A stretch of 64,000 bases of DNA from a virus. The stretch is from the IMG/VR virus record IMGVR_UViG_3300042691_049879, positions 1 through 64,000 of that record, one strand, 5' to 3'. A model generated the notes under the pieces. It did no database searches. It saw only the letters and a list, made by a program, of their open reading frames with translations, and had not been told where the DNA came from. Each line of letters starts with the position of its first letter. Position 1 is the first letter of the stretch. Below are positions 1 to 64,000 of the stretch, one piece after another. The position numbers and the translations under genes were made by a program.

Positions 1-66
1 TTTCGGCGCGACCCGTTAAACCTCTCGCTGTTCAGGCGAGCGCTCTTGCGTTTAAGCTAACTAGAC
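1..66 (-). tRNA. tRNA-Phe-like (GAA), copy 1, cut by window edge
   Basis: The first 70 bases are identical to positions 88-157, which hold the complete downstream copy. The 5' acceptor strand, D arm, anticodon arm and part of the T arm are present. The 3' acceptor strand and CCA lie outside the window. The two copies repeat with an 87-base period. Confidence 0.75.
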
Positions 67-77
67 ATGTAGTTGTT

Positions 78-153
78 TGGTGTCTAGTTTCGGCGCGACC
101 CGTTAAACCTCTCGCTGTTCAGGCGAGCGCTCTTGCGTTTAAGCTAACTAGAC
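78..153 (-). tRNA. tRNA-Phe-like (GAA), copy 2
   Basis: The minus strand folds with a perfect 7-bp acceptor stem (GTCTAGT/ACTAGAC), discriminator A and encoded CCA. The D stem is GCTT/GAGC. The anticodon arm is CTCGC-CTGAACA-GCGAG with anticodon GAA. The T arm is abnormal: no TTCRANY loop, and the best stem is CGG/CCG with two bulged A residues around a GTCGCG loop. Base 37 is C instead of the usual purine. A monomeric PheRS is encoded at 6101-7129, so this may be its cognate substrate. Confidence 0.75.
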
Positions 154-162
154 ATGTTATGT

Positions 163-172
163 TAAAGAACTT
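163..172 (-). promoter_or_regulatory. boxA-like antitermination element
   Basis: The minus strand reads AAGTTCTTTAAC just upstream of the tRNA-Phe pair. It closely resembles rrn boxA (GCTCTTTAACA in E. coli), which binds NusB/S10. The same element recurs near other tRNA units in this window. Confidence 0.5.
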
Positions 173-190
173 TTTGTTACTTGAACACTA

Positions 191-221
191 CAAATGTAAA
201 AAGCTTTTTTTAAAAAACAAA
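191..221 (-). promoter_or_regulatory. Bacteroidetes-type promoter for tRNA-Phe pair
   Basis: The minus strand carries TTTG (218-221), exactly 19 nt, then TACATTTG (191-198). This matches the Bacteroidetes -33/-7 consensus TTTG-N19-TAnnTTTG. It sits about 40 nt upstream of the complete tRNA-Phe gene. Confidence 0.75.
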
Positions 222-228
222 GAAAAAA

Positions 229-555
229 ATGAAAATTTTTAAAAAAAATTATACTATTTATTTAAAAGTCCCTGATAATATGGAATTTGCAGAAGAAAAA
301 ATAAGAAGCATAGTAAGAGAAGTTTTGTCTAAAATAGATGAAAGTGATTTAATAGCCAAAAAAGGAAGCAAAAGTTGGTCTGAACACAAAAAAGATTTTA
401 AGGAAAAAGTTGGCGAGTTAATAGATAAGATAGAAGACGATAAATATGAAGACGCTCACAATCTTATAGATGATACTATCGAAATATTAAAGACTTGGAA
501 AAAAAGAATAAAGTCTGGCCTTGATTCTAAAGATAATGTTTTAGACGAAAATTAA
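229..555 (+). CDS. small orphan protein, 108 aa
   Basis: Not recognised. The product is short, charged and lysine-rich. A predicted helix near residues 20-40 contains IRSIVREVLSKIDE, which resembles the IIRxIIKE helices of the suspected head-packaged proteins elsewhere in the window. The second half is helical and acidic/basic (KVGELIDKIEDDKYED). There is no membrane segment. Its 3' end overlaps by 4 bases the end of the convergent 552-1454 gene. The start has an A-rich upstream region and no clear Shine-Dalgarno, as is usual in this genome. Confidence 0.6.
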   Translation: MKIFKKNYTIYLKVPDNMEFAEEKIRSIVREVLSKIDESDLIAKKGSKSWSEHKKDFKEKVGELIDKIEDDKYEDAHNLIDDTIEILKTWKKRIKSGLDSKDNVLDEN

Positions 556-1454
556 AATAAATAATAATTTTGTTTTAAAATAGACAAATGAGGATGCTTC
601 CTTATTATGTTAATCCAATTAAGTTCTGAAAATTTTTCCCATGGACATATATCTTCATAATTGTCCAAATCTTCTTTTATTAAATTTTCCCATCCTAAAG
701 CTGATATTTTATCTTTGTTTTTTTCTATTAAATAAGAAAGCTCAGGAAACATTAAAACTAATTTTGTTAATAGGTAGCAATCATTAGTGTCAAACGCTCT
801 TAAATCGCAGTATTCTAGCAAATCTGGTTGTTTTTCTAATATTTCCATCCAGTCAGTATTTTTTAATTGTTTCAAATTTAATTTATCAACATAATCTATC
901 CCAGTTTCTATCAAAAGTTTTCTTGTTAAAAAGTGGTCAAGTTCATTTAAATTTATTCTTTCCATTATTTTTTCTGAACGTTTAAATTTCCCAACAAGAA
1001 TAATCATATCTTTTTTGCTATAGTTATACTTTGAAATGTCTATTAAATCAATTAAGTCTGGATTACATTCAAGCAATTTAATAGATTCATTTGGACTTAA
1101 AGAGTCAAAATCATCAACCATTTGTTTTATTAATTCTGGGTACTGTAAAAATAAAGGGAATAATTCTGATATTGTTAATCCTAGTTTATTTAAATCTATT
1201 TTCTCTAATAAATCTATATCTCTAGCCAATATTCTTACGGCTTTATTTTTTTCTATTATTTCCCAATTAATATTATCATGTAATTCTTTATTTTTTATTA
1301 AGTCTTTATCTTGTAATGAATTTGGATTAATTTTGTTACTAAAATAATCTACCAATTCATTAGGCATTTTATTTTTGTCTTTATTTTTAATTATATTGAT
1401 AGCCAAAGAATGAGAAAAGGCATTTTTTATTATTTCTTTAACATTATTGTTCAT
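552..1454 (-). CDS. alpha-solenoid-like repeat protein, 300 aa
   Basis: The protein consists of about seven degenerate helical repeats of 35-40 residues. Each repeat tends to end with an acidic-leucine unit such as IDLNKL, IDISKY or LNLKQL, followed by a helix of the type WMEILEKQPDLLEYC. Repeats of the W..IL.KQP.L type are known in Bacteroidetes and some of their phages as leucine-rich solenoids, often of unknown role. A protein-binding function is inferred. There are no catalytic motifs. It is convergent with the preceding gene and divergent from 1508-1942. Confidence 0.6.
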   Translation of the reverse strand: MNNNVKEIIKNAFSHSLAINIIKNKDKNKMPNELVDYFSNKINPNSLQDKDLIKNKELHDNINWEIIEKNKAVRILARDIDLLEKIDLNKLGLTISELFPLFLQYPELIKQMVDDFDSLSPNESIKLLECNPDLIDLIDISKYNYSKKDMIILVGKFKRSEKIMERINLNELDHFLTRKLLIETGIDYVDKLNLKQLKNTDWMEILEKQPDLLEYCDLRAFDTNDCYLLTKLVLMFPELSYLIEKNKDKISALGWENLIKEDLDNYEDICPWEKFSELNWINIIRKHPHLSILKQNYYLF

Positions 1455-1507
1455 ACTTAAATTTATTAGAAAAATAAAAAAAGTGAATATTATTATTATT
1501 TATAAAT

Positions 1508-1942
1508 ATGGACAATAAAGTAATTGAATATGACAAAAAGGGTAGAGTTGTATTTTTTAATATAATAGAGCCAAATATTTCCTATAAATTTTTATATGGT
1601 AAATTAAATAGGATTTGTATAATAGAATCAAACATTAATTGTTCTAATCATAAATCTATTATTTATCAAATAGGTTGTGATGGTGCATATAAAGAAATTA
1701 AAAATATTGAGATTGGAGAGATTTATGATAGTGAAACAGTATACGATGAGTCTGGAAAAGAGGTTTTAGTAAAAAGGTTCAACAAAATAAAAAATACAAA
1801 ATATCTCAAAAAGAATTTAATTGATAGTAATGGTGAAGTTTTGATTTGGGCTGAAAAATATAATGAAGAATTTAATTTTAATTTTAAGGTAAAAAAAAAT
1901 CTTTTGAAGACTTGGATAAATAAAAAAAATATTATATCTTAG
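1508..1942 (+). CDS. orphan protein, 144 aa, paralogue-like to 15005-15442
   Basis: No family recognised. It opens with IEYDKKGRVVFF, and its C-terminus has the pattern KNLLKTWINKKNII. The 145-aa protein at 15005-15442 has a similar arrangement (FEYNKEGYLERYF near the start, NLINNWKNLI at the end), so the two may be distant paralogues. It is predicted mainly beta. The gene ends in TAG, showing that TAG still acts as a stop here. It forms a + strand cluster with the next two genes, 15 and 5 bases apart. Confidence 0.55.
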   Translation: MDNKVIEYDKKGRVVFFNIIEPNISYKFLYGKLNRICIIESNINCSNHKSIIYQIGCDGAYKEIKNIEIGEIYDSETVYDESGKEVLVKRFNKIKNTKYLKKNLIDSNGEVLIWAEKYNEEFNFNFKVKKNLLKTWINKKNIIS

Positions 1943-1956
1943 CCTAAAAATAAAAA

Positions 1957-2418
1957 ATGTCTGTTATAACTGAAGAAGAATACAAATGTGTTAACTCAAA
2001 AAAAACTTTGCTTACACATTATATTAAAATTAACGACAAAACATCTTTTGTTGTCAAAGAAAATAATTCAGACAGTATTTTTGTTGAATCGAAATCTTCT
2101 ATAAATGATTTTTTCGAAAAATGCTTAAATTTAAAAAGAGATTTTGATTGTCAAGTAAGTCATAATAAAGATAAATATTATCATTTATTTTTGCCAACTC
2201 TTATAGATGAATACTATTTAGACTCTATGAGTTGTAGCTCAATTACGTTGATAAACATAAAGTTTTTTAATTTTACTAATTATCCAAAAGAAAAATTTAT
2301 AGATAACTATTTTAATATGATTGAATTGATAAATGGTAAAGATTTTTTTAAAAATATAAGTCTTTTCTTAGTTGAAAATAACAATCAAGATTCAATATGT
2401 AATTTTGTAAGAGCTTAA
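1957..2418 (+). CDS. orphan protein, 153 aa
   Basis: Not recognised. Mixed alpha/beta composition with several scattered cysteines (around residues 11, 56, 65 and 92), but no paired CxxC motif. It starts 15 bases after the preceding stop and ends 5 bases before the next gene, so it is probably co-transcribed with 1508-1942 and 2423-2662. Confidence 0.55.
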   Translation: MSVITEEEYKCVNSKKTLLTHYIKINDKTSFVVKENNSDSIFVESKSSINDFFEKCLNLKRDFDCQVSHNKDKYYHLFLPTLIDEYYLDSMSCSSITLINIKFFNFTNYPKEKFIDNYFNMIELINGKDFFKNISLFLVENNNQDSICNFVRA

Positions 2419-2422
2419 TATT

Positions 2423-2662
2423 ATGAAAAATATAAACGAAATAGAAATTGATGACTTAATTAAGTCTGTATACAAAAAAATAGCAGATTGGCACAATGAC
2501 GATTCTACATCTTCTGGATTAAAATTTGTTGTTTTAGATATAATTCAAGATTGCACAAATAACACATTAAAACAAATAGGTCTATCAGAGTTTGTGACAG
2601 ACCTTAAATTGGATGAGGACGCAAAAAAAGAAGCTCTAAAAAGTAAAGGTGATAATATTTAA
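2423..2662 (+). CDS. small acidic orphan protein, 79 aa
   Basis: Not recognised. It begins INEIEIDDLIKSVYKKIADWH and is mostly helical and acidic. It is the last gene of a three-gene + strand run and overlaps by 4 bases the end of the convergent spanin-like gene. Confidence 0.55.
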   Translation: MKNINEIEIDDLIKSVYKKIADWHNDDSTSSGLKFVVLDIIQDCTNNTLKQIGLSEFVTDLKLDEDAKKEALKSKGDNI

Positions 2663-3441
2663 AATCTAAATAAAGATTTTGAAATTCCAAATCCCACAAA
2701 AGGACCTAAACCAAAACTACCTTTTCCGTAATAAATTCCATATCCAGCAGAGAAGGATAAATCTATCCCTAGCTTTGATTTATTTAAAATAGCACCTTCC
2801 AGCTTACCTACTGTTACATTTTTATTTTTAGGTGTAACAAATATTTCATCGTAACCTGTTTTTTTGTTTTTTGCTACTCCAACAACAAAATCGAGTTTTA
2901 TTTGGTCTAATGTAATTTGAGTATATCTTGGTGTAACTTGTAACTTCTCGTTTTTAAATAAAGCTCTAAACACACTATTACCTTCTAGTATTCTAGTTGA
3001 ATCTTCATTAGAATAAAACCAAGAAAGTCTATATTCATCTTTATCTAAACCTATTGTATCAACAACATTATTTGTTATGAAAATGTTAGTATCCTTATAA
3101 ATTATTTCAGTTTTAGAAATAATAGAAGGTTTTCTGTTTTTTAAAGCTTTTACTTCTTGATATAAATCTTCACTATAACCTCTTAAATCTTTAATGTCAC
3201 CCTTAAATGCAACTATTGAAGATTGTAATAGACCGTTTTTATTTTTTTCTACAACAATCTCTTTTTTCATTGCCTCTTGATTTTGTTCATATTCTTTTTT
3301 GTCATTCATTCTAGCCTGACAAGATGACCAATTTGTTAAAACTAAAATAACAATTACTCCAATTAAAATAAAATTGGTAAATCTGCCTTTATTTAGATAG
3401 TTTTCTATAGTTAATTTAATATCTTTTTTTTCTTCTGCCAT
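2659..3441 (-). CDS. membrane-anchored coiled-coil protein with OM-like C-terminus; possible single-chain spanin
   Basis: The N-terminal 20 residues are charged. One strong membrane segment follows (ILIGVIVILVLTNWSSC, about 25-41), then a long coiled coil (about 45-105), then a beta-rich region. The C-terminus alternates glycine and aromatic residues (SAGYGIYYGKG, GPFVGFGISK) and ends in phenylalanine, like outer-membrane beta strands. I infer a protein spanning from inner to outer membrane through the periplasm, the layout expected of a spanin-type lysis protein. A fibre or adhesion role is an alternative. There is no lipobox at the N-terminus. Confidence 0.5.
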   Translation of the reverse strand: MAEEKKDIKLTIENYLNKGRFTNFILIGVIVILVLTNWSSCQARMNDKKEYEQNQEAMKKEIVVEKNKNGLLQSSIVAFKGDIKDLRGYSEDLYQEVKALKNRKPSIISKTEIIYKDTNIFITNNVVDTIGLDKDEYRLSWFYSNEDSTRILEGNSVFRALFKNEKLQVTPRYTQITLDQIKLDFVVGVAKNKKTGYDEIFVTPKNKNVTVGKLEGAILNKSKLGIDLSFSAGYGIYYGKGSFGLGPFVGFGISKSLFRF

Positions 3442-3447
3442 AAATTA

Positions 3448-5991
3448 TTATTTATTATTAGAAAGCTTAGATTCTAATAGATTTTGTATGTATTTTCTAA
3501 TTTTTTGTTCTTGAATGTTCTTATCTTCTATACTATTTGTAATTGTATTTAATCCTTTTAAATAATCACTTGTTTGTTGATTAAACACAATTCTTCCAGT
3601 TCTTGGGTCTTTTTTATTTACGAATTGTATTTTTTTACTTATTTCATTTTCTTTAAGATTTTTAATTATAAAATCTTTTAATACGCTTGAATTAGGTATT
3701 ATATTTGAAACATTATATAAAAATCTTAATAATTGCTCTGGACTTGCCCCATCCCTATATAGACCGTTAATTATGCTTTGTGAAAAGTCTATTAACTCTA
3801 TTACACTAAACTTTGCGAATTTAGCAGTATCTATAAGAGCAGAAAAAGCGTCAATATTTTTATCTATCTTAGAAGATGATTTTGAATTTTTTGAATAAAA
3901 GTTTAAAATATTTTTAATTGATTTTTTAAACAATTCTTTATCTTCTATTCCAAATATATATCTAGCTGTACCTTCAAAATTGTCATTAATTACAGAATTT
4001 GAAGTTTTCATATTACTAAATATTTTTTTCTTATCATCTCCTGTTCCAATTTCCCTTTCCGAAGCTAGAACTTTACTAAGTTTTAAAATGCCAGGCAAAT
4101 CAGATTTCCCTTCAGCATATAATTTATCATAATAATCTAAATAATCATCTTGTACGTTTTTTAATTCTGCTTTTCGTTCTTGAGCACTGGAATTATTAAG
4201 AAAAAGTTCTATATATTTAATTTCAGCATCTTTTCCTCCTCCTAGTATTTTTACTATTTTTTCTTTATTTCTTTTTAATAAATCTCTTATTGATTTATAA
4301 TCTAGAATCCATTGTCCAGGTTCAACTGGTACATTTTTTGTTTCGTAAGCAACTCTTGAATCAATATAATTGTTCATTCTAACATTATCGCCTTCAAAAT
4401 CTATTACATTCCCATCTACATCAAGTACATTTCCTCTTAAGGTTATTTTTCTTCCATTAGAATCTAACAGATTGCCATCATTATCCCTTTTTTTCTCTCT
4501 AACACTTGCTTGTACACCGTCTTTTGTTTTTAAATAATTTTTATGCTTAGACATCCTTGGGGTAGATAATGACGCTAAAAAAGCCCTTAAACCGTTTTCT
4601 AAATTTCCATTTCCAAAGTTTTTTAATATAGCTTCAAAATCTTTTTCAGATTCAATCATTTCATTTACTATAGGAAATGTCTTTTTGGCACTTTGAGATT
4701 TTTCTGCAAAATTTCTTATAATCTCTTTTATATCTGCTTTTTTTGTTCTTTCTAAAAATCTATCATAATCAATAAATGGCTTTATTAAATTTTGGAATTT
4801 TTCATAATCCATTGAACCCAAAATACTTTCAATGTTTTTCAAAACAACTTCTTGTCCGTATTGATTTATAAAATTTTCAAAATTTATTTCTGATAATATT
4901 TTTAAACTTTCTTGTTTTTCAGTTCTTAAATAAGTAGGTAAATTTTCTATGAATTTTTTAGGGTCTTTTTCATATAACTCTCTTGCCTTTATTTTTAATA
5001 AAGCATATTCTTCTTCAGTTAAATGTTTTTGTAAAAATGGCTCATAAAACTCAACAAATTCTGGTTTATTTCTTAAAAGCTCATAAAATAATTCTTGATT
5101 TTCTTTTTTAATTAATTCACCAAAAGCTCTTGGCTTAGGATTGTTAGGGTCACTTTTATATATTTTTTTACCTTCAGGATTATTAATCAGAAAATCAACA
5201 AAAGCTTTTAAAAAATCTTTTTTTGTCCAATCGATATAATCATGAGTTTGTGCTCCTATTACAACATTCCCAAAAGAAGCGGCATCACCAATAAATTCTC
5301 CAGTGTTAATATTTCCTGCAAAAGATATTATTCCCGTATAATGACCATTTTTTGCCTTTGCCAACAAAGTATATGTATTTACTGTACTGCTGCCTATACC
5401 TTGTGCTCCACTACCACCTCTAGCACCCTTTTGACAGCCAATACCAAATTCTCCAGCTTTTGTATCGCTCATACTAGTCAAAGGTCCACATTGAGCAACG
5501 CCAAAAAATTCTCCCTTTAATGGTGTAATCCAAAAGCTATTTTTAGGGCCTCTTCCAACTATCCTTAAAAGACCTTCATCTATCCATGATTTCAATTCTT
5601 CTTCTCCGCTCAATTCTTCATCTTCTTCATCCTTTTTTTTAGATTCTGTTTCTATATATTCTAAAGCTTCTTTTGGAGGTAAACTTTTTATTTTATTTAT
5701 TATTTCTTTGTCATCATTTTTCGACTTTACAAATTCAAGTATTTTTTGAAAAGAATTTTCATTTCTTGTTTTGTGAGGCTCGGCCCATGGCAAATCACCC
5801 ATTTTTTTTGCAGTTTTTGCAATCCATTCGGCCAAAGGATGATTTGAAATGTCTTTATCTGGATATGCTTGCTGCAACATTCTGCCAACAAGTATTAATA
5901 AATCTTCACTATATTTGTTAGAAAGATTTTCCATCCAATTTTCGTTCAGGATGTTATATTTATAAAGTGCTTCTTTTAGATTAAATTTCAT
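3448..5991 (-). CDS. large virion-associated protein (inferred), 847 aa
   Basis: No enzyme family is confidently recognised. The N-terminus (LKEALYKYNILNENW) and C-terminus (KIRKYIQNLLESKL) both resemble the leader motifs of suspected head-packaged proteins. Residues 160-270 form a glycine/serine-rich globular region (GIGCQKGARGGSGAQG, TYTLLAKAKNGHYTG) of the sort found in large structural proteins of marine T4-like phages. Residues 300-500 and 640-840 are helical. An ATATTTAT-like motif lies just upstream of the start, fitting late expression. Confidence 0.5.
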   Translation of the reverse strand: MKFNLKEALYKYNILNENWMENLSNKYSEDLLILVGRMLQQAYPDKDISNHPLAEWIAKTAKKMGDLPWAEPHKTRNENSFQKILEFVKSKNDDKEIINKIKSLPPKEALEYIETESKKKDEEDEELSGEEELKSWIDEGLLRIVGRGPKNSFWITPLKGEFFGVAQCGPLTSMSDTKAGEFGIGCQKGARGGSGAQGIGSSTVNTYTLLAKAKNGHYTGIISFAGNINTGEFIGDAASFGNVVIGAQTHDYIDWTKKDFLKAFVDFLINNPEGKKIYKSDPNNPKPRAFGELIKKENQELFYELLRNKPEFVEFYEPFLQKHLTEEEYALLKIKARELYEKDPKKFIENLPTYLRTEKQESLKILSEINFENFINQYGQEVVLKNIESILGSMDYEKFQNLIKPFIDYDRFLERTKKADIKEIIRNFAEKSQSAKKTFPIVNEMIESEKDFEAILKNFGNGNLENGLRAFLASLSTPRMSKHKNYLKTKDGVQASVREKKRDNDGNLLDSNGRKITLRGNVLDVDGNVIDFEGDNVRMNNYIDSRVAYETKNVPVEPGQWILDYKSIRDLLKRNKEKIVKILGGGKDAEIKYIELFLNNSSAQERKAELKNVQDDYLDYYDKLYAEGKSDLPGILKLSKVLASEREIGTGDDKKKIFSNMKTSNSVINDNFEGTARYIFGIEDKELFKKSIKNILNFYSKNSKSSSKIDKNIDAFSALIDTAKFAKFSVIELIDFSQSIINGLYRDGASPEQLLRFLYNVSNIIPNSSVLKDFIIKNLKENEISKKIQFVNKKDPRTGRIVFNQQTSDYLKGLNTITNSIEDKNIQEQKIRKYIQNLLESKLSNNK

Positions 5992-6045
5992 AATAATGAC
6001 TAAATATTATTTTATATATAATAAATAGTATTTTTTTTTAAAAAT

Positions 6046-6079
6046 AAAGCCCCTATCAATTAAGATAGAGGCTTTTTTA
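6046..6079. terminator. bidirectional terminator
   Basis: The hairpin GCCcCTATC-aattaa-GATAGaGGC is flanked by A and T runs. It separates the pheS gene from the 847-aa gene downstream on the minus strand. Confidence 0.7.
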
Positions 6080-6100
6080 AGTAGTAATAGTATATATAAA

Positions 6101-7129
6101 TTATCTTATTTCTAATGACATTATATTTTGTAAGTCTTCTCTAATTTTATTTTGAATTGAATCAACTTCTTCATTAGTCAAACTTCTATCATTAGACCTA
6201 TAAACAATTCTGTAACAATGTGAAGTTCTATTTGTTTTAGGATGAGTAAATTCATCTATTTTCAATATTTCTTCAATAATATCTCCACCTTGTTCTCTAA
6301 CTATCTCACAAAAATTGTTATAGTTATAGTCTTCATTTAGCCAAAAAGCGATATCTTTATGACAAGAAGGGTATTTTGAATATTCTTTAAATTCTATGAT
6401 TTCTCCAGAACTAAATTGTTTTATGAATCTTTCGTCATTGGTCCAGAAGTATCTAATGTCTGGGATTTTGAATAAAATCATAGCAAGTCTTTCTAGTCCA
6501 AGACCAAAAGCCCAAGCCTCTCTGTCTTGTATGCCGCAATTATTTAAAATCTCTTGTCTTACCATTCCGCCTCCAAGAATCTCAAGCCACTTTCCATTGA
6601 ATTTTACTTCAACCTCTAATGAAGGATTTGTAAATGGAAAATAATCTTCATTAATTCTGTATTCACAACCTGGAAATAGATGATTCACTAAACCGTCTAA
6701 AACTTTAAGAAATTCTTTTTGAGCATCTTCTCCATTTTCAAAAACGTGTACTCCTTCCATTTGATGGAACACTGGATAGTGGCAACTGTCTATCTCATCT
6801 TTTCTATAAACATCCCCTGTAACCAAGAAGCTTTTATATCCATTATTCAATAATTCGTTTTGATGTGCAGAAGTGTGAGTTCTTAAAACATTATTTTCAT
6901 CAAAATAATACGTATCAGAAGCGGCTCTGGCTGGGTGGTCGCTCGGAATTAATAATTTATCAAAGTTTTCCGAAACATTAACTTTTGGTTCTAAATTATC
7001 GAATTTAGAGAAAGATTCACCAAAATAATCATAAATTTTTCTTTTAATAATTTCAATTGGATGATTTTTTAGATTGTGCAAATTCCTTCCAATCTTTTCT
7101 TGAATTGATGGAGTTATATTACTTTTCAT
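6101..7129 (-). CDS. pheS: phenylalanyl-tRNA synthetase, single-chain mitochondrial-like type
   Basis: Charges tRNA-Phe with phenylalanine using ATP. Class II core motifs are clear: SDHPARAASDTYY (63-75), RTHTSAHQ (83-90), GDVYRKDEIDSCHYPVFHQ (105-123), YFPFTNPSLEVEV (163-175), EILGGGMVRQEIL (183-195) and the motif 3 segment FGLGLERLAM (208-217). Residues 250-342 match a ferredoxin-fold anticodon-binding domain, which bacteria carry on the beta subunit but mitochondrial FARS2-type enzymes carry on this chain. At 342 aa there is no N-terminal coiled coil, and no pheT is in the window. It therefore looks like a self-sufficient monomeric PheRS. Two tandem tRNA-Phe genes lie 6 kb away. Confidence 0.9.
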   Translation of the reverse strand: MKSNITPSIQEKIGRNLHNLKNHPIEIIKRKIYDYFGESFSKFDNLEPKVNVSENFDKLLIPSDHPARAASDTYYFDENNVLRTHTSAHQNELLNNGYKSFLVTGDVYRKDEIDSCHYPVFHQMEGVHVFENGEDAQKEFLKVLDGLVNHLFPGCEYRINEDYFPFTNPSLEVEVKFNGKWLEILGGGMVRQEILNNCGIQDREAWAFGLGLERLAMILFKIPDIRYFWTNDERFIKQFSSGEIIEFKEYSKYPSCHKDIAFWLNEDYNYNNFCEIVREQGGDIIEEILKIDEFTHPKTNRTSHCYRIVYRSNDRSLTNEEVDSIQNKIREDLQNIMSLEIR

Positions 7130-7186
7130 ATTTTATAAAAATTAAAATGTCTTACAAATTTAAATAAAATATATAAAATAAAAAAA

Positions 7187-7858
7187 TTAAAATTTAAGAT
7201 TAATTAAGTAAGATATGTCTTCATCAACTTCTTTATCAAATCCACTCGCATAAATAGCAAATTCAGTTATTACTTTCATATATTCTTCTGACGGATTTGT
7301 ATTTGCCTTTCCTTTTACTTGTGTTACAGTATTTGTTTTTATGTCTATTTCTATAGTTACATGAGGCTCATTTTTCATGTCTCTCATAGAAACTATTAAT
7401 GATTTACCTCTAATTATCTTATCTGTATAGCTTCCAACACAGTTTTTCATTATGTCACCTTCCATTTGTAATTCTTTGTAGTTAAGTAACATAAAAAAAT
7501 ATTTTCCATTTTTACTTTTGTAGATTATACGCTCTTCATCTTTGTCATCCTCAAAAATTCTATATTTCCCAGTGCTTTTTAGATTGTCATGCCATTTTTT
7601 TGATAACTGTAAAGCGTCTTCAAAATTTAGTCTAAAAATATCTGGTTTATCTTTCTTGGCCCAATCAATTATGAATTGAAAGTCAGACGCTCTAAGTAAA
7701 AATTCCTTATTTTTTGAAATTTCCCTTCCTATCCAAACATCATATTTATTTGTACCTGCAAGTCTACCTATTTCTGTAACAGCTTTTGTGGACTCATAAT
7801 CAAGCCCCATAGTATCCATTATCTGCTTCTCTCTTTTAGAAATTTTATTTTTAGACAT
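7187..7858 (-). CDS. PcfJ-like domain protein, 223 aa
   Basis: The C-terminal half carries the PcfJ-like signature: MKNCVGSYTDKI, then a basic residue and SMR, HVTIEID, and a QVKGKANTNPS-type turn. PcfJ domains occur on conjugative elements and phages; their biochemistry is not settled. The N-terminal 110 residues are helical and unrecognised. The start overlaps the stop of 7851-8132 by 8 bases, suggesting translational coupling. A second, much larger PcfJ-like protein lies at 19818-21833. Confidence 0.65.
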   Translation of the reverse strand: MSKNKISKREKQIMDTMGLDYESTKAVTEIGRLAGTNKYDVWIGREISKNKEFLLRASDFQFIIDWAKKDKPDIFRLNFEDALQLSKKWHDNLKSTGKYRIFEDDKDEERIIYKSKNGKYFFMLLNYKELQMEGDIMKNCVGSYTDKIIRGKSLIVSMRDMKNEPHVTIEIDIKTNTVTQVKGKANTNPSEEYMKVITEFAIYASGFDKEVDEDISYLINLKF

Positions 7859-8132
7859 TATCTCCTACAGTTATAGTTAAAATATACTCTTTATCTTCTA
7901 TTGGATTTTCTTTTTTTTCCAACAAATAATTTCCAATATAAATTTTTGAATCTTTAAAAAGAATCCCTCTTATTTTATGTGTCTTTTTAAAATTAAAAGA
8001 ATTGTTTAAGTCATCAATATTAAAATCTGTAATTGTATAACACTTCATAACAACTCTTAATTTATGTTGTATTGTTGAAGAAATTCTTTTTTCAGCTTCT
8101 CTATTTGATATTTCAAATCTTTGAGAAATCAT
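7851..8132 (-). CDS. small orphan protein, 93 aa
   Basis: Not recognised. Basic, mixed alpha/beta (residues 25-90 look like beta strands). It sits between the AT-hook-like protein and the PcfJ-like protein on the minus strand, overlapping the latter by 8 bases. The three are probably one operon. Confidence 0.55.
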   Translation of the reverse strand: MISQRFEISNREAEKRISSTIQHKLRVVMKCYTITDFNIDDLNNSFNFKKTHKIRGILFKDSKIYIGNYLLEKKENPIEDKEYILTITVGDNV

Positions 8133-8137
8133 ATTTT

Positions 8138-8680
8138 TTATTTTTTACTTTTAGAAGTTGCTTTTTTGGTTTTCTTTTTAGGTCTTCCAGCCTTTCCCTT
8201 TTTTTTAGTAGATTTATTTTTCGAACCTTTTGGTCGTCCTCCTTTGTTTTGATTAGAGTCTTCCTTTAATGAATTATCTGGCACAATAACTTCTACGACA
8301 ATCTCTTCTTCTTCTGAATTAATTTTGTCTTCAATTTTTGAAAACTCTTCTCTTAATGCTTTTGGAAATCTTTCGTCATTAATTACTTCATTTCTAAGCT
8401 TTTCATGAGCATTAGCAATATTCTCAGAAACTTCCTTAAGAAGGTCAAAGTAATTATAAACTACATAAAAATTTAAGTTGCTTGGCTTTTCTTCTTCAAG
8501 TACCTCTATCATTTTTTTACGCTCATAGAATCTTAGCATACTATTATTGCCTATTTCTTCTACGTAAACAAATTCTCCTGGATTTAAAGTTACTTGTTGA
8601 TTACCACCATTTTTTTTCAATAGAGGCAAGCTTATTTCACTTTTAATTAAAAGCTTATTAGTTGCATTAACAATTTTCAT
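8138..8680 (-). CDS. DNA-binding protein with AT-hook-like tail (inferred), 180 aa
   Basis: Residues 1-60 are beta-rich (LLKKNGGNQQVTLNPGEF). The middle is acidic and helical. The last 35 residues are strongly basic and hold two GRPK motifs (GGRPKGSKNK and AGRPKKKTKK), the core of AT-hook DNA-binding motifs. Binding to the AT-rich phage or host DNA is inferred from the motifs only. The head-like N-terminus leaves open a structural or nucleoid-associated role. Confidence 0.55.
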   Translation of the reverse strand: MKIVNATNKLLIKSEISLPLLKKNGGNQQVTLNPGEFVYVEEIGNNSMLRFYERKKMIEVLEEEKPSNLNFYVVYNYFDLLKEVSENIANAHEKLRNEVINDERFPKALREEFSKIEDKINSEEEEIVVEVIVPDNSLKEDSNQNKGGRPKGSKNKSTKKKGKAGRPKKKTKKATSKSKK

Positions 8681-8733
8681 AATATTAATTATTTATTATG
8701 CAATATAAGAAAAAAAAACAGAAAATTAAAGAG

Positions 8734-9957
8734 TTATATTAAAGATAAAAATCTTTCATAATTTGCCTTATCTATTTCAAAGCCAAGCTCTTTTCCTTGA
8801 ATTGGAATTTGCCCAGATTCAATTTTATTTTGTACTTCTGGTAAATCTTTTATTTTTAATTTATCAAAATTATATAATGATTTCGCTATATTTTTATCGA
8901 TTTTATTTATTTCAGACCAAATAATAAAATCTTTTTCATCAACAGAGTCTTTAATTGACTCTTTTGCTGTTAAAAGTTTTGAAAAAGAATTTATGTCAAT
9001 TAAATATGATTCTGATTTTTTAAAATCTGTAAATAACTTTAAAAAATCTAATAAAAATTTAATAGCTCTTTTTTCTTCATTATTATATTTCATTTCAGTC
9101 AATGTTGATACTACCGATTCAACATTATTGTTTTTAAGAATAAAAGAAACTACAAGAATAGGATTTTTACTACTTATAAAATTAGTGTTTATATTTAATT
9201 TTGGAAACATTCTTTTCATTATCCCAAAATTGTATAAGTCATTTAAAAAAACTTTTGGTTCTTTTGATTTTTTTAATCCAGCATAAAACTCATCTCTAAT
9301 TCTTTCACTTGAAACGCCTGGCATTTCACTGTATTTTAAAATCGCTTTTTTTGTTTTATCATCCAAGTCTCCACCAGTAATATTTTTAAATCTAATAGCT
9401 CTCATTATTCTAAGCCTATCTTCATAAAATCTTTCTTCTGGTTCGCCTACAGTTTTTATTGTGCCAGTTAATAAATCATCAACCCCACCATGAAAATCTA
9501 TGATTTTATTTTCATCAACATCATAATATAAAGCATTTATAGTTAAATCTCTTCTATTGGCATCTTGTTCTATGGTTGAATGCTTAACTTCAGTCGGCCT
9601 TCTACCACTTCCATCATAACTTTCAGACCTAAAAGTTGCTATTTCAACTTCTTCACCATTTATAATAGCAGATACAACGCCAAATGCTTCTCCTTTAGGG
9701 AAATTGTCTATATTGTTTTTATTTAATATGTCAACAACTTCTTCTGGTGTTGCTTCAGTTGCTACATCATAATCTTTTGGCGTCTTTTTTTGTAAAGAAT
9801 CTCTTACTGCGCCTCCAACAACATAAATTTTATAGCCAGAGTCTTTAAAAGCATTATTCAAAACTTCAATTTCATATGGCAGGTCCATCTTAAAAGAAAT
9901 CTCTTTAGTTTCTTTTAAGATTCCAGATAAAAACATATTTCTTCTAACGTTATTCAT
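8734..9957 (-). CDS. cca: CCA-adding tRNA nucleotidyltransferase, 407 aa
   Basis: Adds or repairs the 3' CCA of tRNAs from CTP and ATP. Class II motifs are present: YVVGGAVRDSL (45-54), the metal-binding DYD in KDYDVATEATPEEV (61-74), RRDLTINAL, DFHGGVDDL and the RRxxRxxRF-type neck EDRLRIMRAIRF. The family also includes poly(A) polymerases. The tRNA setting favours CCA addition, because most tRNAs in this window do not encode CCA. -7-like TAAATTTG lies only a few bases upstream of the ATG, so the mRNA may be nearly leaderless. Confidence 0.85.
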   Translation of the reverse strand: MNNVRRNMFLSGILKETKEISFKMDLPYEIEVLNNAFKDSGYKIYVVGGAVRDSLQKKTPKDYDVATEATPEEVVDILNKNNIDNFPKGEAFGVVSAIINGEEVEIATFRSESYDGSGRRPTEVKHSTIEQDANRRDLTINALYYDVDENKIIDFHGGVDDLLTGTIKTVGEPEERFYEDRLRIMRAIRFKNITGGDLDDKTKKAILKYSEMPGVSSERIRDEFYAGLKKSKEPKVFLNDLYNFGIMKRMFPKLNINTNFISSKNPILVVSFILKNNNVESVVSTLTEMKYNNEEKRAIKFLLDFLKLFTDFKKSESYLIDINSFSKLLTAKESIKDSVDEKDFIIWSEINKIDKNIAKSLYNFDKLKIKDLPEVQNKIESGQIPIQGKELGFEIDKANYERFLSLI

Positions 9958-9975
9958 ATTGCAAATTTAAAAAAA

Positions 9976-10000
9976 AAGACTCAACTTTTGCTGAGTCTTT
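9976..10000. terminator. bidirectional terminator
   Basis: AAAGACTCA and TGAGTCTTT arms around an 8-base loop, with A and T runs on the two sides. It lies between the cca gene and the 607-aa gene. Confidence 0.65.
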
Positions 10001-10019
10001 ATAAAAAAATTAATTTTTA

Positions 10020-11843
10020 TTATTTTGAAGCATTTGGATTTGGAACAAAAACCATAGAATTTAAATCTAAAATAAATTTCTTACTTTCATTTAAGAAATC
10101 TTTTTCATAAAACTTTTGTTTAATCCCAAAAATACTTCCAGGCTTTTCTACCTCAATAGTGTTTTCTTTCTTTGATTCGTTTAAAGTGTAATCTTTTGAC
10201 TCATTTACTAAACTTACTTTTTCTTCAAAGAAAGAATTGTAATCATCTATATTATCTAATACAGAACTCATTTCTTCAGCTTCTTTTATGGTCTCAAATT
10301 TACTGAAAGTAGATAGTTTTTTCCATCTTTCTTGTTCATATTCTTGACTAGTCTTTTCAGTAACTATATAACGCTTATTTATGCCTTTAACTTCATTTTC
10401 TGTAAGAGATGAAAATCTTCTTTTTCTAAGTCTTTCTATTCTGTCAGCTTCGCTTTCATTAAGACCCATTCTTTTCATTTTATCATGGTCTTTACCAACA
10501 GTTCTTTCAAGTTCTTCTTTGCTGTTAGGCTCAACGAAAGGCATCCCTTGTGGGTGATAGTTAGGGTCAACTTTTACAACTTGAGTATAAGGCTTGCTTG
10601 CTTGTACTTTTCTTTCCTCTGGAATTATATTCCAATTTTTATCTACTTTAGGTCTGGAAGTTTGTGCTTTAGAATAAGGAGTTTTTTCAAATGATTTCTT
10701 TCTTGATTCGCTTAAAGTTTCTCCTTCCTCATAAATAGGATGATTTACTGGAATATTGTATGGTGCGCCAACATCAGACTTTTTGCCTCCCTTAGATTTA
10801 TTTGCAAACTTTCTTGAAACATTTTTTGCAAACCATTTTGTTAAGTAAGAACCAGCACCAGCTCCGCCAGGGCCAGACATAGTAATTTCTTCAATAGTTT
10901 CTTTTTTTAATGAATTAAAGAAATCCTTTTTTTCTGCATCTGTTAAATCTGAAACATCTCCATCTTTAGCTCCATATTCATCTTCAAGTCTTTTTTTGAA
11001 TTCTTTAGCTTCTTCTACGCCAAATTCCTTAATCATTTCTTCAAAATTAATTTCTTCATCATCAAACAAAAGATTAACATCATCTTTTCCGTCTAATGGC
11101 AAAGTGTTTAATTTTTTAACTGCAGGAATATTTTCTTCCTCATCATCAGAAAGTCTTTCAAAACCTTCATTTTCGTTTATTTTCCCTTTTGAAAAGTCTA
11201 AATCATCTTCAAAAAGACTTTTAAGTGTTAATTTTTTCATATTTAAATTTTCAACAATTGATGTAGTACTTTCTTCGAATCTATCTTCGACTCCAAGTTT
11301 AGTGTTTGTTAAATAACCAACTTCTCTTTCTGCAGCGTCTGTAAGTTCATCTTTTAAAACCTTATCTGCATCTTTTAAAGGTACTGATATTTTTTTTCTT
11401 ACCATAAAAGTTTTTCCTTCATCATCAACTCCTCTAAAAAATCCTGCTTCAGGACTTCTATATTGAATATGGAGAATTTTTCCTTTTATTTCAAAGTCAA
11501 GTTGTGACTCAACTCTTTTTGTGCCAATTATTATTTGTTTTTCAAAAGTTCCATTACCATGGCCATGACTCATATTTAATGAGCTACTAAACTTTCTAGG
11601 TCTAGCCGTTATAATTACATTATACTGATTTTCTTCAACTCCAGTTCCATAAGTTGTTCCGTCTCCATAAACTCCAGCTACTTTATTATTTTTTTCATAT
11701 CCAAGATTTTCAATTACTTTTTCTGTAGTTGTTCTAAGCAATTCTTTTATCTTCTCAAAAGTATCATGAGTATTTGATTCTAGACCTGAAAAATCTTTGT
11801 TAGATTTTTCTTCACCATTTTTTATATCTTCCATATCGGCCAT
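10020..11843 (-). CDS. probable virion structural protein, 607 aa
   Basis: Not assigned to a known family. It starts ADMEDIKNGEEKSNKDF. Residues 60-180 are beta-rich (GVYGDGTTYGTGVEEN, VSVP-type strands). The rest is low-complexity, charged and helical. It contains the leader-like segment TLKSLFEDDLDF and several LNES/VNES steps (LNESEADRIE, LNESKK) that fit a prohead-protease L-x-E rule. A TATATTTATATTAAAAA motif, like that before other suspected late genes, precedes the gene. Confidence 0.5.
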   Translation of the reverse strand: MADMEDIKNGEEKSNKDFSGLESNTHDTFEKIKELLRTTTEKVIENLGYEKNNKVAGVYGDGTTYGTGVEENQYNVIITARPRKFSSSLNMSHGHGNGTFEKQIIIGTKRVESQLDFEIKGKILHIQYRSPEAGFFRGVDDEGKTFMVRKKISVPLKDADKVLKDELTDAAEREVGYLTNTKLGVEDRFEESTTSIVENLNMKKLTLKSLFEDDLDFSKGKINENEGFERLSDDEEENIPAVKKLNTLPLDGKDDVNLLFDDEEINFEEMIKEFGVEEAKEFKKRLEDEYGAKDGDVSDLTDAEKKDFFNSLKKETIEEITMSGPGGAGAGSYLTKWFAKNVSRKFANKSKGGKKSDVGAPYNIPVNHPIYEEGETLSESRKKSFEKTPYSKAQTSRPKVDKNWNIIPEERKVQASKPYTQVVKVDPNYHPQGMPFVEPNSKEELERTVGKDHDKMKRMGLNESEADRIERLRKRRFSSLTENEVKGINKRYIVTEKTSQEYEQERWKKLSTFSKFETIKEAEEMSSVLDNIDDYNSFFEEKVSLVNESKDYTLNESKKENTIEVEKPGSIFGIKQKFYEKDFLNESKKFILDLNSMVFVPNPNASK

Positions 11844-11920
11844 AATATATTAACCTTTATAATATTTTTAATATAAATATACTTAAAAATTAAAAAACTA
11901 ATATTAATAAAAATAAAAAA

Positions 11921-11937
11921 ACCCACCTAAAGCGGGT
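11921..11937 (-). terminator. minus-strand terminator
   Basis: On the minus strand ACCCGC-TTTAG-GTGGGT is followed by a T run. It is placed directly after the stop of the 82-aa gene. Confidence 0.6.
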
Positions 11938-11942
11938 CTTTT

Positions 11943-12191
11943 TTAAAGATTTTTTTTGATTATTTTCCAGTCTTGTTCATTTTTTATTGGAATGCCAGGA
12001 TTATCTTGATATATTTTACCATCATATTCATATCCTTGAAACCTTCTTTTTATTACTTTTTCTATTTTTCCACTAATAGGATTTTTTATTGTATAACTAT
12101 AATCCACATATTTTCTTTTAGAAAAAAGCCAAAATTTATAGTTCCAAATTGCATTTTTTATATAAAATTTTATTTTTTTAAAGAAAGACAT
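11943..12191 (-). CDS. small basic orphan protein, 82 aa
   Basis: Not recognised. Very rich in lysine and aromatic residues, with a predicted amphipathic N-terminal helix (FFKKIKFYIKNAIWNYKFW) that could lie on a membrane. The C-terminus (RRFQGYEYDGKIYQDNPGIP) is beta-like. It follows 12195-12434 by 3 bases and the two are probably co-translated. Confidence 0.5.
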   Translation of the reverse strand: MSFFKKIKFYIKNAIWNYKFWLFSKRKYVDYSYTIKNPISGKIEKVIKRRFQGYEYDGKIYQDNPGIPIKNEQDWKIIKKNL

Positions 12192-12194
12192 ATT

Positions 12195-12434
12195 TTAAAA
12201 AGGTAATATTACATTTATTTTTGAAAAAATTAAAATTGAAGAAAATGATATTGTAGATAAAATAATTATACCAATTATAAAAATTATTCCATTTACTAAG
12301 ATTCTTTCAGCTAAAGAAGTGTTTTTAAACTCTATATCTTTATTAAATAATTTATATTCTTGAAATAAAAGTCTCCCAAAAAATAAAGAAGCAATTATTA
12401 ATACTCCAAGTATTATTTTTAATAAAATTTCCAT
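12195..12434 (-). CDS. small membrane protein with two TM segments, 79 aa
   Basis: Two hydrophobic helices (LLKIILGVLIIASLFFGRLL, about 3-22, and IIFIIGIIILSTISFSSILI, about 50-69) flank a short charged loop. The topology resembles small phage holins and other small membrane proteins; no family is recognised. It sits in a tight minus-strand run of short genes. Confidence 0.5.
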   Translation of the reverse strand: MEILLKIILGVLIIASLFFGRLLFQEYKLFNKDIEFKNTSLAERILVNGIIFIIGIIILSTISFSSILIFSKINVILPF

Positions 12435-12438
12435 GCTA

Positions 12439-12690
12439 TTATTGATTATCGGTTATATCTTGTGAATTTGGTGTTAATATCATCCCTTCAATCATATTCA
12501 TCATTGAATTAGAATGTTCTAAATCCTCGAGTATTTTAATAACTTCTTCTGTAATTGAATTGTGTTCACCAACTCCAACTGGTCTATTCAAATAAATTTC
12601 TAAATCTGCAATTGCTTTATCTTTTTTTGCTTGATAATGGCTTTTTACGGCTCTAATTTGATTGTTCATTTGCACTTTTACATCTTCCAT
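12439..12690 (-). CDS. small helical orphan protein, 83 aa
   Basis: Not recognised. The N-terminal half is a charged helix (VQMNNQIRAVKSHYQAKKDK), probably a coiled coil; the rest is acidic. First gene of the three-gene minus-strand unit ending at 11943. Confidence 0.5.
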   Translation of the reverse strand: MEDVKVQMNNQIRAVKSHYQAKKDKAIADLEIYLNRPVGVGEHNSITEEVIKILEDLEHSNSMMNMIEGMILTPNSQDITDNQ

Positions 12691-12743
12691 AATTTCTTGT
12701 TTTTATTTTAAAAGTATGTTTTTTTTTAAAAAAGTAAATAAAA

Positions 12744-12765
12744 AAAGGTGGAAAAACCACCTTTT
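12744..12765. terminator. bidirectional terminator
   Basis: AAAGGTGG-AAAAA-CCACCTTT, an 8-bp stem directly after the stop of 12769-13326. Confidence 0.7.
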
Positions 12766-12768
12766 ATT

Positions 12769-13326
12769 TTATTTGTTTTTCTTATTTAATTCCCTTTCCT
12801 CTTTTTTTCTCTCTTTTCTTTCATCCATGATTCTTTGGCAAGCCAAGTCAACCATCTCTGAACTGTCTAATACAGTTTCTGCACCATAATAACGCAAGTT
12901 ATCGTTAAACTCTCTTGTGTCTGGTGTTTTTTTGCCTAGAGAAGGATTGTCCATAGTTCCCATATCAATTCCGCATAAAGACTTATCTAATTGAATAATT
13001 TTATTTGAATCATCTAAATCTTTCCAGACATCATAAAATACAGTAATAATGTAATCATAATCATCATTTACCATTTTTTCAATGTCTGACCTTTTAATTA
13101 GTGAAGTTAAAACAAACCTTCCACCTTCTTTTCTTGGGTTTTTTGTACAATAAAGAAACTTAATTCTTTCTGGTTCTATATCAGCATTATGAGTTGTGGT
13201 GTCTTTAATGTGTTCAGCAATAACCATTAACTCATCGTCTGCATCCATGTAGCCTTCAAAGTCTGCTGGCAATACAGGTGTCGTTGGGAAATTGTGATTT
13301 GTTGTTTCAATTGTTGTCTCTGACAT
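12769..13326 (-). CDS. orphan protein, 185 aa
   Basis: Not recognised. An acidic globular region (residues 20-150, with LYCTKNPRKEGGRFVLTSL and DYDYIITVFYDVWKDL) is followed by a strongly charged helical tail (ERKKEERELNKK). There are no catalytic motifs. It has its own terminator immediately downstream. Confidence 0.55.
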   Translation of the reverse strand: MSETTIETTNHNFPTTPVLPADFEGYMDADDELMVIAEHIKDTTTHNADIEPERIKFLYCTKNPRKEGGRFVLTSLIKRSDIEKMVNDDYDYIITVFYDVWKDLDDSNKIIQLDKSLCGIDMGTMDNPSLGKKTPDTREFNDNLRYYGAETVLDSSEMVDLACQRIMDERKERKKEERELNKKNK

Positions 13327-13391
13327 ATACTTATATTTAAAAGTTACATATTAATATGTCAAAGTTAAAGAAAAAAAAATAAAAATAAAAA

Positions 13392-13907
13392 TTATTTGTG
13401 AATTCTTGTGTTATTTGTATCCATAAGAGTTTTGGTTCTAATTCCAGATGCTCCTCTTACTGTTTTGCTTGTATTGTTGCTACTATTTCTTTGTTTTAAC
13501 TTTTTTTCGCACCAAGCTCTAGCAGCATCACCTCCCCATAAACCCCAAATTTGCATGATTCCAGAGTTTTCTATTGTTTTGCCACTTATTTTTTCTTTTT
13601 TGTATTCTTCTTCTCTATTATCAAAGAAAGCTTTCATTCTTTTTAATTGAGAATGACTAAAAGGCTCTTTTTTTATTATTGAATTAGCCTTACTTTTACC
13701 AGAGCCTTCATTAGGATTAGAAACGTCTTTTGTTAAATCATTTTTGTTAACGGCATTTAAGGCTTCCTGTGCAGTATGTATCATTCCTTCTTCTGGTTCA
13801 AAGCTGCCATCATATCTATATCTGAAATCTTCTTCTAATTGAAATAAGTTTTCTTGTAAAAACATTTCATTTATTATATTTCTTATAATAATTCTTACAG
13901 ATTTCAT
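13392..13907 (-). CDS. suspected head-packaged protein, 171 aa
   Basis: The first 20 residues (VRIIIRNIINEMFLQEN) match the class I leader pattern shared by many proteins here: a basic amphipathic helix ending in an L/I-x-E step. The rest includes FSHSQLKRMKAFFDN and GIMQIWGLWGGDAARAWCEK, a segment similar to tryptophan/glycine-rich regions of phage structural proteins. The gene is followed within 12 bases upstream by 13920-14447, and the three genes 13392-14974 form a minus-strand run. Function is inferred from the leader only. Confidence 0.5.
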   Translation of the reverse strand: MKSVRIIIRNIINEMFLQENLFQLEEDFRYRYDGSFEPEEGMIHTAQEALNAVNKNDLTKDVSNPNEGSGKSKANSIIKKEPFSHSQLKRMKAFFDNREEEYKKEKISGKTIENSGIMQIWGLWGGDAARAWCEKKLKQRNSSNNTSKTVRGASGIRTKTLMDTNNTRIHK

Positions 13908-13919
13908 GAATATAAATTA

Positions 13920-14447
13920 TTAGCCTAAAGAAGTATTTAAATCTCCTCCTATTATTTTTATCATTGCAGTTTTAATATCAACTGCACTTTTTGAGTCAAA
14001 CCCTAAATTGTTTAAAATCCAATTTACCTCTTCGTAAAAACTCATATTATTAATAGGAGTTCCAGATTCAATAGCTCTTTTTATTGCAATCTCTAAAGCT
14101 TCTTCTGGTTTTATATAAGAGAAAGATGTGTTTTTTGCTGCGTCAGCTATTGTAGGAAGGAAAGTGTTAACAGTTTGACCTTGACCAGCCTGACTAATTC
14201 CCATAAAAGGAATTCCATCATTTCCATGTTCTTTCAAAACATTTCTGTGAGAAGTTAATTTCTTAAGTCTATCAGTTTCTTCCTTTAATTTGTTTTCATT
14301 AATATTTTTTACTTCTTTATCTTTTATGAATTCGCCTCTTTTTTGAAATGTTTCATTCAATTGTTTCATTCTTTCAAGCTGAGAATCTTTTTTATTGTTA
14401 TTCTCTTCATTAGAATCGAAATCAAATATATCTTTTATTTTGTACAT
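13920..14447 (-). CDS. suspected virion protein, 175 aa
   Basis: Not recognised. The first half is a charged helix (KKDSQLERMKQLNETFQKRG), with LNE and INENKLKEE steps fitting L-x-E cleavage. The second half is globular and less charged. The upstream sequence TATTTATATAAAAAC closely matches that before the holin-like gene at 33033 and suggests shared late transcription. Confidence 0.45.
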   Translation of the reverse strand: MYKIKDIFDFDSNEENNNKKDSQLERMKQLNETFQKRGEFIKDKEVKNINENKLKEETDRLKKLTSHRNVLKEHGNDGIPFMGISQAGQGQTVNTFLPTIADAAKNTSFSYIKPEEALEIAIKRAIESGTPINNMSFYEEVNWILNNLGFDSKSAVDIKTAMIKIIGGDLNTSLG

Positions 14448-14488
14448 ATCTTTTTGTTTTTATATAAATAATTTAATATTTTTTTTAA

Positions 14489-14974
14489 TTACCAAGTTAT
14501 AACGCCAAGACCCAAATCTCCGTAATATCTTTTACTTTTTGCTATAGTTTGTCTAATTGCTTTATCTGAATCGAATTTAGATTTACCAATCATTGAATTA
14601 TTTGAATTATTTGGCATGTCATCATCTGACATTATATCTCCATATTCATCCACTATTTCTTCTAACGTATCAGTTTCTAATTCTTCTTCTGGTTTTGATT
14701 TAGAGATAAATTCTTTAACAAAATCAACCATCCCAGAGTTTTCTGAGTTATTATTCATCCAATTGCTTACACAATCATTCTTAACTGACAATTTCATATC
14801 TCTACCATCTGTTGTAGTAAAGTCGATTACAAACTTATTTTTGCCAATATTCATATTTGCATTTGCAACAGAACCTATAATGTCTGGCGCTAGATAAAAG
14901 AAATCTTCATTTCTTTCTTGAAAACTTTCAAATAATAAATTTCTTAAAAGCTGTTTACCTTTATACATATTCAA
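14489..14974 (-). CDS. suspected head-packaged protein, 161 aa
   Basis: The leader MYKGKQLLRNLLFESFQERN follows the basic-helix plus LLxE pattern. A beta-rich region (VIDFTTTDGRDMKLSVKND) is followed by an acidic stretch and a basic C-terminus (AIRQTIAKSKRYYGDLGLG). ATAATATTTATTTAATATAA lies about 20 bases upstream, like the suspected late promoters. No enzyme motif seen. Confidence 0.45.
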   Translation of the reverse strand: MNMYKGKQLLRNLLFESFQERNEDFFYLAPDIIGSVANANMNIGKNKFVIDFTTTDGRDMKLSVKNDCVSNWMNNNSENSGMVDFVKEFISKSKPEEELETDTLEEIVDEYGDIMSDDDMPNNSNNSMIGKSKFDSDKAIRQTIAKSKRYYGDLGLGVITW

Positions 14975-15004
14975 TATATTATATTAAATAAATATTATAG
15001 CTTT

Positions 15005-15442
15005 TTATAAATTGATTAAATTTTTCCAGTTATTAATTAAATTTGGATGAATAGAAAATTTTAAATGAGATAACTTATCATCTTCGAATGCTATTTGTGT
15101 TTTTATTGTTGGGTAATAAAAATTATGTTGTTTTGTGTTGTTTTGATAATAACTTGGATACTTTTTTTCTACTTTATCATATTGCCTTTCGCTTTTTATC
15201 ACTTCTGATTCTTTTTGGACAACACTTATCCAACTTTCTCCACATTCAAACCTATGCACTACTTTTATCGGTTCATTATATTTTATAACATGCCTATATT
15301 TCCCGTTTTCCTCTATCTTGGTTACAGAATAATCTTTTATTAAACAATAACACATTAAATAATCTTTATAGCAATCATAAGTGTCATATTTTTCAAAATA
15401 TCTTTCCAGATAACCTTCTTTATTATATTCAAAATAATACAT
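15005..15442 (-). CDS. orphan protein, 145 aa
   Basis: Not recognised. Rich in tyrosine, lysine and cysteine (YDTYDCYKDYLMCYC). It shares an opening (EYNKEGYLE) and closing pattern (NLINNWKNL) with 1508-1942, so the two may be paralogues. It is transcribed away from the tail-fibre gene. Confidence 0.5.
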   Translation of the reverse strand: MYYFEYNKEGYLERYFEKYDTYDCYKDYLMCYCLIKDYSVTKIEENGKYRHVIKYNEPIKVVHRFECGESWISVVQKESEVIKSERQYDKVEKKYPSYYQNNTKQHNFYYPTIKTQIAFEDDKLSHLKFSIHPNLINNWKNLINL

Positions 15443-15530
15443 AACACAAATTAACTGAAAAAAAAGATACTTGTAAATGATAAAAGTTTTTGATTTCTAT
15501 TTATTTAAAACAATAAAATAGAGATAAAAA

Positions 15531-18500
15531 ATGCCATTTTCTGCAGTTACATTAATAGACGTTGAAGGATATCATAGTCCTAATGAAGGAAGAGTTATAA
15601 TAAATGATAACTTTAAAAAATTATTTAGTGGAGTTAGCGATAGTCTTTCTTCTATAACTACAAGTGATATATATGCAACTAGCTTATCTGCTGGGACTAT
15701 ATATTCTGGCTCAACAAATTTATATGATATTTTCTTAACTACAGCAGACGGGAATGATGTAACAAGAGTACAAGCAGGAACAAATATAACAACTGGTGGT
15801 ACAGGCAACTTACCAATAGTAAATCTTGCAGATGATATTTCATTAAATTCAATAAGTGCTAATACAATTTCTGGCTCTAGCTTTTTTGTTGGTTCAACAA
15901 CGTTATCAAATTATTTAACTGGTAATTCTGTTTTTGTTTCTGGCTCATCTGGGAATTATTCAATTAAAGCAAATAATGATAGTCTTATTGATGCGACAGG
16001 AAATTATTCTTATGCTCAAGGATATTCAACTTCAGCGGTAGGGGATTACTCACATGCTGAAGGAGGTACAAGTACTTCATTAGGAAGTTTTTCTCATTCA
16101 GAAGGCTTATCAACAACAGCAAACGGAACTGCGTCTCATTCTGAAGGAACTTATACAACAGCTATAGGTTCATATTCTCATTCTGAAGGAGACTCTACTA
16201 CTGCTTCAGGATTGCGTTCACATGCAGAAGGCGGCTTTACAACTTCTACTGGTAATTCTTCACATTCCGAAGGTTGGTACACAACTGCATTTGGTAATTA
16301 TTCACATACAGAAGGTAGGTCTACTGTTTCAGTTGGTGAGTCGGCTCATGCAGAAGGAGAATCTACAATAGCTTCAGGTGACACTTCACATGCAGAAGGA
16401 CTATCAACAACCTCAATAGGTCAGCGTTCGCATGCAGAGGGATATGGCTCTGTAGCTATTGGTATTGTTTCACACGCTGAAGGAAGTAGTACGTCAGCTA
16501 TAGGGTCTGCTTCTCATGCAGAGGGTGAAGGCACGTTTGCTATTGGTGATTTTTCACATGCAGAAGGTGGTTATACAACGTCAGTTGACAGTTTTTCGCA
16601 TTCAGAAGGTCAGGGTACAATTGCATCTGGTAATAGTTCTCACGCTGAAGGCTATGCCACTACAGCTTTTGGAAACTATTCACATGCAGAAGGGGAATAT
16701 ACAGTTGCTAAAGGTTATTCAACACATGCAGAAGGAGGTTATACAACTGCATATAATGATTATGCTCATGCTGAAGGTCTTAGTTCTTTTGCAATAGGAA
16801 CATATTCTCACGCAGAAGGCCAGGCAACAATTAGCTCTGGAGAGTCTTCACATGCAGAAGGTCGTCAAACTACATCTTTAGGAAATTATTCTCATACAGA
16901 AGGCTCATTTAATACGTCAATTGGTCAAGCTTCACACACTGAAGGTTCTGAAAATACTGCTAGTGGTATTTATTCACATGCTGAAGGATGGTATACTATT
17001 TCTGCGGCTGAAGCCACTCATACAGAAGGTATATATACGACGGCTAGTGGTGACTATAGTCATGCCGAAGGCGAATCAACTATAGCTTCTGGTGATTCAT
17101 CACATGCGCAAGGCCGTCTATCTGTAGCTGGTGGTGGAGTTAGTCATGCAGAAGGTTATAATACTAGAGCTATTGGAGACTATTCTCACTCAGGAGGTTA
17201 CAATTCAATTGCCTCAGGAGAAACATCTTTTATTCACTCTTTAAATTCTTTAGTTACAGGAGCTAGAAGTGTTGTTCTTGGAGGTCAAAATATTACAGGT
17301 ACAACTGCTGATACAGTTTATGTCCCAGGATTAAATATAAAAAATATAGGTTCTGGTTCATCAACAATAAATTTAGGTTTAGATTCAAATGGTAATGTTG
17401 TAACAGGAACAACAGCTTTATTAAGTAATTATCTACCATTATCTGGTGGTACAGTAACTGGTAATATTAATTTAAATAATGCAATTTTATCTGGCGTAGG
17501 AACATCAAATATATTTGATTTTAATTGGCTTGGGTTAGGGTATGTGGCCCTTGATAATGATAATGGTAATGGCGGTAAAGAATATTTATCGCTTGGGAAT
17601 GATAGCCTACAAGCTTTTGCAAAAGGTGGTGCCATATCAATTAGTATGGGCGGTCTTAATGATAATCTAACACTTTATTCTAATGATAGAATGGCGTTAG
17701 AATCTAATGAGAGTATTAGATTAATATCACCATTTACTGGTAGTACAGCTATCGCTAATTTACAAATTGACTCACTTGGAAATATTGTAACAGGAACAAC
17801 TAGTGTAGGTAGTTCGTCAATTTTTACAACAGGCTCAACTGGTACTTTTTCAATTAAAGCAATTAACGATTCAGGGCTTGACGCAACTGGTAATTATTCA
17901 TATGCTGAAGGTAACTCAAACACATCTATTGGAGAAAGTTCTCACTCAGAAGGTAGAAATAATTTTGCAATTGGGAATTATTCACATGCTGAAAATTATT
18001 TTACAGTTGCTTCTGGTCAGTCATCTCACGCCGAAGGTGAGGCTACAACTTCTTTTGGAACAATTTCACATGCAGAAGGTAGCTATTCTATAGCAATTGG
18101 TAACGTATCACACGCTGAAGGTAGTGGAACTATTGCAAATGGTAGTAATTCTCATTCTGAAGGAAGTAATACTATAGCATCTGGAAATACATCACATGCT
18201 GAAGGTAGAGAAACTACTACTTTTGGAGAATATTCACATTCAGAAGGGTCTTATACAACTGCAGTTGGAGGCGCATCTCATTCAGAAGGAGACAATACTA
18301 TTTCTATAGGTTCTGCATCACACGCAGAAGGTTCAAATACTAATTCAATAGGAACAAATTCACATTCTGAAGGATATTTAACAACTTCTAATGGAGCTCA
18401 ATCTCATGCTGAAGGTAGACAGACTACTGCTTTTGGAGACTATTCTCATTCTGAAGGGTTTGGAACTATAGCTTCTGGTAAGTCTTCACATGCTGAAGGT

Positions 18501-19484
18501 TATCGTTCAACTGCAGTTGGATTTGGTTCACACGCTGAAGGAGGAGGAGAAATAGGCTTGACACCTTTTAGTGGAGGTACCGCTATTGGTGTAGGTTCAC
18601 ATGCTGAAGGAATTTTAACAACTTCTTTTGGTGTAACTTCTCATGCTGAAGGTGGAGTTACTACAGCATTTGGAGAATCTTCTCATTCTGAAGGTGTTAA
18701 TTCTATAGCTTTTGGAGACTATTCTCACTCAGAAGGTCAATATACAACTGCCATTGGTAACAATTCTCATGTCGAAGGTAGTTATACAATTGCAACTGGA
18801 GTTAGTTCTCATGCTGAAGGATATAGTACGACAGCTTTTGGTCAACAATCACATGCTGAAGGAAATTATTCTATTGCTTTTGGGGACCATTCACATGCTG
18901 AAGGTCAATATACATATTCAGTCGGTAGCACATCTCATGCTGAAGGACTTTTTTCTACTGCTTTCGGCCCAGTTTCACATGCTGAAGGTTCTAGCACAAC
19001 TTCATTTGGGTCAGAATCACATTCTAGCGGAATATATACAGTGGCTGGTGGTGATTATTCTTTTGCAGGCGGTAGAGGTTTTAATTCTACAAATAAAATA
19101 ATAGCTAGTGGTAATACGTCCTTTTCTTTTTTTAGTAAAGCCGCAACTGGAAATAATGGTTCTTTCGGTAATTATTCTGCTATATTAGGAGGTCAAGACC
19201 AAAGTATAAAAACAGGTGCTACTAGTTCTGGTATTTTTGTCGGTGAAAATAATGTTGTAAATTCAAATGTATTAAGGTCAGCAATTATTGGAGGCCAAAC
19301 AATAACTGCAACAACAAGTAATACAGTCTATGTTCCAGATTTTGTTATTAAAAAATCTGCTGCAATTCCAACAGGAACTACAGATACGGTTGGAGAAAGT
19401 GGTTCAATAACGTGGGACAATAATGGTTACATTTATTGGAAAACTCCTGTTGGATGGCTTAGAACAAGTGGAAGTACATTCTAA
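15531..19484 (+). CDS. giant tail fibre / adhesin with two YadA-type head arrays, 1317 aa
   Basis: The N-terminus (1-155) opens PFSAVTLIDVEGYHSPNEG and resembles virion attachment regions. Residues about 157-570 and 788-1175 are two arrays of a 14-residue repeat of the form YSHAEGxxTxAxG, the hallmark of YadA/Hep_Hag left-handed beta-roll heads, which trimerise. Each array is followed by a similar cap (VYVPGLNIKN; VYVPDFVIKK), so the protein is an internal duplication. The C-terminus (GYIYWKTPVGWLR) is a typical short fibre end. Receptor binding is inferred. YadA heads in phage fibres are known, but about 60 repeats in one chain is long. Confidence 0.85.
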   Translation: MPFSAVTLIDVEGYHSPNEGRVIINDNFKKLFSGVSDSLSSITTSDIYATSLSAGTIYSGSTNLYDIFLTTADGNDVTRVQAGTNITTGGTGNLPIVNLADDISLNSISANTISGSSFFVGSTTLSNYLTGNSVFVSGSSGNYSIKANNDSLIDATGNYSYAQGYSTSAVGDYSHAEGGTSTSLGSFSHSEGLSTTANGTASHSEGTYTTAIGSYSHSEGDSTTASGLRSHAEGGFTTSTGNSSHSEGWYTTAFGNYSHTEGRSTVSVGESAHAEGESTIASGDTSHAEGLSTTSIGQRSHAEGYGSVAIGIVSHAEGSSTSAIGSASHAEGEGTFAIGDFSHAEGGYTTSVDSFSHSEGQGTIASGNSSHAEGYATTAFGNYSHAEGEYTVAKGYSTHAEGGYTTAYNDYAHAEGLSSFAIGTYSHAEGQATISSGESSHAEGRQTTSLGNYSHTEGSFNTSIGQASHTEGSENTASGIYSHAEGWYTISAAEATHTEGIYTTASGDYSHAEGESTIASGDSSHAQGRLSVAGGGVSHAEGYNTRAIGDYSHSGGYNSIASGETSFIHSLNSLVTGARSVVLGGQNITGTTADTVYVPGLNIKNIGSGSSTINLGLDSNGNVVTGTTALLSNYLPLSGGTVTGNINLNNAILSGVGTSNIFDFNWLGLGYVALDNDNGNGGKEYLSLGNDSLQAFAKGGAISISMGGLNDNLTLYSNDRMALESNESIRLISPFTGSTAIANLQIDSLGNIVTGTTSVGSSSIFTTGSTGTFSIKAINDSGLDATGNYSYAEGNSNTSIGESSHSEGRNNFAIGNYSHAENYFTVASGQSSHAEGEATTSFGTISHAEGSYSIAIGNVSHAEGSGTIANGSNSHSEGSNTIASGNTSHAEGRETTTFGEYSHSEGSYTTAVGGASHSEGDNTISIGSASHAEGSNTNSIGTNSHSEGYLTTSNGAQSHAEGRQTTAFGDYSHSEGFGTIASGKSSHAEGYRSTAVGFGSHAEGGGEIGLTPFSGGTAIGVGSHAEGILTTSFGVTSHAEGGVTTAFGESSHSEGVNSIAFGDYSHSEGQYTTAIGNNSHVEGSYTIATGVSSHAEGYSTTAFGQQSHAEGNYSIAFGDHSHAEGQYTYSVGSTSHAEGLFSTAFGPVSHAEGSSTTSFGSESHSSGIYTVAGGDYSFAGGRGFNSTNKIIASGNTSFSFFSKAATGNNGSFGNYSAILGGQDQSIKTGATSSGIFVGENNVVNSNVLRSAIIGGQTITATTSNTVYVPDFVIKKSAAIPTGTTDTVGESGSITWDNNGYIYWKTPVGWLRTSGSTF

Positions 19485-19514
19485 ATATAAAATATAATTA
19501 AAAATTAAAAAAAA

Positions 19515-19775
19515 ATGACAAATCAAGAAATTGAATTAACAACGGTAGTCAGAGCTACATTTGAAAATAACATTTGGAATATTGTTGTTACTGATGAAAA
19601 TCAACATTTATATGGTCTTAGAATTGAAGGCAATGAAAATGACAACGATGATGATTTATTAGACAAAATCGAAAAGAAATTGTTAACAATTAATAAGTAT
19701 GTTCCGCCAGTTTTGTATGCACCAACAACAAAAGAAAGTTTAGTTGGAAAAAAACCAAAAAAGAAAGAAAATTAA
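19515..19775 (+). CDS. small protein downstream of tail fibre, 86 aa
   Basis: Not recognised. A beta-rich domain (LTTVVRATFENNIWNIVVTD) with an acidic patch (ENDNDDDLLD) and a lysine-rich tail. It follows the fibre gene by 30 bases and ends at a strong terminator, so it is probably a fibre-associated or chaperone-like protein. That role is inferred from position only. Confidence 0.55.
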   Translation: MTNQEIELTTVVRATFENNIWNIVVTDENQHLYGLRIEGNENDNDDDLLDKIEKKLLTINKYVPPVLYAPTTKESLVGKKPKKKEN

Positions 19776-19790
19776 GTACTTTCTAAACAA

Positions 19791-19817
19791 AAAGGCGAGA
19801 TTAATTCTCGCCTTTTT
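19791..19817. terminator. bidirectional terminator
   Basis: AAAGGCGAG-ATTAATT-CTCGCCTTT with a T run. It ends the fibre operon and the convergent PcfJ-like operon. Confidence 0.8.
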
Positions 19818-21833
19818 TTATAACATTCCAAACAAGTTATTTTCACTTCTTGACCTTCCATTCAATGTATCCATCTTTAAATCTCTTACTTCCCTATAAG
19901 AAATTTCTTTTTCTTTTAGATATTCTATAACTAATTCTTTTTGTCTATTTGAAGCTTGTTTATTACAAGGTCCTTTAAGTTGTTCAAATTCTAGTCCTAT
20001 ACTTGTAACATTCATTCCTATCATGAATTTTTCGTCTTCATCAGACTTTCTTTCTTTAGTTTTGTCATATACCATTATTAATAAATATTGACCATTACTA
20101 ATCCTTGTAACATATGAACCAGAGCAATTTTTCATTTCATTTGCGGCATCAAGAACTGACTTCGGATTTGCCAAAAGTTTAATTTTTAAACCTTCGTTAT
20201 AATCTTCTAGGTATCTAAACCTTTCAGCAAATTTCATAAATTTTTCATTTTTTTCTTTGTTGCTCAACATATTATAATGTTCAACAAGCTTATCATGATA
20301 TTCTTTTAGTTCTGAAACTTTCTTGATTTTATCAAATTCTTTTGTTCTATCCCACTTCAAATCATTTATCATTCTAACACTATCATCATATTCATAAAAG
20401 CTAAAATTGCCCAATAAAGAATAATTTAATTTTGGCTCTACATCAGAATTAATATTTTCAAAACTCATTTCTTTATTTTGACCTATCCCAGCCATTTCCA
20501 TTAGACGTTCTTTAATCGCACCACTTTCTGTATTTGTGTAAGAGTTTAATGCTCTCATTTTTAAATAGTCTAATGTTAATGGAATTATTTGTTTTAAGCT
20601 GTATTCGTTTATGTCACTTCTAAATTCAACCAAATCAAATAGATTTATAATATATTCAATGTCATATTTCATTACAAGATTTATAAGCTCTTCATAACTT
20701 ATGAATTTAGTAAATCTTATTAATTTTTTATATTCATTAAATTTTTCTATTTTATTGAAAATGTATTTAGATACAGTTTTATTTTTAAGGTCTTCTCGTA
20801 CATTTATTTTACCATAAGAAAAATCTAATTTCGTTCCATTGTTTATATTATTGAAACCCCACCTCTCTAATTCAGCATTAAAATTTATGAATTTTTTACC
20901 ATCTTTAGATTTATAAACAAAATCTGATTTAGTATTTTTTTCTAAATCTAGTTCTTCTTGTGTTTTTTTATTTTCTATTGTAACAAGGAAATTAAATATT
21001 TTTAAAGGAGATGTAACGCCATTATCTGAAAGAACTGAAGGATTAGGTAGATTACAATTGCTCATCATATCATACAAAAATACAGAACCTTTTGTTAAAG
21101 CTATTGTAGATAAGTTTGAATAACAAATTATACCAAAGAATATAGAGTTTATTTTCATCAATATATCAAGACCAGCCTTTCCAATCATTTGGCTCATAAG
21201 CCCATCTATTATATTAATATTTTTAGAATCAACAACAATTCTTGCAACTTCACTCAAAAACATATGTACAGAAACTATTTTGTCAATAATAGTTATTTCT
21301 GAACCGTCATCACTTAAATAGAAATCTTTTAAAACCTTAATTATTTCATCTAGATTAAATTCTTTTTCTTTTTTTGAATTAAAGCTTTTATAAAATAATT
21401 TTTTATTTTCTTCGTCTACTAATAAATAAGATTTTTCTTCTTTAAATTTAACGAATCTAGATTTTTCTGTACAAACAGTTTTTACTTTATTTTTATAAAG
21501 AAATATTTTTTTATCCTCTTTCACAAAATCAAAATAACCATAAAAAAATATATTCGCTTCTTTTATTTTTTGAGAGTTAGCTTTTTTAGAGTAATCTGTT
21601 TTACATTTTGGGCAGATTACATTTACAGTACCTTCAATTCTATCAAAAACATCCAAATCTCCATAATAAGAGTTTGTCTCAACTTCCAGAGTTAATTCAT
21701 CCTTTTTAGCTTTATTGTTTTTTTGTGTTATTTTTTTACCACACGTACAAAAATAAATTTCTTTATCTTTTTCTTCTCCATCATTATATACATGTTGAAA
21801 ACAAAAGTTGTCTTTTAAAATTTTATAATCCAT
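19818..21833 (-). CDS. large PcfJ-like protein with N-terminal zinc ribbons, 671 aa
   Basis: The N-terminus has two cysteine pairs (YFCTCGKK near 28 and CPKCKTDY near 74) consistent with zinc ribbons. The middle is a long helical region. Residues 570-650 carry a PcfJ-like signature (MKNCSGSYVTRI, IMVYDKT, EQLKGPCNKQAS). An internal segment IKERLMEMAGIGQ resembles the class II leader. It sits 3 bases behind 21837-22406. It is a relative of 7187-7858, but three times as long. Confidence 0.6.
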   Translation of the reverse strand: MDYKILKDNFCFQHVYNDGEEKDKEIYFCTCGKKITQKNNKAKKDELTLEVETNSYYGDLDVFDRIEGTVNVICPKCKTDYSKKANSQKIKEANIFFYGYFDFVKEDKKIFLYKNKVKTVCTEKSRFVKFKEEKSYLLVDEENKKLFYKSFNSKKEKEFNLDEIIKVLKDFYLSDDGSEITIIDKIVSVHMFLSEVARIVVDSKNINIIDGLMSQMIGKAGLDILMKINSIFFGIICYSNLSTIALTKGSVFLYDMMSNCNLPNPSVLSDNGVTSPLKIFNFLVTIENKKTQEELDLEKNTKSDFVYKSKDGKKFINFNAELERWGFNNINNGTKLDFSYGKINVREDLKNKTVSKYIFNKIEKFNEYKKLIRFTKFISYEELINLVMKYDIEYIINLFDLVEFRSDINEYSLKQIIPLTLDYLKMRALNSYTNTESGAIKERLMEMAGIGQNKEMSFENINSDVEPKLNYSLLGNFSFYEYDDSVRMINDLKWDRTKEFDKIKKVSELKEYHDKLVEHYNMLSNKEKNEKFMKFAERFRYLEDYNEGLKIKLLANPKSVLDAANEMKNCSGSYVTRISNGQYLLIMVYDKTKERKSDEDEKFMIGMNVTSIGLEFEQLKGPCNKQASNRQKELVIEYLKEKEISYREVRDLKMDTLNGRSRSENNLFGML

Positions 21834-21836
21834 AAT

Positions 21837-22406
21837 TTAATCGTTTTTATCTGGGAGGTTTTCTTTATCGGCAAAGCCTATTTTTATCTTATCATCAATA
21901 ACCATTAAATAGAAGTCTAAATTGGTTTTTTTTGATTTGTATGTATAAAATTTAGCCAACTCTTTTGCAACATTCAAATTTTCTACATAAAACTCACCTA
22001 TATTTTCATCTTTAACTTTAGACTCAAATTCTTTCCTTGTTATCTCTTTAAGCAAATCTTCTTCTCTTAAGTGTTCTAGAAAAATTTTATTATTATCAAA
22101 CTGACTATTATCCTTTTTTTCAACCACAAAAAATTCTGATAAATATTCTTGATTCTCTTGAAGTAAATCCATAATCATTGTCATCGATTGCTCTCTACAA
22201 CTATTCAACTCTTCTGTTTCACTACGATTTTTCCAGAAGTCATTAATTTGAATAAACCTTCTATAAATACTTTCATTTTCAATTATGCCTCTTAAAAAAT
22301 CTTCTTCAAAAGAGATTCCTTTTTCATAAAAAAACACAATAAATAAATCTTTGTTATTATCATTTTTTACAGTAAAATGACCTAATAATTTCCCTAAAAC
22401 TTTCAT
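21837..22406 (-). CDS. orphan protein, 189 aa, first gene of PcfJ-like operon
   Basis: Not recognised. It starts with beta-like VLGKLLGHFTVKND and continues as a charged helical protein with a beta-rich end (FYLMVIDDKIKIGFADK). It has an excellent Bacteroidetes-type promoter only about 6 bases upstream of the ATG, so the mRNA is probably leaderless. Confidence 0.6.
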   Translation of the reverse strand: MKVLGKLLGHFTVKNDNNKDLFIVFFYEKGISFEEDFLRGIIENESIYRRFIQINDFWKNRSETEELNSCREQSMTMIMDLLQENQEYLSEFFVVEKKDNSQFDNNKIFLEHLREEDLLKEITRKEFESKVKDENIGEFYVENLNVAKELAKFYTYKSKKTNLDFYLMVIDDKIKIGFADKENLPDKND

Positions 22407-22411
22407 AAAAT

Positions 22412-22442
22412 CAAATATACAAATATTTTTTTTTGTTTCAAA
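22412..22442 (-). promoter_or_regulatory. Bacteroidetes-type promoter, leaderless start
   Basis: On the minus strand TTTG (22439-22442), 19 nt, TATATTTG (22412-22419). The ATG of the next gene begins 6 bases after the -7 box, so transcription likely starts at or near the start codon. Confidence 0.7.
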
Positions 22443-22530
22443 GTATTAATACTTTTTGAAAATACGATTTTTTCTTTTTTTAATATATTTATATGTACTA
22501 CAATCACAAAAAAATTAAACCTTAATAAAA

Positions 22531-23301
22531 ATGAAACTAAGTAAAGAAGAGCTTATTGAAATGATTAAGCAAGAAGCAAAAGCTTTAAAAGCATCAATGT
22601 TAAAAGAATCTGCTGTAGAATCATCAATGGATGTTTTTGAAGTTGAAATGAATTCAAACGATGAATTGGGAGATTCAGATAAGGCTTTAACTTATAAAGC
22701 TCCTTCAAAGAAAGTTGAAAAATCAGGAGAAACTCCTTCTGCTGTTAAAATGAACCAAAAAGATAATGACCAAGGTTCTGATGAAAAAGCATCTGTAGCA
22801 GTTAAAGTAGATGCTAGCGGTAAAAAAGGTGGTTCTAATCACTTAACTGGTCAGGCTAATGCTAATTTTACTTCTAAAAACGATATTCAAGGAACTAAAG
22901 CTTCTGGACCTTTCGAAGATAGAGTTAGTAAAAATCATGAAGTTGAAATGAATACAGAAGATAAGGTTGTTGACGAAAAAGCAAAAACTTACGTTTCAGC
23001 TGGAGCTGAAAAAGGAGGTCATACTCATACTGCTGGACAAGCTAAAGCTGAAGTTCATGAAAGAATGCCAGAAAAAGATGCTGAAGAACCAACTGAAAGA
23101 ATTGCTAAAGGTATAGAAATTGACGGAAGCAATATTGACCTTAAAGAGTCTTATTCAAAGAAAGAACTTAAGAGCTTTGTATTATCTGAAGCTAAAAAAG
23201 CAGTTGATAATTATAAAAAAGCACAAAAAAGAGCTGAATTAGAAAAAGAACTTTTAACTCTTAAAGAAGGTCTTGAAAAATTGGGAGAAAATATAGATTA
23301 A
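22531..23301 (+). CDS. suspected head-packaged protein, class I leader, 256 aa
   Basis: The leader KLSKEELIEMIKQEAKAL fits the class I pattern, and LKESAVES fits L-x-E processing. The body is low-complexity, acidic and repetitive: two partial repeats each contain VEMN-S/TED and a glycine/histidine segment (KKGGSNHLTGQANA; EKGGHTHTAGQAKA). A second leader-like helix lies near the C-terminus (YSKKELKSFVLSEAKKAV). There is no enzymatic motif. A scaffolding or internal head protein is the best inference. Confidence 0.5.
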   Translation: MKLSKEELIEMIKQEAKALKASMLKESAVESSMDVFEVEMNSNDELGDSDKALTYKAPSKKVEKSGETPSAVKMNQKDNDQGSDEKASVAVKVDASGKKGGSNHLTGQANANFTSKNDIQGTKASGPFEDRVSKNHEVEMNTEDKVVDEKAKTYVSAGAEKGGHTHTAGQAKAEVHERMPEKDAEEPTERIAKGIEIDGSNIDLKESYSKKELKSFVLSEAKKAVDNYKKAQKRAELEKELLTLKEGLEKLGENID

Positions 23302-23320
23302 TAAAATTCATTTAATTAAA

Positions 23321-23346
23321 AAGCCGACAAATAAGTCGGCTTTTTT
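23321..23346. terminator. bidirectional terminator
   Basis: AAGCCGAC-AAATAA-GTCGGCTT with flanking A/T runs after the 256-aa gene. Confidence 0.75.
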
Positions 23347-23583
23347 TTATGCTTTTATTTTATTGTTAAACCATTCTTTTGGTTCGTTATTATTTATGTT
23401 TCTGAAAATTCTTACTGTTATACTTTTTTTGTTTGTGCTAATTTCTTTCCAGCAAGACAAACATATATCAAAATCTTTTCTTATGGATTTTCTAGCATTT
23501 TTTACTCTTTTGAAGTATTTATGAACAATTTTTCCGTTAATTCTATCCAAAAAAGTAATATGATATAAAGTTTGTTTTTTCAT
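23347..23583 (-). CDS. small basic orphan protein, 78 aa
   Basis: Not recognised. Begins KKQTLYHITFLDRINGKIVH and is basic, with two cysteines in CLSCW. Probably a small beta/alpha protein; ends directly at a terminator. Confidence 0.5.
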   Translation of the reverse strand: MKKQTLYHITFLDRINGKIVHKYFKRVKNARKSIRKDFDICLSCWKEISTNKKSITVRIFRNINNNEPKEWFNNKIKA

Positions 23584-23595
23584 TTATTTATGAAT

Positions 23596-23751
23596 TTAAA
23601 TTTTATTAAGAGTTATGGTGTATTTAGCGCCTTCTCCACGTTCAACTCTAATTTGTTCAATATACTCTATCAATTCTTGATGGCTATTCGCTTCTGCGTA
23701 TTTACTGCCATTTACATAAATTGCATAATCGTAAGTTTCTATAATTGTAAA
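23596..23751 (-). pseudogene. in-frame open extension beyond a TAA stop, 51 codons
   Basis: Reading on from the TAA of the 67-aa gene (23752-23955), the same frame stays open for 51 codons and ends at TAA 23596. It encodes a plausible beta-beta-alpha peptide (YDYAIYVNGSKYAEANSHQ, then a helix and KYTITL). There is no ATG, GTG or TTG near its start. It may be a gene cut by a nonsense change, a readthrough product, or a small gene with a rare start codon. Confidence 0.4.
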
Positions 23752-23955
23752 TTAATATTCAAAAATAACAGCTTTTTCAGATTTCCCAGATTTTGGGCCA
23801 TTAGGTTGTGCATATTCGTTTACTGACATATTATGTTCAGTCAAATAAGTTTGTAAACTTCCCCAATATTCATGAGATTCAGAAACGCATACATTTAAAT
23901 CGCCTTCTTTATCTTTAATTTCTTCAAGCTTTACTATTAACTCAGATATTTTCAT
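23752..23955 (-). CDS. small phage protein, 67 aa
   Basis: The N-terminus KISELIVKLEEIKDKEGDLNV belongs to a small protein type I recognise as common in phages: an N-terminal helix, a GD turn and a strand, function unknown. It is 11 bases downstream of 23967-24401. The reading frame stays open after its TAA (see 23596-23751). Confidence 0.55.
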   Translation of the reverse strand: MKISELIVKLEEIKDKEGDLNVCVSESHEYWGSLQTYLTEHNMSVNEYAQPNGPKSGKSEKAVIFEY

Positions 23956-23966
23956 AGTTAAAGTTT

Positions 23967-24401
23967 TTACGATTTTAGAATTTTATAATCATGCTCTTGA
24001 AGAGACTTCATGCCTAGAGCGTTAATCTTATCTAAAACCATATCTTTAGTTACATTGCCATTAATAAATTCATCAAACAACATGTCAAAAGTTTCTTCAT
24101 AATCTTCGTTCAAAGATTTTTTAAACTCTTGAATTCTATTTGAATTTACAATTTCTACTAAACTATTAGTAAAATCTTCTTTGCCCAAAACTGGTACATT
24201 ATTTTCTAACATTGCATTGATTACAGCATTACAAATTATTTCATCTCCAAAAATATAAGTATGTTCATATTTTTCACATTTACTGTCTTCAGTTAGCAAA
24301 TGTTCATGCAAAAACAACCCTGTATTTTCATTGAAATGTCTAAATACAGCAATTGCTTGTTCTTCTGTAATATCTGTTGGTACTGTTATTTTTGTTACCA
24401 T
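23967..24401 (-). CDS. orphan protein, 144 aa
   Basis: Not recognised. Starts VTKITVPTDITEEQAIAVF and is acidic and mostly helical, with a single histidine/glutamate-rich turn (LFLHEHLLTED). It leads a small minus-strand operon with 23752-23955. Confidence 0.5.
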   Translation of the reverse strand: MVTKITVPTDITEEQAIAVFRHFNENTGLFLHEHLLTEDSKCEKYEHTYIFGDEIICNAVINAMLENNVPVLGKEDFTNSLVEIVNSNRIQEFKKSLNEDYEETFDMLFDEFINGNVTKDMVLDKINALGMKSLQEHDYKILKS

Positions 24402-24515
24402 GTTTTATAGTTTTAAATATAATATGAAAACGTTTAAAGTAAAAAAAAATTACAAAGTTTAAAATTTATTTTTTTTTCATATTTATTAATAAATAATATA
24501 AAATAGAATTAAATC

Positions 24516-25187
24516 ATGAAAATAACTAAACAAGAATTAGCTCAAATCATCAAAGAAGAAGCTCAAAGATTTATGGCTATAAAGAAATTAGAATCAGAAA
24601 AGGCTGAAATAGAAAGACAACTTAATGAGTCTTACATGGAAGAAGAAATTGATGAAATGGAAGAAGGATTTCTTGGGGACGTTGGTAAGAAAATAGGTGG
24701 CGCACTTCAGGCTGGAGCATCGGCTGTACAAAAAGCAGCAGCATCAAAAATAATCAGCCCAGAACAAAAAGCGGCAGGCAAAAAAATGTTTGATGAAAAG
24801 ATGGCAAAACTTAAAAGTGAAATACAATCTAAAGGCTTTACTGATGATAGAATAATTACAGTTGATACTAACGGTAAACAAATTCAAGGACTTGATGAGA
24901 AGAGTTTAAATGATGCGGCTGAGCAATACGCTTATCAAGGATATTTAAATTATGGATTATCTAAAAGTAGCGGTAAAGTTGTTGTTAGTTTTGTTGAAGG
25001 CTCACTAACAGGTGCTGGTGGACAAGGAGGCGGCAAAGTTGTGAAAACACCAGAATTAAAGAAAGAAGAAACAATTTCAGAATCAGTTATCAGACAAATG
25101 ATTAAAGAAGAAGCTGAAAAAATTGAAAAAGCAAAAGCTTTAAAAGCAAGAGCTAATCAAATTAAAGAAGAATTGAAAAATCTATAA
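24516..25187 (+). CDS. suspected head-packaged protein, class I leaders at both ends, 223 aa
   Basis: The leader KITKQELAQIIKEEAQRF is a textbook example of the class I motif in this genome. The C-terminus repeats it (ESVIRQMIKEEAEKIEKAKA), followed by a lysine-rich helix. Between them lie an acidic segment, a glycine/alanine-rich helix (GALQAGASAVQKAAAS) and a beta domain (about 100-165). CATATTTATTAATAAATAATA lies upstream. No enzyme motif was recognised. Processing by a prohead protease and co-packaging with DNA is the inferred role. Confidence 0.55.
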   Translation: MKITKQELAQIIKEEAQRFMAIKKLESEKAEIERQLNESYMEEEIDEMEEGFLGDVGKKIGGALQAGASAVQKAAASKIISPEQKAAGKKMFDEKMAKLKSEIQSKGFTDDRIITVDTNGKQIQGLDEKSLNDAAEQYAYQGYLNYGLSKSSGKVVVSFVEGSLTGAGGQGGGKVVKTPELKKEETISESVIRQMIKEEAEKIEKAKALKARANQIKEELKNL

Positions 25188-25204
25188 TTAATTAAACATT
25201 ATAA

Positions 25205-25232
25205 AAAAGCGAGCTAAATGGCTCGCTTTTTT
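25205..25232. terminator. bidirectional terminator
   Basis: AGCGAGC-TAAATG-GCTCGCT with A and T runs, between the 223-aa gene and the convergent LLxEKK genes. Confidence 0.75.
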
Positions 25233-25468
25233 TATTTGTAAATATTTCCTATCGTTCTAGAACTTACTCCTATTGGTTGGCCAAAATTTTCAAAAAAACT
25301 TGAATAATCATTAATTTCTACAGGAATATTTTTTGGATTTTTAGAACTGTTTAAACTTAAATTAAAAGCAGGGCTAGCAACTAAATCATAAGAAAAAACA
25401 GTATAATCAGTTTCTGCAAAAAAAAGTTTTTCTTTTTTCTCTAACAATAATTTTCTATAATATATCAT
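25232..25468 (-). CDS. LLxEKK-motif protein, 78 aa
   Basis: Opens IYYRKLLLEKKEKLFFAE, one of six copies of a basic-aromatic, LL-x-E-K motif spread over three adjacent genes. The remaining sequence is serine/asparagine-rich and beta-like. Its start overlaps the stop of 25465-25836 (ATGA-type overlap). I infer that the motif is a processing site (L-x-E, the T4 gp21-type rule) that releases small head peptides. Confidence 0.5.
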   Translation of the reverse strand: MIYYRKLLLEKKEKLFFAETDYTVFSYDLVASPAFNLSLNSSKNPKNIPVEINDYSSFFENFGQPIGVSSRTIGNIYK

Positions 25469-25836
25469 AAATTAGAATATTTTATATTTGGACCTCTTCT
25501 TGAACGTCTTGTCCTATATTTCTTATACTTTTCTATCAACAATTCTCTTCTGTATTCATTTTCTTTTTCATATTCAAAATCAATATAGTGAAGTAATCCT
25601 GTAGGAGCACTTAATGGTTGCACACTAACTAAATCAGTACCTATAGTAGAAGCAAAAACTCTTCTAACTAAAGGCATTGTTAATGTGCCAAAATCAAAAG
25701 AAAATTTTTTCTTTTTTTCAAACAACAACTCTCTTTTAAAAATGTTATCTGTTTTATTTTTAGATTCTGTTTCAATAACTGTATTGTTAAGAATTTTTGT
25801 CCAAGAATCAAGGTAATGTTTTAAGGTTGAACTCAT
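25465..25836 (-). CDS. LLxEKK-motif protein with two motifs, 123 aa
   Basis: Two motif copies: FKRELLFEKKKKFSFD (about 28-43) and YRRELLIEKYKKYRTRR (about 95-111). The first is followed by FGTLTMPLVRRVFAS, similar to the VRFPIVNRRF end of the 170-aa neighbour. The C-terminus is very basic. Middle gene of a three-gene minus-strand set. Confidence 0.5.
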   Translation of the reverse strand: MSSTLKHYLDSWTKILNNTVIETESKNKTDNIFKRELLFEKKKKFSFDFGTLTMPLVRRVFASTIGTDLVSVQPLSAPTGLLHYIDFEYEKENEYRRELLIEKYKKYRTRRSRRGPNIKYSNL

Positions 25837-25847
25837 TTTTTTTGTTA

Positions 25848-26360
25848 TTAACTAAATCTTCTATTAACTATTGGAAATCTAACTGCACCATATGGATTTT
25901 GATATTTTTTTTCATATAAAAGATTTCTTTTATACTTTGACTTTTTATTGGCAATATGATTTATTTTTTGTTTTTTTATCTTATCTAAGCTAATAGAATT
26001 GTCTGAACTAAGATTGAAATTTAATAAAGAAATTATTTCTCTATCAATTTCTTTTGCTATTTGTTCAGACAAAAGTTTTGTCAATTCTTCTTCAGCGCTA
26101 AATGTTTTAGGCTTATATGTTTCAATTAAAAGAAATCTTTTATATACATTATTTGACTTATAACTTAATTTTTCAAGTTCTTTTTCTGAATCAACACTAT
26201 AATATGAATGAACATCTTGAGCTAATTCAGGAGTCCATGTGCACTTTAATTTTCTTGGTTCTGAATTTACAACTACCGACTTTAACTGAAAAGTATAGTG
26301 TTTTTTTTCTAACAATAAAACTCTTAAATATTTTTTAGACATATTACAATTATACGACAA
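25848..26360 (-). CDS. LLxEKK-motif protein with three motifs, 170 aa
   Basis: Three motif copies: YLRVLLLEKKHYTF (about 11-24), YKRFLLIETYKPKTF (about 69-83) and YKRNLLYEKKYQNPYG (about 147-162). The sequences between motifs differ. The arrangement looks like a small polyprotein cut after LLxE, but this is inference. First gene of the set; no membrane segment or enzyme motif. Confidence 0.5.
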   Translation of the reverse strand: MSYNCNMSKKYLRVLLLEKKHYTFQLKSVVVNSEPRKLKCTWTPELAQDVHSYYSVDSEKELEKLSYKSNNVYKRFLLIETYKPKTFSAEEELTKLLSEQIAKEIDREIISLLNFNLSSDNSISLDKIKKQKINHIANKKSKYKRNLLYEKKYQNPYGAVRFPIVNRRFS

Positions 26361-26409
26361 AAATTAAAAAAATAAATATTTGCATATTTATTAAAAAAAA
26401 CAAAAAGAG

Positions 26410-26553
26410 ATGGCAAAAAAAATTAATAACAGTTCAGTTGGATTCATTAAAGCCAACAAAAGAAAAAGACCAGGAGTACACTCTAAGTGTAAAAATTCAA
26501 ATTTAAAAAGGTCTAAAAATTATTCAAAAAAATATAAAGGTCAAGGAAAGTAA
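26410..26553 (+). CDS. small basic conserved protein, 47 aa
   Basis: The product AKKINNSSVGFIKANKRKRP, continuing with PGVHSKCKNS and ending YKGQGK, is strongly basic. I recognise the KRKRPGVHSK...KNYKKKYKGQG pattern as a tiny conserved protein in many marine phages and some Bacteroidetes elements, function unknown. An AAAGAG-type A-rich leader precedes the ATG. The next gene begins immediately after its TAA. Confidence 0.6.
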   Translation: MAKKINNSSVGFIKANKRKRPGVHSKCKNSNLKRSKNYSKKYKGQGK

Positions 26554-27021
26554 TTGGAAAATTTAAGAAAAATAATTAGACAAATTTTAAAAGAATATGT
26601 TGAACATTCAACAGTATTGTCTAATTATGAATTTTACGCTTCTCCTTACGTAGTTTCAAAAATGCTTAATGACATAAGAAATGTTGGAAAACATTTAGAT
26701 TCTAACTTTCTAAAAAATATAGAAGGCTTACAAGTCCTTTCCATAAATGAAAGAGATGGTAAATTGGTTTGTGAAATAGGATATCCAGATGGAACAGTTG
26801 TACTATTTTATAAATCTGGGAGGGGTACTAGTGGTAAACAAAAAGGGTCCTGGTTTCCAATACCTGGTTTTACAAGAAATGCTTTTGAAAATCGTGGACA
26901 AATATTTCCAGAAGGTTGGTTTGTAAAAGGTTCTCTATCAGAAGTTTCTAATAGATACGGCAGTAGAGTTTTTAATTATACTGCCGATTATCTATTAGCT
27001 AATGAAAATGAAATTTTTTGA
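26554..27021 (+). CDS. suspected head-packaged protein, 155 aa, TTG start
   Basis: The leader ENLRKIIRQILKEYVEHS matches the class I motif and nearly matches the 40058-40558 protein (ENLRHLIRQIIKESF), which supports the TTG start directly abutting the preceding stop. The body has beta-rich stretches (LVCEIGYPDGTVVLFYKSG) and a WFPIPGF segment. Its stop overlaps the 3' end of the convergent RNase P RNA gene by about 2 bases. Confidence 0.55.
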   Translation: MENLRKIIRQILKEYVEHSTVLSNYEFYASPYVVSKMLNDIRNVGKHLDSNFLKNIEGLQVLSINERDGKLVCEIGYPDGTVVLFYKSGRGTSGKQKGSWFPIPGFTRNAFENRGQIFPEGWFVKGSLSEVSNRYGSRVFNYTADYLLANENEIF

Positions 27022-27275
27022 CAAAAAACGAGCGTAACCCACATTCTGTTTTAATTCATCATTTATCTTTGCCGCCAACCCGACATCATAGAACAGCTCA
27101 CCTTCTCTGTCTGTTTGCGTTGCATCCTCGGCAGTAAAAGCGACTTGGTAAAGATTCGAACTTTACTATCCCTGCAAATGGGTTATTGCCAATTAATTTT
27201 ATCTAAGTCTCCTGCCTTAAGCTGTGATGTGTGGAGTTTCCTCTCTTTCGAGCGATGAATCCTCTTTTTTCTGTC
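27020..27275 (-). ncRNA. rnpB: RNase P RNA (class A-like, compact)
   Basis: Catalytic RNA that trims tRNA 5' leaders. On the minus strand the 5' part has GAGGAAACTCCACAC (the universal CR-I GAGGAAAGTCC box). The 3' part has AGATAAATGATGAATT followed by ACAGAATGTGGGTTA, matching AGATnAATGAC...ACAGAAcccGGxTTA (CR-V). The P4 pairing is kept (CCACA with TGTGG). The ends pair as a long P1 (GACAgAAAAAA...GAG with CTCgTTTTTTGTC). At about 256 nt it is shorter than typical bacterial RNAs. It is placed beside a tRNA array and a CCA enzyme. No rnpA was found, so host protein is presumably used. Confidence 0.85.
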
Positions 27276-27286
27276 AAATATTTATA

Positions 27287-27694
27287 TTATGCTAAAACTT
27301 CTTCAGCCACTTTTCTTACCTCAGAATTATCTGCTTTTCCCTGAAACTTTTTATTGAACGCTCCCATAATCATTCCAATATTATTAGCGCCATCATTAAC
27401 AATAATTTCAACTTCTTTTCTCACTTCTTCTGTTGTCATTAATTTAGGCAAATAATCATTTAGTATATTAAGTTGAAATTCAGATTCAACGTCTCCAGAC
27501 TTAATTGATTCTTTAAGAGATTTTTCAACTTTCTTTAAAATGCTCATAACATTTTCGTCAGTTGATTCAACTCCTCTTCCTTCAGCATTTTGAATTTCAC
27601 CTTTAATAACTCCAAGAAAATTCTTTTTTTCCATTTCTTTGCTCTTAAAGGCTGTCATAAAATCTTGATTGATTTTTTCTTTTAAAGTTGTCAT
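27287..27694 (-). CDS. YqeY/GatB-tail-like protein, 135 aa
   Basis: Helical protein of the YqeY family, related to the C-terminal tail of the amidotransferase subunit GatB that grips tRNA. Diagnostic segments are LKESIKSG, LNILNDYLPKLM (the LxxYLPxxL motif) and GMIMGAFNKKFQGKAD near the C-terminus. It is slightly shorter than the usual 148 aa. The position between rnpB and tRNA genes supports a tRNA-linked role. The biochemical function of the family is not settled. Confidence 0.8.
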   Translation of the reverse strand: MTTLKEKINQDFMTAFKSKEMEKKNFLGVIKGEIQNAEGRGVESTDENVMSILKKVEKSLKESIKSGDVESEFQLNILNDYLPKLMTTEEVRKEVEIIVNDGANNIGMIMGAFNKKFQGKADNSEVRKVAEEVLA

Positions 27695-27766
27695 AATATT
27701 TTTTTACTAATTAATTTTTATAATACAAATTTAAACATAAAATTGCAGAACAAAAAATTTTAATTG

Positions 27767-27838
27767 AGACAGCGAAGAGAATCGAACTCTTCTAAATGGG
27801 TTTGCAATCCATCACCTCTGCCGCTCGGTCACGCTGTC
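27767..27838 (-). tRNA. tRNA-Cys (GCA)
   Basis: Acceptor GACAGCG/CGCTGTC, discriminator T, T arm AAGAG-TTCGATT-CTCTT, anticodon loop TTGCAAA. One A-C mismatch closes the anticodon stem. The trailer begins CA, not CCA. Confidence 0.9.
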
Positions 27839-27843
27839 ATTAT

Positions 27844-27921
27844 TGGAGCCTTATGAGGGACTCAAACCCCCGACCTGCTGAGTACAAATCAGCTGCTCTA
27901 AGTCAACTGAGCTAATAAGGC
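27844..27921 (-). tRNA. tRNA-Thr (TGT)
   Basis: Acceptor GCCTTAT/ATAAGGC, anticodon arm GCTGA-TTTGTAC-TCAGC, T loop TTTGAGT. CCA is encoded. Confidence 0.92.
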
Positions 27922-27931
27922 ATTATATATG

Positions 27932-28005
27932 TACTCCCAGAAAGATTCAAACTTTCAACCTCCGAATCCGTAGTTCGGCACTCTATTCAATTGAGCTATA
28001 GGAGC
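27932..28005 (-). tRNA. tRNA-Arg (ACG)
   Basis: Acceptor GCTCCTA/TGGGAGT, anticodon arm CCGAA-CTACGGA-TTCGG, T arm GAAAG-TTTGAAT-CTTTC. The trailer begins CA. A34 would need deamination to inosine, as for host tRNA-Arg(ACG). Confidence 0.92.
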
Positions 28006-28013
28006 ATTTATTG

Positions 28014-28087
28014 TACGCCTAAGTGGAATTGAACCACTGACCTCTTGATTATCAGTCAAGTGCTCTAACCAACTGAGCTATAGGCGT
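28014..28087 (-). tRNA. tRNA-Ile (GAT)
   Basis: Acceptor ACGCCTA/TAGGCGT, anticodon arm CTTGA-CTGATAA-TCAAG, T arm AGTGG-TTCAATT-CCACT. The trailer begins CA. Confidence 0.93.
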
Positions 28088-28093
28088 ATGTTG

Positions 28094-28166
28094 CGCACCA
28101 GGCAAGATTCGAACTCGCAACTACTAGTTTTGGAGGCTAGTACCCATACCATAGGGTCTCTGATGC
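28094..28166 (-). tRNA. tRNA-Trp (CCA anticodon)
   Basis: Acceptor GCATCAG/CTGGTGC, discriminator G as in known tRNA-Trp, anticodon loop CTCCAAA, T arm GCGAG-TTCGAAT-CTTGC. The trailer begins CA. Confidence 0.92.
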
Positions 28167-28173
28167 ATTTTGT

Positions 28174-28242
28174 AGCTCAAACAAACATTTAATTAAGCTC
28201 AACTTAAAATATTAATGAGCTTTAAATATTACTTTTTGAGCT
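28174..28242 (-). other. nested inverted repeat between tRNA-Trp and tRNA-Gly
   Basis: The outer arms AGCTCAAA/TTTGAGCT enclose inner arms AAGCTCA/TGAGCTT. This AT-rich two-tier hairpin may be a spacer RNA or a processing signal. No coding potential was seen. Confidence 0.4.
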
Positions 28243-28250
28243 GTATTTTG

Positions 28251-28323
28251 AGCAAGAGATGGGGTTCAAACCCACGGCCTTCTGAGTGGAAGTCAGATGC
28301 TCTATCAACTGAGCTACTCTTGC
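28251..28323 (-). tRNA. tRNA-Gly (TCC)
   Basis: Acceptor GCAAGAG/CTCTTGC, anticodon arm TCTGA-CTTCCAC-TCAGA, T arm GTGGG-TTTGAAC-CCCAT. The trailer begins CA. Confidence 0.93.
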
Positions 28324-28331
28324 ATATGTTG

Positions 28332-28409
28332 TGGGGATAGAAGGACTCGAACCTCCGTGTGGTATGCTTGATTTACAGTCAAGTGCAGTCGCCGCTGTGC
28401 CATATCCCC
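28332..28409 (-). tRNA. tRNA-Tyr (GTA)
   Basis: Acceptor GGGGATA/TATCCCC, anticodon arm CTTGA-CTGTAAA-TCAAG, T loop TTCGAGT. The extended variable region is typical of bacterial tRNA-Tyr. The trailer begins CA. Confidence 0.92.
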
Positions 28410-28466
28410 ATTTTCCGATTTTCTTTAATTTTCAGTTTGCGGTATCGGACTACCATTTCTGCTACG

Positions 28467-28592
28467 TGGACGGAGCTAGATTCGAACTAACATTAACCAT
28501 TTAGGTGTTTAGTGTACTGCTAAACTTGCTTGCCGACAATCGAGGTTTGGAATAGGCGATAATCCAAACTGACATGCCATTGCCATCCGTCC
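28467..28592 (-). tRNA. tRNA-like RNA, 126 nt, anticodon not assignable
   Basis: A perfect acceptor stem (GGACGGA/TCCGTCC), discriminator A and a 5-bp T arm (GTTAG-TTCGAAT-CTAGC) are clear. The core is far too long and holds two hairpins (GTTTGGA...TCCAAAC and GTTTAG-CAGTACA-CTAAAC). Neither has a canonical U33 anticodon loop. It could be a tRNA with an insertion, or a tRNA-mimicking RNA. A GGCAAG element is present, as in similar RNAs near 39.0 and 41.2 kb. Confidence 0.55.
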
Positions 28593-28595
28593 TTA

Positions 28596-28672
28596 TGGTG
28601 GAGCTGGGCGGGCTCAAACCGCCGACCCCTGCAGTGCAAGTGCAGTGCTCTAGTCAACTGAGCTACAACCCC
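28596..28672 (-). tRNA. tRNA-Ala (TGC)
   Basis: Acceptor GGGGTTG/CAGCTCC with the G3-U70 identity pair, anticodon arm CTGCA-CTTGCAC-TGCAG, T arm GGCGG-TTTGAGC-CCGCC. CCA is encoded. Confidence 0.95.
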
Positions 28673-28680
28673 ATAATAAT

Positions 28681-29626
28681 TAAAAGCTTGAGACTACAGC
28701 TTTTGCAACAATACTTTCATCCTTACATTCCTTTAAGTGCTACCTTATTGGTTTGAGATTTATCCACAGTGTCCCTTTCAGGTATCTGTATATTGTCATC
28801 GCTGCCTTTTTTGAAGAGTGGCATTTCTCTTATCAATACTAACTACTCGACATTTCGAATCATCACCTGTCTTGCGGACATTAATTACGCTTTTAACGCT
28901 TATTAGAAAATCTTCTACTTTATCAAACGACTTTCCCTTGCGAGGTCCATCGCTCCTGTTATCTTAAAGACCAGGAATTAAGCGACTTTTCGTTTAGTAT
29001 TTGTTCCAGACTTTTGCTTTTAATTTGCTTGATGAAGGAGTTGAACCTTCGACCTATTGTTTAAGAGACAATCACTCTACCAACTGAGTTAATCTAGCTT
29101 TTTTACCTACTAAGTTGTGCTGGAACCATTGCTTCATTCTCTTTTGAAGAACAAAATACAACACAACTCTATGCGTTTCGGCTTGCGGCCTACTGTACAG
29201 AAATTAACTTTAATTTTCATCAAAGCTTATTCAAGATTACTACGACAACTTTAACATCATCGCCTCACCTCTCATTCTGGAGTCTAGCCCTTGATTTGCG
29301 GTCTCGAACAGTACTCCTACACCTTATCCATACTCTAGACTACGTGACTTGGATATGATAGATAACGCATCCCTGCATCTATTTGTGTCCAGCATCGCCT
29401 AACACTTATCCTTTCCAAAGGACTATCTAATCACTTACGCCTTTCACTCCGCTTGGTTACGAAGTCTGCTGTTGGCAGCAGGGGACGGTGCTTGCTTGAA
29501 TTGACCATAAAATGGCGGGTAGTTGTAGGCAACTTTCCCCTTCACATCATTGCTGATGTTTATCTTTCTTCGTGACGCCATAAGACATCACAACCTTCTC
29601 AAGCAAAGGTAATTTTTTTAATATTT
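28681..29626 (-). ncRNA. giant structured RNA with embedded tRNA, GOLLD-like
   Basis: About 945 nt without a credible ORF but with many local and long-range pairings on the minus strand. Examples are GCTTGA/TCAAGC near the 5' end, CTGCTG-CCAA-CAGCAG and a closing 3' hairpin AAAGCT...AGCTTT at 28681. A tRNA-Lys gene lies inside it. Size, position inside a phage tRNA array, and an internal tRNA are the known marks of GOLLD RNAs (Giant, Ornate, Lake- and Lactobacillales-Derived), which occur in phages and can form RNA-only assemblies. ROOL, a relative class in similar settings, is the alternative. A boxA-like element lies just upstream. Exact ends are estimates. Confidence 0.65.
29026..29098 (-). 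tRNA. tRNA-Lys (CTT) inside the giant RNA
   Basis: Acceptor GCTAGAT/ATCAAGC with one A-A mismatch, D arm ACTC...GAGT, anticodon arm ATTGT-CTCTTAA-ACAAT, T arm GAAGG-TTCAACT-CCTTC. The trailer is AA, so CCA must be added. Confidence 0.85.
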
Positions 29627-29635
29627 CAAAGAACT
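29626..29635 (-). promoter_or_regulatory. boxA-like element before giant RNA
   Basis: The minus strand reads AAGTTCTTTGAAAT between tRNA-Pro and the giant RNA, matching the other boxA-like sites of the window. Confidence 0.5.
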
Positions 29636-29644
29636 TATTTTCAG

Positions 29645-29720
29645 TAGGGTAGACAGGGCTCGAACCTGCAGTAATGTCCTCATCCCAAATGAGGCGACTT
29701 GCCAATTAGTCTACTACCCT
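29645..29720 (-). tRNA. tRNA-Pro (TGG)
   Basis: Acceptor AGGGTAG/CTACCCT, D arm GAC...GTC with TTGGCAA loop, anticodon arm CCTCA-TTTGGGA-TGAGG, T loop TTCGAGC. CCA is not encoded. Confidence 0.9.
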
Positions 29721-29765
29721 ATTTTTCAAATTATGAAAGCTCGTTTGCTTCCTAAAGTTTTGACA

Positions 29766-29990
29766 CAAAAAAACCCGAATCTTTTTTATGGATTCGGGTG
29801 TGTTCTAGTTTGATATATATTTGTTTAACTTAACTAATCAATACTATTGTGAATTAACACACCCATACCATCCCAACGATACGCGGGACAAATCCCCGTC
29901 GCTGTCGGTCTAATATTCTTATATGTGTTAATTGTTTTCATTTTGTTTTTAGTTTAAATATAATTAAAAAATCTTTTTTCTAATTTTGTA
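29766..29990 (-). promoter_or_regulatory. attenuator-like leader with terminator/antiterminator
   Basis: The minus-strand leader ends in a terminator: ACCCGAATC-(9 nt)-GATTCGGGT followed by T7 (29766-29799). The 5' arm overlaps AACACACCC (29796-29804), which is perfectly complementary to GGGTGTGTT in the leader (29856-29864). The two pairings are mutually exclusive, the layout of an attenuator. A short ORF (29834-29941) covers the antiterminator strand. A second leader with the same plan lies at 39641-39873. Confidence 0.55.
29834..29941 (-). CDS. possible leader peptide, 35 aa
   Basis: Open frame ATG to TAG, beginning MKTINTYKNIRPTATG and continuing ICPAYRWDGMG. It is richer in G+C than its surroundings and lies between a good promoter and a terminator. 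Codons 27-29 overlap the antiterminator strand, so ribosome movement could affect termination. It could instead be a structured RNA that is open by chance. Confidence 0.4.
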   Translation of the reverse strand: MKTINTYKNIRPTATGICPAYRWDGMGVLIHNSID

Positions 29991-29996
29991 ACGTTG

Positions 29997-30026
29997 CAAA
30001 TGTAAGAAAATTACACAAAAAACAAA
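29997..30026 (-). promoter_or_regulatory. Bacteroidetes-type promoter for tRNA-Pro/giant RNA unit
   Basis: The minus strand has TTTG (30023-30026), 18 nt, TACATTTG (29997-30004). The 30 kb gap between the minus RNA unit and the + gene at 30145 holds only this promoter, A/T-rich sequence and the leader. Confidence 0.65.
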
Positions 30027-30144
30027 ACATTTTTTTAATTTTTTTTTCACTTTTTTTATAAAGTGCTGATAATCAATAAGATATTTTTTAAAATTTTTTT
30101 TTTATTTTTCATAAAAAATATTAAAATAAAATATATTTATTTTT

Positions 30145-30573
30145 ATGAATAAGCAAGAGTTAAGAAAATTAATAAGAGAATCTTTTGGAAATGATTCTCA
30201 AATATATGTTACTGAAGGAATAGAAGTTGATGCATATTTAAGTTCTACAATTAATCCAGATGACTACTATACTAACAAAAGTAAAGCTACAATATATTGG
30301 ATTATTGATATGGAAAATAAAAGTTTTGGTATAAAAGAATTCTTTCCAGTAATAAAAAAAATAGATTTAAATTTAGAAATTTGGAGAGAAGAAAATCAAG
30401 AATACGAAACAATAAAAAAAGTATTTGATAATATAAGTGCAGCAGACGGAGGTACAATAGAAGATTTTAAGTTGACAATCACAAAAACATGTGATAGAGG
30501 TCATATTTATCCTACTGATTTATTGATGGATGAAGGAAATAAAACAATAGAAATAAGTTTTGATATGCCATAA
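30145..30573 (+). CDS. suspected head-packaged protein, class I leader, 142 aa
   Basis: The leader NKQELRKLIRESFGNDSQIY follows the class I pattern. The rest is acidic with beta strands (SKATIYWIIDMENKSFGIKE) and unrecognised. TATATTTATTTTT sits directly before the start. First gene of the 30-36 kb + strand late region. Confidence 0.5.
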   Translation: MNKQELRKLIRESFGNDSQIYVTEGIEVDAYLSSTINPDDYYTNKSKATIYWIIDMENKSFGIKEFFPVIKKIDLNLEIWREENQEYETIKKVFDNISAADGGTIEDFKLTITKTCDRGHIYPTDLLMDEGNKTIEISFDMP

Positions 30574-30582
30574 TTATTTGCC

Positions 30583-30642
30583 ATGAAAAAGAAAGACGAA
30601 GAATTCGATGATTACGATTGGTTCAATGAACAAAGTATTTGA
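30583..30642 (+). CDS. possible micro-protein, 19 aa
   Basis: ATG to TGA, product KKKDEEFDDYDWFNEQSI. It starts 10 bases after the preceding stop and directly precedes a structured RNA element and a terminator. Strongly acidic. Too short for certainty. Confidence 0.3.
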   Translation: MKKKDEEFDDYDWFNEQSI

Positions 30643-30644
30643 AG

Positions 30645-30720
30645 ATACGGTTTAGGACCGTTATAGTTTCGGCTATACAGGCCATCTAAAGCTCGCTACT
30701 ATTAGATGGCCTTTTTTTTT
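30645..30720 (+). ncRNA. three-hairpin RNA ending in a terminator
   Basis: Three adjacent stems follow one another: ACGGT-TTAGG-ACCGT, TATAG-TTTCGG-CTATA, and GGCCATCTAA...TTAGATGGCC followed by eight T. The last is a strong terminator. The first two suggest a small stable RNA or a 3'-UTR-derived RNA. Confidence 0.5.
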
Positions 30721-30721
30721 G

Positions 30722-30739
30722 ATATTTATTAATATAATA
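30722..30739 (+). promoter_or_regulatory. suspected late promoter motif
   Basis: ATATTTATTAATATAATA begins 25 bases before the ATG of the PAP2 gene. The next gene has ATATTTATCAATATAATA at the same 25-base spacing (31442-31459). Confidence 0.45.
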
Positions 30740-30746
30740 TACAAAC

Positions 30747-31430
30747 ATGTTAAAGGAAAATTACATAAAAAGATTAAAGGAATTAGCTGGTATTATTTCT
30801 GAAAATAATATAGAAGAAAAAAATGAATTAAATGATTTAATCTATAGTAATGAGGTATTTTTAAGTGAAAATGAAAAATTTAGAAAATACTTTAAAGGCA
30901 TACAAATAAACGACTATAAAAACAAAACATTTCCAGAAAATAATTCTGAAAAAACAAGAGAAGAATTATTGAAAATAAAAGCCCTAAAAGCAGATGAGGA
31001 ATTTATAAGAGAACATGATAATATATATTATGTATTTAAAAAATATTTTGAAGAAAACAATTTAGATTTTCCAAAACTTTTAGTTAAAGATTTAATAGAG
31101 GCTTCAAGATATTTCTTGATGAAACTTAAATATCATTATAAAAGACCAAGACCATATCAAATAGCAAAAAAGATGGATATAAACTTAAATTCAATTAGAC
31201 TTAGTTCGGCTAAATCTCCATCTTTTCCTTCTGGACACGCTTCTCAATCAAATTTAATAGCCTATGTGCTTTCTGATATGTTCCCAAAGCATGAAGACAA
31301 ATTGATGAAAATAGCAGACAATATCTCAAAAAGCAGAATGATGGCAAAAGTCCATTTTCCAAGCGATATAGAATATGGTGAAAAAATAGCAAAAGACCTA
31401 TTTAAACAATATAAGAAGAACAATAAATAA
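30747..31430 (+). CDS. PAP2-family phosphatase with class II leader, 227 aa
   Basis: Acid phosphatase of the PAP2 type, which removes phosphate from lipids such as undecaprenyl pyrophosphate or from small substrates. All three motifs are visible: KYHYKRPRP (KX6RP, about 128-136), PSFPSGHAS (about 157-165) and SRMMAKVHFPSD (SRX5HX3D, about 195-206). The leader LKENYIKRLKELAGIISE is class II. No membrane helices are obvious, unlike most lipid phosphatases. The neighbouring lysozyme suggests a cell-envelope task, possibly carried in the virion; that is inference. Confidence 0.8.
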   Translation: MLKENYIKRLKELAGIISENNIEEKNELNDLIYSNEVFLSENEKFRKYFKGIQINDYKNKTFPENNSEKTREELLKIKALKADEEFIREHDNIYYVFKKYFEENNLDFPKLLVKDLIEASRYFLMKLKYHYKRPRPYQIAKKMDINLNSIRLSSAKSPSFPSGHASQSNLIAYVLSDMFPKHEDKLMKIADNISKSRMMAKVHFPSDIEYGEKIAKDLFKQYKKNNK

Positions 31431-31466
31431 GAAAAAAAATAATATTTATCAATATAATATTTAAAC

Positions 31467-31910
31467 ATGAGAAAAGAAAAACTACGTATGAAAATGCTTT
31501 CAGGTATTATCACAGAAAGTGAATACAAAGCAAAATTAGAAGAAAATTATGATGCAAATTCTATTGGTTCAGAAATAGATGAGTGGATTGAAGCTAATAG
31601 TGATTATATATCAAAGTATAGTTTAGAAGATAAAGTAAAAGAATTATTAGGAATTGATTCTGAAATAACATCAACAGAAGAGATAGAAGAGGATAAAGGA
31701 GGGAGAATGTATGGTGAAAATTGGGACAAGAAATTGATTACAATTAAACTAAATGGTCAAGATTTAGTGAAAGTTTGGACAGATTCAAATGGAAGATTTG
31801 CTTTTGGAAAGAGTAGTATACATTTTGATGATTTGCCAAAAGATAAAATAGTTTCAGCACCTTATGGTGGTGGTGCTCGTTTTTATTTTGACAGAAGCTT
31901 ATTAAATTAA
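31467..31910 (+). CDS. suspected head-packaged protein, class II-like leader, 147 aa
   Basis: The leader RKEKLRMKMLSGIITESEY resembles the class II motif. Residues 20-60 are acidic and helical. The C-terminal half is a beta domain (LITIKLNGQDLVKVWTDSNG) of unknown type. ATATTTATCAATATAATA lies 25 bases upstream. Confidence 0.5.
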   Translation: MRKEKLRMKMLSGIITESEYKAKLEENYDANSIGSEIDEWIEANSDYISKYSLEDKVKELLGIDSEITSTEEIEEDKGGRMYGENWDKKLITIKLNGQDLVKVWTDSNGRFAFGKSSIHFDDLPKDKIVSAPYGGGARFYFDRSLLN

Positions 31911-31967
31911 CCTAAAAACGTGCCTTCTTCTGAAGCACCAAGACAAAAAAACCTAGAATTTCTAATT

Positions 31968-32984
31968 ATGAACAATAAAATTTTATTAGAACACGATAAT
32001 GTTATAGATGAAATTATTTCATTATTTGCATTAAATGAGGCTGGTATACCAGATAACCCTTCTGATACTTATGTGTGGGATATTGCAAAAGAAAAAGTAG
32101 AAAAGGCCACTAATAAAATTGATAATAAAGAAAGGGCTATTTTGTTTGTGGAAAAATTTTTACAAAAGGCAAAAATGTTGCCTAAAAAAATAAAGGTTAG
32201 ATTAACAAAGTATGTATTAACTGGTCTTTTAGGATTATTGTCAATGACAACAATCAATAACCTTTTAAATAACGAAGTTCCAGAAGTAAAAAACGACATA
32301 ATCAATCAACTTTCCGTTATAACAACAAATTTTGAAAAAGAAAAAAAAGATTATAAACAAGATAAAGAAGTTGAACAATCATATTATTTTAAAACTCCAA
32401 AAAAAGTTTCAGATAATTTGATAGAATTTTTAAAAAAAACAGAAGGTTATAGGTCAATAGGATATATTGTAAAATCGAATAATGGTAGAGACGATGGAAT
32501 GATAACGATTGGTCATGGACATGCGGAACCAAAAAGAAAATCAAAATACAAAGTTGGACAAAGAATCTCAAAAGAGGAAGCTGAAAAACTTTTGAGGCAA
32601 GACCTTAAAGATGCAGAAAAAGCAGTTAATGATATTTTTGAAAAATGGGACAAAGAAGGAATACCATATCAATTAGACCAGAATATGTATGATGCGATGG
32701 TTTCTATAGCGTTTAATAGAGGAAGAGGAAATTTATGGAACTCAGAATTTGTAGCATTAATTAAACAAGGTAAATATATAGAAGCTAAAGAAGAAATAAA
32801 AAATATGAGTAAACATAAATATGCAGAATTTCCTGGATTAAAAACTAGAAGATATGAAGAAGCGGAAATGTTTGGAAAAAATCTTGATAAAGTACTTGCT
32901 TTACTAAAAGACGTTTCTAAAAATAATAATACTATTTCTGAATCATATAAATTAAGACTCAAAACTTTAGCTGGCATTTTATAA
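31968..32984 (+). CDS. GH24 lysozyme with hydrophobic N-terminal segment and C-terminal class II tag, 338 aa
   Basis: Cleaves peptidoglycan. The catalytic segment KKTEGYRSIGY (about 152-162) and MITIGHGHAEP match the GH24 E...T layout, and AMVSIAFNRGRGNLWNSEF matches the conserved N-R-G region. An upstream GTG (31920) is possible, but ATG 31968 gives a typical leader (NNKILLEHDNVIDE). A hydrophobic stretch (YVLTGLLGLLSMTTINNLL, about 83-101) could anchor it to the membrane. The C-terminus ESYKLRLKTLAGIL is a class II tag placed at the end of the protein, which is unusual. Confidence 0.8.
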   Translation: MNNKILLEHDNVIDEIISLFALNEAGIPDNPSDTYVWDIAKEKVEKATNKIDNKERAILFVEKFLQKAKMLPKKIKVRLTKYVLTGLLGLLSMTTINNLLNNEVPEVKNDIINQLSVITTNFEKEKKDYKQDKEVEQSYYFKTPKKVSDNLIEFLKKTEGYRSIGYIVKSNNGRDDGMITIGHGHAEPKRKSKYKVGQRISKEEAEKLLRQDLKDAEKAVNDIFEKWDKEGIPYQLDQNMYDAMVSIAFNRGRGNLWNSEFVALIKQGKYIEAKEEIKNMSKHKYAEFPGLKTRRYEEAEMFGKNLDKVLALLKDVSKNNNTISESYKLRLKTLAGIL

Positions 32985-33032
32985 ATAAAAACTATTTATA
33001 TAAAACAAAAACAAACACAAAAACAAACAATT

Positions 33033-33281
33033 ATGAAAAATTTTTTATTAAACATGTTAAGCTCTGAAGGAAAGACATCTTCTAAAAGATTTATTACTTT
33101 TCTAGCCTTTGGACTAATATCAATCGGCTTTTTAGTTGATTTATTTACCAATTTAACAATATCAGAACAAGTGTATTCAGGTGTTGAATATATAGTTATA
33201 GCTGGTCTTGGGTTTACTGCATCTGAAAATTTTGTTGGATGGAAAAGAGCATCAAAAGGAAAAAGTGATGTGGAGGGTTAA
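33033..33281 (+). CDS. holin-like membrane protein, 82 aa
   Basis: Two membrane segments (FITFLAFGLISIGFLVDLF, about 20-38, and GVEYIVIAGLGFTASENFV, about 52-70) with a charged C-terminus. Small proteins with an SSKRF motif and this topology sit next to endolysins in Bacteroidetes phages. The position right after a lysozyme supports a holin role. Its last 14 bases overlap the GH16 gene. Confidence 0.6.
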   Translation: MKNFLLNMLSSEGKTSSKRFITFLAFGLISIGFLVDLFTNLTISEQVYSGVEYIVIAGLGFTASENFVGWKRASKGKSDVEG

Positions 33282-34137
33282 AGATTTATTTATAAATTTA
33301 TTTTTAAAAATTAGACTTTGGTATTTTGTTAAATTTAAGCCAAATAAATTTAACAATGTAATAAACAGCATAGAAAAAAATGGCTGGGAACTTACATTCA
33401 ATGATGAATTTGATAAAGGCGAATTGGACAGAACAAAATGGAGAACTGATAATTATTTTGGTCTTAGATATCACCCAGGTAACATAACAGAAAAAGGTAT
33501 AGCTCCAGATGTATATTTTGACGATGACTGTTTTGAATTTACAGATACAACAATGAAACAAATTGCAAAGAATGAACCTATTGATGTTAATTACATTGAT
33601 TGGAATGGTCGTGATTGGGGTAAATACACAATACCATATAGAGTTGCAATGATTGATAGTTCAAACAGTTTTTCTCAGAAATATGGTTATTTTGAAATTA
33701 GAAGTAAAGTAACGCCAGAACCTGGTAGTTGGCCAGCATTTTGGATGGTTTCTACAGATTTTTATCCTCCAGAAATTGACATATACGAAATATATACAGG
33801 AAGGAAGGGTGCGGCAAATTCTTTTACTTCAACTTTTCACTGGAAGGAGAGGCCTATAGAAGAATTGAAAAAGAAAATGAAAGCTTCAAGACATTGGACT
33901 ATGGATAATGCTAAAGATTTTCATTTATACGCTTTTGAATGGGACAATAAAAGTTTTAAAATTTACTATGATAATATTCTTGTTAGAATTTATTCTAATC
34001 CAGAAGCTGTTAAATTTTTTAATTTCCCAATGCACATTATAATTAATAATTCAATACACATTGAACAAGGGCCAGAAAATGCTAAATATCCAAATTATCA
34101 TGAAGTTGATTATGTTAGAGCCTATAAAAAGAAATAA
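33268..34137 (+). CDS. GH16-family glycoside hydrolase, 289 aa
   Basis: Cleaves beta-glucans or galactans such as laminarin, agar or carrageenan; the exact substrate is not visible. The catalytic motif EIDIYEIYTG (about 167-176) carries the two glutamates and aspartate of the EIDIxE signature. WPAFWMVS precedes it and DFHLYAFEWD follows, all family hallmarks. ATG 33268 is chosen because it overlaps the holin stop by only 14 bases; an ATG at 33208 would overlap it by 74. No signal peptide. It may degrade host capsule or exopolysaccharide after lysis or on the virion. Confidence 0.85.
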   Translation: MWRVKDLFINLFLKIRLWYFVKFKPNKFNNVINSIEKNGWELTFNDEFDKGELDRTKWRTDNYFGLRYHPGNITEKGIAPDVYFDDDCFEFTDTTMKQIAKNEPIDVNYIDWNGRDWGKYTIPYRVAMIDSSNSFSQKYGYFEIRSKVTPEPGSWPAFWMVSTDFYPPEIDIYEIYTGRKGAANSFTSTFHWKERPIEELKKKMKASRHWTMDNAKDFHLYAFEWDNKSFKIYYDNILVRIYSNPEAVKFFNFPMHIIINNSIHIEQGPENAKYPNYHEVDYVRAYKKK

Positions 34138-34187
34138 TTTAAAAAAAATAAATAATATTTATATAAAAATACAAAATATAACTAATC

Positions 34188-36023
34188 ATGAAAATAACTA
34201 AATCTCAATTAAAACAAATAATAAAAGAAGAAGCTTCAAGATTTGTTCACATACAAACACTAAAAGAAAGAAGAGAGGAAATAATTAAAGAACTTAATTT
34301 ATTAAATGAGTCTGATGAACTATTAGAAGAAGGATTAAAAGGATGGATTACTGCTGGACTTTTGTCTTTGGCAGCAATAGGAGGAGGGGCAAAAGTTTAT
34401 CAATTAGAAAAAGAACATGCTAAAAATGAAAAAATAGAACAAAAATATTACAATGATTTTTTATCGGAAGCACTTCAGAAAATGTCTAAAAGTGAATTAG
34501 AAGATTTAGGTATTGACATAAATGGTAAAACAAATTATTTATACGTTTCTGGCAATGACAGTCAAGAAGAATTACAATCAATATTTTCAAATTATGCCAG
34601 AAATTATATTATGTCAAACCCAAAAGAATTTGGATTAGATTCATCTACTGGCAAAATTAAATGGTTAAATCAAGACAATTATACAATAAAAGAAAATGAA
34701 CAAATGCCTTCAGGATTTGTTCACATACAAACACTAAAAGAAAGAAGAGAGCAAATAATAAGAAAAATTAATTTACTAAATGAAGAAGAAGTGGGAAATA
34801 AATCTTTATTGGAGCAAATAAAAGACTTACTTAAAGCTAATAAATTTTTGGCAGATAAAGCTGACTTTATAACTGAAGAAATGGTAAAAGATGAAGGTAA
34901 TTCTATATATTTACAATTTCCAAATGAACTAGACTCTCCTCATATAAAAAAACATTTTGATAAATCAGGTCCTGCATCAGCTTGGTCAATAAGTAAAGAA
35001 TCTGTAAGTGATTTGATTTTAAAAACAATAAAAACAAAACCAACAAAGTCCGTTCAAGAAGGGCCAACATTTAAATATAAATGGCTTAATGTAAATTCTG
35101 GTAAAAATATAGGATTTGATTCTTTGAAAAAAGTTAGCGAAAAAGTAGAGCAAGTTGTTGACTTAGAACCGTTTGGAATGGTTGATAGAGTTAAAGATTG
35201 GAATCAAATAAGTAAAGTTGTAAGTGATAACAATTATGAGCTAGTAACAAAAAACGAACAACCATATACTGAAGAAGATTTAAATAATAATGAACCTGCT
35301 TTTATAAAACAAAATATAGGAGTTATTTATGGTGATAAAACAGAAAATCCAACAAGTATTTTTAATTTAATTTTAGCTAAAATTGGTGAGGTTAACAATA
35401 AACCAGTACTAACTTTAATGACCGTATTTCCTGGAATTAATCCTGTTGATAACTCTGGTAATGATATTACCAATAAAAAAGATTTAATAAAACATGGATA
35501 TGCTTTAATCAAATCAAAGTCAATAAATGAATCAATAAGAAAAATTGTTAGAGAAGGATTTTTAAATCTTTTAAAAGAAAATATTTATGATAATATTGAA
35601 AACATTTCTGATAAACATTGTGGTGGCGAATTTAATTGGTGGAACCTTATGGAAGATATTAAATTAGCATTAAAAGGACATTTTGAAAACTATTCTATAA
35701 CTGAACTACCTGATACTGATGATTCATGCGGCTTTAAAATAACTAAAGATGACCGTTCAGTTCCTTTATATATTAAATATGATGATGATAGAGGTGAAAA
35801 TATAATTAAAATTATATGTAAAGATTCTAATGGAACTTATGAATATGAAATGCTTTCTTGGGAAAATACTGGCGGAGAATCTAGAGGATTTGACTCATTC
35901 GGACATGAAAGTTCATCATATCAAGAAGAAGGTGTTGAATGTGATGTTAAAAAAAGTAATATTCAAGAAGCTATAACTGAAATTGAAGAATATTTAAATA
36001 AAAAATACGATAGTATAAAATAA
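34188..36023 (+). CDS. three-module head-packaged protein fusion (inferred), 611 aa
   Basis: Module 1 opens with the class I leader KITKSQLKQIIKEEASRF, followed by VHIQTLKERREEIIKELN. Module 2, from about residue 178, repeats FVHIQTLKERREQIIRKIN almost exactly. The DNA is nearly identical too: 34240-34310 against 34718-34788. Module 3, from about 445, starts ESIRKIVREGFLNLLKEN. A weak membrane helix (WITAGLLSLAAIGGGAKVY) lies near 52-70. This looks like three formerly separate cargo genes joined in frame. Functions of the bodies are unknown. Confidence 0.6.
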   Translation: MKITKSQLKQIIKEEASRFVHIQTLKERREEIIKELNLLNESDELLEEGLKGWITAGLLSLAAIGGGAKVYQLEKEHAKNEKIEQKYYNDFLSEALQKMSKSELEDLGIDINGKTNYLYVSGNDSQEELQSIFSNYARNYIMSNPKEFGLDSSTGKIKWLNQDNYTIKENEQMPSGFVHIQTLKERREQIIRKINLLNEEEVGNKSLLEQIKDLLKANKFLADKADFITEEMVKDEGNSIYLQFPNELDSPHIKKHFDKSGPASAWSISKESVSDLILKTIKTKPTKSVQEGPTFKYKWLNVNSGKNIGFDSLKKVSEKVEQVVDLEPFGMVDRVKDWNQISKVVSDNNYELVTKNEQPYTEEDLNNNEPAFIKQNIGVIYGDKTENPTSIFNLILAKIGEVNNKPVLTLMTVFPGINPVDNSGNDITNKKDLIKHGYALIKSKSINESIRKIVREGFLNLLKENIYDNIENISDKHCGGEFNWWNLMEDIKLALKGHFENYSITELPDTDDSCGFKITKDDRSVPLYIKYDDDRGENIIKIICKDSNGTYEYEMLSWENTGGESRGFDSFGHESSSYQEEGVECDVKKSNIQEAITEIEEYLNKKYDSIK

Positions 36024-36045
36024 AATTAATAATAATCAATTTAAA

Positions 36046-36083
36046 AAGCCCACTAAAAAAGCCCACTAAAAAAGTGGGCTTTT
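36046..36083. terminator. bidirectional terminator with duplicated arm
   Basis: AAGCCCACTA-AAAA-AGTGGGCTT with A/T runs. The left arm AAAGCCCACTAAAA occurs twice in tandem, giving an alternative larger hairpin. Confidence 0.7.
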
Positions 36084-36086
36084 TAT

Positions 36087-36593
36087 TTAATTAACAATTC
36101 CAACATAAACTTTCCAGGAATCATGAAAAGAGTTTAATCTTTCTATGTATGACAAATAATTAGGCCTAAAAGGTTTATGATGCATTGTCAAATTGTATTC
36201 CTTTAAAAAATCATCTACTAATAAATCTCCTTTTTTAACATTACATTTTCCGCAACAAGTAACAAGATTATTCCAAGTATTTTGTCCTCCTTTTGACCTT
36301 GGATGAACATGGTCTATAGTTAATTTTTCGCTAGAACGACAATATATGCATTTAAAATCATCTCTTCTAAAAACATTTTCTCTTGTTAAGTTAACCTTTC
36401 TAAATGGAACTGAAACATATCTTAATAAACGTATAACTGTAGGTCTTTGGTATTTTGTTGTTGAAGTAACTATTGGTCTATCAGGTATATGTTCTACTAC
36501 TTCAGCCTTACCTTTAAAGACCAATTTAAAACCTCTTGACAATGTTGTTACATTTATAGGTTCATAAGCACTATTTAAAACTAATACCTTCAT
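36087..36593 (-). CDS. HNH endonuclease, 168 aa
   Basis: The HNH core is clear: FKCIYCRSSEKLTIDHVHPR, then SKGGQNTWNNLVTCCGKCN (residues about 80-120), with two CxxC zinc pairs and the catalytic DH/N/H pattern. The N-terminal 75 residues (VLNSAYEPINVTTLSRGF) match stand-alone HNH proteins common in cyanobacteria and Bacteroidetes. It may be a free-standing homing nuclease or a genuine phage nuclease. It ends at a shared terminator. Confidence 0.85.
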   Translation of the reverse strand: MKVLVLNSAYEPINVTTLSRGFKLVFKGKAEVVEHIPDRPIVTSTTKYQRPTVIRLLRYVSVPFRKVNLTRENVFRRDDFKCIYCRSSEKLTIDHVHPRSKGGQNTWNNLVTCCGKCNVKKGDLLVDDFLKEYNLTMHHKPFRPNYLSYIERLNSFHDSWKVYVGIVN

Positions 36594-36672
36594 ATAATTT
36601 ATTTTATAATTATAAATAATTATTTTTTTTTATTTAAAAACTATTCAATTTATTATTTTTTTTATTTTAAAG

Positions 36673-36756
36673 TAGCGGAGGTCGGACTCGAACCGACGGG
36701 GTCTTTCGACACAAGGTTATGAGCCTTGCCAGCTACCAACTACTTACTACTCCGCA
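36673..36756 (-). tRNA. tRNA with CAT anticodon and long variable arm
   Basis: Anticodon arm CAAGG-CTCATAA-CCTTG, T arm GTCGG-TTCGAGT-CCGAC, acceptor TGCGGAG/CTCCGCT with an unpaired first position. A 14-nt variable arm folds as GTC-GAAA-GAC, which is not expected in Met or Ile tRNAs. The D arm is short, with extra bases before it. The unpaired 1-72 recalls initiator tRNA. Identity is uncertain. Confidence 0.7.
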
Positions 36757-36764
36757 ATATATTG

Positions 36765-36838
36765 TAGCGAGAGACAGAATCGAACTGTCGACCTTGGGGT
36801 TATGACTCCCACGCTCTAGCCAACTGAGCTATCTCGCC
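36765..36838 (-). tRNA. tRNA-Met (CAT)
   Basis: Acceptor GGCGAGA/TCTCGCT, D arm GCTC...GAGC, anticodon loop GTCATAA, T arm GACAG-TTCGATT-CTGTC. The trailer begins CA. Confidence 0.88.
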
Positions 36839-36855
36839 ATAAATTAAAGCCTACA

Positions 36856-36999
36856 TTAAGTAAGCTTTAATTTTTTTAAGAAGGATTTAATTTTTTTTAT
36901 TCTTCTTATTTTTCTGATTTTATTTGCTCGTTCAAAAATTAAACGAACTTTTTTATCAATCTTTCCTTCTCTCTCTGACACACTTAACACTTCTCTCAT
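36856..36999 (-). CDS. small basic helical protein, 47 aa
   Basis: ATG to TAA open frame between tRNA and protein genes. The product begins REVLSVSEREGKIDKKVRLI and continues as a very basic helix (RKIRRIKKIKSFLKKLK). Not recognised. The strong charge pattern supports coding, but it is short. Confidence 0.45.
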   Translation of the reverse strand: MREVLSVSEREGKIDKKVRLIFERANKIRKIRRIKKIKSFLKKLKLT

Positions 37000-37015
37000 A
37001 TCTATTTGTTTTTAT

Positions 37016-37084
37016 TTATTCTTTTTTATCTGGAAGCTTTGAATCCAATTCATTTATTAACCAATATGGACTTCCACCTTCTAC
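37016..37084 (-). pseudogene. in-frame open extension beyond a TAA stop, 22 codons
   Basis: After the TAA of the 87-aa gene the same frame encodes VEGGSPYWLINELDSKLPDK and ends at TAA 37016. The peptide looks protein-like. Either the gene recently gained a stop, or the stop is sometimes read through. Confidence 0.35.
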
Positions 37085-37348
37085 TTAATGTATTTCGTTG
37101 AAACCATTTTCTTTAGTAATTAAAGACTCTTCTTCAGTTATTGAGCCAGAATGTTTTCCTGCACCTTTTTTATTTTCAATATTACCAGTACTAGGATTAT
37201 AACTGCCCCAATCAGCCATTCTATCATTTCCTATTGTTTCAATAAAATATTTTTTACCAGTTCTATAAGAAACAACAATCTCTCTTCCAGTTTCATCTCT
37301 ATTAATCAAAAAGTTTTTTAATACTTCTTCTTTTATATTTCTTTTCAT
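37085..37348 (-). CDS. small orphan protein, 87 aa, possibly truncated
   Basis: Leader KRNIKEEVLKNFLINRDETG, then a beta segment (EIVVSYRTGKKYFIETIG) and WGSYNPSTGNIENKKG. Not recognised. The frame stays open for 22 further codons after the stop, so the original protein may have been about 110 aa. Confidence 0.5.
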   Translation of the reverse strand: MKRNIKEEVLKNFLINRDETGREIVVSYRTGKKYFIETIGNDRMADWGSYNPSTGNIENKKGAGKHSGSITEEESLITKENGFNEIH

Positions 37349-37359
37349 TTTAAGTCATT

Positions 37360-37551
37360 TTAAAGTTCAAACGAGTGTGATTTGCCACACTCGTTACACT
37401 TTACGTCAATGTAAGTGTAAGACCAGTCTTCGTAATAATTACCTTGACTGATATATGGATTTTGAATTTCTTGTCTTATTTTTTTATTTTCTGTTGGACA
37501 AGTAAACTCAATTTCAATCACATGTCTAATTGTCGTACATCCTTTTAACAT
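37360..37551 (-). CDS. small zinc-binding-like protein, 63 aa
   Basis: Start chosen at ATG 37551 (LKGCTTIRHVIEIEFTCP); a longer upstream frame would run through tRNA-Gly. A cysteine near residue 19 and the pair CNECGKSH near the C-terminus suggest a zinc ribbon. Function unknown. Confidence 0.5.
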   Translation of the reverse strand: MLKGCTTIRHVIEIEFTCPTENKKIRQEIQNPYISQGNYYEDWSYTYIDVKCNECGKSHSFEL

Positions 37552-37572
37552 GACTTTTAATTTTAGTTTTTG

Positions 37573-37646
37573 AGCAAGAGATGGGATTCCAACCCACGAC
37601 CCCAACCTTGGCAAGGTTGTGCTCTAAGCAGCTGAGCTACTCTTGC
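37573..37646 (-). tRNA. tRNA-Gly (GCC)
   Basis: Acceptor GCAAGAG/CTCTTGC, identical to tRNA-Gly(TCC) at 28251. Anticodon arm CAACC-TTGCCAA-GGTTG, T arm GTGGG-TTGGAAT-CCCAT. The trailer begins CA. Confidence 0.92.
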
Positions 37647-37655
37647 TTATTGTTG

Positions 37656-37729
37656 CTCTCCCGCCTGGGCTCGAACCAGGGACCCTCTGATTAACAGTCA
37701 GATGCTCTAACCAACTGAGCTACAGGAGA
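37656..37729 (-). tRNA. tRNA-Asn (GTT)
   Basis: Acceptor TCTCCTG/CGGGAGA, discriminator G, anticodon arm TCTGA-CTGTTAA-TCAGA, T arm CCTGG-TTCGAGC-CCAGG. The trailer begins CA. Confidence 0.93.
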
Positions 37730-37747
37730 TTGTATTTACATTATTTG

Positions 37748-37823
37748 CGGTCCCACACGGATTCGAACCGAGCTGAAATCCTCCGTGACAGGGAGGTGGC
37801 CACACCAAGCAGCCCCTGAGACC
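37748..37823 (-). tRNA. tRNA-Asp (GTC)
   Basis: Acceptor GGTCTCA/TGGGACC, discriminator G, anticodon arm CCTCC-CTGTCAC-GGAGG, T loop TTCGAAT. The trailer begins CA. Confidence 0.9.
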
Positions 37824-37842
37824 TTTTTTTTTACAAAAAGTG

Positions 37843-37916
37843 GGTGAATAGTCGGAATCGAACCGACGACACAAGGAACCACAATCCTATGCTCTGCCTA
37901 CTGAGCTATATCCACC
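37843..37916 (-). tRNA. tRNA-His (GTG)
   Basis: Acceptor GTGGATA/TATTCAC with G at -1 and C73, the tRNA-His identity pair. Anticodon loop TTGTGGT, T arm GTCGG-TTCGATT-CCGAC. Confidence 0.92.
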
Positions 37917-37964
37917 ATATTAAAACTTACTTTTTTCACATTAATCGGAATTTAGATTGTGCTT

Positions 37965-38039
37965 TTTACCTTGTTGGAGTCGAACCAACATTCTCTCGGC
38001 TAACCGCCGAGCGCCCTACCAATTTACTACCAAAGGTAA
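37965..38039 (-). tRNA. atypical tRNA with non-U33 anticodon loop
   Basis: Acceptor TTACCTT/AAGGTAA and T arm GTTGG-TTCGACT-CCAAC are good. The anticodon arm is CTCGG-CGGTTAG-CCGAG: position 33 is G and a sixth stem pair can shrink the loop to GGTTA. Canonical numbering gives anticodon GTT, duplicating tRNA-Asn; other registers would give TTA. The D stem pairs poorly. Confidence 0.6.
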
Positions 38040-38060
38040 GTAAGTTTTTTATTTTAAATT

Positions 38061-38070
38061 CAAAGAACGT
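38061..38070 (-). promoter_or_regulatory. boxA-like element between tRNAs
   Basis: The minus strand reads ACGTTCTTTGAATTT between tRNA-Lys (38082) and the atypical tRNA. Confidence 0.45.
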
Positions 38071-38081
38071 TTTCTTTTTTG

Positions 38082-38155
38082 TTCCCCCGACAAGATTCGA
38101 ACTTGTGGCCCTTCCATTAAAAGTGGAATGCTCTAACCTGCTGAGCTACGAGGGA
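38082..38155 (-). tRNA. tRNA-Lys (TTT), first
   Basis: Acceptor TCCCTCG/CGGGGGA, anticodon arm TTCCA-CTTTTAA-TGGAA, T arm ACAAG-TTCGAAT-CTTGT. The trailer begins CA. Confidence 0.93.
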
Positions 38156-38163
38156 ATAATTTG

Positions 38164-38236
38164 TGCGCCCAGCAAGATTCGAACTTGCGACCCCCGCATT
38201 AAAAGTGCGGTGCTCTACCAACTAAGCTATGAGCGC
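38164..38236 (-). tRNA. tRNA-Lys (TTT), second
   Basis: Acceptor GCGCTCA/TGGGCGC, anticodon arm CCGCA-CTTTTAA-TGCGG, T arm GCAAG-TTCGAAT-CTTGC. Stems differ from the first copy, so it is not a recent duplicate. Confidence 0.93.
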
Positions 38237-38293
38237 ATTTTGATTTGGGATTCGCTCACACTTATTAGTAGAGTGAATCCCTAAAGTTTATAT

Positions 38294-38548
38294 TTAAATT
38301 TCTTTTTCATTTTCTTCAATTTCTTTTAATACTTCTTTTAAAGCTTCTCTTTTAATTTTATTTCTTTCTTTTCTGTATTTGTAATATGAACACATTTCAC
38401 AACTACATGGTGTCGATGTAGATTTCATCCAATAATAAAATTCTCCATCATTAAAAAATTGTTTAACTCTCTTTTTAACTTTTTTAGCTAAATCTTTCCT
38501 TCTTTTTGCTCTTTTGTAATTTTTCATTTTTACCTCAGTTTTTGCCAA
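38294..38548 (-). CDS. small basic Cys-rich protein, 84 aa
   Basis: A lysine/arginine-rich N-terminus (NYKRAKRRKDLAKKVKKRVK) precedes the motif CSCEMCSYYKYRKER (about 49-63). CSCxMC followed by basic/aromatic residues is a small protein type I recognise from Bacteroidetes and phages, often near tRNA genes, probably zinc-binding; function unknown. A second ATG at codon 8 is also plausible. Confidence 0.6.
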   Translation of the reverse strand: MAKTEVKMKNYKRAKRRKDLAKKVKKRVKQFFNDGEFYYWMKSTSTPCSCEMCSYYKYRKERNKIKREALKEVLKEIEENEKEI

Positions 38549-38610
38549 TTACTCTTGAGCCAAGTAACTAGCTTGTTATATGAGGTATCTAATTCTACAA
38601 TTTTTCATTT

Positions 38611-38823
38611 TTATATTTTTAAAGTCACTAACACATAAGCATTTACATACTTACCGTCATTTATAAATTTTAGTTCATTATAAACATATCCTTTTTTAAC
38701 AGCCATTTTTTCAAGTTCATCATAATAATCATCGAAGAACTCTTCAAAATCTTGTTTTTTTATTTTCTTTAGAAATATCAAACGTTCTTCGTCTGGTATT
38801 TCATTTATTTTTACTTTAGGCAT
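38611..38823 (-). CDS. small orphan protein, 70 aa
   Basis: PKVKINEIPDEERLIFLKKI is followed by an acidic helix and a beta end (FINDGKYVNAYVLVTLKI). Not recognised. It lies inside the tRNA region. Confidence 0.5.
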   Translation of the reverse strand: MPKVKINEIPDEERLIFLKKIKKQDFEEFFDDYYDELEKMAVKKGYVYNELKFINDGKYVNAYVLVTLKI

Positions 38824-38848
38824 AATATTACCTTTTAGTTTTTAAGTG

Positions 38849-38937
38849 CGGAGAAGAGAGGATTCGAACCTCCGATACCAGTTTCCCAGTATGCCTTCTT
38901 AGCAGGAAGGTGCTTTTAGCCACTCAGCCACTTCTCC
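38849..38937 (-). tRNA. tRNA-Ser (GCT)
   Basis: Class II tRNA. Acceptor GGAGAAG/CTTCTCC, discriminator G, anticodon arm CCTTC-CTGCTAA-GAAGG, long variable arm ACTGGGAAACTGGT-like. The trailer begins CA. Confidence 0.93.
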
Positions 38938-39013
38938 AAAACGCTACCCCGTAAGTAGCGAGGGCAATGTACGGCCTTGCCAAGCCAGAGTATTTACCCT
39001 TTGGGTAAACCAG
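38938..39013 (-). ncRNA. three-hairpin spacer RNA between two tRNA-Ser genes
   Basis: The minus strand shows TTTACCC-AAA-GGGTAAA, GGCAA-GGCCGTACA-TTGCC and CGCTAC-TTACGGG-GTAGCG in succession. It shares TTGGCAAGG(C/A)CGTACA with the tRNA-like RNA at 41210. It could be a spacer with processing signals or a small RNA. Confidence 0.45.
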
Positions 39014-39102
39014 AGGAGAGAGAGGGATTCGAACCCCCGTTACCTTTTACGGTAAGTCTGTTTTCAAGACAGGTGCAATAAGCCAGACTCTGCCATCTCT
39101 CC
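39014..39102 (-). tRNA. tRNA-Ser (TGA)
   Basis: Acceptor GGAGAGA/TCTCTCC, discriminator T (unusual for Ser), anticodon arm CCTGT-CTTGAAA-ACAGA, long variable arm TTACC-GTAAAA-GGTAA. CCA is not encoded. Confidence 0.9.
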
Positions 39103-39107
39103 ATTAT

Positions 39108-39117
39108 TCAAAGAACT
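39108..39117 (-). promoter_or_regulatory. boxA-like element before tRNA-Ser
   Basis: The minus strand reads AAAGTTCTTTGAATAA between the stop of 39118-39624 and the tRNA-Ser pair. Confidence 0.5.
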
Positions 39118-39624
39118 TTAAATTTCAACTTTCCACATAGGGACAAATCCTGCATATCTATCATTTACAACATCTTCCCAGTGGTCTAGCCAACCATCCA
39201 TTCCAAATTGTTGTTGACCTGGAGCTAAGAACATATCTTTTTCTTTAACCCATTTAGCTTGTCCACTAAATCTTGCAACTCTCTTTGCCTCTTCATTGCA
39301 ATCATACCAAGCTCCATCTTCAAGTTGTTCTTTTGGAATAGCTATTTTTAATAAATCTAAATCTCTTTTTCTATTATGTTCAACTATTTGAACAGCTTTT
39401 TCCCAAAGTTCAGCTCCAGTAATATTTTTCCTAATTGTTTCAATTTTTTTTAAAACCTCGTTTGGTTTTTCTCCTTTATCTATTAATTCTTTTATTTTGT
39501 TGTTCCAAGTTTCTTCATTATCCATTTCTACAAACTTTTCAACTTTCTTGTTGGCATAATATTCACCATAATTTGCGTTTATAAGTCTATCGTACCATTC
39601 TTTATATTTTCCTTTAAATTCCAT
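39118..39624 (-). CDS. orphan protein at head of tRNA unit, 168 aa
   Basis: Not recognised. The N-terminus EFKGKYKEWYDRLINANYGE is helical and aromatic. The C-terminal part contains YDCNEEAKRVARFSGQAKWV and GMDGWLDHWEDVV. There is no membrane segment. It follows an attenuator-like leader and is the first gene of a unit continuing into tRNA-Ser genes, so it is probably co-transcribed with them. Confidence 0.55.
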   Translation of the reverse strand: MEFKGKYKEWYDRLINANYGEYYANKKVEKFVEMDNEETWNNKIKELIDKGEKPNEVLKKIETIRKNITGAELWEKAVQIVEHNRKRDLDLLKIAIPKEQLEDGAWYDCNEEAKRVARFSGQAKWVKEKDMFLAPGQQQFGMDGWLDHWEDVVNDRYAGFVPMWKVEI

Positions 39625-39640
39625 AACTCAATTTTTTTCA

Positions 39641-39873
39641 AAAAAAAACCCGAACTTTTTCGGTTCGGGTGTCTTATTTCTTTTCAGTTATATTATTAAC
39701 TTTTAAAAGTTGCTAAAGCACACCCTTATAAACCCTGATTTGTTATCATCATGATTCTTCTTTACATTCCCACTCATTTTCGAAGTGGAAACCAAAGTTG
39801 CGATATGTGTACTTGTAAGTTGCAAAATTTTATTTTTTATAATTGTTAATAAATATATCTGTTTTTTTAAAAC
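39641..39873 (-). promoter_or_regulatory. second attenuator-like leader
   Basis: Terminator CCCGAAC-CGAAAAA-GTTCGGG followed by eight T (39641-39669). Its 5' side ACACCC can instead pair with GGGTGT in the leader (39719-39725). A hairpin CCACT...AGTGG and three GCAACTT repeats lie further upstream. The plan matches the leader at 29766-29990. Confidence 0.5.
39703..39777 (-). CDS. possible leader peptide, 24 aa
   Basis: ATG to TAA, product SGNVKKNHDDNKSGFIRVCF. It overlaps the antiterminator strand as the 35-aa frame does in the other leader, but no sequence similarity is evident. Confidence 0.25.
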   Translation of the reverse strand: MSGNVKKNHDDNKSGFIRVCFSNF

Positions 39874-39879
39874 CCGATA

Positions 39880-39910
39880 CAAATGTAAAACTTTTTTTTT
39901 AATTTACAAT
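39880..39910 (-). promoter_or_regulatory. Bacteroidetes-type promoter for second leader
   Basis: TACATTTG on the minus strand (39880-39887), preceded after 19 nt by ATTG in place of TTTG. It fits the other tRNA-unit promoters. Confidence 0.5.
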
Positions 39911-40057
39911 AATTATAACGACTTTTTTTTAAAAAAATTACAAAAAAAATTAAAAAAAAACTATAAGTTATTGATTTACAGTATTTTATAATAATTATTT
40001 TTTTTGTATAAATTCATAATTTAAAAGCATTTAAAAAAAAAGTTAATATTTATTATT

Positions 40058-40558
40058 ATGGAAAAAGAAAATTTAAGACATTTAATAAGACAAATTATAA
40101 AGGAGTCTTTCAATAATGTAGAAGAAGGTTCTGGAAGTCATTCTGACGCTAAAGAGATGAGAAAAACTCTTAAATGGATTAGTAAAAATCTTGAAGGAAT
40201 AAAAATAGAAGAAGTTGGAGACGGCCATAGAATTTGTCCACCAATAGACAAATCAGATGAATGTTATACTGTGCACAGAGGGGGAAAAGGAATATATGAT
40301 TTATATAGATTTTTAGCAAAAGCATATAATGTAAATAAGCATGATATAGAATACGCAGTTAGCTCAAATAGACCATTAAATTTAACGTCTGTTAATCCTG
40401 AAGAATTAGCAATTATGAAAAAAGTTAATTTGTCTGGGAAGGATTGGTATATAGATGAAAAGGAACAAAGATTAATAATGGTGAAAAATTTAAATAAAAT
40501 TAAAAATTTTGATGATTTAGATTTTGATGAATACGAAAAAGTAATTGAAGCATTATAA
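40058..40558 (+). CDS. suspected head-packaged protein, class I leader, 166 aa
   Basis: The leader EKENLRHLIRQIIKESFNNV closely resembles the leader at 26554 (ENLRKIIRQILKEY). The body contains GIKIEEVGDGHRICPPIDKS and TVHRGGKGIYDLYRFL, a compact alpha/beta domain not recognised. ATATTTAT begins 12 bases before the ATG. The only + gene within this tRNA region. Confidence 0.5.
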   Translation: MEKENLRHLIRQIIKESFNNVEEGSGSHSDAKEMRKTLKWISKNLEGIKIEEVGDGHRICPPIDKSDECYTVHRGGKGIYDLYRFLAKAYNVNKHDIEYAVSSNRPLNLTSVNPEELAIMKKVNLSGKDWYIDEKEQRLIMVKNLNKIKNFDDLDFDEYEKVIEAL

Positions 40559-40561
40559 AAA

Positions 40562-40583
40562 ATGCCCGAATTACTTCGGGCAT
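40562..40583. terminator. bidirectional terminator
   Basis: ATGCCCGAA-TTAC-TTCGGGCAT with T-rich flank after the 166-aa gene. Confidence 0.8.
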
Positions 40584-40592
40584 TTTCTTTTT

Positions 40593-40680
40593 AGAGATTA
40601 TTCGAACTTCTCAAAAACCTTACCTAAAATAACATTTAATACTGTGAGGATTATTCGAACTTCCTCAAAACCTTACCTAG
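40593..40680 (-). repeat. two tandem tRNA T-arm-like fragments
   Basis: About 35 bases around GATTATTCGAACTT are repeated with few changes, 53 bases apart. On the minus strand each reads as GAG(G)AAGTTCGAATAATC(C)TC, a T-arm-like hairpin without the rest of a tRNA. Probably remnants of tRNA duplication. Confidence 0.45.
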
Positions 40681-40691
40681 AAACTGATGTG

Positions 40692-40765
40692 TGGTCCCAG
40701 CAGGGCTTGAACCTGCGACCCCCTGATTATGAGTCAGGTGCTCTGACCAGCTGAGCTATAGGACC
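40692..40765 (-). tRNA. tRNA with CAT anticodon (Met or Ile2)
   Basis: Acceptor GGTCCTA/TGGGACC, anticodon arm CCTGA-CTCATAA-TCAGG, T arm GCAGG-TTCAAGC-CCTGC. The trailer begins CA. Sequence alone does not separate elongator Met from lysidine-modified Ile. Confidence 0.9.
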
Positions 40766-40767
40766 AA

Positions 40768-40970
40768 AAATGGCTATCTGTTGATGCAAACAATTTACCT
40801 TGACTAGTATTTGGTAAACCCGTTAAGTCTATCATCTTTTATCTATATTCTACCCTATGTATAGGGGTGACATTAACAGAAACTCCTCACACTAGATATC
40901 CTCACACGGATTTGTGCCCTGGTAGAGCTAGTGATATGTTTGGAGCTTATCGCCAATTTTTCAAAAAACT
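40768..40970 (-). ncRNA. structured RNA of unknown class, about 200 nt
   Basis: No credible ORF. The minus strand shows nested pairings: AAAAAT-TGGC with GCCATTTTT at the ends, CTCC...GGAG, CACTAG/CTAGTG, CACA...TGTG, CCCTA-TACA-TAGGG and TTTACC...GGTAAA. It lies between tRNA-Met and the pseudoknotted element at 40980. Confidence 0.45.
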
Positions 40971-40979
40971 TTTTTTAAA

Positions 40980-41110
40980 ATGATATATAGACGTGCAAGG
41001 TAATGGTTTGCAGCCCGTATTAACACGTAACTTTTCTCTGATGAGTGTGTATCTGCAAAGCTACACAACTGCCTCCATACGAATCAGAAATAAGCGACTC
41101 TATATATCAT
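40980..41110 (-). ncRNA. pseudoknotted RNA closed by a 12-bp stem
   Basis: On the minus strand a perfect 12-bp closing stem (ATGATATATAGA/TCTATATATCAT) encloses TTTCTGAT/ATCAGAgAAA and TGTGTA...TACACA. The hairpin loop TTTGCAG is complementary to CTGCAAA downstream, and CGTAT to ATACG, predicting pseudoknots. It does not look like a tRNA, tmRNA or RNase P RNA. Confidence 0.55.
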
Positions 41111-41115
41111 TCTTG

Positions 41116-41199
41116 TGGTATAGGGTGGAATCGAACCACCGACAAGTCAGACGTACATTACTGCCCTTGCCCCAGGTTTGCTAGCTATTTTACTATACC
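41116..41199 (-). tRNA. tRNA-like RNA A, non-canonical core
   Basis: Perfect acceptor GGTATAG/CTATACC, discriminator A, trailer CA and T arm GGTGG-TTCGATT-CCACC. The 50-nt core gives no canonical D or anticodon arm. The best pairing is GCAAG/CTTGT around a 19-nt loop. Confidence 0.55.
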
Positions 41200-41209
41200 A
41201 TATATTAAA

Positions 41210-41299
41210 ATTCAATGGTGGGATTCGAACCCTAAAGAGTCAACATTAAACTCACCCTCCTGTACGTCCTTGCCAAACAAGATAACTTTCCTCATTGAA
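41210..41299 (-). tRNA. tRNA-like RNA B, non-canonical core
   Basis: Acceptor TTCAATG/CATTGAA and TTCGAAT T loop with a shortened GGG/CCC stem. The core has CTTG-TTTGG-CAAG and GAGT...ACTC hairpins but no clear anticodon loop. It shares TTGGCAAGGACGTACA with the spacer RNA at 38938. Confidence 0.5.
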
Positions 41300-41306
41300 T
41301 TTTTTA

Positions 41307-41362
41307 AATTTTAGGGGGAACAATGTTAATTTCCCTAGTACAGGTGCTCCTAAAATTTATTG
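41307..41362 (-). other. inverted repeat between tRNA-Arg and tRNA-like B
   Basis: AAATTTTAGG and CCTAAAATTT arms enclose about 35 bases with an inner GGGAA...TTCCC stem. It is the only content of the gap between the two RNA genes. Confidence 0.4.
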
Positions 41363-41436
41363 TACACCCACCAGGATTCAAACCTGGGACCTATTCATTA
41401 GAAGTGAATTGCTCTATTCAGCTGAGCTATGGGTGC
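41363..41436 (-). tRNA. tRNA-Arg (TCT)
   Basis: Acceptor GCACCCA/TGGGTGT, anticodon arm ATTCA-CTTCTAA-TGAAT, T arm CCAGG-TTTGAAT-CCTGG. The trailer begins CA. Confidence 0.92.
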
Positions 41437-41447
41437 ATTTTAATCTT

Positions 41448-41457
41448 TCAAAGAACT
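41448..41457 (-). promoter_or_regulatory. boxA-like element before tRNA-Arg
   Basis: The minus strand reads GAAAGTTCTTTGAAAG between the promoter at 41478 and tRNA-Arg. Confidence 0.55.
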
Positions 41458-41477
41458 TTCATTGTTTATTGTAACGA

Positions 41478-41508
41478 CAAATGTAAAACTTTATTACAAT
41501 AAAACAAA
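41478..41508 (-). promoter_or_regulatory. Bacteroidetes-type promoter for tRNA array
   Basis: The minus strand has TTTG (41505-41508), exactly 19 nt, TACATTTG (41478-41485), identical in both boxes and spacing to the site at 191-221. boxA-like and tRNA-Arg follow. Confidence 0.75.
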
Positions 41509-41531
41509 AAAAAATTAATTTTTTATTTTTG

Positions 41532-41603
41532 TACTCTAGAAGGGAATTGAACCCTCACCTTCATATTATAAGTATGATGCTCTGACCACTGAGCTACTAG
41601 AGT
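41532..41603 (-). tRNA. tRNA-Ile (TAT)
   Basis: Acceptor ACTCTAG/CTAGAGT, anticodon arm TCATA-CTTATAA-TATGA, T arm GAGGG-TTCAATT-CCCTT. Anticodon UAU is rare in bacteria, which usually read AUA with lysidine-modified CAU. The trailer begins CA. Confidence 0.88.
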
Positions 41604-41640
41604 ATTGTTTCTTTCACAAAAATAGTCAATAATTGTGACA

Positions 41641-41672
41641 AAAAAAAAGGTCTAGACAATTCTGCCCAGACC
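41641..41672 (-). terminator. minus-strand terminator
   Basis: GGTCTGGGCAG...TTGTCTAGACC hairpin followed by eight T on the minus strand. It ends the two small genes upstream. Confidence 0.65.
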
Positions 41673-41696
41673 CTTTAGTGTTTTAATTATTAAAAT

Positions 41697-41771
41697 TTAC
41701 ACAATATCTAGGCTTGAACAAGAATTTCTTCTTATCCTTTTAGCTATTGATATTGAGTTAATTTTTTTCAT
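41697..41771 (-). CDS. possible micro-protein, 24 aa
   Basis: ATG to TAA, product KKINSISIAKRIRRNSCSSL. It begins 6 bases after the holin-like gene and ends before a terminator. Basic and unrecognised. Confidence 0.35.
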   Translation of the reverse strand: MKKINSISIAKRIRRNSCSSLDIV

Positions 41772-41777
41772 ATTTTA

Positions 41778-41939
41778 TTAATCTTTTACGATAACTGACC
41801 AAACAGTACCAACCAAAGCAACTACACCACCAACTACTTCAGTAACTAGTGTTTCATCCACTAAACCTTTCATCACTAAAAAACCACCAACGAAAGTAAG
41901 TGTGTGACGAATAATTCCTAAAACTTTTTCTTTATTCAT
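41778..41939 (-). CDS. small holin-like membrane protein, 53 aa
   Basis: Product NKEKVLGIIRHTLTFVGGFL, then a short loop and a second hydrophobic stretch (VVGGVVALVGTVWSVIV). The LGIIRHxLTFxGG pattern, a G-L-V-D-E turn and the second glycine/valine-rich helix match small phage holins of the type found in cyanophages. It is far from the lysozyme, but another cell-wall enzyme lies at 45-47 kb. Confidence 0.65.
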   Translation of the reverse strand: MNKEKVLGIIRHTLTFVGGFLVMKGLVDETLVTEVVGGVVALVGTVWSVIVKD

Positions 41940-41996
41940 AATATTTCTTTTAAATTACTTATTATAAATATAGAGAAAAAAACAAAAAAGTAAAGT

Positions 41997-43892
41997 TTAA
42001 TCATATAAAGTCTTTAATAAATCGCTAAAAATACTTTCATCTTTAACTTCAACTTTTTGCTCAAATTCAGTTCCATCAAGCACTTTAGATAAAATTGAAG
42101 ATTTGTGATTTAACATTCTATCTATATCTTCATCTATTGTATCTTGACAAATAAGTCTTATAATTTGCACCTTATCCGCCTTTGATGAAGCTCTATGTAT
42201 TCTATCTTCTGCTTGTTCTCTATCTGCACTTGTCCATGGTTGGTCAATAAATATAGATATACTTGCAGAAGTTAAAGTAATTCCTACACCAGCCGCTCCT
42301 ATAGTTCCAGAGAATACTTTAGTTTTTTCATCATTCATAAACTTTTCAACAGCTTCGTCTTTTTTGTTTGAATTAATATCTCCATTAAAAACTACAGCAG
42401 CATCACCAAATCTTTCTGCAACTTTATAAGATATATCTTTATATTGTGTGAATACAACAACTTTTTCATCTCCATCTATAATATCTTGTATAAAATCAAA
42501 AGCTCTTTTCATTTTTATTTCAGACGTAAAATGTTTTAACTTTTGAATTCTGGTTAAATGATTCATTCTATTATCTTCACCTGGTTTATCGGATTGATGT
42601 TCTTCTTTTATTCCTTTCTTTATTTTATTATATTCCCTTAATTCTATTTCATTTAATTCTATTGGAATTGCTGTATATGTTTTTTCTGGGAGATGTTTTA
42701 AAATATCCTTTTTAAGTCTTCTTAAGAAATAAGGAGAAATTTTTTCAAACAACTCTTCCAGATTAGAAGCACCATTATAATCCCATCCAAAATTATTTTT
42801 TTCAGCCGCACAATACTTTACACCAAAAGCGTGTGAATTTGACCATTCCTCTGGATATAAGAAGTTTAATAAAGAGAAAAACTCGTATGGTCTACTTTTT
42901 ATCGCTGTACCAGTAAGTAAAATTCTATGTGGTATATCTTTAAAATTTTTCTTTACCAACTTAGTCCTATCTGCAGAATCATTTTTTATATAATGAGCTT
43001 CATCCATTATTAAAATTTCATAATCTTTTGGATTTATTGTTATTCCTTCAGAGTCATTTGTAAAGGTTATATTTTTTGTTGCCCTTGAAGTTACCATATT
43101 TCTAACTCCACATTTAGGACAAGTCTTATCTTTGTATCTTTTTTTATCATTCCTTTCTTTCCAGCCACAAAAGACATTCTTACATGTGTGTGACATTTCA
43201 ATCGTTATATATGAGCCTAAAGAATCATATCCTATTATATCAAACAAACTTTCTTCTTTAATATAATTTATTTTACCAGACTTTTTTGTTGGTTTCCATT
43301 TATAGACAAAAGCTTTTTCATGTGTAAATTTTAAAATTTCACTTCTCCAATTAAGCCTTAAGTTTGCTGGACAGATTATTAACGTTTTCTTTTTTTTCCA
43401 AGCCGCATATGTCATTGCAGAATTTGTTTTTCCTACTCCTGGCTGGTCTCCAAGTAAGGCTCTACCATTACAAGTGTCAAAAAAAACTGCAGCCTGTTTT
43501 TGATATTCATATGGTTCTATTTTCATGAAGGAAAAATCAATACCAGAAACATCTATATTTTCAGACTTCATAGATAAAGATTTCATTAAAGATTCTTGTC
43601 TTTTTATGAACTTCATCCTTAATTCCTCAACTTCTTCATTTGTTAAGTTTGTGAACTTAAAAGGTATACCATTATCCTTAATAAAGCCTATTACTTTACC
43701 TATATAGCCTTCGGAAACTACTCTATACCAACTTTCATAACCACTTCCATCAGGTCTTTGCATAAAGTCCATCTTTATTTGTCTTTGGTCTTCTGGGAAG
43801 GATTTTATAAAATCGCTTAGACTTTTCCTGTAATTATACTCTAATTTGTAATTTGACTTTAACTTCGTTATTATAACCTTATTATCATCCAT
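41997..43892 (-). CDS. SNF2-type DNA helicase/translocase, 631 aa
   Basis: ATP-driven DNA translocase or annealing helicase of superfamily 2. Walker A LLGDQPGVGKTNSAMTYA (about 144-161), Walker B IMDEAHYIKN (about 296-305), LLTGTAIKSRP and the C-terminal RecA motif ADREQAEDRIHRASS (about 557-571) are present. An inserted zinc ribbon (CKNVFCGW, TCPKCGVRN) lies between motifs I and II. Most similar in layout to SMARCAL1/HepA-like phage helicases. It precedes no gene on its own strand; late genes on the + strand diverge from it. Confidence 0.85.
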   Translation of the reverse strand: MDDNKVIITKLKSNYKLEYNYRKSLSDFIKSFPEDQRQIKMDFMQRPDGSGYESWYRVVSEGYIGKVIGFIKDNGIPFKFTNLTNEEVEELRMKFIKRQESLMKSLSMKSENIDVSGIDFSFMKIEPYEYQKQAAVFFDTCNGRALLGDQPGVGKTNSAMTYAAWKKKKTLIICPANLRLNWRSEILKFTHEKAFVYKWKPTKKSGKINYIKEESLFDIIGYDSLGSYITIEMSHTCKNVFCGWKERNDKKRYKDKTCPKCGVRNMVTSRATKNITFTNDSEGITINPKDYEILIMDEAHYIKNDSADRTKLVKKNFKDIPHRILLTGTAIKSRPYEFFSLLNFLYPEEWSNSHAFGVKYCAAEKNNFGWDYNGASNLEELFEKISPYFLRRLKKDILKHLPEKTYTAIPIELNEIELREYNKIKKGIKEEHQSDKPGEDNRMNHLTRIQKLKHFTSEIKMKRAFDFIQDIIDGDEKVVVFTQYKDISYKVAERFGDAAVVFNGDINSNKKDEAVEKFMNDEKTKVFSGTIGAAGVGITLTSASISIFIDQPWTSADREQAEDRIHRASSKADKVQIIRLICQDTIDEDIDRMLNHKSSILSKVLDGTEFEQKVEVKDESIFSDLLKTLYD

Positions 43893-43966
43893 AATCTTGC
43901 AATATAAATCAAAAAATAAAAAAAACCTAATATTTATTATTATAAATAATGTTTAAAATAAAACTA

Positions 43967-44203
43967 ATGAAAATAACTAAATCACAACTCAAAGAACTTA
44001 TAAAGGAGGAAATTAAAAAAATTCAACTAAATGAATATTTTTATTATCCTTTATATATGGCTCAAGAACCAATAGAAGAATTGATTAAAAAAATAAAAGA
44101 AGAAACTCCTAAGAATCAAGGTGAAGACGGTTATTTATCTGATGAGTTTATAAAGGAAGAAATTATGAAAATGGTTGAAATAGAATTGGAGAAATATAAA
44201 TAA
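43967..44203 (+). CDS. suspected head-packaged protein, class I leader, 78 aa
   Basis: Start placed at ATG 43967 because it yields the exact leader KITKSQLKELIKEEIKKI, identical in the first eight residues to that at 34188; an ATG six codons upstream would precede it. LNEYFYYP follows, fitting L-x-E cleavage. The remainder is acidic. ATATTTAT lies 37 bases upstream. Confidence 0.55.
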   Translation: MKITKSQLKELIKEEIKKIQLNEYFYYPLYMAQEPIEELIKKIKEETPKNQGEDGYLSDEFIKEEIMKMVEIELEKYK

Positions 44204-44210
44204 TAACAAA

Positions 44211-44642
44211 ATGAAATTAACTAAGCAACAATTGAAAGATATAATAAAAGAATCTGTAGAAAGACATTCTAAATCTTTTATTTTAAAACAAAGACTTGAT
44301 AAAATAAATCAAGAATTAAAACAACTTAATGAAAATGAAGATTTTGAAGTTTCTCCAAAAGAAGAAGTTGAAGAAAAAGAAAGTATTTTTGATAGCAAAC
44401 CAGGAGAAACTGTAATTTTAAATTTTGATGGAGTTACCATAAAAATTGAAAGACAGTTAGATGACTTATTTAAAGTTGTAGATGCTGCTGAAAGCCAAAA
44501 GATAGAAGAGGGTGATTATGTAAAAATTCAAGGTGATGACAGTTTAGATAAAGGTAAAACTTTTAAATTCTCAATTTATAGAAAAACAAATTTACCTTAT
44601 GAAACAAACGAATTACAAAGTTGGAAGATTATAAAAAATTAA
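44211..44642 (+). CDS. suspected head-packaged protein, class I leader, 143 aa
   Basis: The leader KLTKQQLKDIIKESVERHSK is followed by a lysine/glutamine helix (LKQRLDKINQELKQLNENED) like that in 34188-36023. The C-terminal beta domain (TVILNFDGVTIKIERQ) is unrecognised. Starts 7 bases after the previous gene and ends at a strong terminator. Confidence 0.55.
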   Translation: MKLTKQQLKDIIKESVERHSKSFILKQRLDKINQELKQLNENEDFEVSPKEEVEEKESIFDSKPGETVILNFDGVTIKIERQLDDLFKVVDAAESQKIEEGDYVKIQGDDSLDKGKTFKFSIYRKTNLPYETNELQSWKIIKN

Positions 44643-44659
44643 TTATATACACAAATAAA

Positions 44660-44685
44660 AAAAGCCTCTTTACAGAGGCTTTTTT
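44660..44685. terminator. bidirectional terminator
   Basis: AAAGCCTCT-TTAC-AGAGGCTTT with T run, between convergent genes. Confidence 0.8.
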
Positions 44686-44689
44686 GTTT

Positions 44690-45184
44690 TTATAGACCAG
44701 CTAATTTTTTCATTCTATCTCCACTTGAATCAATCAATCTTTTTCTTCCAGAAAAACTTCTTGATTCAGCTATTGTTTCTTGTCCAGCAGTAACATCTAA
44801 TTCAGCGTCAGTTGATGTAATTTCTTCTGAATTATTATTTTCTTCTGAACTTCTAACATATTTAGATAAATTATCTGACCAAATATTGTACAAATCGAAA
44901 ATTGTAGATATTATATCTTTATTTGAATCATTTATTTTAAACGTTGCCTTAGTAACTTTTGGCCCATTTTTTAATGAAAATTCCCACTTAATATAGTAAT
45001 CTTGTTCTAAAATTACAGAACCAGACCAAAGTGCATCTTCTCCACTTTGACCTTTATAAATTTTAAAATTATCTCGACCTTCTTCATCTTTATCAAAAAC
45101 AACAGAATAGTTATTTCCTATTTTGTCGTCGAATTGTTTTTTTAATTCATTTATTTCCGCTTGAGTAATTTGTGCTGTCATCAA
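44690..45184 (-). CDS. orphan protein with C-terminal class II tag, 164 aa
   Basis: Residues 1-110 form a beta-rich domain (DGRDNFKIY-type, VILEQDYYIKWEFSLKNG). An acidic linker follows. The last 20 residues (GRKRLIDSSGDRMKKLAGL) end in KLAGL, matching the class II tag at the C-terminus instead of the N-terminus. First of a long minus-strand run with the cell-wall enzymes. Confidence 0.5.
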   Translation of the reverse strand: MMTAQITQAEINELKKQFDDKIGNNYSVVFDKDEEGRDNFKIYKGQSGEDALWSGSVILEQDYYIKWEFSLKNGPKVTKATFKINDSNKDIISTIFDLYNIWSDNLSKYVRSSEENNNSEEITSTDAELDVTAGQETIAESRSFSGRKRLIDSSGDRMKKLAGL

Positions 45185-45197
45185 TTATTTTTTTAAA

Positions 45198-45404
45198 TTA
45201 TTCTTCATCTAAAGGTCTTTTTCCTCCATAAAATAAAATGTCATCCAATTCCTCTTCTGTTAAATTAGCAATTTTATTTATATTAGTTTGACTATCTTGA
45301 GACAATTCGTTATTTTTATCTGATTGGGGCTCTTTTGAAACCATGTCAGAAAAAATTTTAGAAACTTCACTGTCTATCAATTGTTCCAATTCTTTTCTAG
45401 TCAT
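45198..45404 (-). CDS. small acidic protein with class I-like leader, 68 aa
   Basis: The leader TRKELEQLIDSEVSKIFSDM is a variant of the class I motif. The rest is acidic and ends LDDILFYGGKRPLDEE. ATATTTATAATATATTAAAAG lies upstream. 13 bases before 44690-45184, likely one unit. Confidence 0.5.
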   Translation of the reverse strand: MTRKELEQLIDSEVSKIFSDMVSKEPQSDKNNELSQDSQTNINKIANLTEEELDDILFYGGKRPLDEE

Positions 45405-45455
45405 CTTAAAGCTTTTAATATATTATAAATATGTAACAAAAAAGAATTGTTAAAT

Positions 45456-46052
45456 TTATTTTATATCAGTAGATTCTAGTAATGTGTAACTAAAAGAATT
45501 GCCATGTATTTTAGCTGCTTTTTTACAAATTGACATAAAAACATCAAAATCTTTAACTCTCTTAAATACTTGACAACCTTCGCTCCAATTTTCTACCCAT
45601 GTAGAATCTTGTCCTGCTTTATGTATGTTTATTCCAAACATTCCAGTATCAACAAGCATATTTTCAAATATTAAGTCTTTATCTGAGTCTCTCCAAACGT
45701 TTACATTTCCCTTTCTTTGACAAAGGGCATCATATTTACCTTGATGCTTATCTACACTCCATACACCTCTATACTGATTTGGTACTAATCTAGCGACTCC
45801 TTTTTTGTTGTGAAATTCCATTACACCCTTTTTTCCAGGGTCTGTTGTTGCATTCCAACAAAAGAATTTCCATTCACCATTTTCTTTATATGATATAGTA
45901 ATCCAATCATCAAAAACATTAGTTACTTTATCACCAGTTGCCTTATTTCTTACACCAACTATATTTACATCATAACCCTTGTTTTTGTTATCTTCAAACC
46001 AAACATATCCTTTTGATTTTGCTGCAGCTTCTATTTGTTCTCTTGTGTACAT
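45456..46052 (-). CDS. L,D-transpeptidase-like cell-wall protein, 198 aa
   Basis: The C-terminal part has GINIHKAGQDSTWVENWSEG followed by CQVF, the H...SxGC signature of YkuD/L,D-transpeptidase folds. The N-terminal half (YDVNIVGVRNKATGDKVTN, WKFFCWNATTDPGKKGVMEF) is shared with a phage family I recognise from several tailed phages. It may modify or cut peptidoglycan. It sits 1 base from a peptidoglycan-binding protein. Confidence 0.7.
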   Translation of the reverse strand: MYTREQIEAAAKSKGYVWFEDNKNKGYDVNIVGVRNKATGDKVTNVFDDWITISYKENGEWKFFCWNATTDPGKKGVMEFHNKKGVARLVPNQYRGVWSVDKHQGKYDALCQRKGNVNVWRDSDKDLIFENMLVDTGMFGINIHKAGQDSTWVENWSEGCQVFKRVKDFDVFMSICKKAAKIHGNSFSYTLLESTDIK

Positions 46053-46053
46053 A

Positions 46054-46899
46054 TTAATTTATTTTAATTATATCTTGAATTTTACTTTCGGCACTAATTT
46101 TAATTCCATTCTGATTGAAATATGATATTATCATTGATAAATAACCATTACCAGAACGAGCTCCAGTAGAATAAATTTTTACAAATTGGTCAAGTTGTCC
46201 AGTAAATACAAATTCATATCCAGGAACATAAGGGCTCATTCCATAGCTTTTTGCATTCTTTGCTATTTCTGGACTATAGTAAGGTTTTATTATTTTCTTT
46301 TTACCTAATGGGTAGGAACTATTTTTTCCTTCCGCTATTTTAGAAATGTAATTTTTTTGCAAAAGAATCCCATCAATCAATGTTGTATTTTTCTTATTTG
46401 CTCCAGAATCTGTATTTCCTATATTTCCTGGATTATTTGTTCTATAAGACCTCGAACCGTTAAAAAACCCTTCTTTGTGAGCCATTATAGTAACTAAAAG
46501 CTTAAATCCTTTAGGTTCGTTCCCCATAGCCTTTTCTAATGCTGGCAAATATTCATTTAACATTTCTTTTGAAAGGTTAACTTTTAAATTTTCTTTTATA
46601 GGTTTGTCTGGGAAGTTTGAGCCTTTTATTGTTACATTCTTATATTTTGTTTCTTCACTTGTGTCAGCATCTGGCAAATCTACACTTTCATTTATTGTTA
46701 TGCCAAGTGCTGCTAGAGTTTTAGCTCCAACTTCACCATCTATGGTAAGCCCTTTTGCTTCTTGAAATTTTTCTACAGCCTCTTCTGTAACTGGACCGTA
46801 AATCTCAGTAAATTTACCGTATGTCCAAAATCCAGCTGCATCAAGCGCTTTTTGAATCTTTGTTACATGTGGTCCTTTAGCTCCTTTTTGTATTAACAT
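46054..46899 (-). CDS. peptidoglycan-binding lytic protein, 281 aa
   Basis: Residues 1-70 form a PG_binding_1 domain (KGPHVTKIQKALDAAGFW, AVEKFQEAKGLTIDGEVGAK). The C-terminal domain (about 115-281) contains HKEGFFNGSRSYRTNNPGNI and a long helical region, typical of glucosaminidase or lysozyme-like hydrolases with an NNPGNI turn. Likely a tail-borne or second endolysin. Its stop region touches 45456-46052 and its start overlaps the preceding gene by 1 base. Confidence 0.75.
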   Translation of the reverse strand: MLIQKGAKGPHVTKIQKALDAAGFWTYGKFTEIYGPVTEEAVEKFQEAKGLTIDGEVGAKTLAALGITINESVDLPDADTSEETKYKNVTIKGSNFPDKPIKENLKVNLSKEMLNEYLPALEKAMGNEPKGFKLLVTIMAHKEGFFNGSRSYRTNNPGNIGNTDSGANKKNTTLIDGILLQKNYISKIAEGKNSSYPLGKKKIIKPYYSPEIAKNAKSYGMSPYVPGYEFVFTGQLDQFVKIYSTGARSGNGYLSMIISYFNQNGIKISAESKIQDIIKIN

Positions 46900-47312
46900 T
46901 ATCTTAAGTTTTCATTTATTTTCTTTATTCCAGCCATTCCCATCATTTTACTTTTGTAGCCTTCATAAATTTTGCCTTTAGAAATCATTGATGAATTAGT
47001 TTTTTCTAAAAATAAATTTATTTCTTCACAAAAGTTATTTAAATGTTTTTTGTTAAAATCTTCAACAAAATCATAATCTTTAGAACATTCAAGTAATTTT
47101 TTGGAAAAATCTTTAGCATCTTTATTAAAGACTATTTTGTTTATGATTTTTTTATTTTTTTCTACATTAAAATGAATTTTATTTTCTTCAATAACTCCAT
47201 TTAAAAAATACTTATCATTAGTAAAGTCGTCTTTATAGTTTATTTCTGCATTTACAAAAGCATTATCTTTTTTTGTAAATCCAGTATCTATTTTATAATT
47301 GCTTTCTATCAT
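46899..47312 (-). CDS. suspected packaged protein with C-terminal tag, 137 aa
   Basis: Not recognised. A beta-rich N-terminal half is followed by a charged helix. The C-terminus YEGYKSKMMGMAGIKKINEN resembles the class II tag (SYKxRLKxLAGL). It overlaps the next genes by 1 and 4 bases in a tightly packed minus-strand run. Confidence 0.5.
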   Translation of the reverse strand: MIESNYKIDTGFTKKDNAFVNAEINYKDDFTNDKYFLNGVIEENKIHFNVEKNKKIINKIVFNKDAKDFSKKLLECSKDYDFVEDFNKKHLNNFCEEINLFLEKTNSSMISKGKIYEGYKSKMMGMAGIKKINENLR

Positions 47313-48013
47313 TCTGCTATTGGCTTTAGTGTATATATTCTTCCTCCTATTTTTACTTTATTTTTTCCAACAATCTCAGCCTTTTTAACGTTATTAGATT
47401 CAACTATTATGCCTCCTTCTTTTTTAGAAAATTCTAATAAAACTTTCTTTATCATTTCTTTAGAGATATCTCTTGCTATTTCACTAATTCTTTCATTAAG
47501 TTCTGCTTCGGTAAGAGTTAGGCCTATACCTTCTTTGCTGTAATTAAAATTTTCATTCTGTAATTCATTTTGTCTTTCGTGTAATCTTTGTTGAAGCCTT
47601 GCTCTAGTGTCAACGTTTGAAGGGCCAAAATCAGACACTTCAGAATGACTTTGTGTATAATTACTTGTTGAACTTTGATTATCGCCAAACAACATATCTT
47701 CATACATTTTTGCTTGTGAATTTTTTGGTGCAAAAGATTCTAACTTAGGCGCTGACTTTGTCGCATTACTTGAATTGTTAGAAGGTTTTGGCACTGGCAT
47801 ATTTGATGGTGTATGAGAAACGTTTTCTGATTTTTCAATGAAAGATTGAAAATTGCCTTTTAATGCACCATTTCTTATCTGGTCCATTTTGCTGGCCATT
47901 TCTGGATTTTTTATTGGCGCTTGTGGTGATTGAATTGGCTTTAGCGGAACAGGTATTCCCATCTTCTCAAACCTTTCAAGCATTTCTTTTTTTGAACTTC
48001 CTTTATCACTCAT
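47309..48013 (-). CDS. virion-like low-complexity protein, 234 aa
   Basis: The N-terminal two-thirds is proline/serine/asparagine-rich and probably disordered (PVPLKPIQSPQAPIKNP). The C-terminal 70 residues form a helix with LTEAELNERISEIARDISKE and a short beta hairpin (KKAEIVGKNKVKIGGRIYTL). This end matches the tail of small conserved phage proteins placed near head or tail genes. Function is not known. Confidence 0.5.
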   Translation of the reverse strand: MSDKGSSKKEMLERFEKMGIPVPLKPIQSPQAPIKNPEMASKMDQIRNGALKGNFQSFIEKSENVSHTPSNMPVPKPSNNSSNATKSAPKLESFAPKNSQAKMYEDMLFGDNQSSTSNYTQSHSEVSDFGPSNVDTRARLQQRLHERQNELQNENFNYSKEGIGLTLTEAELNERISEIARDISKEMIKKVLLEFSKKEGGIIVESNNVKKAEIVGKNKVKIGGRIYTLKPIAE

Positions 48014-48341
48014 AATCTTCTTTTATTATTGTAATGTCTTTAACTATCCAATCATAAATAGTTCTAATCTTATTATTTTGTATCAATTCTTCAAACTTTT
48101 CTATTTCATTTTCGTACATTTCAGCCTTTATAGTAAGTATATCGCCTATTCTGCCATATTTTCTGAATTTTATTTTATCATTAATGCTTTCGAACATTAT
48201 TTCCTTAAATTCAATGTAACTCTGCTGTTCTAAATCTTGATACTTGACTGAGAAACCGTAAAATTCCTCGAATTCATTTATTGAGCCGTGATACGACAAA
48301 TCTATTAATACCTCTTTAGTGTTCTTTCTGTTTGCTTTCAT
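48006..48341 (-). CDS. orphan protein, 111 aa
   Basis: Not recognised. Mixed alpha/beta: ALIDLSYHGSINEFEEFYGF near the start and IRTIYDWIVKDITIIKEDYE at the end. It overlaps its neighbours on both sides (8 and 26 bases), typical of this compact run. Confidence 0.5.
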   Translation of the reverse strand: MKANRKNTKEVLIDLSYHGSINEFEEFYGFSVKYQDLEQQSYIEFKEIMFESINDKIKFRKYGRIGDILTIKAEMYENEIEKFEELIQNNKIRTIYDWIVKDITIIKEDYE

Positions 48342-48618
48342 ATAAATATATTTCTACTTTTTCTGTTATTTCATCCCACCAAGCATAGTATTTGGGATAA
48401 ATATTATTTTCGTTTATAAAGAATTTTTTAATATCTTTTTCTGGATTTGTTTTTTTAAATTTACTGCTTAGTTTATTTATTTCTTTTTGGATTTCCTCAT
48501 CATAAGTTTCTATTTCCAATAAATCATTTTTAGAGTTATTAAAATCATTTAATAACCATTTTTTTATCTCATAACCAAATTCTTTTTGGTTTTTTAATAT
48601 TTCTTTTCTTGTGTGCAT
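48316..48618 (-). CDS. orphan protein, 100 aa
   Basis: Not recognised. Charged helix at the N-terminus (HTRKEILKNQKEFGYEIKKW), and an aromatic end (YAWWDEITEKVEIYLYESKQ). First gene of the minus-strand run 44690-48618, overlapping the next gene by 26 bases. Confidence 0.5.
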   Translation of the reverse strand: MHTRKEILKNQKEFGYEIKKWLLNDFNNSKNDLLEIETYDEEIQKEINKLSSKFKKTNPEKDIKKFFINENNIYPKYYAWWDEITEKVEIYLYESKQKEH

Positions 48619-48676
48619 TGATATAACAATTTAAACAAAACAAACTAAAAGTAAAGTTTATTAATATTTATATTAA

Positions 48677-49057
48677 ATGACTTATTTAAATAGTATGAAT
48701 TTATCAGAATCGTACAAAAAAAGACTCAAATTTCTATCAGGATTAATTGAAGAATCTTCAAATAAAAATGAATATGAATATCAACTAAGAGATATTGGTG
48801 GAGATGTTTTTTATAAAAGAAAAAAAGGTGAAAAAAAATGGTTATTTACTGACGAAGTTGATTTTTATAAAAATTCAAAAAAAGGAAATATAGTAAAATG
48901 GGAAAAATCTGAAAAACCCAAAAAAAATGAGACTTCACAAAACTTAAATTATAAAAAAGATATTTTAAAAATATATAAATCTTATTACGAAAACCTATCT
49001 CCTTCTGATTTTAAAATAAAAATTGATGGCGATTCTATAATTATAAAAATAAAGTAA
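48677..49057 (+). CDS. suspected head-packaged protein, class II leader, 126 aa
   Basis: The leader NLSESYKKRLKFLSGLIEES is a clear class II motif. Residues 25-70 hold a beta segment (YQLRDIGGDVFYKRKKGEKK) and the C-terminus is beta-like. ATATTTAT begins 13 bases before the ATG. The TAA overlaps the ATG of the next gene. Confidence 0.55.
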   Translation: MTYLNSMNLSESYKKRLKFLSGLIEESSNKNEYEYQLRDIGGDVFYKRKKGEKKWLFTDEVDFYKNSKKGNIVKWEKSEKPKKNETSQNLNYKKDILKIYKSYYENLSPSDFKIKIDGDSIIIKIK

Positions 49058-49548
49058 TGTTTTTAAGTGAAGAATATAAAAATAGAATAGCAAAACTTTC
49101 TGGACTAATAGTGTGCGACAACTGTTATCACAGTTGGCAAAAGGAGAAAGGAGATGCTGACCCACATCTTTGTCATGTTTGTGGCTATGATTCTGAAAAA
49201 GAAAAGTTCAGAATTGAAGATTTAAAAAATTGGATGATAAAAAAATATGGTAAATTAGTAAATGAAAATATTGGTCCAGGCCCTAGTGATGTAGTCCCCA
49301 TGTCTAACGTTTACATTGATATGTTTAATCAAAAGTTTAATTCAAAAGACTTTAGTTATGAATATGACCCAGAAAATGGAAAGTTCTATGGAGAGGAAGA
49401 ATATGATTTAAAAAACCCAGTTTCATATTCAGATAATAATGATGAAATGTCTGACGAAAACGACTTAAACAAAGAGGAAATAAAGGATATAGATAAAAAA
49501 TATAAAAAAATAAAGAAATCTATGAACTGGAAGGGCTTCCTTCGTTAA
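49057..49548 (+). CDS. zinc-ribbon protein with class II leader, 163 aa
   Basis: The leader FLSEEYKNRIAKLSGLI is class II. It is followed at once by a four-cysteine zinc ribbon: CDNCYHSWQKEKGDADPHLC then HVCGYD (about 18-45). The C-terminal half is acidic. Similar leader-plus-ribbon proteins occur in marine T4-like phages to my recollection. Translation is coupled to 48677-49057 (TAATG). Its 3' end overlaps the convergent Cas4-like gene by 29 bases. Confidence 0.6.
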   Translation: MFLSEEYKNRIAKLSGLIVCDNCYHSWQKEKGDADPHLCHVCGYDSEKEKFRIEDLKNWMIKKYGKLVNENIGPGPSDVVPMSNVYIDMFNQKFNSKDFSYEYDPENGKFYGEEEYDLKNPVSYSDNNDEMSDENDLNKEEIKDIDKKYKKIKKSMNWKGFLR

Positions 49549-50401
49549 TCCTTTTAATGAAATTGTCAAAATCTTCTTTTTTGTTGTTACATAAATTTAT
49601 ATTATCCTTAAATGGACAATAAATACAAGATTTTTTATTATTGCTAAGTTTTGCTTTATTGAAAACTTTTCTGATAAATATATCTCTTGTAACTTTTGCC
49701 AAATCTTCTAAGCATTCTTCAAGTTCTTTTTCGTCAGTTTCTATTTCAACATTTTGTAATTTTCCAAAGCCTGCATTATGATTGTTTTTTTCTTTAAACC
49801 TACTCAATATAACATATTTACATTCTATTTCTTCCAATGGTATTCCTTTTTGTTTGCTATAGAAATATTTATAAAATTTCATTTGAGTTAAAAGGACCTT
49901 GTCTTCTTTTTTATTTTCTATATCCCATTCATATGTTGAAGTTTTCCAGTCTATTATAATATATTTTTTTGTTTTCTTGTTCTTAAGAATTAAATCTATA
50001 AATCCAACAAAACAATAATTTTTATATAATTTCTCATTTATTGTATATTCTGCCCCTATATATATGTATTTTTTAGACAATTTTTCAGTAGGTATTAATT
50101 TTAATATCTCTTTTCCTTGTTCTAAAAATTCTTCTACATTATTGTAATCTGGGAGGCCTTTTAGTTTATTAAAACATTTTTGTCTAAAAATAAATTCAAA
50201 CTCTTTTATTCTTTCTTCTTCATTAAATTCATGCTCAAAACTTTTTTGTAATACAGAATGAATTGCATCTCCAAAACATGAATTTATTGTTGGTATGCTT
50301 TCCTGAACATTTAATATACTTTCCAGTAAATATCTATGCCCACATTCTTTATATAAAGAATAATGAGAATAACTTATTTTAATTTTTTCTTTTTTATACA
50401 T
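49520..50401 (-). CDS. Cas4/RecB-like PD-(D/E)XK exonuclease with Fe-S cysteines, 293 aa
   Basis: DNA nuclease of the RecB/Cas4 family. Motifs: SYSHYSLYKECGHRYLLES near the N-terminus with the first cysteine, GDAIHSVLQ, YIIIDWKTSTYEW (the D..xK core, about 148-160), QMKFYKYFYS, and a C-terminal triple cysteine CIYCPFKDNINLC (about 263-275) that with the first would hold a 4Fe-4S cluster. No cas1/cas2 or CRISPR array nearby, so a role in phage recombination or DNA end processing is likely. It has its own host-type promoter. Confidence 0.8.
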   Translation of the reverse strand: MYKKEKIKISYSHYSLYKECGHRYLLESILNVQESIPTINSCFGDAIHSVLQKSFEHEFNEEERIKEFEFIFRQKCFNKLKGLPDYNNVEEFLEQGKEILKLIPTEKLSKKYIYIGAEYTINEKLYKNYCFVGFIDLILKNKKTKKYIIIDWKTSTYEWDIENKKEDKVLLTQMKFYKYFYSKQKGIPLEEIECKYVILSRFKEKNNHNAGFGKLQNVEIETDEKELEECLEDLAKVTRDIFIRKVFNKAKLSNNKKSCIYCPFKDNINLCNNKKEDFDNFIKRINEGSPSSS

Positions 50402-50412
50402 AATATAATATG

Positions 50413-50443
50413 CAAAAGTAGTGTTTTAAAAACAAAAAACAAA
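50413..50443 (-). promoter_or_regulatory. Bacteroidetes-type promoter of Cas4-like gene
   Basis: The minus strand has TTTG (50440-50443), 19 nt, TACTTTTG (50413-50420), 12 bases before the start codon. Confidence 0.65.
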
Positions 50444-50475
50444 ACTATTTATAAAAGATTAATAAACACTAAAAT

Positions 50476-51099
50476 ATGCTTAGAGAATTAATTAGAGAAA
50501 CTCTTGAATGTGAATTAAACGAAATTATGATTCTTAAAGAATCAAGAGACATTATTAGTGAAGAATTGTGCTATCACCTAGATAACAATTTAAGCCTTTC
50601 AAATACAGCATTTAGATACGGTTCTGAAAAACATTTAGATTTAATAAATGAAATAAGAGAATTACACAATGACAATTTAATTGTTCTTTGTGAAGATGAT
50701 GAAGAAATAGTAAAAACTGACGCTGGAGAGAGAGCTTTGTACGAAGGCAGAATGGTATCTTTAGATTTACCATTTGAAGAATATGAAGAAGATATTAATG
50801 AAGCAGAATATAAAGGAAAAAAAGTTCAATTAGGAAAACCTAAAAGAGGTGGTTCTAAGAAATTTTATGTTTATGTAAGAAATCCAAAAACAAAAAAAAT
50901 AATGAAAGTGTCTTTTGGGGCAAAATCTGGCGGCGGCAATTTAGCTGTTAAACTTAGAGACCCAAAAGCTAGAAAGAGATTTGCTGATAGACATAATTGT
51001 GAACAAAAAAATGACAAAACAAAACCAGGATATTGGGCTTGTAGACTTCCTAGATATGCAAAGTCTTTAGGTTTGTCTGGTGGTGGAACATGGTGGTAA
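50476..51099 (+). CDS. conserved phage head-associated protein (family recognised), 207 aa
   Basis: The leader LRELIRETLECELNEIMILK is class I-like with an LNE step. The C-terminal domain (about 120-207) contains GGSKKFYVYVRNPKTKKIMK, VSFGAKSGG, DPKARKRFADRH and YWACRLPRYAKSLGLSG. I recognise this as a conserved domain in many T4-like marine phages, often near head genes; function is unproven. Together with the next two + genes it forms one unit. Confidence 0.65.
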   Translation: MLRELIRETLECELNEIMILKESRDIISEELCYHLDNNLSLSNTAFRYGSEKHLDLINEIRELHNDNLIVLCEDDEEIVKTDAGERALYEGRMVSLDLPFEEYEEDINEAEYKGKKVQLGKPKRGGSKKFYVYVRNPKTKKIMKVSFGAKSGGGNLAVKLRDPKARKRFADRHNCEQKNDKTKPGYWACRLPRYAKSLGLSGGGTWW

Positions 51100-51103
51100 A
51101 ATT

Positions 51104-52141
51104 ATGGAAGAAAAAGAATATATAAGGTCAATTATAAGCGAACTTTTTAAGTCAACATACAATAGGGCTGCGGCAAAAGCTGTAGAAAATGGAGATGAAG
51201 AGTTGGCTATTAAATTTTTAACTCATTCAAATGAGATGGGAATAGAAGATGATGCATCAATAAATTCTATTTATTTTAATGTTGTTATTGATAAGCCTTA
51301 TAAAGAAGATGTTGACGGAAATTTAGTTTATAGAACATTTTCAAACAATATTAATGAAAATGAACTTGTATGGCATAGAGACAAAGAAGATAGAATAATA
51401 TTTCCTTTGCATGAAACTGATTGGAAATTTCAGTTTGATGATGAGTTGCCAATTGAAATTACGCCAGATAATCCAATTTTTATAGAATCTGAAAGATTTC
51501 ATAGATTAATAAAAGGTTCTGATGAATTAGAGTTAGAAATTTATAAGACCAATTTAGAAGATGAAGAAAACATTCAAACTATAATTTCTGAAACTTTACA
51601 ATTATTTTTAGAAAAAAGAGGAAAAAGCTCAAGAACAAAAAAGGGAAGGAAAGTTCCAGGAAAATATTTGACTGCTAAATCTGCAGAAAAAAGGTCTCAA
51701 ATGAAAAAAGAAATTGATAAATTTGCTGACAAACATCATTCTGACCCTGAAGCATATACCAAACAATGGCAGGCTGATAAAGGCCAAAAAACAAAAGAAA
51801 GTGAAGCTACTAAGGCTTACAAAAAAATGTTTGGTGAAGATTTAGATTTTTCAAATCAATATAACGACTTGATGGAAGAATCAAGCTCTAAAAACAATAA
51901 AGGATTAAAAAACAAATCAAAAGCATCTGGTATACCTTATTATATTTTAAAACAAGTTTATAATAGAGGAATGGCAGCTTGGAGAACTGGACATAGGCCT
52001 GGTGTGGCTCAAAATCAATGGGCTATGGGTAGAGTTAATAGTTTTATTACTGGTTCTGGCGGTTCAAGAAAAGCTGATTCTGATTTATGGAAAAAAGCAA
52101 AGGCCTCAAAAGACAAAAAAAGAAAATCAAATAAAAAATAA
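51104..52141 (+). CDS. conserved phage protein, 345 aa
   Basis: ATG 51104 is preferred over 51080, which would lie inside the preceding gene. Leader EEKEYIRSIISELFKSTY, class I-like. A second leader-like helix (IQTIISETLQLFLEKRG) and a lysine-rich segment lie mid-protein. The C-terminus (GIPYYILKQVYNRGMAAWRT, GHRPGVAQNQWAMGRVNSFI) is a domain I recognise from many tailed phages, function unknown. It ends in TAATG, coupling to the next gene. Confidence 0.65.
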   Translation: MEEKEYIRSIISELFKSTYNRAAAKAVENGDEELAIKFLTHSNEMGIEDDASINSIYFNVVIDKPYKEDVDGNLVYRTFSNNINENELVWHRDKEDRIIFPLHETDWKFQFDDELPIEITPDNPIFIESERFHRLIKGSDELELEIYKTNLEDEENIQTIISETLQLFLEKRGKSSRTKKGRKVPGKYLTAKSAEKRSQMKKEIDKFADKHHSDPEAYTKQWQADKGQKTKESEATKAYKKMFGEDLDFSNQYNDLMEESSSKNNKGLKNKSKASGIPYYILKQVYNRGMAAWRTGHRPGVAQNQWAMGRVNSFITGSGGSRKADSDLWKKAKASKDKKRKSNKK

Positions 52142-52788
52142 TGTTGTTATCAGAGTCTTATAAAAAAAGATTAAAAGAATTAGCAGGTTTAATTAATGAA
52201 GCTGATAATGACCCTTTTTCTGGCAGTTCAGAAAGAGAAGTTTTTAACATGGATTTAATGACTCAAGCAATCTTGCAAGGAAGAGAAGTTGGGATTTTAT
52301 ATAAAGGAGACAAAATGAAAGCTCCTTCTGGGAAATATAGGATAATTTATCCTGTTGCTATGGGTCTTTCTCATGCTGGGAATAGGGTTATTAGAGCGAT
52401 TCATAAACTTGGTCAATCTGAATCAAAAGCTTTAGAAACTGGTATTCGTAGTGCTGAAGCAAAAAACGAATGGAGACTTTTTAAGGCTGACAATATAAAA
52501 GGAATGTGGTTTACTGGTAATTTTTTTGATTTTGTTCCTAGTGATTATAATGCCAACGACAAAGGAATGAGTTCTGTTGAGGTAAATTTCAATTCTACAA
52601 AAGCTAAGAAATATCAGCAAGAATTTATTAATAATCAAAAAGAAGAAGAGAGAAAAGCTAAAGTTACTAGGTTTGTTGAAAAAAATGAAAGAGACTTAGA
52701 GCAGCCTTATAAAAATCCAGAAACTAGAATTGGAGACAATGAAGAAAATGTGCCCCCAATCCCAGATAATGATTCTGAATTAGATTAA
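52141..52788 (+). CDS. suspected head-packaged protein, class II leader, 215 aa
   Basis: The leader LLSESYKKRLKELAGLINEA is the cleanest class II motif in the window. The body contains LMTQAILQGREVGILYKGDK and GMSSVEVNFNSTKAKKYQQE, which fits a WYL/KOW-like DNA-mimic or structural domain but is not recognised with confidence. It ends convergently within the stop of the SbcD-SbcC fusion. Confidence 0.55.
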   Translation: MLLSESYKKRLKELAGLINEADNDPFSGSSEREVFNMDLMTQAILQGREVGILYKGDKMKAPSGKYRIIYPVAMGLSHAGNRVIRAIHKLGQSESKALETGIRSAEAKNEWRLFKADNIKGMWFTGNFFDFVPSDYNANDKGMSSVEVNFNSTKAKKYQQEFINNQKEEERKAKVTRFVEKNERDLEQPYKNPETRIGDNEENVPPIPDNDSELD

Positions 52789-55700
52789 TTTTGAACATCA
52801 AATACGGAAACTCCAGCATTTGGATTTTCCAATAACTGTTCTTCAGTTAATCCTTTTTTACTTTTTGATACTTGTATTATATTATCTACAAAGTCTTTAA
52901 TTTCATTTTTATGAGTAATAATCCAAGTGTTTCTATATTTACCTCTTAAATAAGAAAAAACAGAATGCATTGCCATCGATAGGTCATCATCCAAAGAGCC
53001 AAAGCCTTCATCTATTATGCAAAGAGATGGTTTTGTTAATGAGCTCACAAAGTGCAAAGAATCTCTAATTGCAACACTTCCTATAAACTTTTGCGCCCCA
53101 GAACCCATAGACATTGGTAGAGCATCTTTTTCCATAGAATTAAAATAGAAAAACTCTTTAATATCTCCATTTGGTTTTATTGTTAATTCAATTTTAAAAT
53201 CAACCAAATCCCTTAAGATTGAATTTATCTTTTGATTTATTAAAGGCAACTTTTTTCTAATTATTCTAGCTGGTATCCCATCTCTATGTACTGCTTGCAA
53301 ATAGATTGCATACTTACCATAAGCCTCTTCTGCACTCTTTATGGAGTTAAGTTTTTCATTAAAGTTATCTATGTTGTTTTCGGAAACTTTTATAGAACTT
53401 TTTGAATCAGTTAATTTTTCATTTAATTGATTAAGTCTTAATTTACATCCTTTCTTTTCAAATTCATATCCTTTAATTTCTTCGTTTATTTTGTTGTTTT
53501 CAATTATAGAAGATTGATTTGAATCTATTATTTTTATTTCTTTATTTATTTTTTCTATTTCTGATTCATTTGAAATAACTTTTTTCCTGTTTCCTTCTAG
53601 TTTTATACTATTTGTTTCTACATTTAAATTATGTTTTTTTATCTCTTCTATACTATTAGAAATCTCAAGCTGTCTTTTAAGTTCTTCTATCAAAATCTTT
53701 TTTTCTTGTAAGACATTTTTTAGTGAGCCTAACTTTACTTCATTTTTGTCATAATTAGAATTATGAGTTTGCACATTTTTTGCTATAACCAAATTATCTT
53801 TCTCTAACTTTAATGCTTCTTCACCTCTTTTTATGTCATCTGTACATTTTTTTTCTAAATCTGGATTCGCTGCTTGCTCAACATTACCACAAGTAGGACA
53901 TTTTTTTCCTTTTGAAATTAATAATTTATCTTTTAATGAAGTTATTGCATTTTCTATGTCGTTAATCTTTTTACTTATAGCTTCAACATCTTTCTCTTCT
54001 TTTTTAGGATTATCTTTAATCCACTTTTCTAAAGTTACATATTCGTTTTTATTTGAATCAAAAAGTAATCTTTCTGAAGATAGTTTTTTCTCTATTTCAG
54101 AGTAATTTAAACCGCCATTATCTGGGAGTTCTTTTTTAAAGTTTTTAGATAGCCATTCTTCAAGTTCACCTATTTCTTTGTTTAAGGTTGAATTGTTTTC
54201 TTCTAATACTTTTATTGCTTTTTGTGCACTTTCTTTATCTTTATAAGTGGTTCCTTCTACTTTTATTATTTTTTTTGTTAATTCTAAAATCCTACTTTCA
54301 TTAATGTCTAGCTCTTTTTCTACTTCTATTTTTTCTTTTTGATAGGACTCTATTAAATCTTGATTTTCCTTTATTGATTTATTTTGCGATTCTATTTCTT
54401 CTTCTATATCTTTTGGATTTCCTAAAACTTTTTGTCTAGACTTAATATCGTTAAATATTTTTTTAGCATATTCATATCTGTCCCTAAAAATTTCAAGACC
54501 TAAATATTTATTTATTAAATCATTTTTAGGTTGTTGACTCATATCTAAAAAGTTTCCTTCTCCACCCTGCGCTTGAAGTACTGTCTTTGTAAAATCTTCA
54601 AAAGTACCTATAGATTCTACTATTATATTGCTTTTTTCCTTCTTTTCTGTAGCGGCTTTTTCTGAATCAACATTTTCCCACTTAATAATACCATCTTCTT
54701 TTTTTATTTCTTTTTTATATTCAACACCATAAGAAACATCACTTGTTCCATCTTTTTTCGTTTTAACTTTTATCGTTCTTTCGATATAATATCTTTGAGA
54801 GTCAATAGTCAAATATATTCTACCACCAGCAGTATCGCTTCCTGTATACATATTTACCAACTTATTAGATTCTCCATCTCCAAGTATTTTTCTATATGCT
54901 ATCCAAATAAATGCTCTTATTAAATTAGTTTTCCCATTGAAGTTTTTACCAAAAATACCAGTTATACCATTTAGATTATTAAAGTCAAATTCAATTTGTT
55001 TATTTGGAAAGCTAAACAAGTTCCAAACGACTAACTTATCGAGAAACCATTTTTTCCCTTTTATTGAAGAATAGTTTAATTCTTTGTCTATATTTTTAGC
55101 CAACTCAATAACTTCTTCAACATTTTCATAGTCGCTACTTTCAACGAATTCTTTTAATAATTTTTCAAACTCTTCAGAATTAGAATAATCCGTTGAATCA
55201 TCTATATCTAATCCATTAATTTCATCATTTTTGCCTATAAATTTACTATCAACACTTATTGTTTGACAGCCATATTTATTTTTTATTAACTTTTCTATTT
55301 GTCTTTCTTTTTCTAAAGAATAATCTTCTTCAAAACATTCCCAAACAACTTCAACTTTTGTCTTTTTTGGGTCATTTGACACTTTTAATTCTTCAATTCT
55401 TTCTTCTACTATTTCTCCTCTAGATATGTAAATTTTTGAAAACCCATAATCATTTTCAATAAATCTTCTCTCAAAAGAATTGTTTTTTAGATTCCAAGTT
55501 ATATAACCTTTCTCTAAAGATTCTCCAAACCCTTGTTGAATCAAACTTCCAGGATAAGCAACATTGTCTACAGTTGAATTTTTTGTTTTAAAAAATTGAT
55601 GTTCATGAATGTCTCCCAACATTACTATATCAAAATTATTAAAAGAAGACAAATTCATTAATCCTTCTCCTTTTAATTCATAACCGTTATCACCCCTACA

Positions 55701-56228
55701 ACCATAAACTGGCCCATGATATAATGCTATATATTTTTTCTTTTGTTCTTTCTTTGATAAAGTTAATATTTCATCGTCCAAACAAGAATAAACACCATAA
55801 ACTATATTCTCCTCTACTTCATAAAATCCACTATGTAAATAAAAATAAACTCCATGACCAACACCTTCATGTTTTGGCATTTCTTTAGCGTTTTTTTCAA
55901 CAATATAACCATCGCTTATTAAATCAATTATTGGCTCTATAGAATTGCCTTGGTCAAGAGACTGTAAATTTAAATCATGATTACCTAATATAATGTCCAC
56001 TGGTGCTATCTTAGATAATTCCTTTAAAAACCATCCAGCTAATTGAATTGCTTTTGGTGATAATGTAATTTTTATATGAAAAACATCACCAGTTATAGAA
56101 ATTCTTCTTGGCTTAATTTCTTTTAAGTCATTTATAGTTCTTTGAAATACAGTTTTGTATTCATCGTGTCTACTTCCATATCTTATGTGTATATCAGAAA
56201 GTTGTGCTATAATATCATTATTTTTCAT
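52785..56228 (-). CDS. SbcD-SbcC (Mre11-Rad50, gp47-gp46) fusion, 1147 aa
   Basis: Nuclease plus ATPase for DNA end processing, replication and host DNA degradation. The N-terminal phosphoesterase has LSDIHIRYGS (about 10-19), ITGDVFHIK, LGNHDLNLQ, LYHGPVYG and GDIHEHQF (about 205). The SbcC part has Walker A GIFGKNFNGKTNLIR (about 416-430), long coiled coils, the zinc hook CPTCGN (near 778), a signature-like MGSGAQKFIG, and Walker B CIIDEGFGSLDD (near 1070). In T4 and E. coli these are two proteins; here one chain. Its ATG overlaps the primase stop. Confidence 0.88.
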   Translation of the reverse strand: MKNNDIIAQLSDIHIRYGSRHDEYKTVFQRTINDLKEIKPRRISITGDVFHIKITLSPKAIQLAGWFLKELSKIAPVDIILGNHDLNLQSLDQGNSIEPIIDLISDGYIVEKNAKEMPKHEGVGHGVYFYLHSGFYEVEENIVYGVYSCLDDEILTLSKKEQKKKYIALYHGPVYGCRGDNGYELKGEGLMNLSSFNNFDIVMLGDIHEHQFFKTKNSTVDNVAYPGSLIQQGFGESLEKGYITWNLKNNSFERRFIENDYGFSKIYISRGEIVEERIEELKVSNDPKKTKVEVVWECFEEDYSLEKERQIEKLIKNKYGCQTISVDSKFIGKNDEINGLDIDDSTDYSNSEEFEKLLKEFVESSDYENVEEVIELAKNIDKELNYSSIKGKKWFLDKLVVWNLFSFPNKQIEFDFNNLNGITGIFGKNFNGKTNLIRAFIWIAYRKILGDGESNKLVNMYTGSDTAGGRIYLTIDSQRYYIERTIKVKTKKDGTSDVSYGVEYKKEIKKEDGIIKWENVDSEKAATEKKEKSNIIVESIGTFEDFTKTVLQAQGGEGNFLDMSQQPKNDLINKYLGLEIFRDRYEYAKKIFNDIKSRQKVLGNPKDIEEEIESQNKSIKENQDLIESYQKEKIEVEKELDINESRILELTKKIIKVEGTTYKDKESAQKAIKVLEENNSTLNKEIGELEEWLSKNFKKELPDNGGLNYSEIEKKLSSERLLFDSNKNEYVTLEKWIKDNPKKEEKDVEAISKKINDIENAITSLKDKLLISKGKKCPTCGNVEQAANPDLEKKCTDDIKRGEEALKLEKDNLVIAKNVQTHNSNYDKNEVKLGSLKNVLQEKKILIEELKRQLEISNSIEEIKKHNLNVETNSIKLEGNRKKVISNESEIEKINKEIKIIDSNQSSIIENNKINEEIKGYEFEKKGCKLRLNQLNEKLTDSKSSIKVSENNIDNFNEKLNSIKSAEEAYGKYAIYLQAVHRDGIPARIIRKKLPLINQKINSILRDLVDFKIELTIKPNGDIKEFFYFNSMEKDALPMSMGSGAQKFIGSVAIRDSLHFVSSLTKPSLCIIDEGFGSLDDDLSMAMHSVFSYLRGKYRNTWIITHKNEIKDFVDNIIQVSKSKKGLTEEQLLENPNAGVSVFDVQN

Positions 56229-57274
56229 AAACTATTTTGCTTTTTTAGGTTTTCCCAATTTTCTTTTATCTTTTTTTCATCAACAACATCTTCATTTATC
56301 TTGTCAATATTTTGTTGAGCAAATTCTTTAAACAATTCTTGAAAATTTAAATTTCTGCAAATTTTTAACAATTCAATAGTAGAATTTTTGCCGTATTTTT
56401 TATTATATTCATCTATATCTCCCATAACTTCGACGAAATATACCTCTAAACCAAGAGAAGTTAGCTTATTATAAATAACTATACTATCATATAGAGCGTC
56501 TTCATCCAAACATAAAATTACTCTAGAATTATGTTCTATAAGCTTTTCTATTATAACACTTGCTGGCTCTTTGCCTAACATTGGAATTGCATTATACAAA
56601 GGAAACATATCAAATGCTCCTTCAACTAATACGACTGGTATATCGAAATTTATATTTTTTACATTAAAAATAATTTCTGTTCTTGCAACTTCTTCTTTTG
56701 GTGGACCTAAATAATTTGGTTTAAATGTATTATAGTAAGAGCGTCCTACGTAATAATTAATTTGCCCATAAGAATTATAAGAAGGTATAATTAATCTATA
56801 CCTCATTTTTCCCTTATCTTCAGTATAGCCTATTCTGTATTTTTTTATAAGCTCTAAGCTTAACCCTCTTTCTAAAGTTGCATATTTTATTGCATCATTA
56901 TAAAATTTTGTGTTTTCCCTCTTCCAAAGAGGCTTGTATTCAGCAGGAAGCGAACATGTAATCATGTCATTATAAAACTCGTCTTTCTTTTCTGTTTTAT
57001 ATGACTTTGTTGCTGGGAGGATTGTGTTAATTTTAAGAATATCATCTTGACTCCCATATTCGGAAATCAATTTATTGACATTTCCTTTGTATCTACACTT
57101 CCAACAATGAAATATATTATTTTTAGAGTTAAAAGCTAAATTATACTTGTCTACATCATTTCTGCAAACTTTACTTTTACAATTAAATTCATATTCGTTT
57201 AAGTCACCACTTTTTTTGGGACTTCCCAATATTTTATTTAATAAAAATAATATATTTTCTTTTTTATTATCCAA
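56225..57274 (-). CDS. DnaG/gp61-like primase, 349 aa
   Basis: Synthesises RNA primers. An N-terminal zinc finger of CHC2 type is visible (C-x4-C near 31-36, then FHCWKC near 56-61). The TOPRIM domain shows VVLVEGAFDMFPLYNA (about 211-226) and the metal-binding RVILCLDEDALYD (about 249-261). Start is TTG at 57274, with a -7-like TATATTTG 20 bases before it. The stop overlaps the next gene by 4 bases, so primase and SbcDC are translationally coupled. Confidence 0.8.
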   Translation of the reverse strand: MDNKKENILFLLNKILGSPKKSGDLNEYEFNCKSKVCRNDVDKYNLAFNSKNNIFHCWKCRYKGNVNKLISEYGSQDDILKINTILPATKSYKTEKKDEFYNDMITCSLPAEYKPLWKRENTKFYNDAIKYATLERGLSLELIKKYRIGYTEDKGKMRYRLIIPSYNSYGQINYYVGRSYYNTFKPNYLGPPKEEVARTEIIFNVKNINFDIPVVLVEGAFDMFPLYNAIPMLGKEPASVIIEKLIEHNSRVILCLDEDALYDSIVIYNKLTSLGLEVYFVEVMGDIDEYNKKYGKNSTIELLKICRNLNFQELFKEFAQQNIDKINEDVVDEKKIKENWENLKKQNSL

Positions 57275-57324
57275 GGCTATATTTTATAGCTAGCAAATAT
57301 AGCAAAAAAAAACTATTAATAAAA

Positions 57325-57894
57325 TTATTTATTTAAATTTTGATTAGTTTTTTCTCTCATGTTTATATCACAAATTCCAACAACATAAGCATCGCTCATA
57401 TCAAAATTTTCTTGAATTAATTTATGTGTAGACTTTGAATATTTCCAATTTATTTGTGGTTCTTTTTCAACAACTTTTTCCCAAACCAAATATTTTTTAT
57501 TAGGTGCGCTTTGTGGAATTACTAAATCTGGAAACGCTGACTTTCTTGCTGTATTAACATTATAATATCTAGGTTCTGTTTTAAACTTTCTATAAAGATA
57601 GCCGCTAACCATAGCATTCATCATTGTTAATTTTTGTATTGTATCTGAATCAGAAAATTTTCCTTTAAATTTTTTCAAAGGTTCTTCTATTGATATATGT
57701 TTAATTTTATTTTCCCCCTCTTCTAAGCCAATAGCTTCAGATAATGTTTCTATATGCTTAACAAAATCATCTAACCTTTCAAATAAAGTTGTTTTTGGTT
57801 TAAATTTTATATATTCTAAATTACACAATTTATTTTCATTATTAAATAATGCTATTCCTATTACAGTTGTTGATATATCTAGTCCTAATGTCAT
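57325..57894 (-). CDS. RuvC-like Holliday junction resolvase, 189 aa
   Basis: RNase H-fold nuclease for branched DNA. The first strand carries GLDISTTVIGIALF (D6), the second acidic residue sits in SIEEPLKKF (about 68), and the C-terminal aspartate in DMSDAYVVG (about 171). NTARKSAFPD and the overall size match phage RuvC-like proteins. It leads the primase-SbcDC gene block. Confidence 0.75.
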   Translation of the reverse strand: MTLGLDISTTVIGIALFNNENKLCNLEYIKFKPKTTLFERLDDFVKHIETLSEAIGLEEGENKIKHISIEEPLKKFKGKFSDSDTIQKLTMMNAMVSGYLYRKFKTEPRYYNVNTARKSAFPDLVIPQSAPNKKYLVWEKVVEKEPQINWKYSKSTHKLIQENFDMSDAYVVGICDINMREKTNQNLNK

Positions 57895-57944
57895 ATATTA
57901 TTTTTTGTTAAAATATAAAATAATAAAAATAAAAGTAAATAAAA

Positions 57945-57969
57945 AATCCCACCAAAATTTGATGGGATT
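57945..57969 (-). terminator. minus-strand terminator
   Basis: AATCCCATC-AAATTTT-GGTGGGATT followed by T run on the minus strand, after the 384-aa structural gene. Confidence 0.65.
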
Positions 57970-57990
57970 ATTAAATGAAAACAAGATAAT

Positions 57991-59145
57991 TTACATTTCA
58001 AGATTTATCTCAAAAGTAATTGCATTAACATAAGTTTTTAGAACTGGTTCGCTTAATTTAGCAAATGCTATAAGTTCTCCAAACGCATTATATAAACCTA
58101 TTTCAGTTATATATATATCATCATAATTTGCTAATCCTTCTTCGCTATTTAATTGAGATATAGCTTTTTCTTTATCCCATGTTGGGTTGTTTGAAATAAA
58201 AAATTCTTGAGGTAAAGCTATACAGACAGATGTCATTTTGAAAGAAGTATCTAATTCTTTAAAGGATAATATTGAACCTTCAGAAGAAATGTCTGCTAAA
58301 CTTTGTCCAGTAAAATAAATATTAGTTTTACTTCCAACATTAAAATCGTCAACATAAGCAGAACCAGATTGAGTAAATCCAGAATCCCAAGGTATGTTGT
58401 TTACTATTTGTGGATGCGTTATTACAATATAACCTTTATCTAATATTGCAAAACCGCAAGGAATATCATAATTATATCCGTCTCTATTGTCTGGATACCC
58501 AGCCGCCACAGAAACTGCATAATTTGGATTATTTCTTTGGTCTGTGTTATAAAAATCTTGAACTTCTATATAAGAAATTGCTCCAGGTCTATCATAATAT
58601 TCACCAGTTGGGTTCCAAGAAGCATTATTTGAATTATCAACTGCGTCGCCCAATTCATTTCTTGTCTGTCCACTATATGGCTTATTTATGTCGTCAGAGA
58701 AAAGAAATACTATATTATCTCCAAGTAACATATTTGATTCTGATTTAAGAGGCTTAGTTGCAGTATATGTACTTGAAACTAATGTAACACCAGACAACTG
58801 TCCAAGTGTAGTGCTTCCAGAAACTGGAACTGTCATTGTTATAGTTCTACCATCTATAAATTCGCCATATTCTGACCCTGGTATTGGCACTATTACAATT
58901 TGGTCAACATTTAGTTGTTGTAATTCTGGGAATGTTTTTGACAAATCGCTAGTTGTTGGAAGTTTTGAAGACTTATAAGGTAAATTAAATGACATAAAAT
59001 AATTACCTTTATTATTAGTCAAGTCACTTCTATCACATAGAGTATATTTTATTTCACTTTCTGAAATGCTCTTAATTCTTGCCGTTTCTCTCTGTAAAGC
59101 AACATACGAATCAACTTTTTTTGTAAATCTTGTATCTACAATCAT
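57991..59145 (-). CDS. virion/baseplate structural protein, 384 aa
   Basis: Beta-rich protein with an N-terminal helix (RFTKKVDSYVALQRETARIK), then Ser/Thr-rich strands (TMTVPVSGSTTLGQLSGVTL) and a C-terminus (DDIYITEIGLYNAFGELIAF AKLSE type) also seen in phage tail proteins: YxTEIGLYN/D.xGxLIAxAKLSxP. That C-terminal signature is shared, in a weaker form, with the 682-aa protein (YISEVGVLDGDGNLVAIGKP). Likely tail or baseplate component. Confidence 0.65.
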   Translation of the reverse strand: MIVDTRFTKKVDSYVALQRETARIKSISESEIKYTLCDRSDLTNNKGNYFMSFNLPYKSSKLPTTSDLSKTFPELQQLNVDQIVIVPIPGSEYGEFIDGRTITMTVPVSGSTTLGQLSGVTLVSSTYTATKPLKSESNMLLGDNIVFLFSDDINKPYSGQTRNELGDAVDNSNNASWNPTGEYYDRPGAISYIEVQDFYNTDQRNNPNYAVSVAAGYPDNRDGYNYDIPCGFAILDKGYIVITHPQIVNNIPWDSGFTQSGSAYVDDFNVGSKTNIYFTGQSLADISSEGSILSFKELDTSFKMTSVCIALPQEFFISNNPTWDKEKAISQLNSEEGLANYDDIYITEIGLYNAFGELIAFAKLSEPVLKTYVNAITFEINLEM

Positions 59146-59156
59146 CTTATTTTATT

Positions 59157-59570
59157 TTATCTTGTTAATAAATTATTGTCACCAGAAGAAGTAGAAATAG
59201 GCTGTACAATTCTTCTAGTATATTGAAATTTAAGTTCAAATTTTCCTACCTCACCAGCTCCTATTATGTCTTTTGAAGGATTTCCGTAAAATTGGAAATT
59301 TATTGTTTTACTTCTTGTAGAGCCAGTTGGATTTGTAACAACAACACCTTCTTTTGTTGTATTAATCCAATTTATTAAAGCTTGTCTTAAACCTTCATCA
59401 AAAACATCCATTACTTGCCAATCATTATATTCTACATCCTGATTTTGAGCATTTATAGCAGCCTCTAAAGGCGGCAAATCAACTGGTTTTGGACCAAGCC
59501 TTCCAGTTAAAGGTGTTTTACTAAAATCTGGCGATATTTGCCTTGATGGATATACGTTTTTCTTTGCCAT
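59157..59570 (-). CDS. structural protein of tail cluster, 137 aa
   Basis: N-terminal proline-rich arm (YPSRQISPDFSKTPLTGRLG), then a compact beta domain (KTINFQFYGNPSKDIIGAGE, KFELKFQYTRRIVQP). Placed between two structural genes, 11 and 18 bases away, in a four-gene minus-strand unit. Probably a baseplate or tail connector protein; not matched to a named family. Confidence 0.55.
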   Translation of the reverse strand: MAKKNVYPSRQISPDFSKTPLTGRLGPKPVDLPPLEAAINAQNQDVEYNDWQVMDVFDEGLRQALINWINTTKEGVVVTNPTGSTRSKTINFQFYGNPSKDIIGAGEVGKFELKFQYTRRIVQPISTSSGDNNLLTR

Positions 59571-59588
59571 TTTTTTTTAATTTTTTTA

Positions 59589-60275
59589 TTATTTACTTCC
59601 TAATTCAGCATTGCTTATTTGAGATGCTATTTGTTTGTATGTTTTTAAAGATGTTGTTTTAACTGTAGCTCTTTCAAACTGTATAGTAACTTTATTGTGG
59701 TCATCTTCAATTGTTGGATAAAAAATTCTCATTCTATAACCAGGTCTAGTCGTTGTAGCTTCTCTTAGATTTATTACTAACTGATTATCTTTAACTACAT
59801 TTTCACCAAAATTTTTAGGCATCAATTCATAAGTTGATTCTAAAGTTGGTTCATCATTTAGTAAAGTTATTAGCTCTTGAGTTATTACCGTTGGTATTTT
59901 ACTTAAATCTTTATTTAAATCTATAACTATATTTTCTTGGCTTGTTATATATTCAAGAGTGTCATCACCAGTTCCTAATACTGATTCTGATGGAGAAACT
60001 AAACAATTTAAAGTTCTTCCTTTAGCGCCAGTTATATTATTTTCATTTTCACCAGATAAATCTGGAATTTCTCCTGATTGTAATCTATCAGGAAGTTTAT
60101 AATTAATATCAGGGTCTCCAAGAGAAAATCTTTCAATTTTTAACCTATCTATCTTTGTTCCGTCTGACAATTCTACAAATCTAGGATTATTTTCATCTTG
60201 AAAAAGATATTTTCTGCCCATTTCTGTCAAATAAGCTCTAGCTGTAACTGTATCACCTGAAGTTATTGCTCCCAT
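59589..60275 (-). CDS. structural protein of tail cluster, 228 aa
   Basis: Starts GAITSGDTVTARAYLTEMGR. The segment TARAYLTEMGRKYLFQ and the following KIERFSLGDPDINYKLP parallel INIKLTDVGRRQLSLG and AVFSDREIDYSI in the adjacent 682-aa protein, so the two share a common N-terminal domain typical of tail-associated virion proteins. The remainder is beta-rich. Confidence 0.6.
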   Translation of the reverse strand: MGAITSGDTVTARAYLTEMGRKYLFQDENNPRFVELSDGTKIDRLKIERFSLGDPDINYKLPDRLQSGEIPDLSGENENNITGAKGRTLNCLVSPSESVLGTGDDTLEYITSQENIVIDLNKDLSKIPTVITQELITLLNDEPTLESTYELMPKNFGENVVKDNQLVINLREATTTRPGYRMRIFYPTIEDDHNKVTIQFERATVKTTSLKTYKQIASQISNAELGSK

Positions 60276-60307
60276 ATTTTATTTTATTTATTTATATATA
60301 ATTATTT

Positions 60308-62356
60308 TTAAAAATCAATTTGTAATTGGAAAGTTAAAAATCTTCCTTCATTTTTCTTGATTGGATATGTTGGTTTTCCTATTGCTACTAAATTTCCATC
60401 GCCATCTAAAACTCCAACTTCTGATATATAAGTGTTGTTATCTAAGTTTGAATCGAAAGATTCATTTAAAGATGAATTAAGAGAATCGTTTTGCGCAAAA
60501 GTTGTTATAACAGTTTTGTAAGTTACGGCCAAAATATCTGCTTTTACATTTCCAAAAAAGAAAGATTCGTTTCCAAAAGTTAATCCAGTAATACTAGAAT
60601 CGTTATTGTCTGTAAATATATTGTCAAGAACATATGTTGTTCCACTATCATAATCTTCTTGTGAAACTATAAATTGATATGAATTTAATTTGCTAGGGTC
60701 TATAGTCAAATCAGTTGTATCACCAGTATAAATTCCATTACCAACAACATTAGAAATTAGCTTCCATTCATAAGAAGGAACATCAGATAGGCTAAATAAT
60801 TCTCCAGCCGTTAAATCTGTTTGTTCAGAAACTAACAATTGAACTTTATTAGCATTCCAACCAGTTCCAGAATAGGCCGAAGTTGAATCCATATTTACAC
60901 TGTTTCTTAAGTATGGAAAACCATTTGTTGGAAATGCTGCAGCCAAATATTGTGGATTTCCCTGGTCATCAGTTTCTCCATTTAATTTTTGAACATAACC
61001 ACAATGTAATCCTTTTGGATATCCAAAAGTTGACCCAGAAGTATAAGTACTATCACTTTCTGTTATATATGTAACAAAATAAGTTTTCCCAGATTTTAAA
61101 AGACCTGTTGCTTCTGATGTGCTCAAAGGATATTTTGGTACACTAGAACTATTTATTTGTAATGCAGGTAATGTATAATTTCTATTTGATTTATAAGACA
61201 TAACAGTTAACAACTCTGGGTCTGTTATAACTATTAGTTTTAGTTTATGATATACTCTACCTACAACTTTACTTGTACTTGTCGTACCATCTCTTAACTC
61301 TCTAAAAGTTGTTGAAGCCGCTGAATCTATTTGTGTAGTTCCATATATATCATAAAGAGTTACGCCATAAGACAGACCTTGACCATTATCTGCAGAAATA
61401 TTATGCCACATTATATTTGGAATATCTATTCTGATAGTCTTTTCCAACAATTGTTCTGCATAAGTATTTCCTGTGAACTCATTTGTGTAATGTAGAATTC
61501 CTATTTTTGTATAATCATCAACAAAACCTAAATATTTTTTTGTTCCATTATATTGTATTGAACCATAAGATGTATAGCCACTAACTGATAATGGCGTACC
61601 TTCTACTGAACTAGTTCTTACTATATTCATGTTCCATAGCATAGGATTTACAGTAGATGCTGTACCATAATATGATTCTGGCCCATTGTAAGGATAAAAA
61701 TATGTATTTATAACTTGAGATGTAGATTCGCCGCCAAAATCTGGTATTGGTCTATCTAATGATATTTCTCCAGTCATACCGCTTGTTGCCGTTGTTACTC
61801 TATACCATAATCCAACTGTAGGATTTCCAGACAATAAAATATCTCCTGAATATGTTTTACCACTATTTTGTATTGGCTCCCAAGGAATATAAACCAAATC
61901 TCCAGCATTTGGATAATAAGAACCTATTCCATTATCTAAAGTTATAACATTTCCTCCGTTTATTGATGAAGAACTATATGTTACTGAATTTACTCCTAAA
62001 ATTTTTGTTACATCATAAGCAGTAGATGCTGTACTTATTGTTGTTCCAGTAAAAAACCCATAGCTTTCTGTTGCTCCAGTTGAAATTTGTTTTGCAGAAA
62101 CAACTTGGTTACCAGCTAAAGGAAGCGGATTAGTTCCGTCAAAATTTGCAATTATAGAAGGTTGAGCTTCTGTTGGCGACAAAATTCTATTGTTAGATAT
62201 ACTATAGTTTTCATTTCTATCAATAGAATAATCTATTTCTCTATCTGAAAAGACAGCATTAACAAATCTTAGGTTACCAAGAGACAATTGTCTTCTACCA
62301 ACATCAGTAAGTTTAATGTTTATAAAAGTTTTTGGTTCATTTAAAATATATCCCAT
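60308..62356 (-). CDS. large virion structural protein, 682 aa
   Basis: The N-terminal domain (NIKLTDVGRRQLSLGNLRFV, then DREIDYSIDRN) is shared with the 228-aa neighbour. Residues 80-600 are long, Ser/Thr/Gly/Tyr-rich beta sequence (SGKTYSGDILLSGNPTVGL), as in baseplate or fibre-like proteins. The C-terminus YISEVGVLDGDGNLVAIGKP is a conserved tail-protein ending. Transcribed away from the next structural gene. Confidence 0.65.
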   Translation of the reverse strand: MGYILNEPKTFINIKLTDVGRRQLSLGNLRFVNAVFSDREIDYSIDRNENYSISNNRILSPTEAQPSIIANFDGTNPLPLAGNQVVSAKQISTGATESYGFFTGTTISTASTAYDVTKILGVNSVTYSSSSINGGNVITLDNGIGSYYPNAGDLVYIPWEPIQNSGKTYSGDILLSGNPTVGLWYRVTTATSGMTGEISLDRPIPDFGGESTSQVINTYFYPYNGPESYYGTASTVNPMLWNMNIVRTSSVEGTPLSVSGYTSYGSIQYNGTKKYLGFVDDYTKIGILHYTNEFTGNTYAEQLLEKTIRIDIPNIMWHNISADNGQGLSYGVTLYDIYGTTQIDSAASTTFRELRDGTTSTSKVVGRVYHKLKLIVITDPELLTVMSYKSNRNYTLPALQINSSSVPKYPLSTSEATGLLKSGKTYFVTYITESDSTYTSGSTFGYPKGLHCGYVQKLNGETDDQGNPQYLAAAFPTNGFPYLRNSVNMDSTSAYSGTGWNANKVQLLVSEQTDLTAGELFSLSDVPSYEWKLISNVVGNGIYTGDTTDLTIDPSKLNSYQFIVSQEDYDSGTTYVLDNIFTDNNDSSITGLTFGNESFFFGNVKADILAVTYKTVITTFAQNDSLNSSLNESFDSNLDNNTYISEVGVLDGDGNLVAIGKPTYPIKKNEGRFLTFQLQIDF

Positions 62357-62498
62357 TTTCTATTTACTCTTTTTAGGATTTTTTTATAATATAATAAAAA
62401 AAGTTTTAAAGTAAACTTTTGAATTATTTTTTATCCCTTAGAAATAAATATAAAATAAAAAAAAATAGAAATAATTTTATGTAAGTTTTTTTGCCTAA

Positions 62499-62506
62499 AT
62501 ATTTAT
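62499..62506 (+). promoter_or_regulatory. suspected late promoter motif before last gene
   Basis: AAATATTTATCATTAAATA lies with ATATTTAT starting 26 bases upstream of ATG 62525, nearly the spacing seen for 30747 and 31467. Confidence 0.4.
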
Positions 62507-62524
62507 CATTAAATAAAAGTATAA

Positions 62525-64000
62525 ATGGAGCCAATAAATAGTGGAACAACTTTAGATATAAGACCTACTCCTGGTCAAGATATAAGATTTGCTGCAACTC
62601 AAGCGGATTCTGTTTTTACGTTTGGTAATTTTAGAATTGACAGAAGTGTTGATTCTGATTTTATTAATTCAGAAAATGCCTATTTATCTTACGGCCCTTA
62701 TTCTACAATACAAAATTCTAATTCAAATAATTTTGATATTATTAAAATAATTAATACAAAAGAAAATGAATTAAATTTAAAATCTGAAGATGCAACAAGT
62801 TATGCTTATTTTGGTTCGTTTTATACTCAAGTTGCAAATGCAATTAATAAAATAGTAGATAACTTTCCTTATGCCTTTTTATCTAAATCAATAAATAGTG
62901 GAATTACAATATATGATTATTCTCACGATTTAGTACAAAACTTTTCAACATTTAAGGTAGCGTTTTCTTCAATAACAAATCAAGGTGAAATAATTTATGT
63001 ATCTGGGAGGAGTGAACAATCTGAAGCTCAATTTGATTTATATAATGAAACAGATTCTTTCGAGATACAATTAAGTGGCAATTCACAAGATTTAACAACT
63101 GGTGACACCTTTTTTAATACAATACATAAAATAAGGAGTTACAATTATTCTTTAAATAATTATCTAGAATTTGAAGTTGAAGGCATTTTATTACCTGCAG
63201 AATCAACTACTGCTACAACTTTTAATTATCCTTTATATATAAGGCCATCAAGAGAAAGATATGGACAATACAAAAAAACTATATCAAGCTTAGAAAATCA
63301 CCTTTTAAATGATGGTACTTTTTTGGTTCCAGACCCAGATACTGATACATTCGAAAGGATAAAATTTACTTGGCCTAGAAATATTGATGGATTTGCTCCA
63401 GATAGTTACGGTTCTGATTTTGAAGAATATGCTGAAGATTTATTAAACGCAGCAAGAAGCATTGATGAAGAGAAAACTAACATAATGGTTAGAACAATGC
63501 TCCCAGAAAATTTTATAGATTTAGATTCTGACGATAAAATATACAGAAAATTAACAACAGTATATGCTACAGAATTTGATAAAATAAAAAATTACATAGA
63601 CGGTTTAGCTTATGCTCATTCTATTAGTTACGATGGCTCTGAAAGCGTTCCAAATAAATTTATTTCAAGATTAGCAAACTTACTTGGAGCAAAGTTACCA
63701 AACGCATTCACTTCTGAAAATGTATTAGATTATCTTTCTGGAGAATTCGATTCAGTAGGTAAGCCTTATGAAGAGTATAATTTAGAATTGTGGAGAAGAA
63801 TAATGGTAAATTTAGTTTGGCTTTATAAAAAGAAAGGAACTAGAGATGCTATAAGTTTTATTTTTAAATTATTAGGAGCGCCAGAATGTTTATTTAATTT
63901 AGAAGAATTTGTTTATGATGTAAAAAGAAATATGGCATCAGAAGCTTTGGCGACTTTACCAAATGCTGAAATAGAAAATTTACCATCAGAAGATACTGGA
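62525..64000 (+). CDS. baseplate/tail protein, N-terminal 492 aa, runs off the window
   Basis: The frame is open from ATG 62525 to the window end without a stop. The sequence begins EPINSGTTLDIRPTPGQDIR. Residues about 315-345 (DDKIYRKLTTVYATEFDKIK) and WRRIMVNLVWLYKKKGTRDA with ISFIFKLLGAPE (about 424-455) match the helix pattern of P2 gpI/T4-like baseplate wedge proteins, where RKKGTxxA precedes a hydrophobic helix. Probably a baseplate wedge component. The true length is unknown. Confidence 0.7.
   Translation, partial: MEPINSGTTLDIRPTPGQDIRFAATQADSVFTFGNFRIDRSVDSDFINSENAYLSYGPYSTIQNSNSNNFDIIKIINTKENELNLKSEDATSYAYFGSFYTQVANAINKIVDNFPYAFLSKSINSGITIYDYSHDLVQNFSTFKVAFSSITNQGEIIYVSGRSEQSEAQFDLYNETDSFEIQLSGNSQDLTTGDTFFNTIHKIRSYNYSLNNYLEFEVEGILLPAESTTATTFNYPLYIRPSRERYGQYKKTISSLENHLLNDGTFLVPDPDTDTFERIKFTWPRNIDGFAPDSYGSDFEEYAEDLLNAARSIDEEKTNIMVRTMLPENFIDLDSDDKIYRKLTTVYATEFDKIKNYIDGLAYAHSISYDGSESVPNKFISRLANLLGAKLPNAFTSENVLDYLSGEFDSVGKPYEEYNLELWRRIMVNLVWLYKKKGTRDAISFIFKLLGAPECLFNLEEFVYDVKRNMASEALATLPNAEIENLPSEDTG

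Follow-up and report, generated by a model that had tools for sequence, protein, structure and literature searches.

A predicted RNase P RNA without specificity domain beside tRNA genes in a phage genome

The RNA of RNase P counts among the ribozymes that are considered essential to cells. In bacterial RNAs of class A (RF00010), helices P1-P5 and P7, P15 with its GGU loop, the boxes CR-I, CR-IV and CR-V and a bulged U in P4 are combined with P8-P14, CR-II and CR-III. Type T (or type P) archaeal RNase P RNAs, found in Pyrobaculum/Thermoproteaceae, consist of the C domain only, the specificity (S) domain being nearly gone (PMC4919922, PMC7191817). The E. coli RPR deprived of S-domain residues 94-204 left one pre-tRNA uncut and retained cleavage of pre-4.5S RNA (PMC11143913); an enzyme made up of the C domain only may thus have low activity or act on selected substrates. 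The diverged RNase P RNAs described from CPR bacteria are chromosomal and lack P12, P13, P14 or P18, P16/P17 or the UGG motif; in the portion of the source drawn on here, loss of the whole S domain is not described (PMC8172020). Phage theta ribozymes, which are enriched with tRNA nucleotidyltransferase, are small, HDV-like and self-cleaving in cis at tRNA 3' ends, and are not RNase P (PMC10879173).

The window analysed here, 64 kb in length, is the first part of a linear, incomplete IMG/VR viral contig of 68.8 kb, in which gp23-related proteins, a helicase, a primase, a lysozyme and a RuvC-like resolvase indicate phage character. Judged by homology and covariation, it encodes a real RNase P RNA on its minus strand, at positions 27017-27278 (Table 1); the extent of 27020-27275 given in the initial annotation was nearly right. 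CR-I, CR-V, the P4 pairing (CCACA/UGUGG) and the long P1 named there are all present on this strand, as are CR-IV and the bulged U of P4. The RNA was also called compact, which it is, on account of a complete loss of the S domain that had gone unmentioned. With class A, it shares P1-P5, P7, P15 with the GGU loop, the three boxes and the bulged U; in contrast to class A, the phage RNAs are devoid of P8-P14, CR-II and CR-III, measure only ~200-262 nt, and are phage-borne with no RnpA gene found. As in type T/P archaeal RNAs, only the C domain is left, but the phage RNA lies beside bacterial-type tRNA arrays, has a bacterial-style core and L15, and presumably pairs with one RnpA, whereas the archaeal form pairs with several proteins. 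Because of this bacterial-style core and the phage context, the resemblance to type T/P is likely convergent. The likeness to the CPR RNAs consists in missing helices and in detection only under the model cut-offs (PMC8172020); that to theta ribozymes consists in a phage ribozyme being tied to tRNA maturation (PMC10879173).

Table 1. Features of the predicted RNase P RNA and of its surroundings (positions in the window)
Feature	Position	Strand	Remarks
Predicted phage RNase P RNA gene, P1 5' strand to P1 3' strand	27017-27278	-	262 nt; covariance-model matches and boxes
P1 5' strand	27262-27278	-	17 nt; P1 duplex predicted in five phages, sequences differ
P1 3' strand	27017-27032	-	16 nt; last 5 nt overlap 3' end of convergent ORF 26554-27021
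P2 5' strand	27254-27261	-	both sides changed in 3 of the 5 P2 pairs (five phages)
P2 3' strand	27053-27060	-	covariation
P3 hairpin CUC-GAAA-GAG	27243-27252	-	longer hairpins in L008 and L082
CR-I and P4 5' strand with bulged U (AC-U-CCACA)	27229-27243	-	CR-I is GAGGAAACUCC at 27233-27243
CR-V and P4 3' strand	27035-27049	-	CR-V is ACAGAAUGUGGGUUA
P5 5' strand	27226-27229	-	pairs with 27123-27126
P7-like stem, 5' strand GGCAG	27212-27216	-	pairs with CUGCC at 27130-27134
Filler replacing the S domain	27135-27211	-	77 nt; without CR-II/CR-III
P15 with L15 GGU (27100-27102)	27082-27111	-	P15 covariation; expected to bind tRNA 3' end
CR-IV-like AGAUAAAUGA	27059-27068	-	sequence
yqeY (GatB/YqeY family)	27287-27694	-	PF09424, E = 1.8e-18; directly upstream, same strand
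Array of 10 tRNA genes, likely substrates	27766-29720	-	upstream, same strand
Second group of 13 tRNA genes, likely substrates	36672-41603	-	tRNA calls
CCA-adding enzyme (tRNA nucleotidyltransferase)	8734-9957	-	phrog_2244, E = 1e-55; PF01743
Single-chain phenylalanyl-tRNA synthetase, PheS-like core and FDX-ACB	6101-7129	-	PF01409, E = 2.5e-58; PF03147, E = 6e-22

At the curated gathering thresholds of Rfam, the RNA of the window is not reported. With the class A model, RNaseP_bact_a, it scores 43.5 bits, the cut-off being 100 (E = 8e-14, whole record), and RNaseP_arch aligns with it end to end at 54.1 bits (E = 1.8e-14, locus stretch searched alone). The strong covariance-model match anticipated earlier was thus obtained in terms of significant E-values, but not in terms of the Rfam thresholds. 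A covariance model, R1, was built from the RNAs of L008, L083, L080 and L126 only, the window being excluded. It matches the locus with 132.9 bits (E = 4e-26), the next-best match in the window scoring 16.6 bits, and scores 151.5, 103 and 94 bits in other phages (G060, L123 and L026, respectively); phage RNAs outside the class of the window receive 18-56 bits. Scanning IMG/VR with a signature of CR-I followed by GCTTAAGNNNGGAG gave five matches, all of them RNase P RNAs, and a second scan by the CR-I-to-CR-V spacing yielded two further RNAs, L123 and L126. The single-sequence folding energy of the window RNA is unremarkable and uninformative (z = -0.31), and the case therefore rests on homology and covariation.

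For the assessment of covariation, the RNA of the window was aligned to those of L008, L082, L083 and L080, helices P2, P3, P4, P5, P7 and P15 being considered. In these five phages, 98.1% of the pair cells are paired, compared with 27-44% in controls with slid partners; 15 of the 32 pairs have changed on both sides, which was matched by none of 500 shuffles, and compensatory changes occur in all seven helices counted. P4 is changed on both sides at four of its seven pairs with all cells remaining paired, one pair being C-G in the window, G-C in L008 and A-U in L082, and the P7-like stem reads GGCAG/CUGCC, GGAAG/CUUCC or GGUGG/CCACC in different phages. Strong pairing of P1 is seen in each of the five despite different sequences, and RNAalifold recovers P2, P3, P5, P7 and P15 unaided. 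The catalytic-core boxes are invariant across seven phages, as is GGUGAGC in the L15 region, which includes the GGU typical of class A. The initial annotation had named the loss of P2 or P4 in homologous phages as an observation that would speak against it; no such loss is seen, both helices being kept with compensatory changes. Its proposal of an RNase P RNA gene in a phage record is thus borne out by covariance-model matches together with helices that compensatory change has preserved.

The filler is enclosed by the two strands of the P7-like stem, precisely where bacterial RNase P RNA holds its S domain, and the S domain with CR-II and CR-III that belongs to class A is absent. In other phages, the filler has a length of 69 nt (L008), 42 nt (L082), 20 nt (L083) or 19 nt (L126) with no common sequence, and the class includes shorter RNAs of 198 nt (G061) and 200 nt (G064). 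Since the S-domain site holds only unrelated filler, the class is C-domain only. The filler of the window contains a perfect T-arm-like hairpin (UAAAG-UUCGAAU-CUUUA) and resembles, by eye, a tRNA-Gln(UUG); its derivation from a tRNA was rejected, as there is no Rfam tRNA match at E-values up to 10 and local alignment to the phage tRNAs scores 35, compared with 39 at random places of the window. Scanned for the S-less signature, the genomes of 84,980 bacterial and archaeal species returned no such RNase P RNA, a result that covers the form defined by this narrow signature, other S-less cellular forms being possible. Ten matches in cellular genomes are due to chance, because all of them lack both CR-V and an RNase P fold; R1 gives no match at these ten loci.

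By pattern scans combined with the class A or R1 models, RNase P RNA was found in ~42 other IMG/VR records, a count that includes two pairs of identical sequences and the weak L072. Together with four cultured phages that also carry one, these records make the term 'rare', applied to phage RNase P RNA at the outset, too strong. In 30 of the ~42 records, at least five tRNA genes lie in the same locus. A terminase domain is present in 8 of 39 records, including the 527-kb G058; the viral origin of the remaining ones is that assigned by IMG/VR, and some could be misassigned. In L002, the RNA directly abuts tRNA genes on both sides, so that cutting the next tRNA would also create the 3' end of the RNA itself. 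Among cultured isolates, two tRNA-Pro genes of Microbacterium phage A3Wally are separated by an unannotated gap, which is exactly filled by a match of 72 bits; copies that are 91-92% identical to it, likewise unannotated, occur in Big4, Zooman and a fourth Microbacterium phage. A3Wally, Big4 and Zooman are phages of Microbacterium foliorum. In the uncultured 484-kb phage LR756508, the RNA ends against a tRNA-Ser. XacN1, phage G, Atu_ph07, KVP40, T4, T5 and phiCbK gave no match under stricter filters, which also missed Big4 and Zooman. In open full-text papers, the literature covered here as distinct from preprints and subscription papers, no earlier report of a phage RNase P RNA was found, and RNase P is unmentioned in Al-Shayeb 2020 and in a 2026 jumbo-phage review; provisionally, phage RNase P RNA is considered to be without earlier report.

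The adjoining tRNA array pointed out in the initial annotation was confirmed as 10 genes, and the tRNA genes of the window total 23. Records from two other metagenomes, G007 (79 kb) and G060 (72 kb), are syntenic with the window, sharing 51 and 55 orthologues, respectively, in largely collinear order, and both keep the succession of yqeY and RNase P RNA. In G060, no tRNA gene was found from yqeY to the next conserved gene, as opposed to 10 in the window. Seeking relatives by way of the CCA-adding enzyme yielded none.

RnpA (PF00825) was detected in none of 37 IMG/VR records and in none of four of a second set, one record being in both; this search covered 39 IMG/VR records and A3Wally (40 in total), mostly fragments, and found RnpA in 10 of 14 control genomes. 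In the records searched, the RNA is hence not accompanied by an encoded RnpA as in the two-part bacterial holoenzyme. This absence is consistent with the use of host RnpA; as the record of the window is an incomplete fragment, RnpA or another protein partner could also lie beyond it. As far as can be judged from sequence, the locus probably specifies a C-domain-only RNA subunit for a hybrid RNase P of phage and host, which would mature phage tRNAs. Transcription would probably run behind yqeY in the direction of the tRNA array, and the RNA would fold via P1-P5, the short P7-like stem and P15. Host RnpA is the presumable partner, because no phage RnpA gene was found, and the resulting hybrid enzyme would cut the 5' leaders of phage pre-tRNAs. 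Anchoring of the CCA or of the discriminator end would fall to the GGU of L15; without the S domain, T-loop recognition would be lost and affinity lowered, and the phage CCA-adding enzyme would complete the tRNA 3' ends. On balance, it is plausible that phages have evolved a class of RNase P RNA of their own: bacterial-derived, C-domain only (down to ~200 nt), spread across unrelated tRNA-array phages, forming a hybrid enzyme with host RnpA and not occurring in cellular genomes.

The main rival to a tRNA-maturing hybrid enzyme is a decoy, in which the phage RNA titrates host RnpA (or pre-tRNA) and thereby weakens host RNase P and tRNA supply, so that phage tRNAs take over. No phage RnpA was found, as a decoy would have it, and S-domain loss could leave an RnpA-binding core; a pure protein sponge, however, needs neither the catalytic P4 core nor the bulged U nor the GGU of L15, all of which selection maintains, and the position in or near tRNA genes fits tRNA maturation. 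The conserved active site argues against a decoy, which appears unlikely. The RNA may otherwise be a specialised ribozyme for different substrates, e.g. phage mRNA, tmRNA or 4.5S-like RNAs, and not serve general pre-tRNA maturation, which would be in keeping with the substrates cut and left uncut by the truncated E. coli RPR (PMC11143913); with the repeated tRNA-gene association across unrelated phages and the CCA-adding enzyme speaking against it, such a specialisation is distinctly improbable.

The scores below the Rfam gathering cut-offs and the missing S domain could also be those of a degenerate relic of host rnpB, or of host DNA misplaced in a viral contig. Neither, however, accords with the compensatory changes in every helix counted, with the numerous orthologues that flank the RNA in the records of two other metagenomes, or with a variant that the signature used did not detect in prokaryote genomes. 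Covariation and synteny largely refute this origin, which is highly improbable.

If maturation of phage tRNAs by a hybrid RNase P is correct, the repeated occurrence of the RNA, unannotated even in cultured isolates, means that the initial step in the maturation of tRNAs can pass into the hands of phages. With the S-less form, nature would provide an equivalent of the C-domain constructs made in laboratories, and a Pyrobaculum-like minimal architecture would have been reached a second time, apparently independently, here with a bacterial-style core. Natural S-less sequences make the role of the S domain directly testable and have a bearing on why phages carry tRNAs.

Several phages seem to have in common a second reduced form of the S domain, in which a motif like CCACTAAGC...AAGCAATGGTG replaces CR-II/III (L021, L029, L031, L032, L081, L005, L006, L010, L076, L112:3997-4212 and the Microbacterium phages). 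On the minus strand of L081, a 27-codon ORF with an AGGAGG site is nested inside the RNase P RNA gene, its product, MEIIAGVVIGTLFVLLLVKLIILNLSR, being a likely membrane peptide; an ORF-like insert occurs in L080 as well. L124 (190.7-kb record, locus 10630-10786) has an RNase P RNA of ~207 nt (118.5 bits) that seems to be shortened differently from the class of the window. In G021 (202.7-kb record; L093), a 20-kb stretch holds 64 tRNA genes and a tmRNA, with an RNase P RNA located among them. Some candidates were discarded: pattern matches with neither tRNAs nor covariance-model support (e.g. L116-L122) are coincidences in coding sequence, and the blastn match in Rheinheimera Barba phages is 23 nt of low complexity with no covariance-model match. 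Microcystis phage MaAM05 (MW495066.1, L113) was left out of the count, since its neighbouring genes fabI, engB, mtgA and glyS look bacterial; its RNA is a full class A RNase P RNA (251.8 bits), and the deposit is possibly bacterial sequence.

In the window, two neighbouring small proteins (25465-25836 and 25848-26360) match short pieces of gp23, the major capsid protein of T4, the piece differing between the two; they are conserved in G007 and G060 and may be capsid fragments or mimics. Similar short helical N-terminal motifs (M..xELxxIIKE / SESYKKRLKELAGLI) are found in plus-strand proteins at 22531, 24516, 26554, 30145, 34188, 40058, 44211 and 50476 and in further proteins at 30747, 48677, 49057 and 52141; by eye, these motifs resemble capsid-targeting leader peptides of internal virion proteins.
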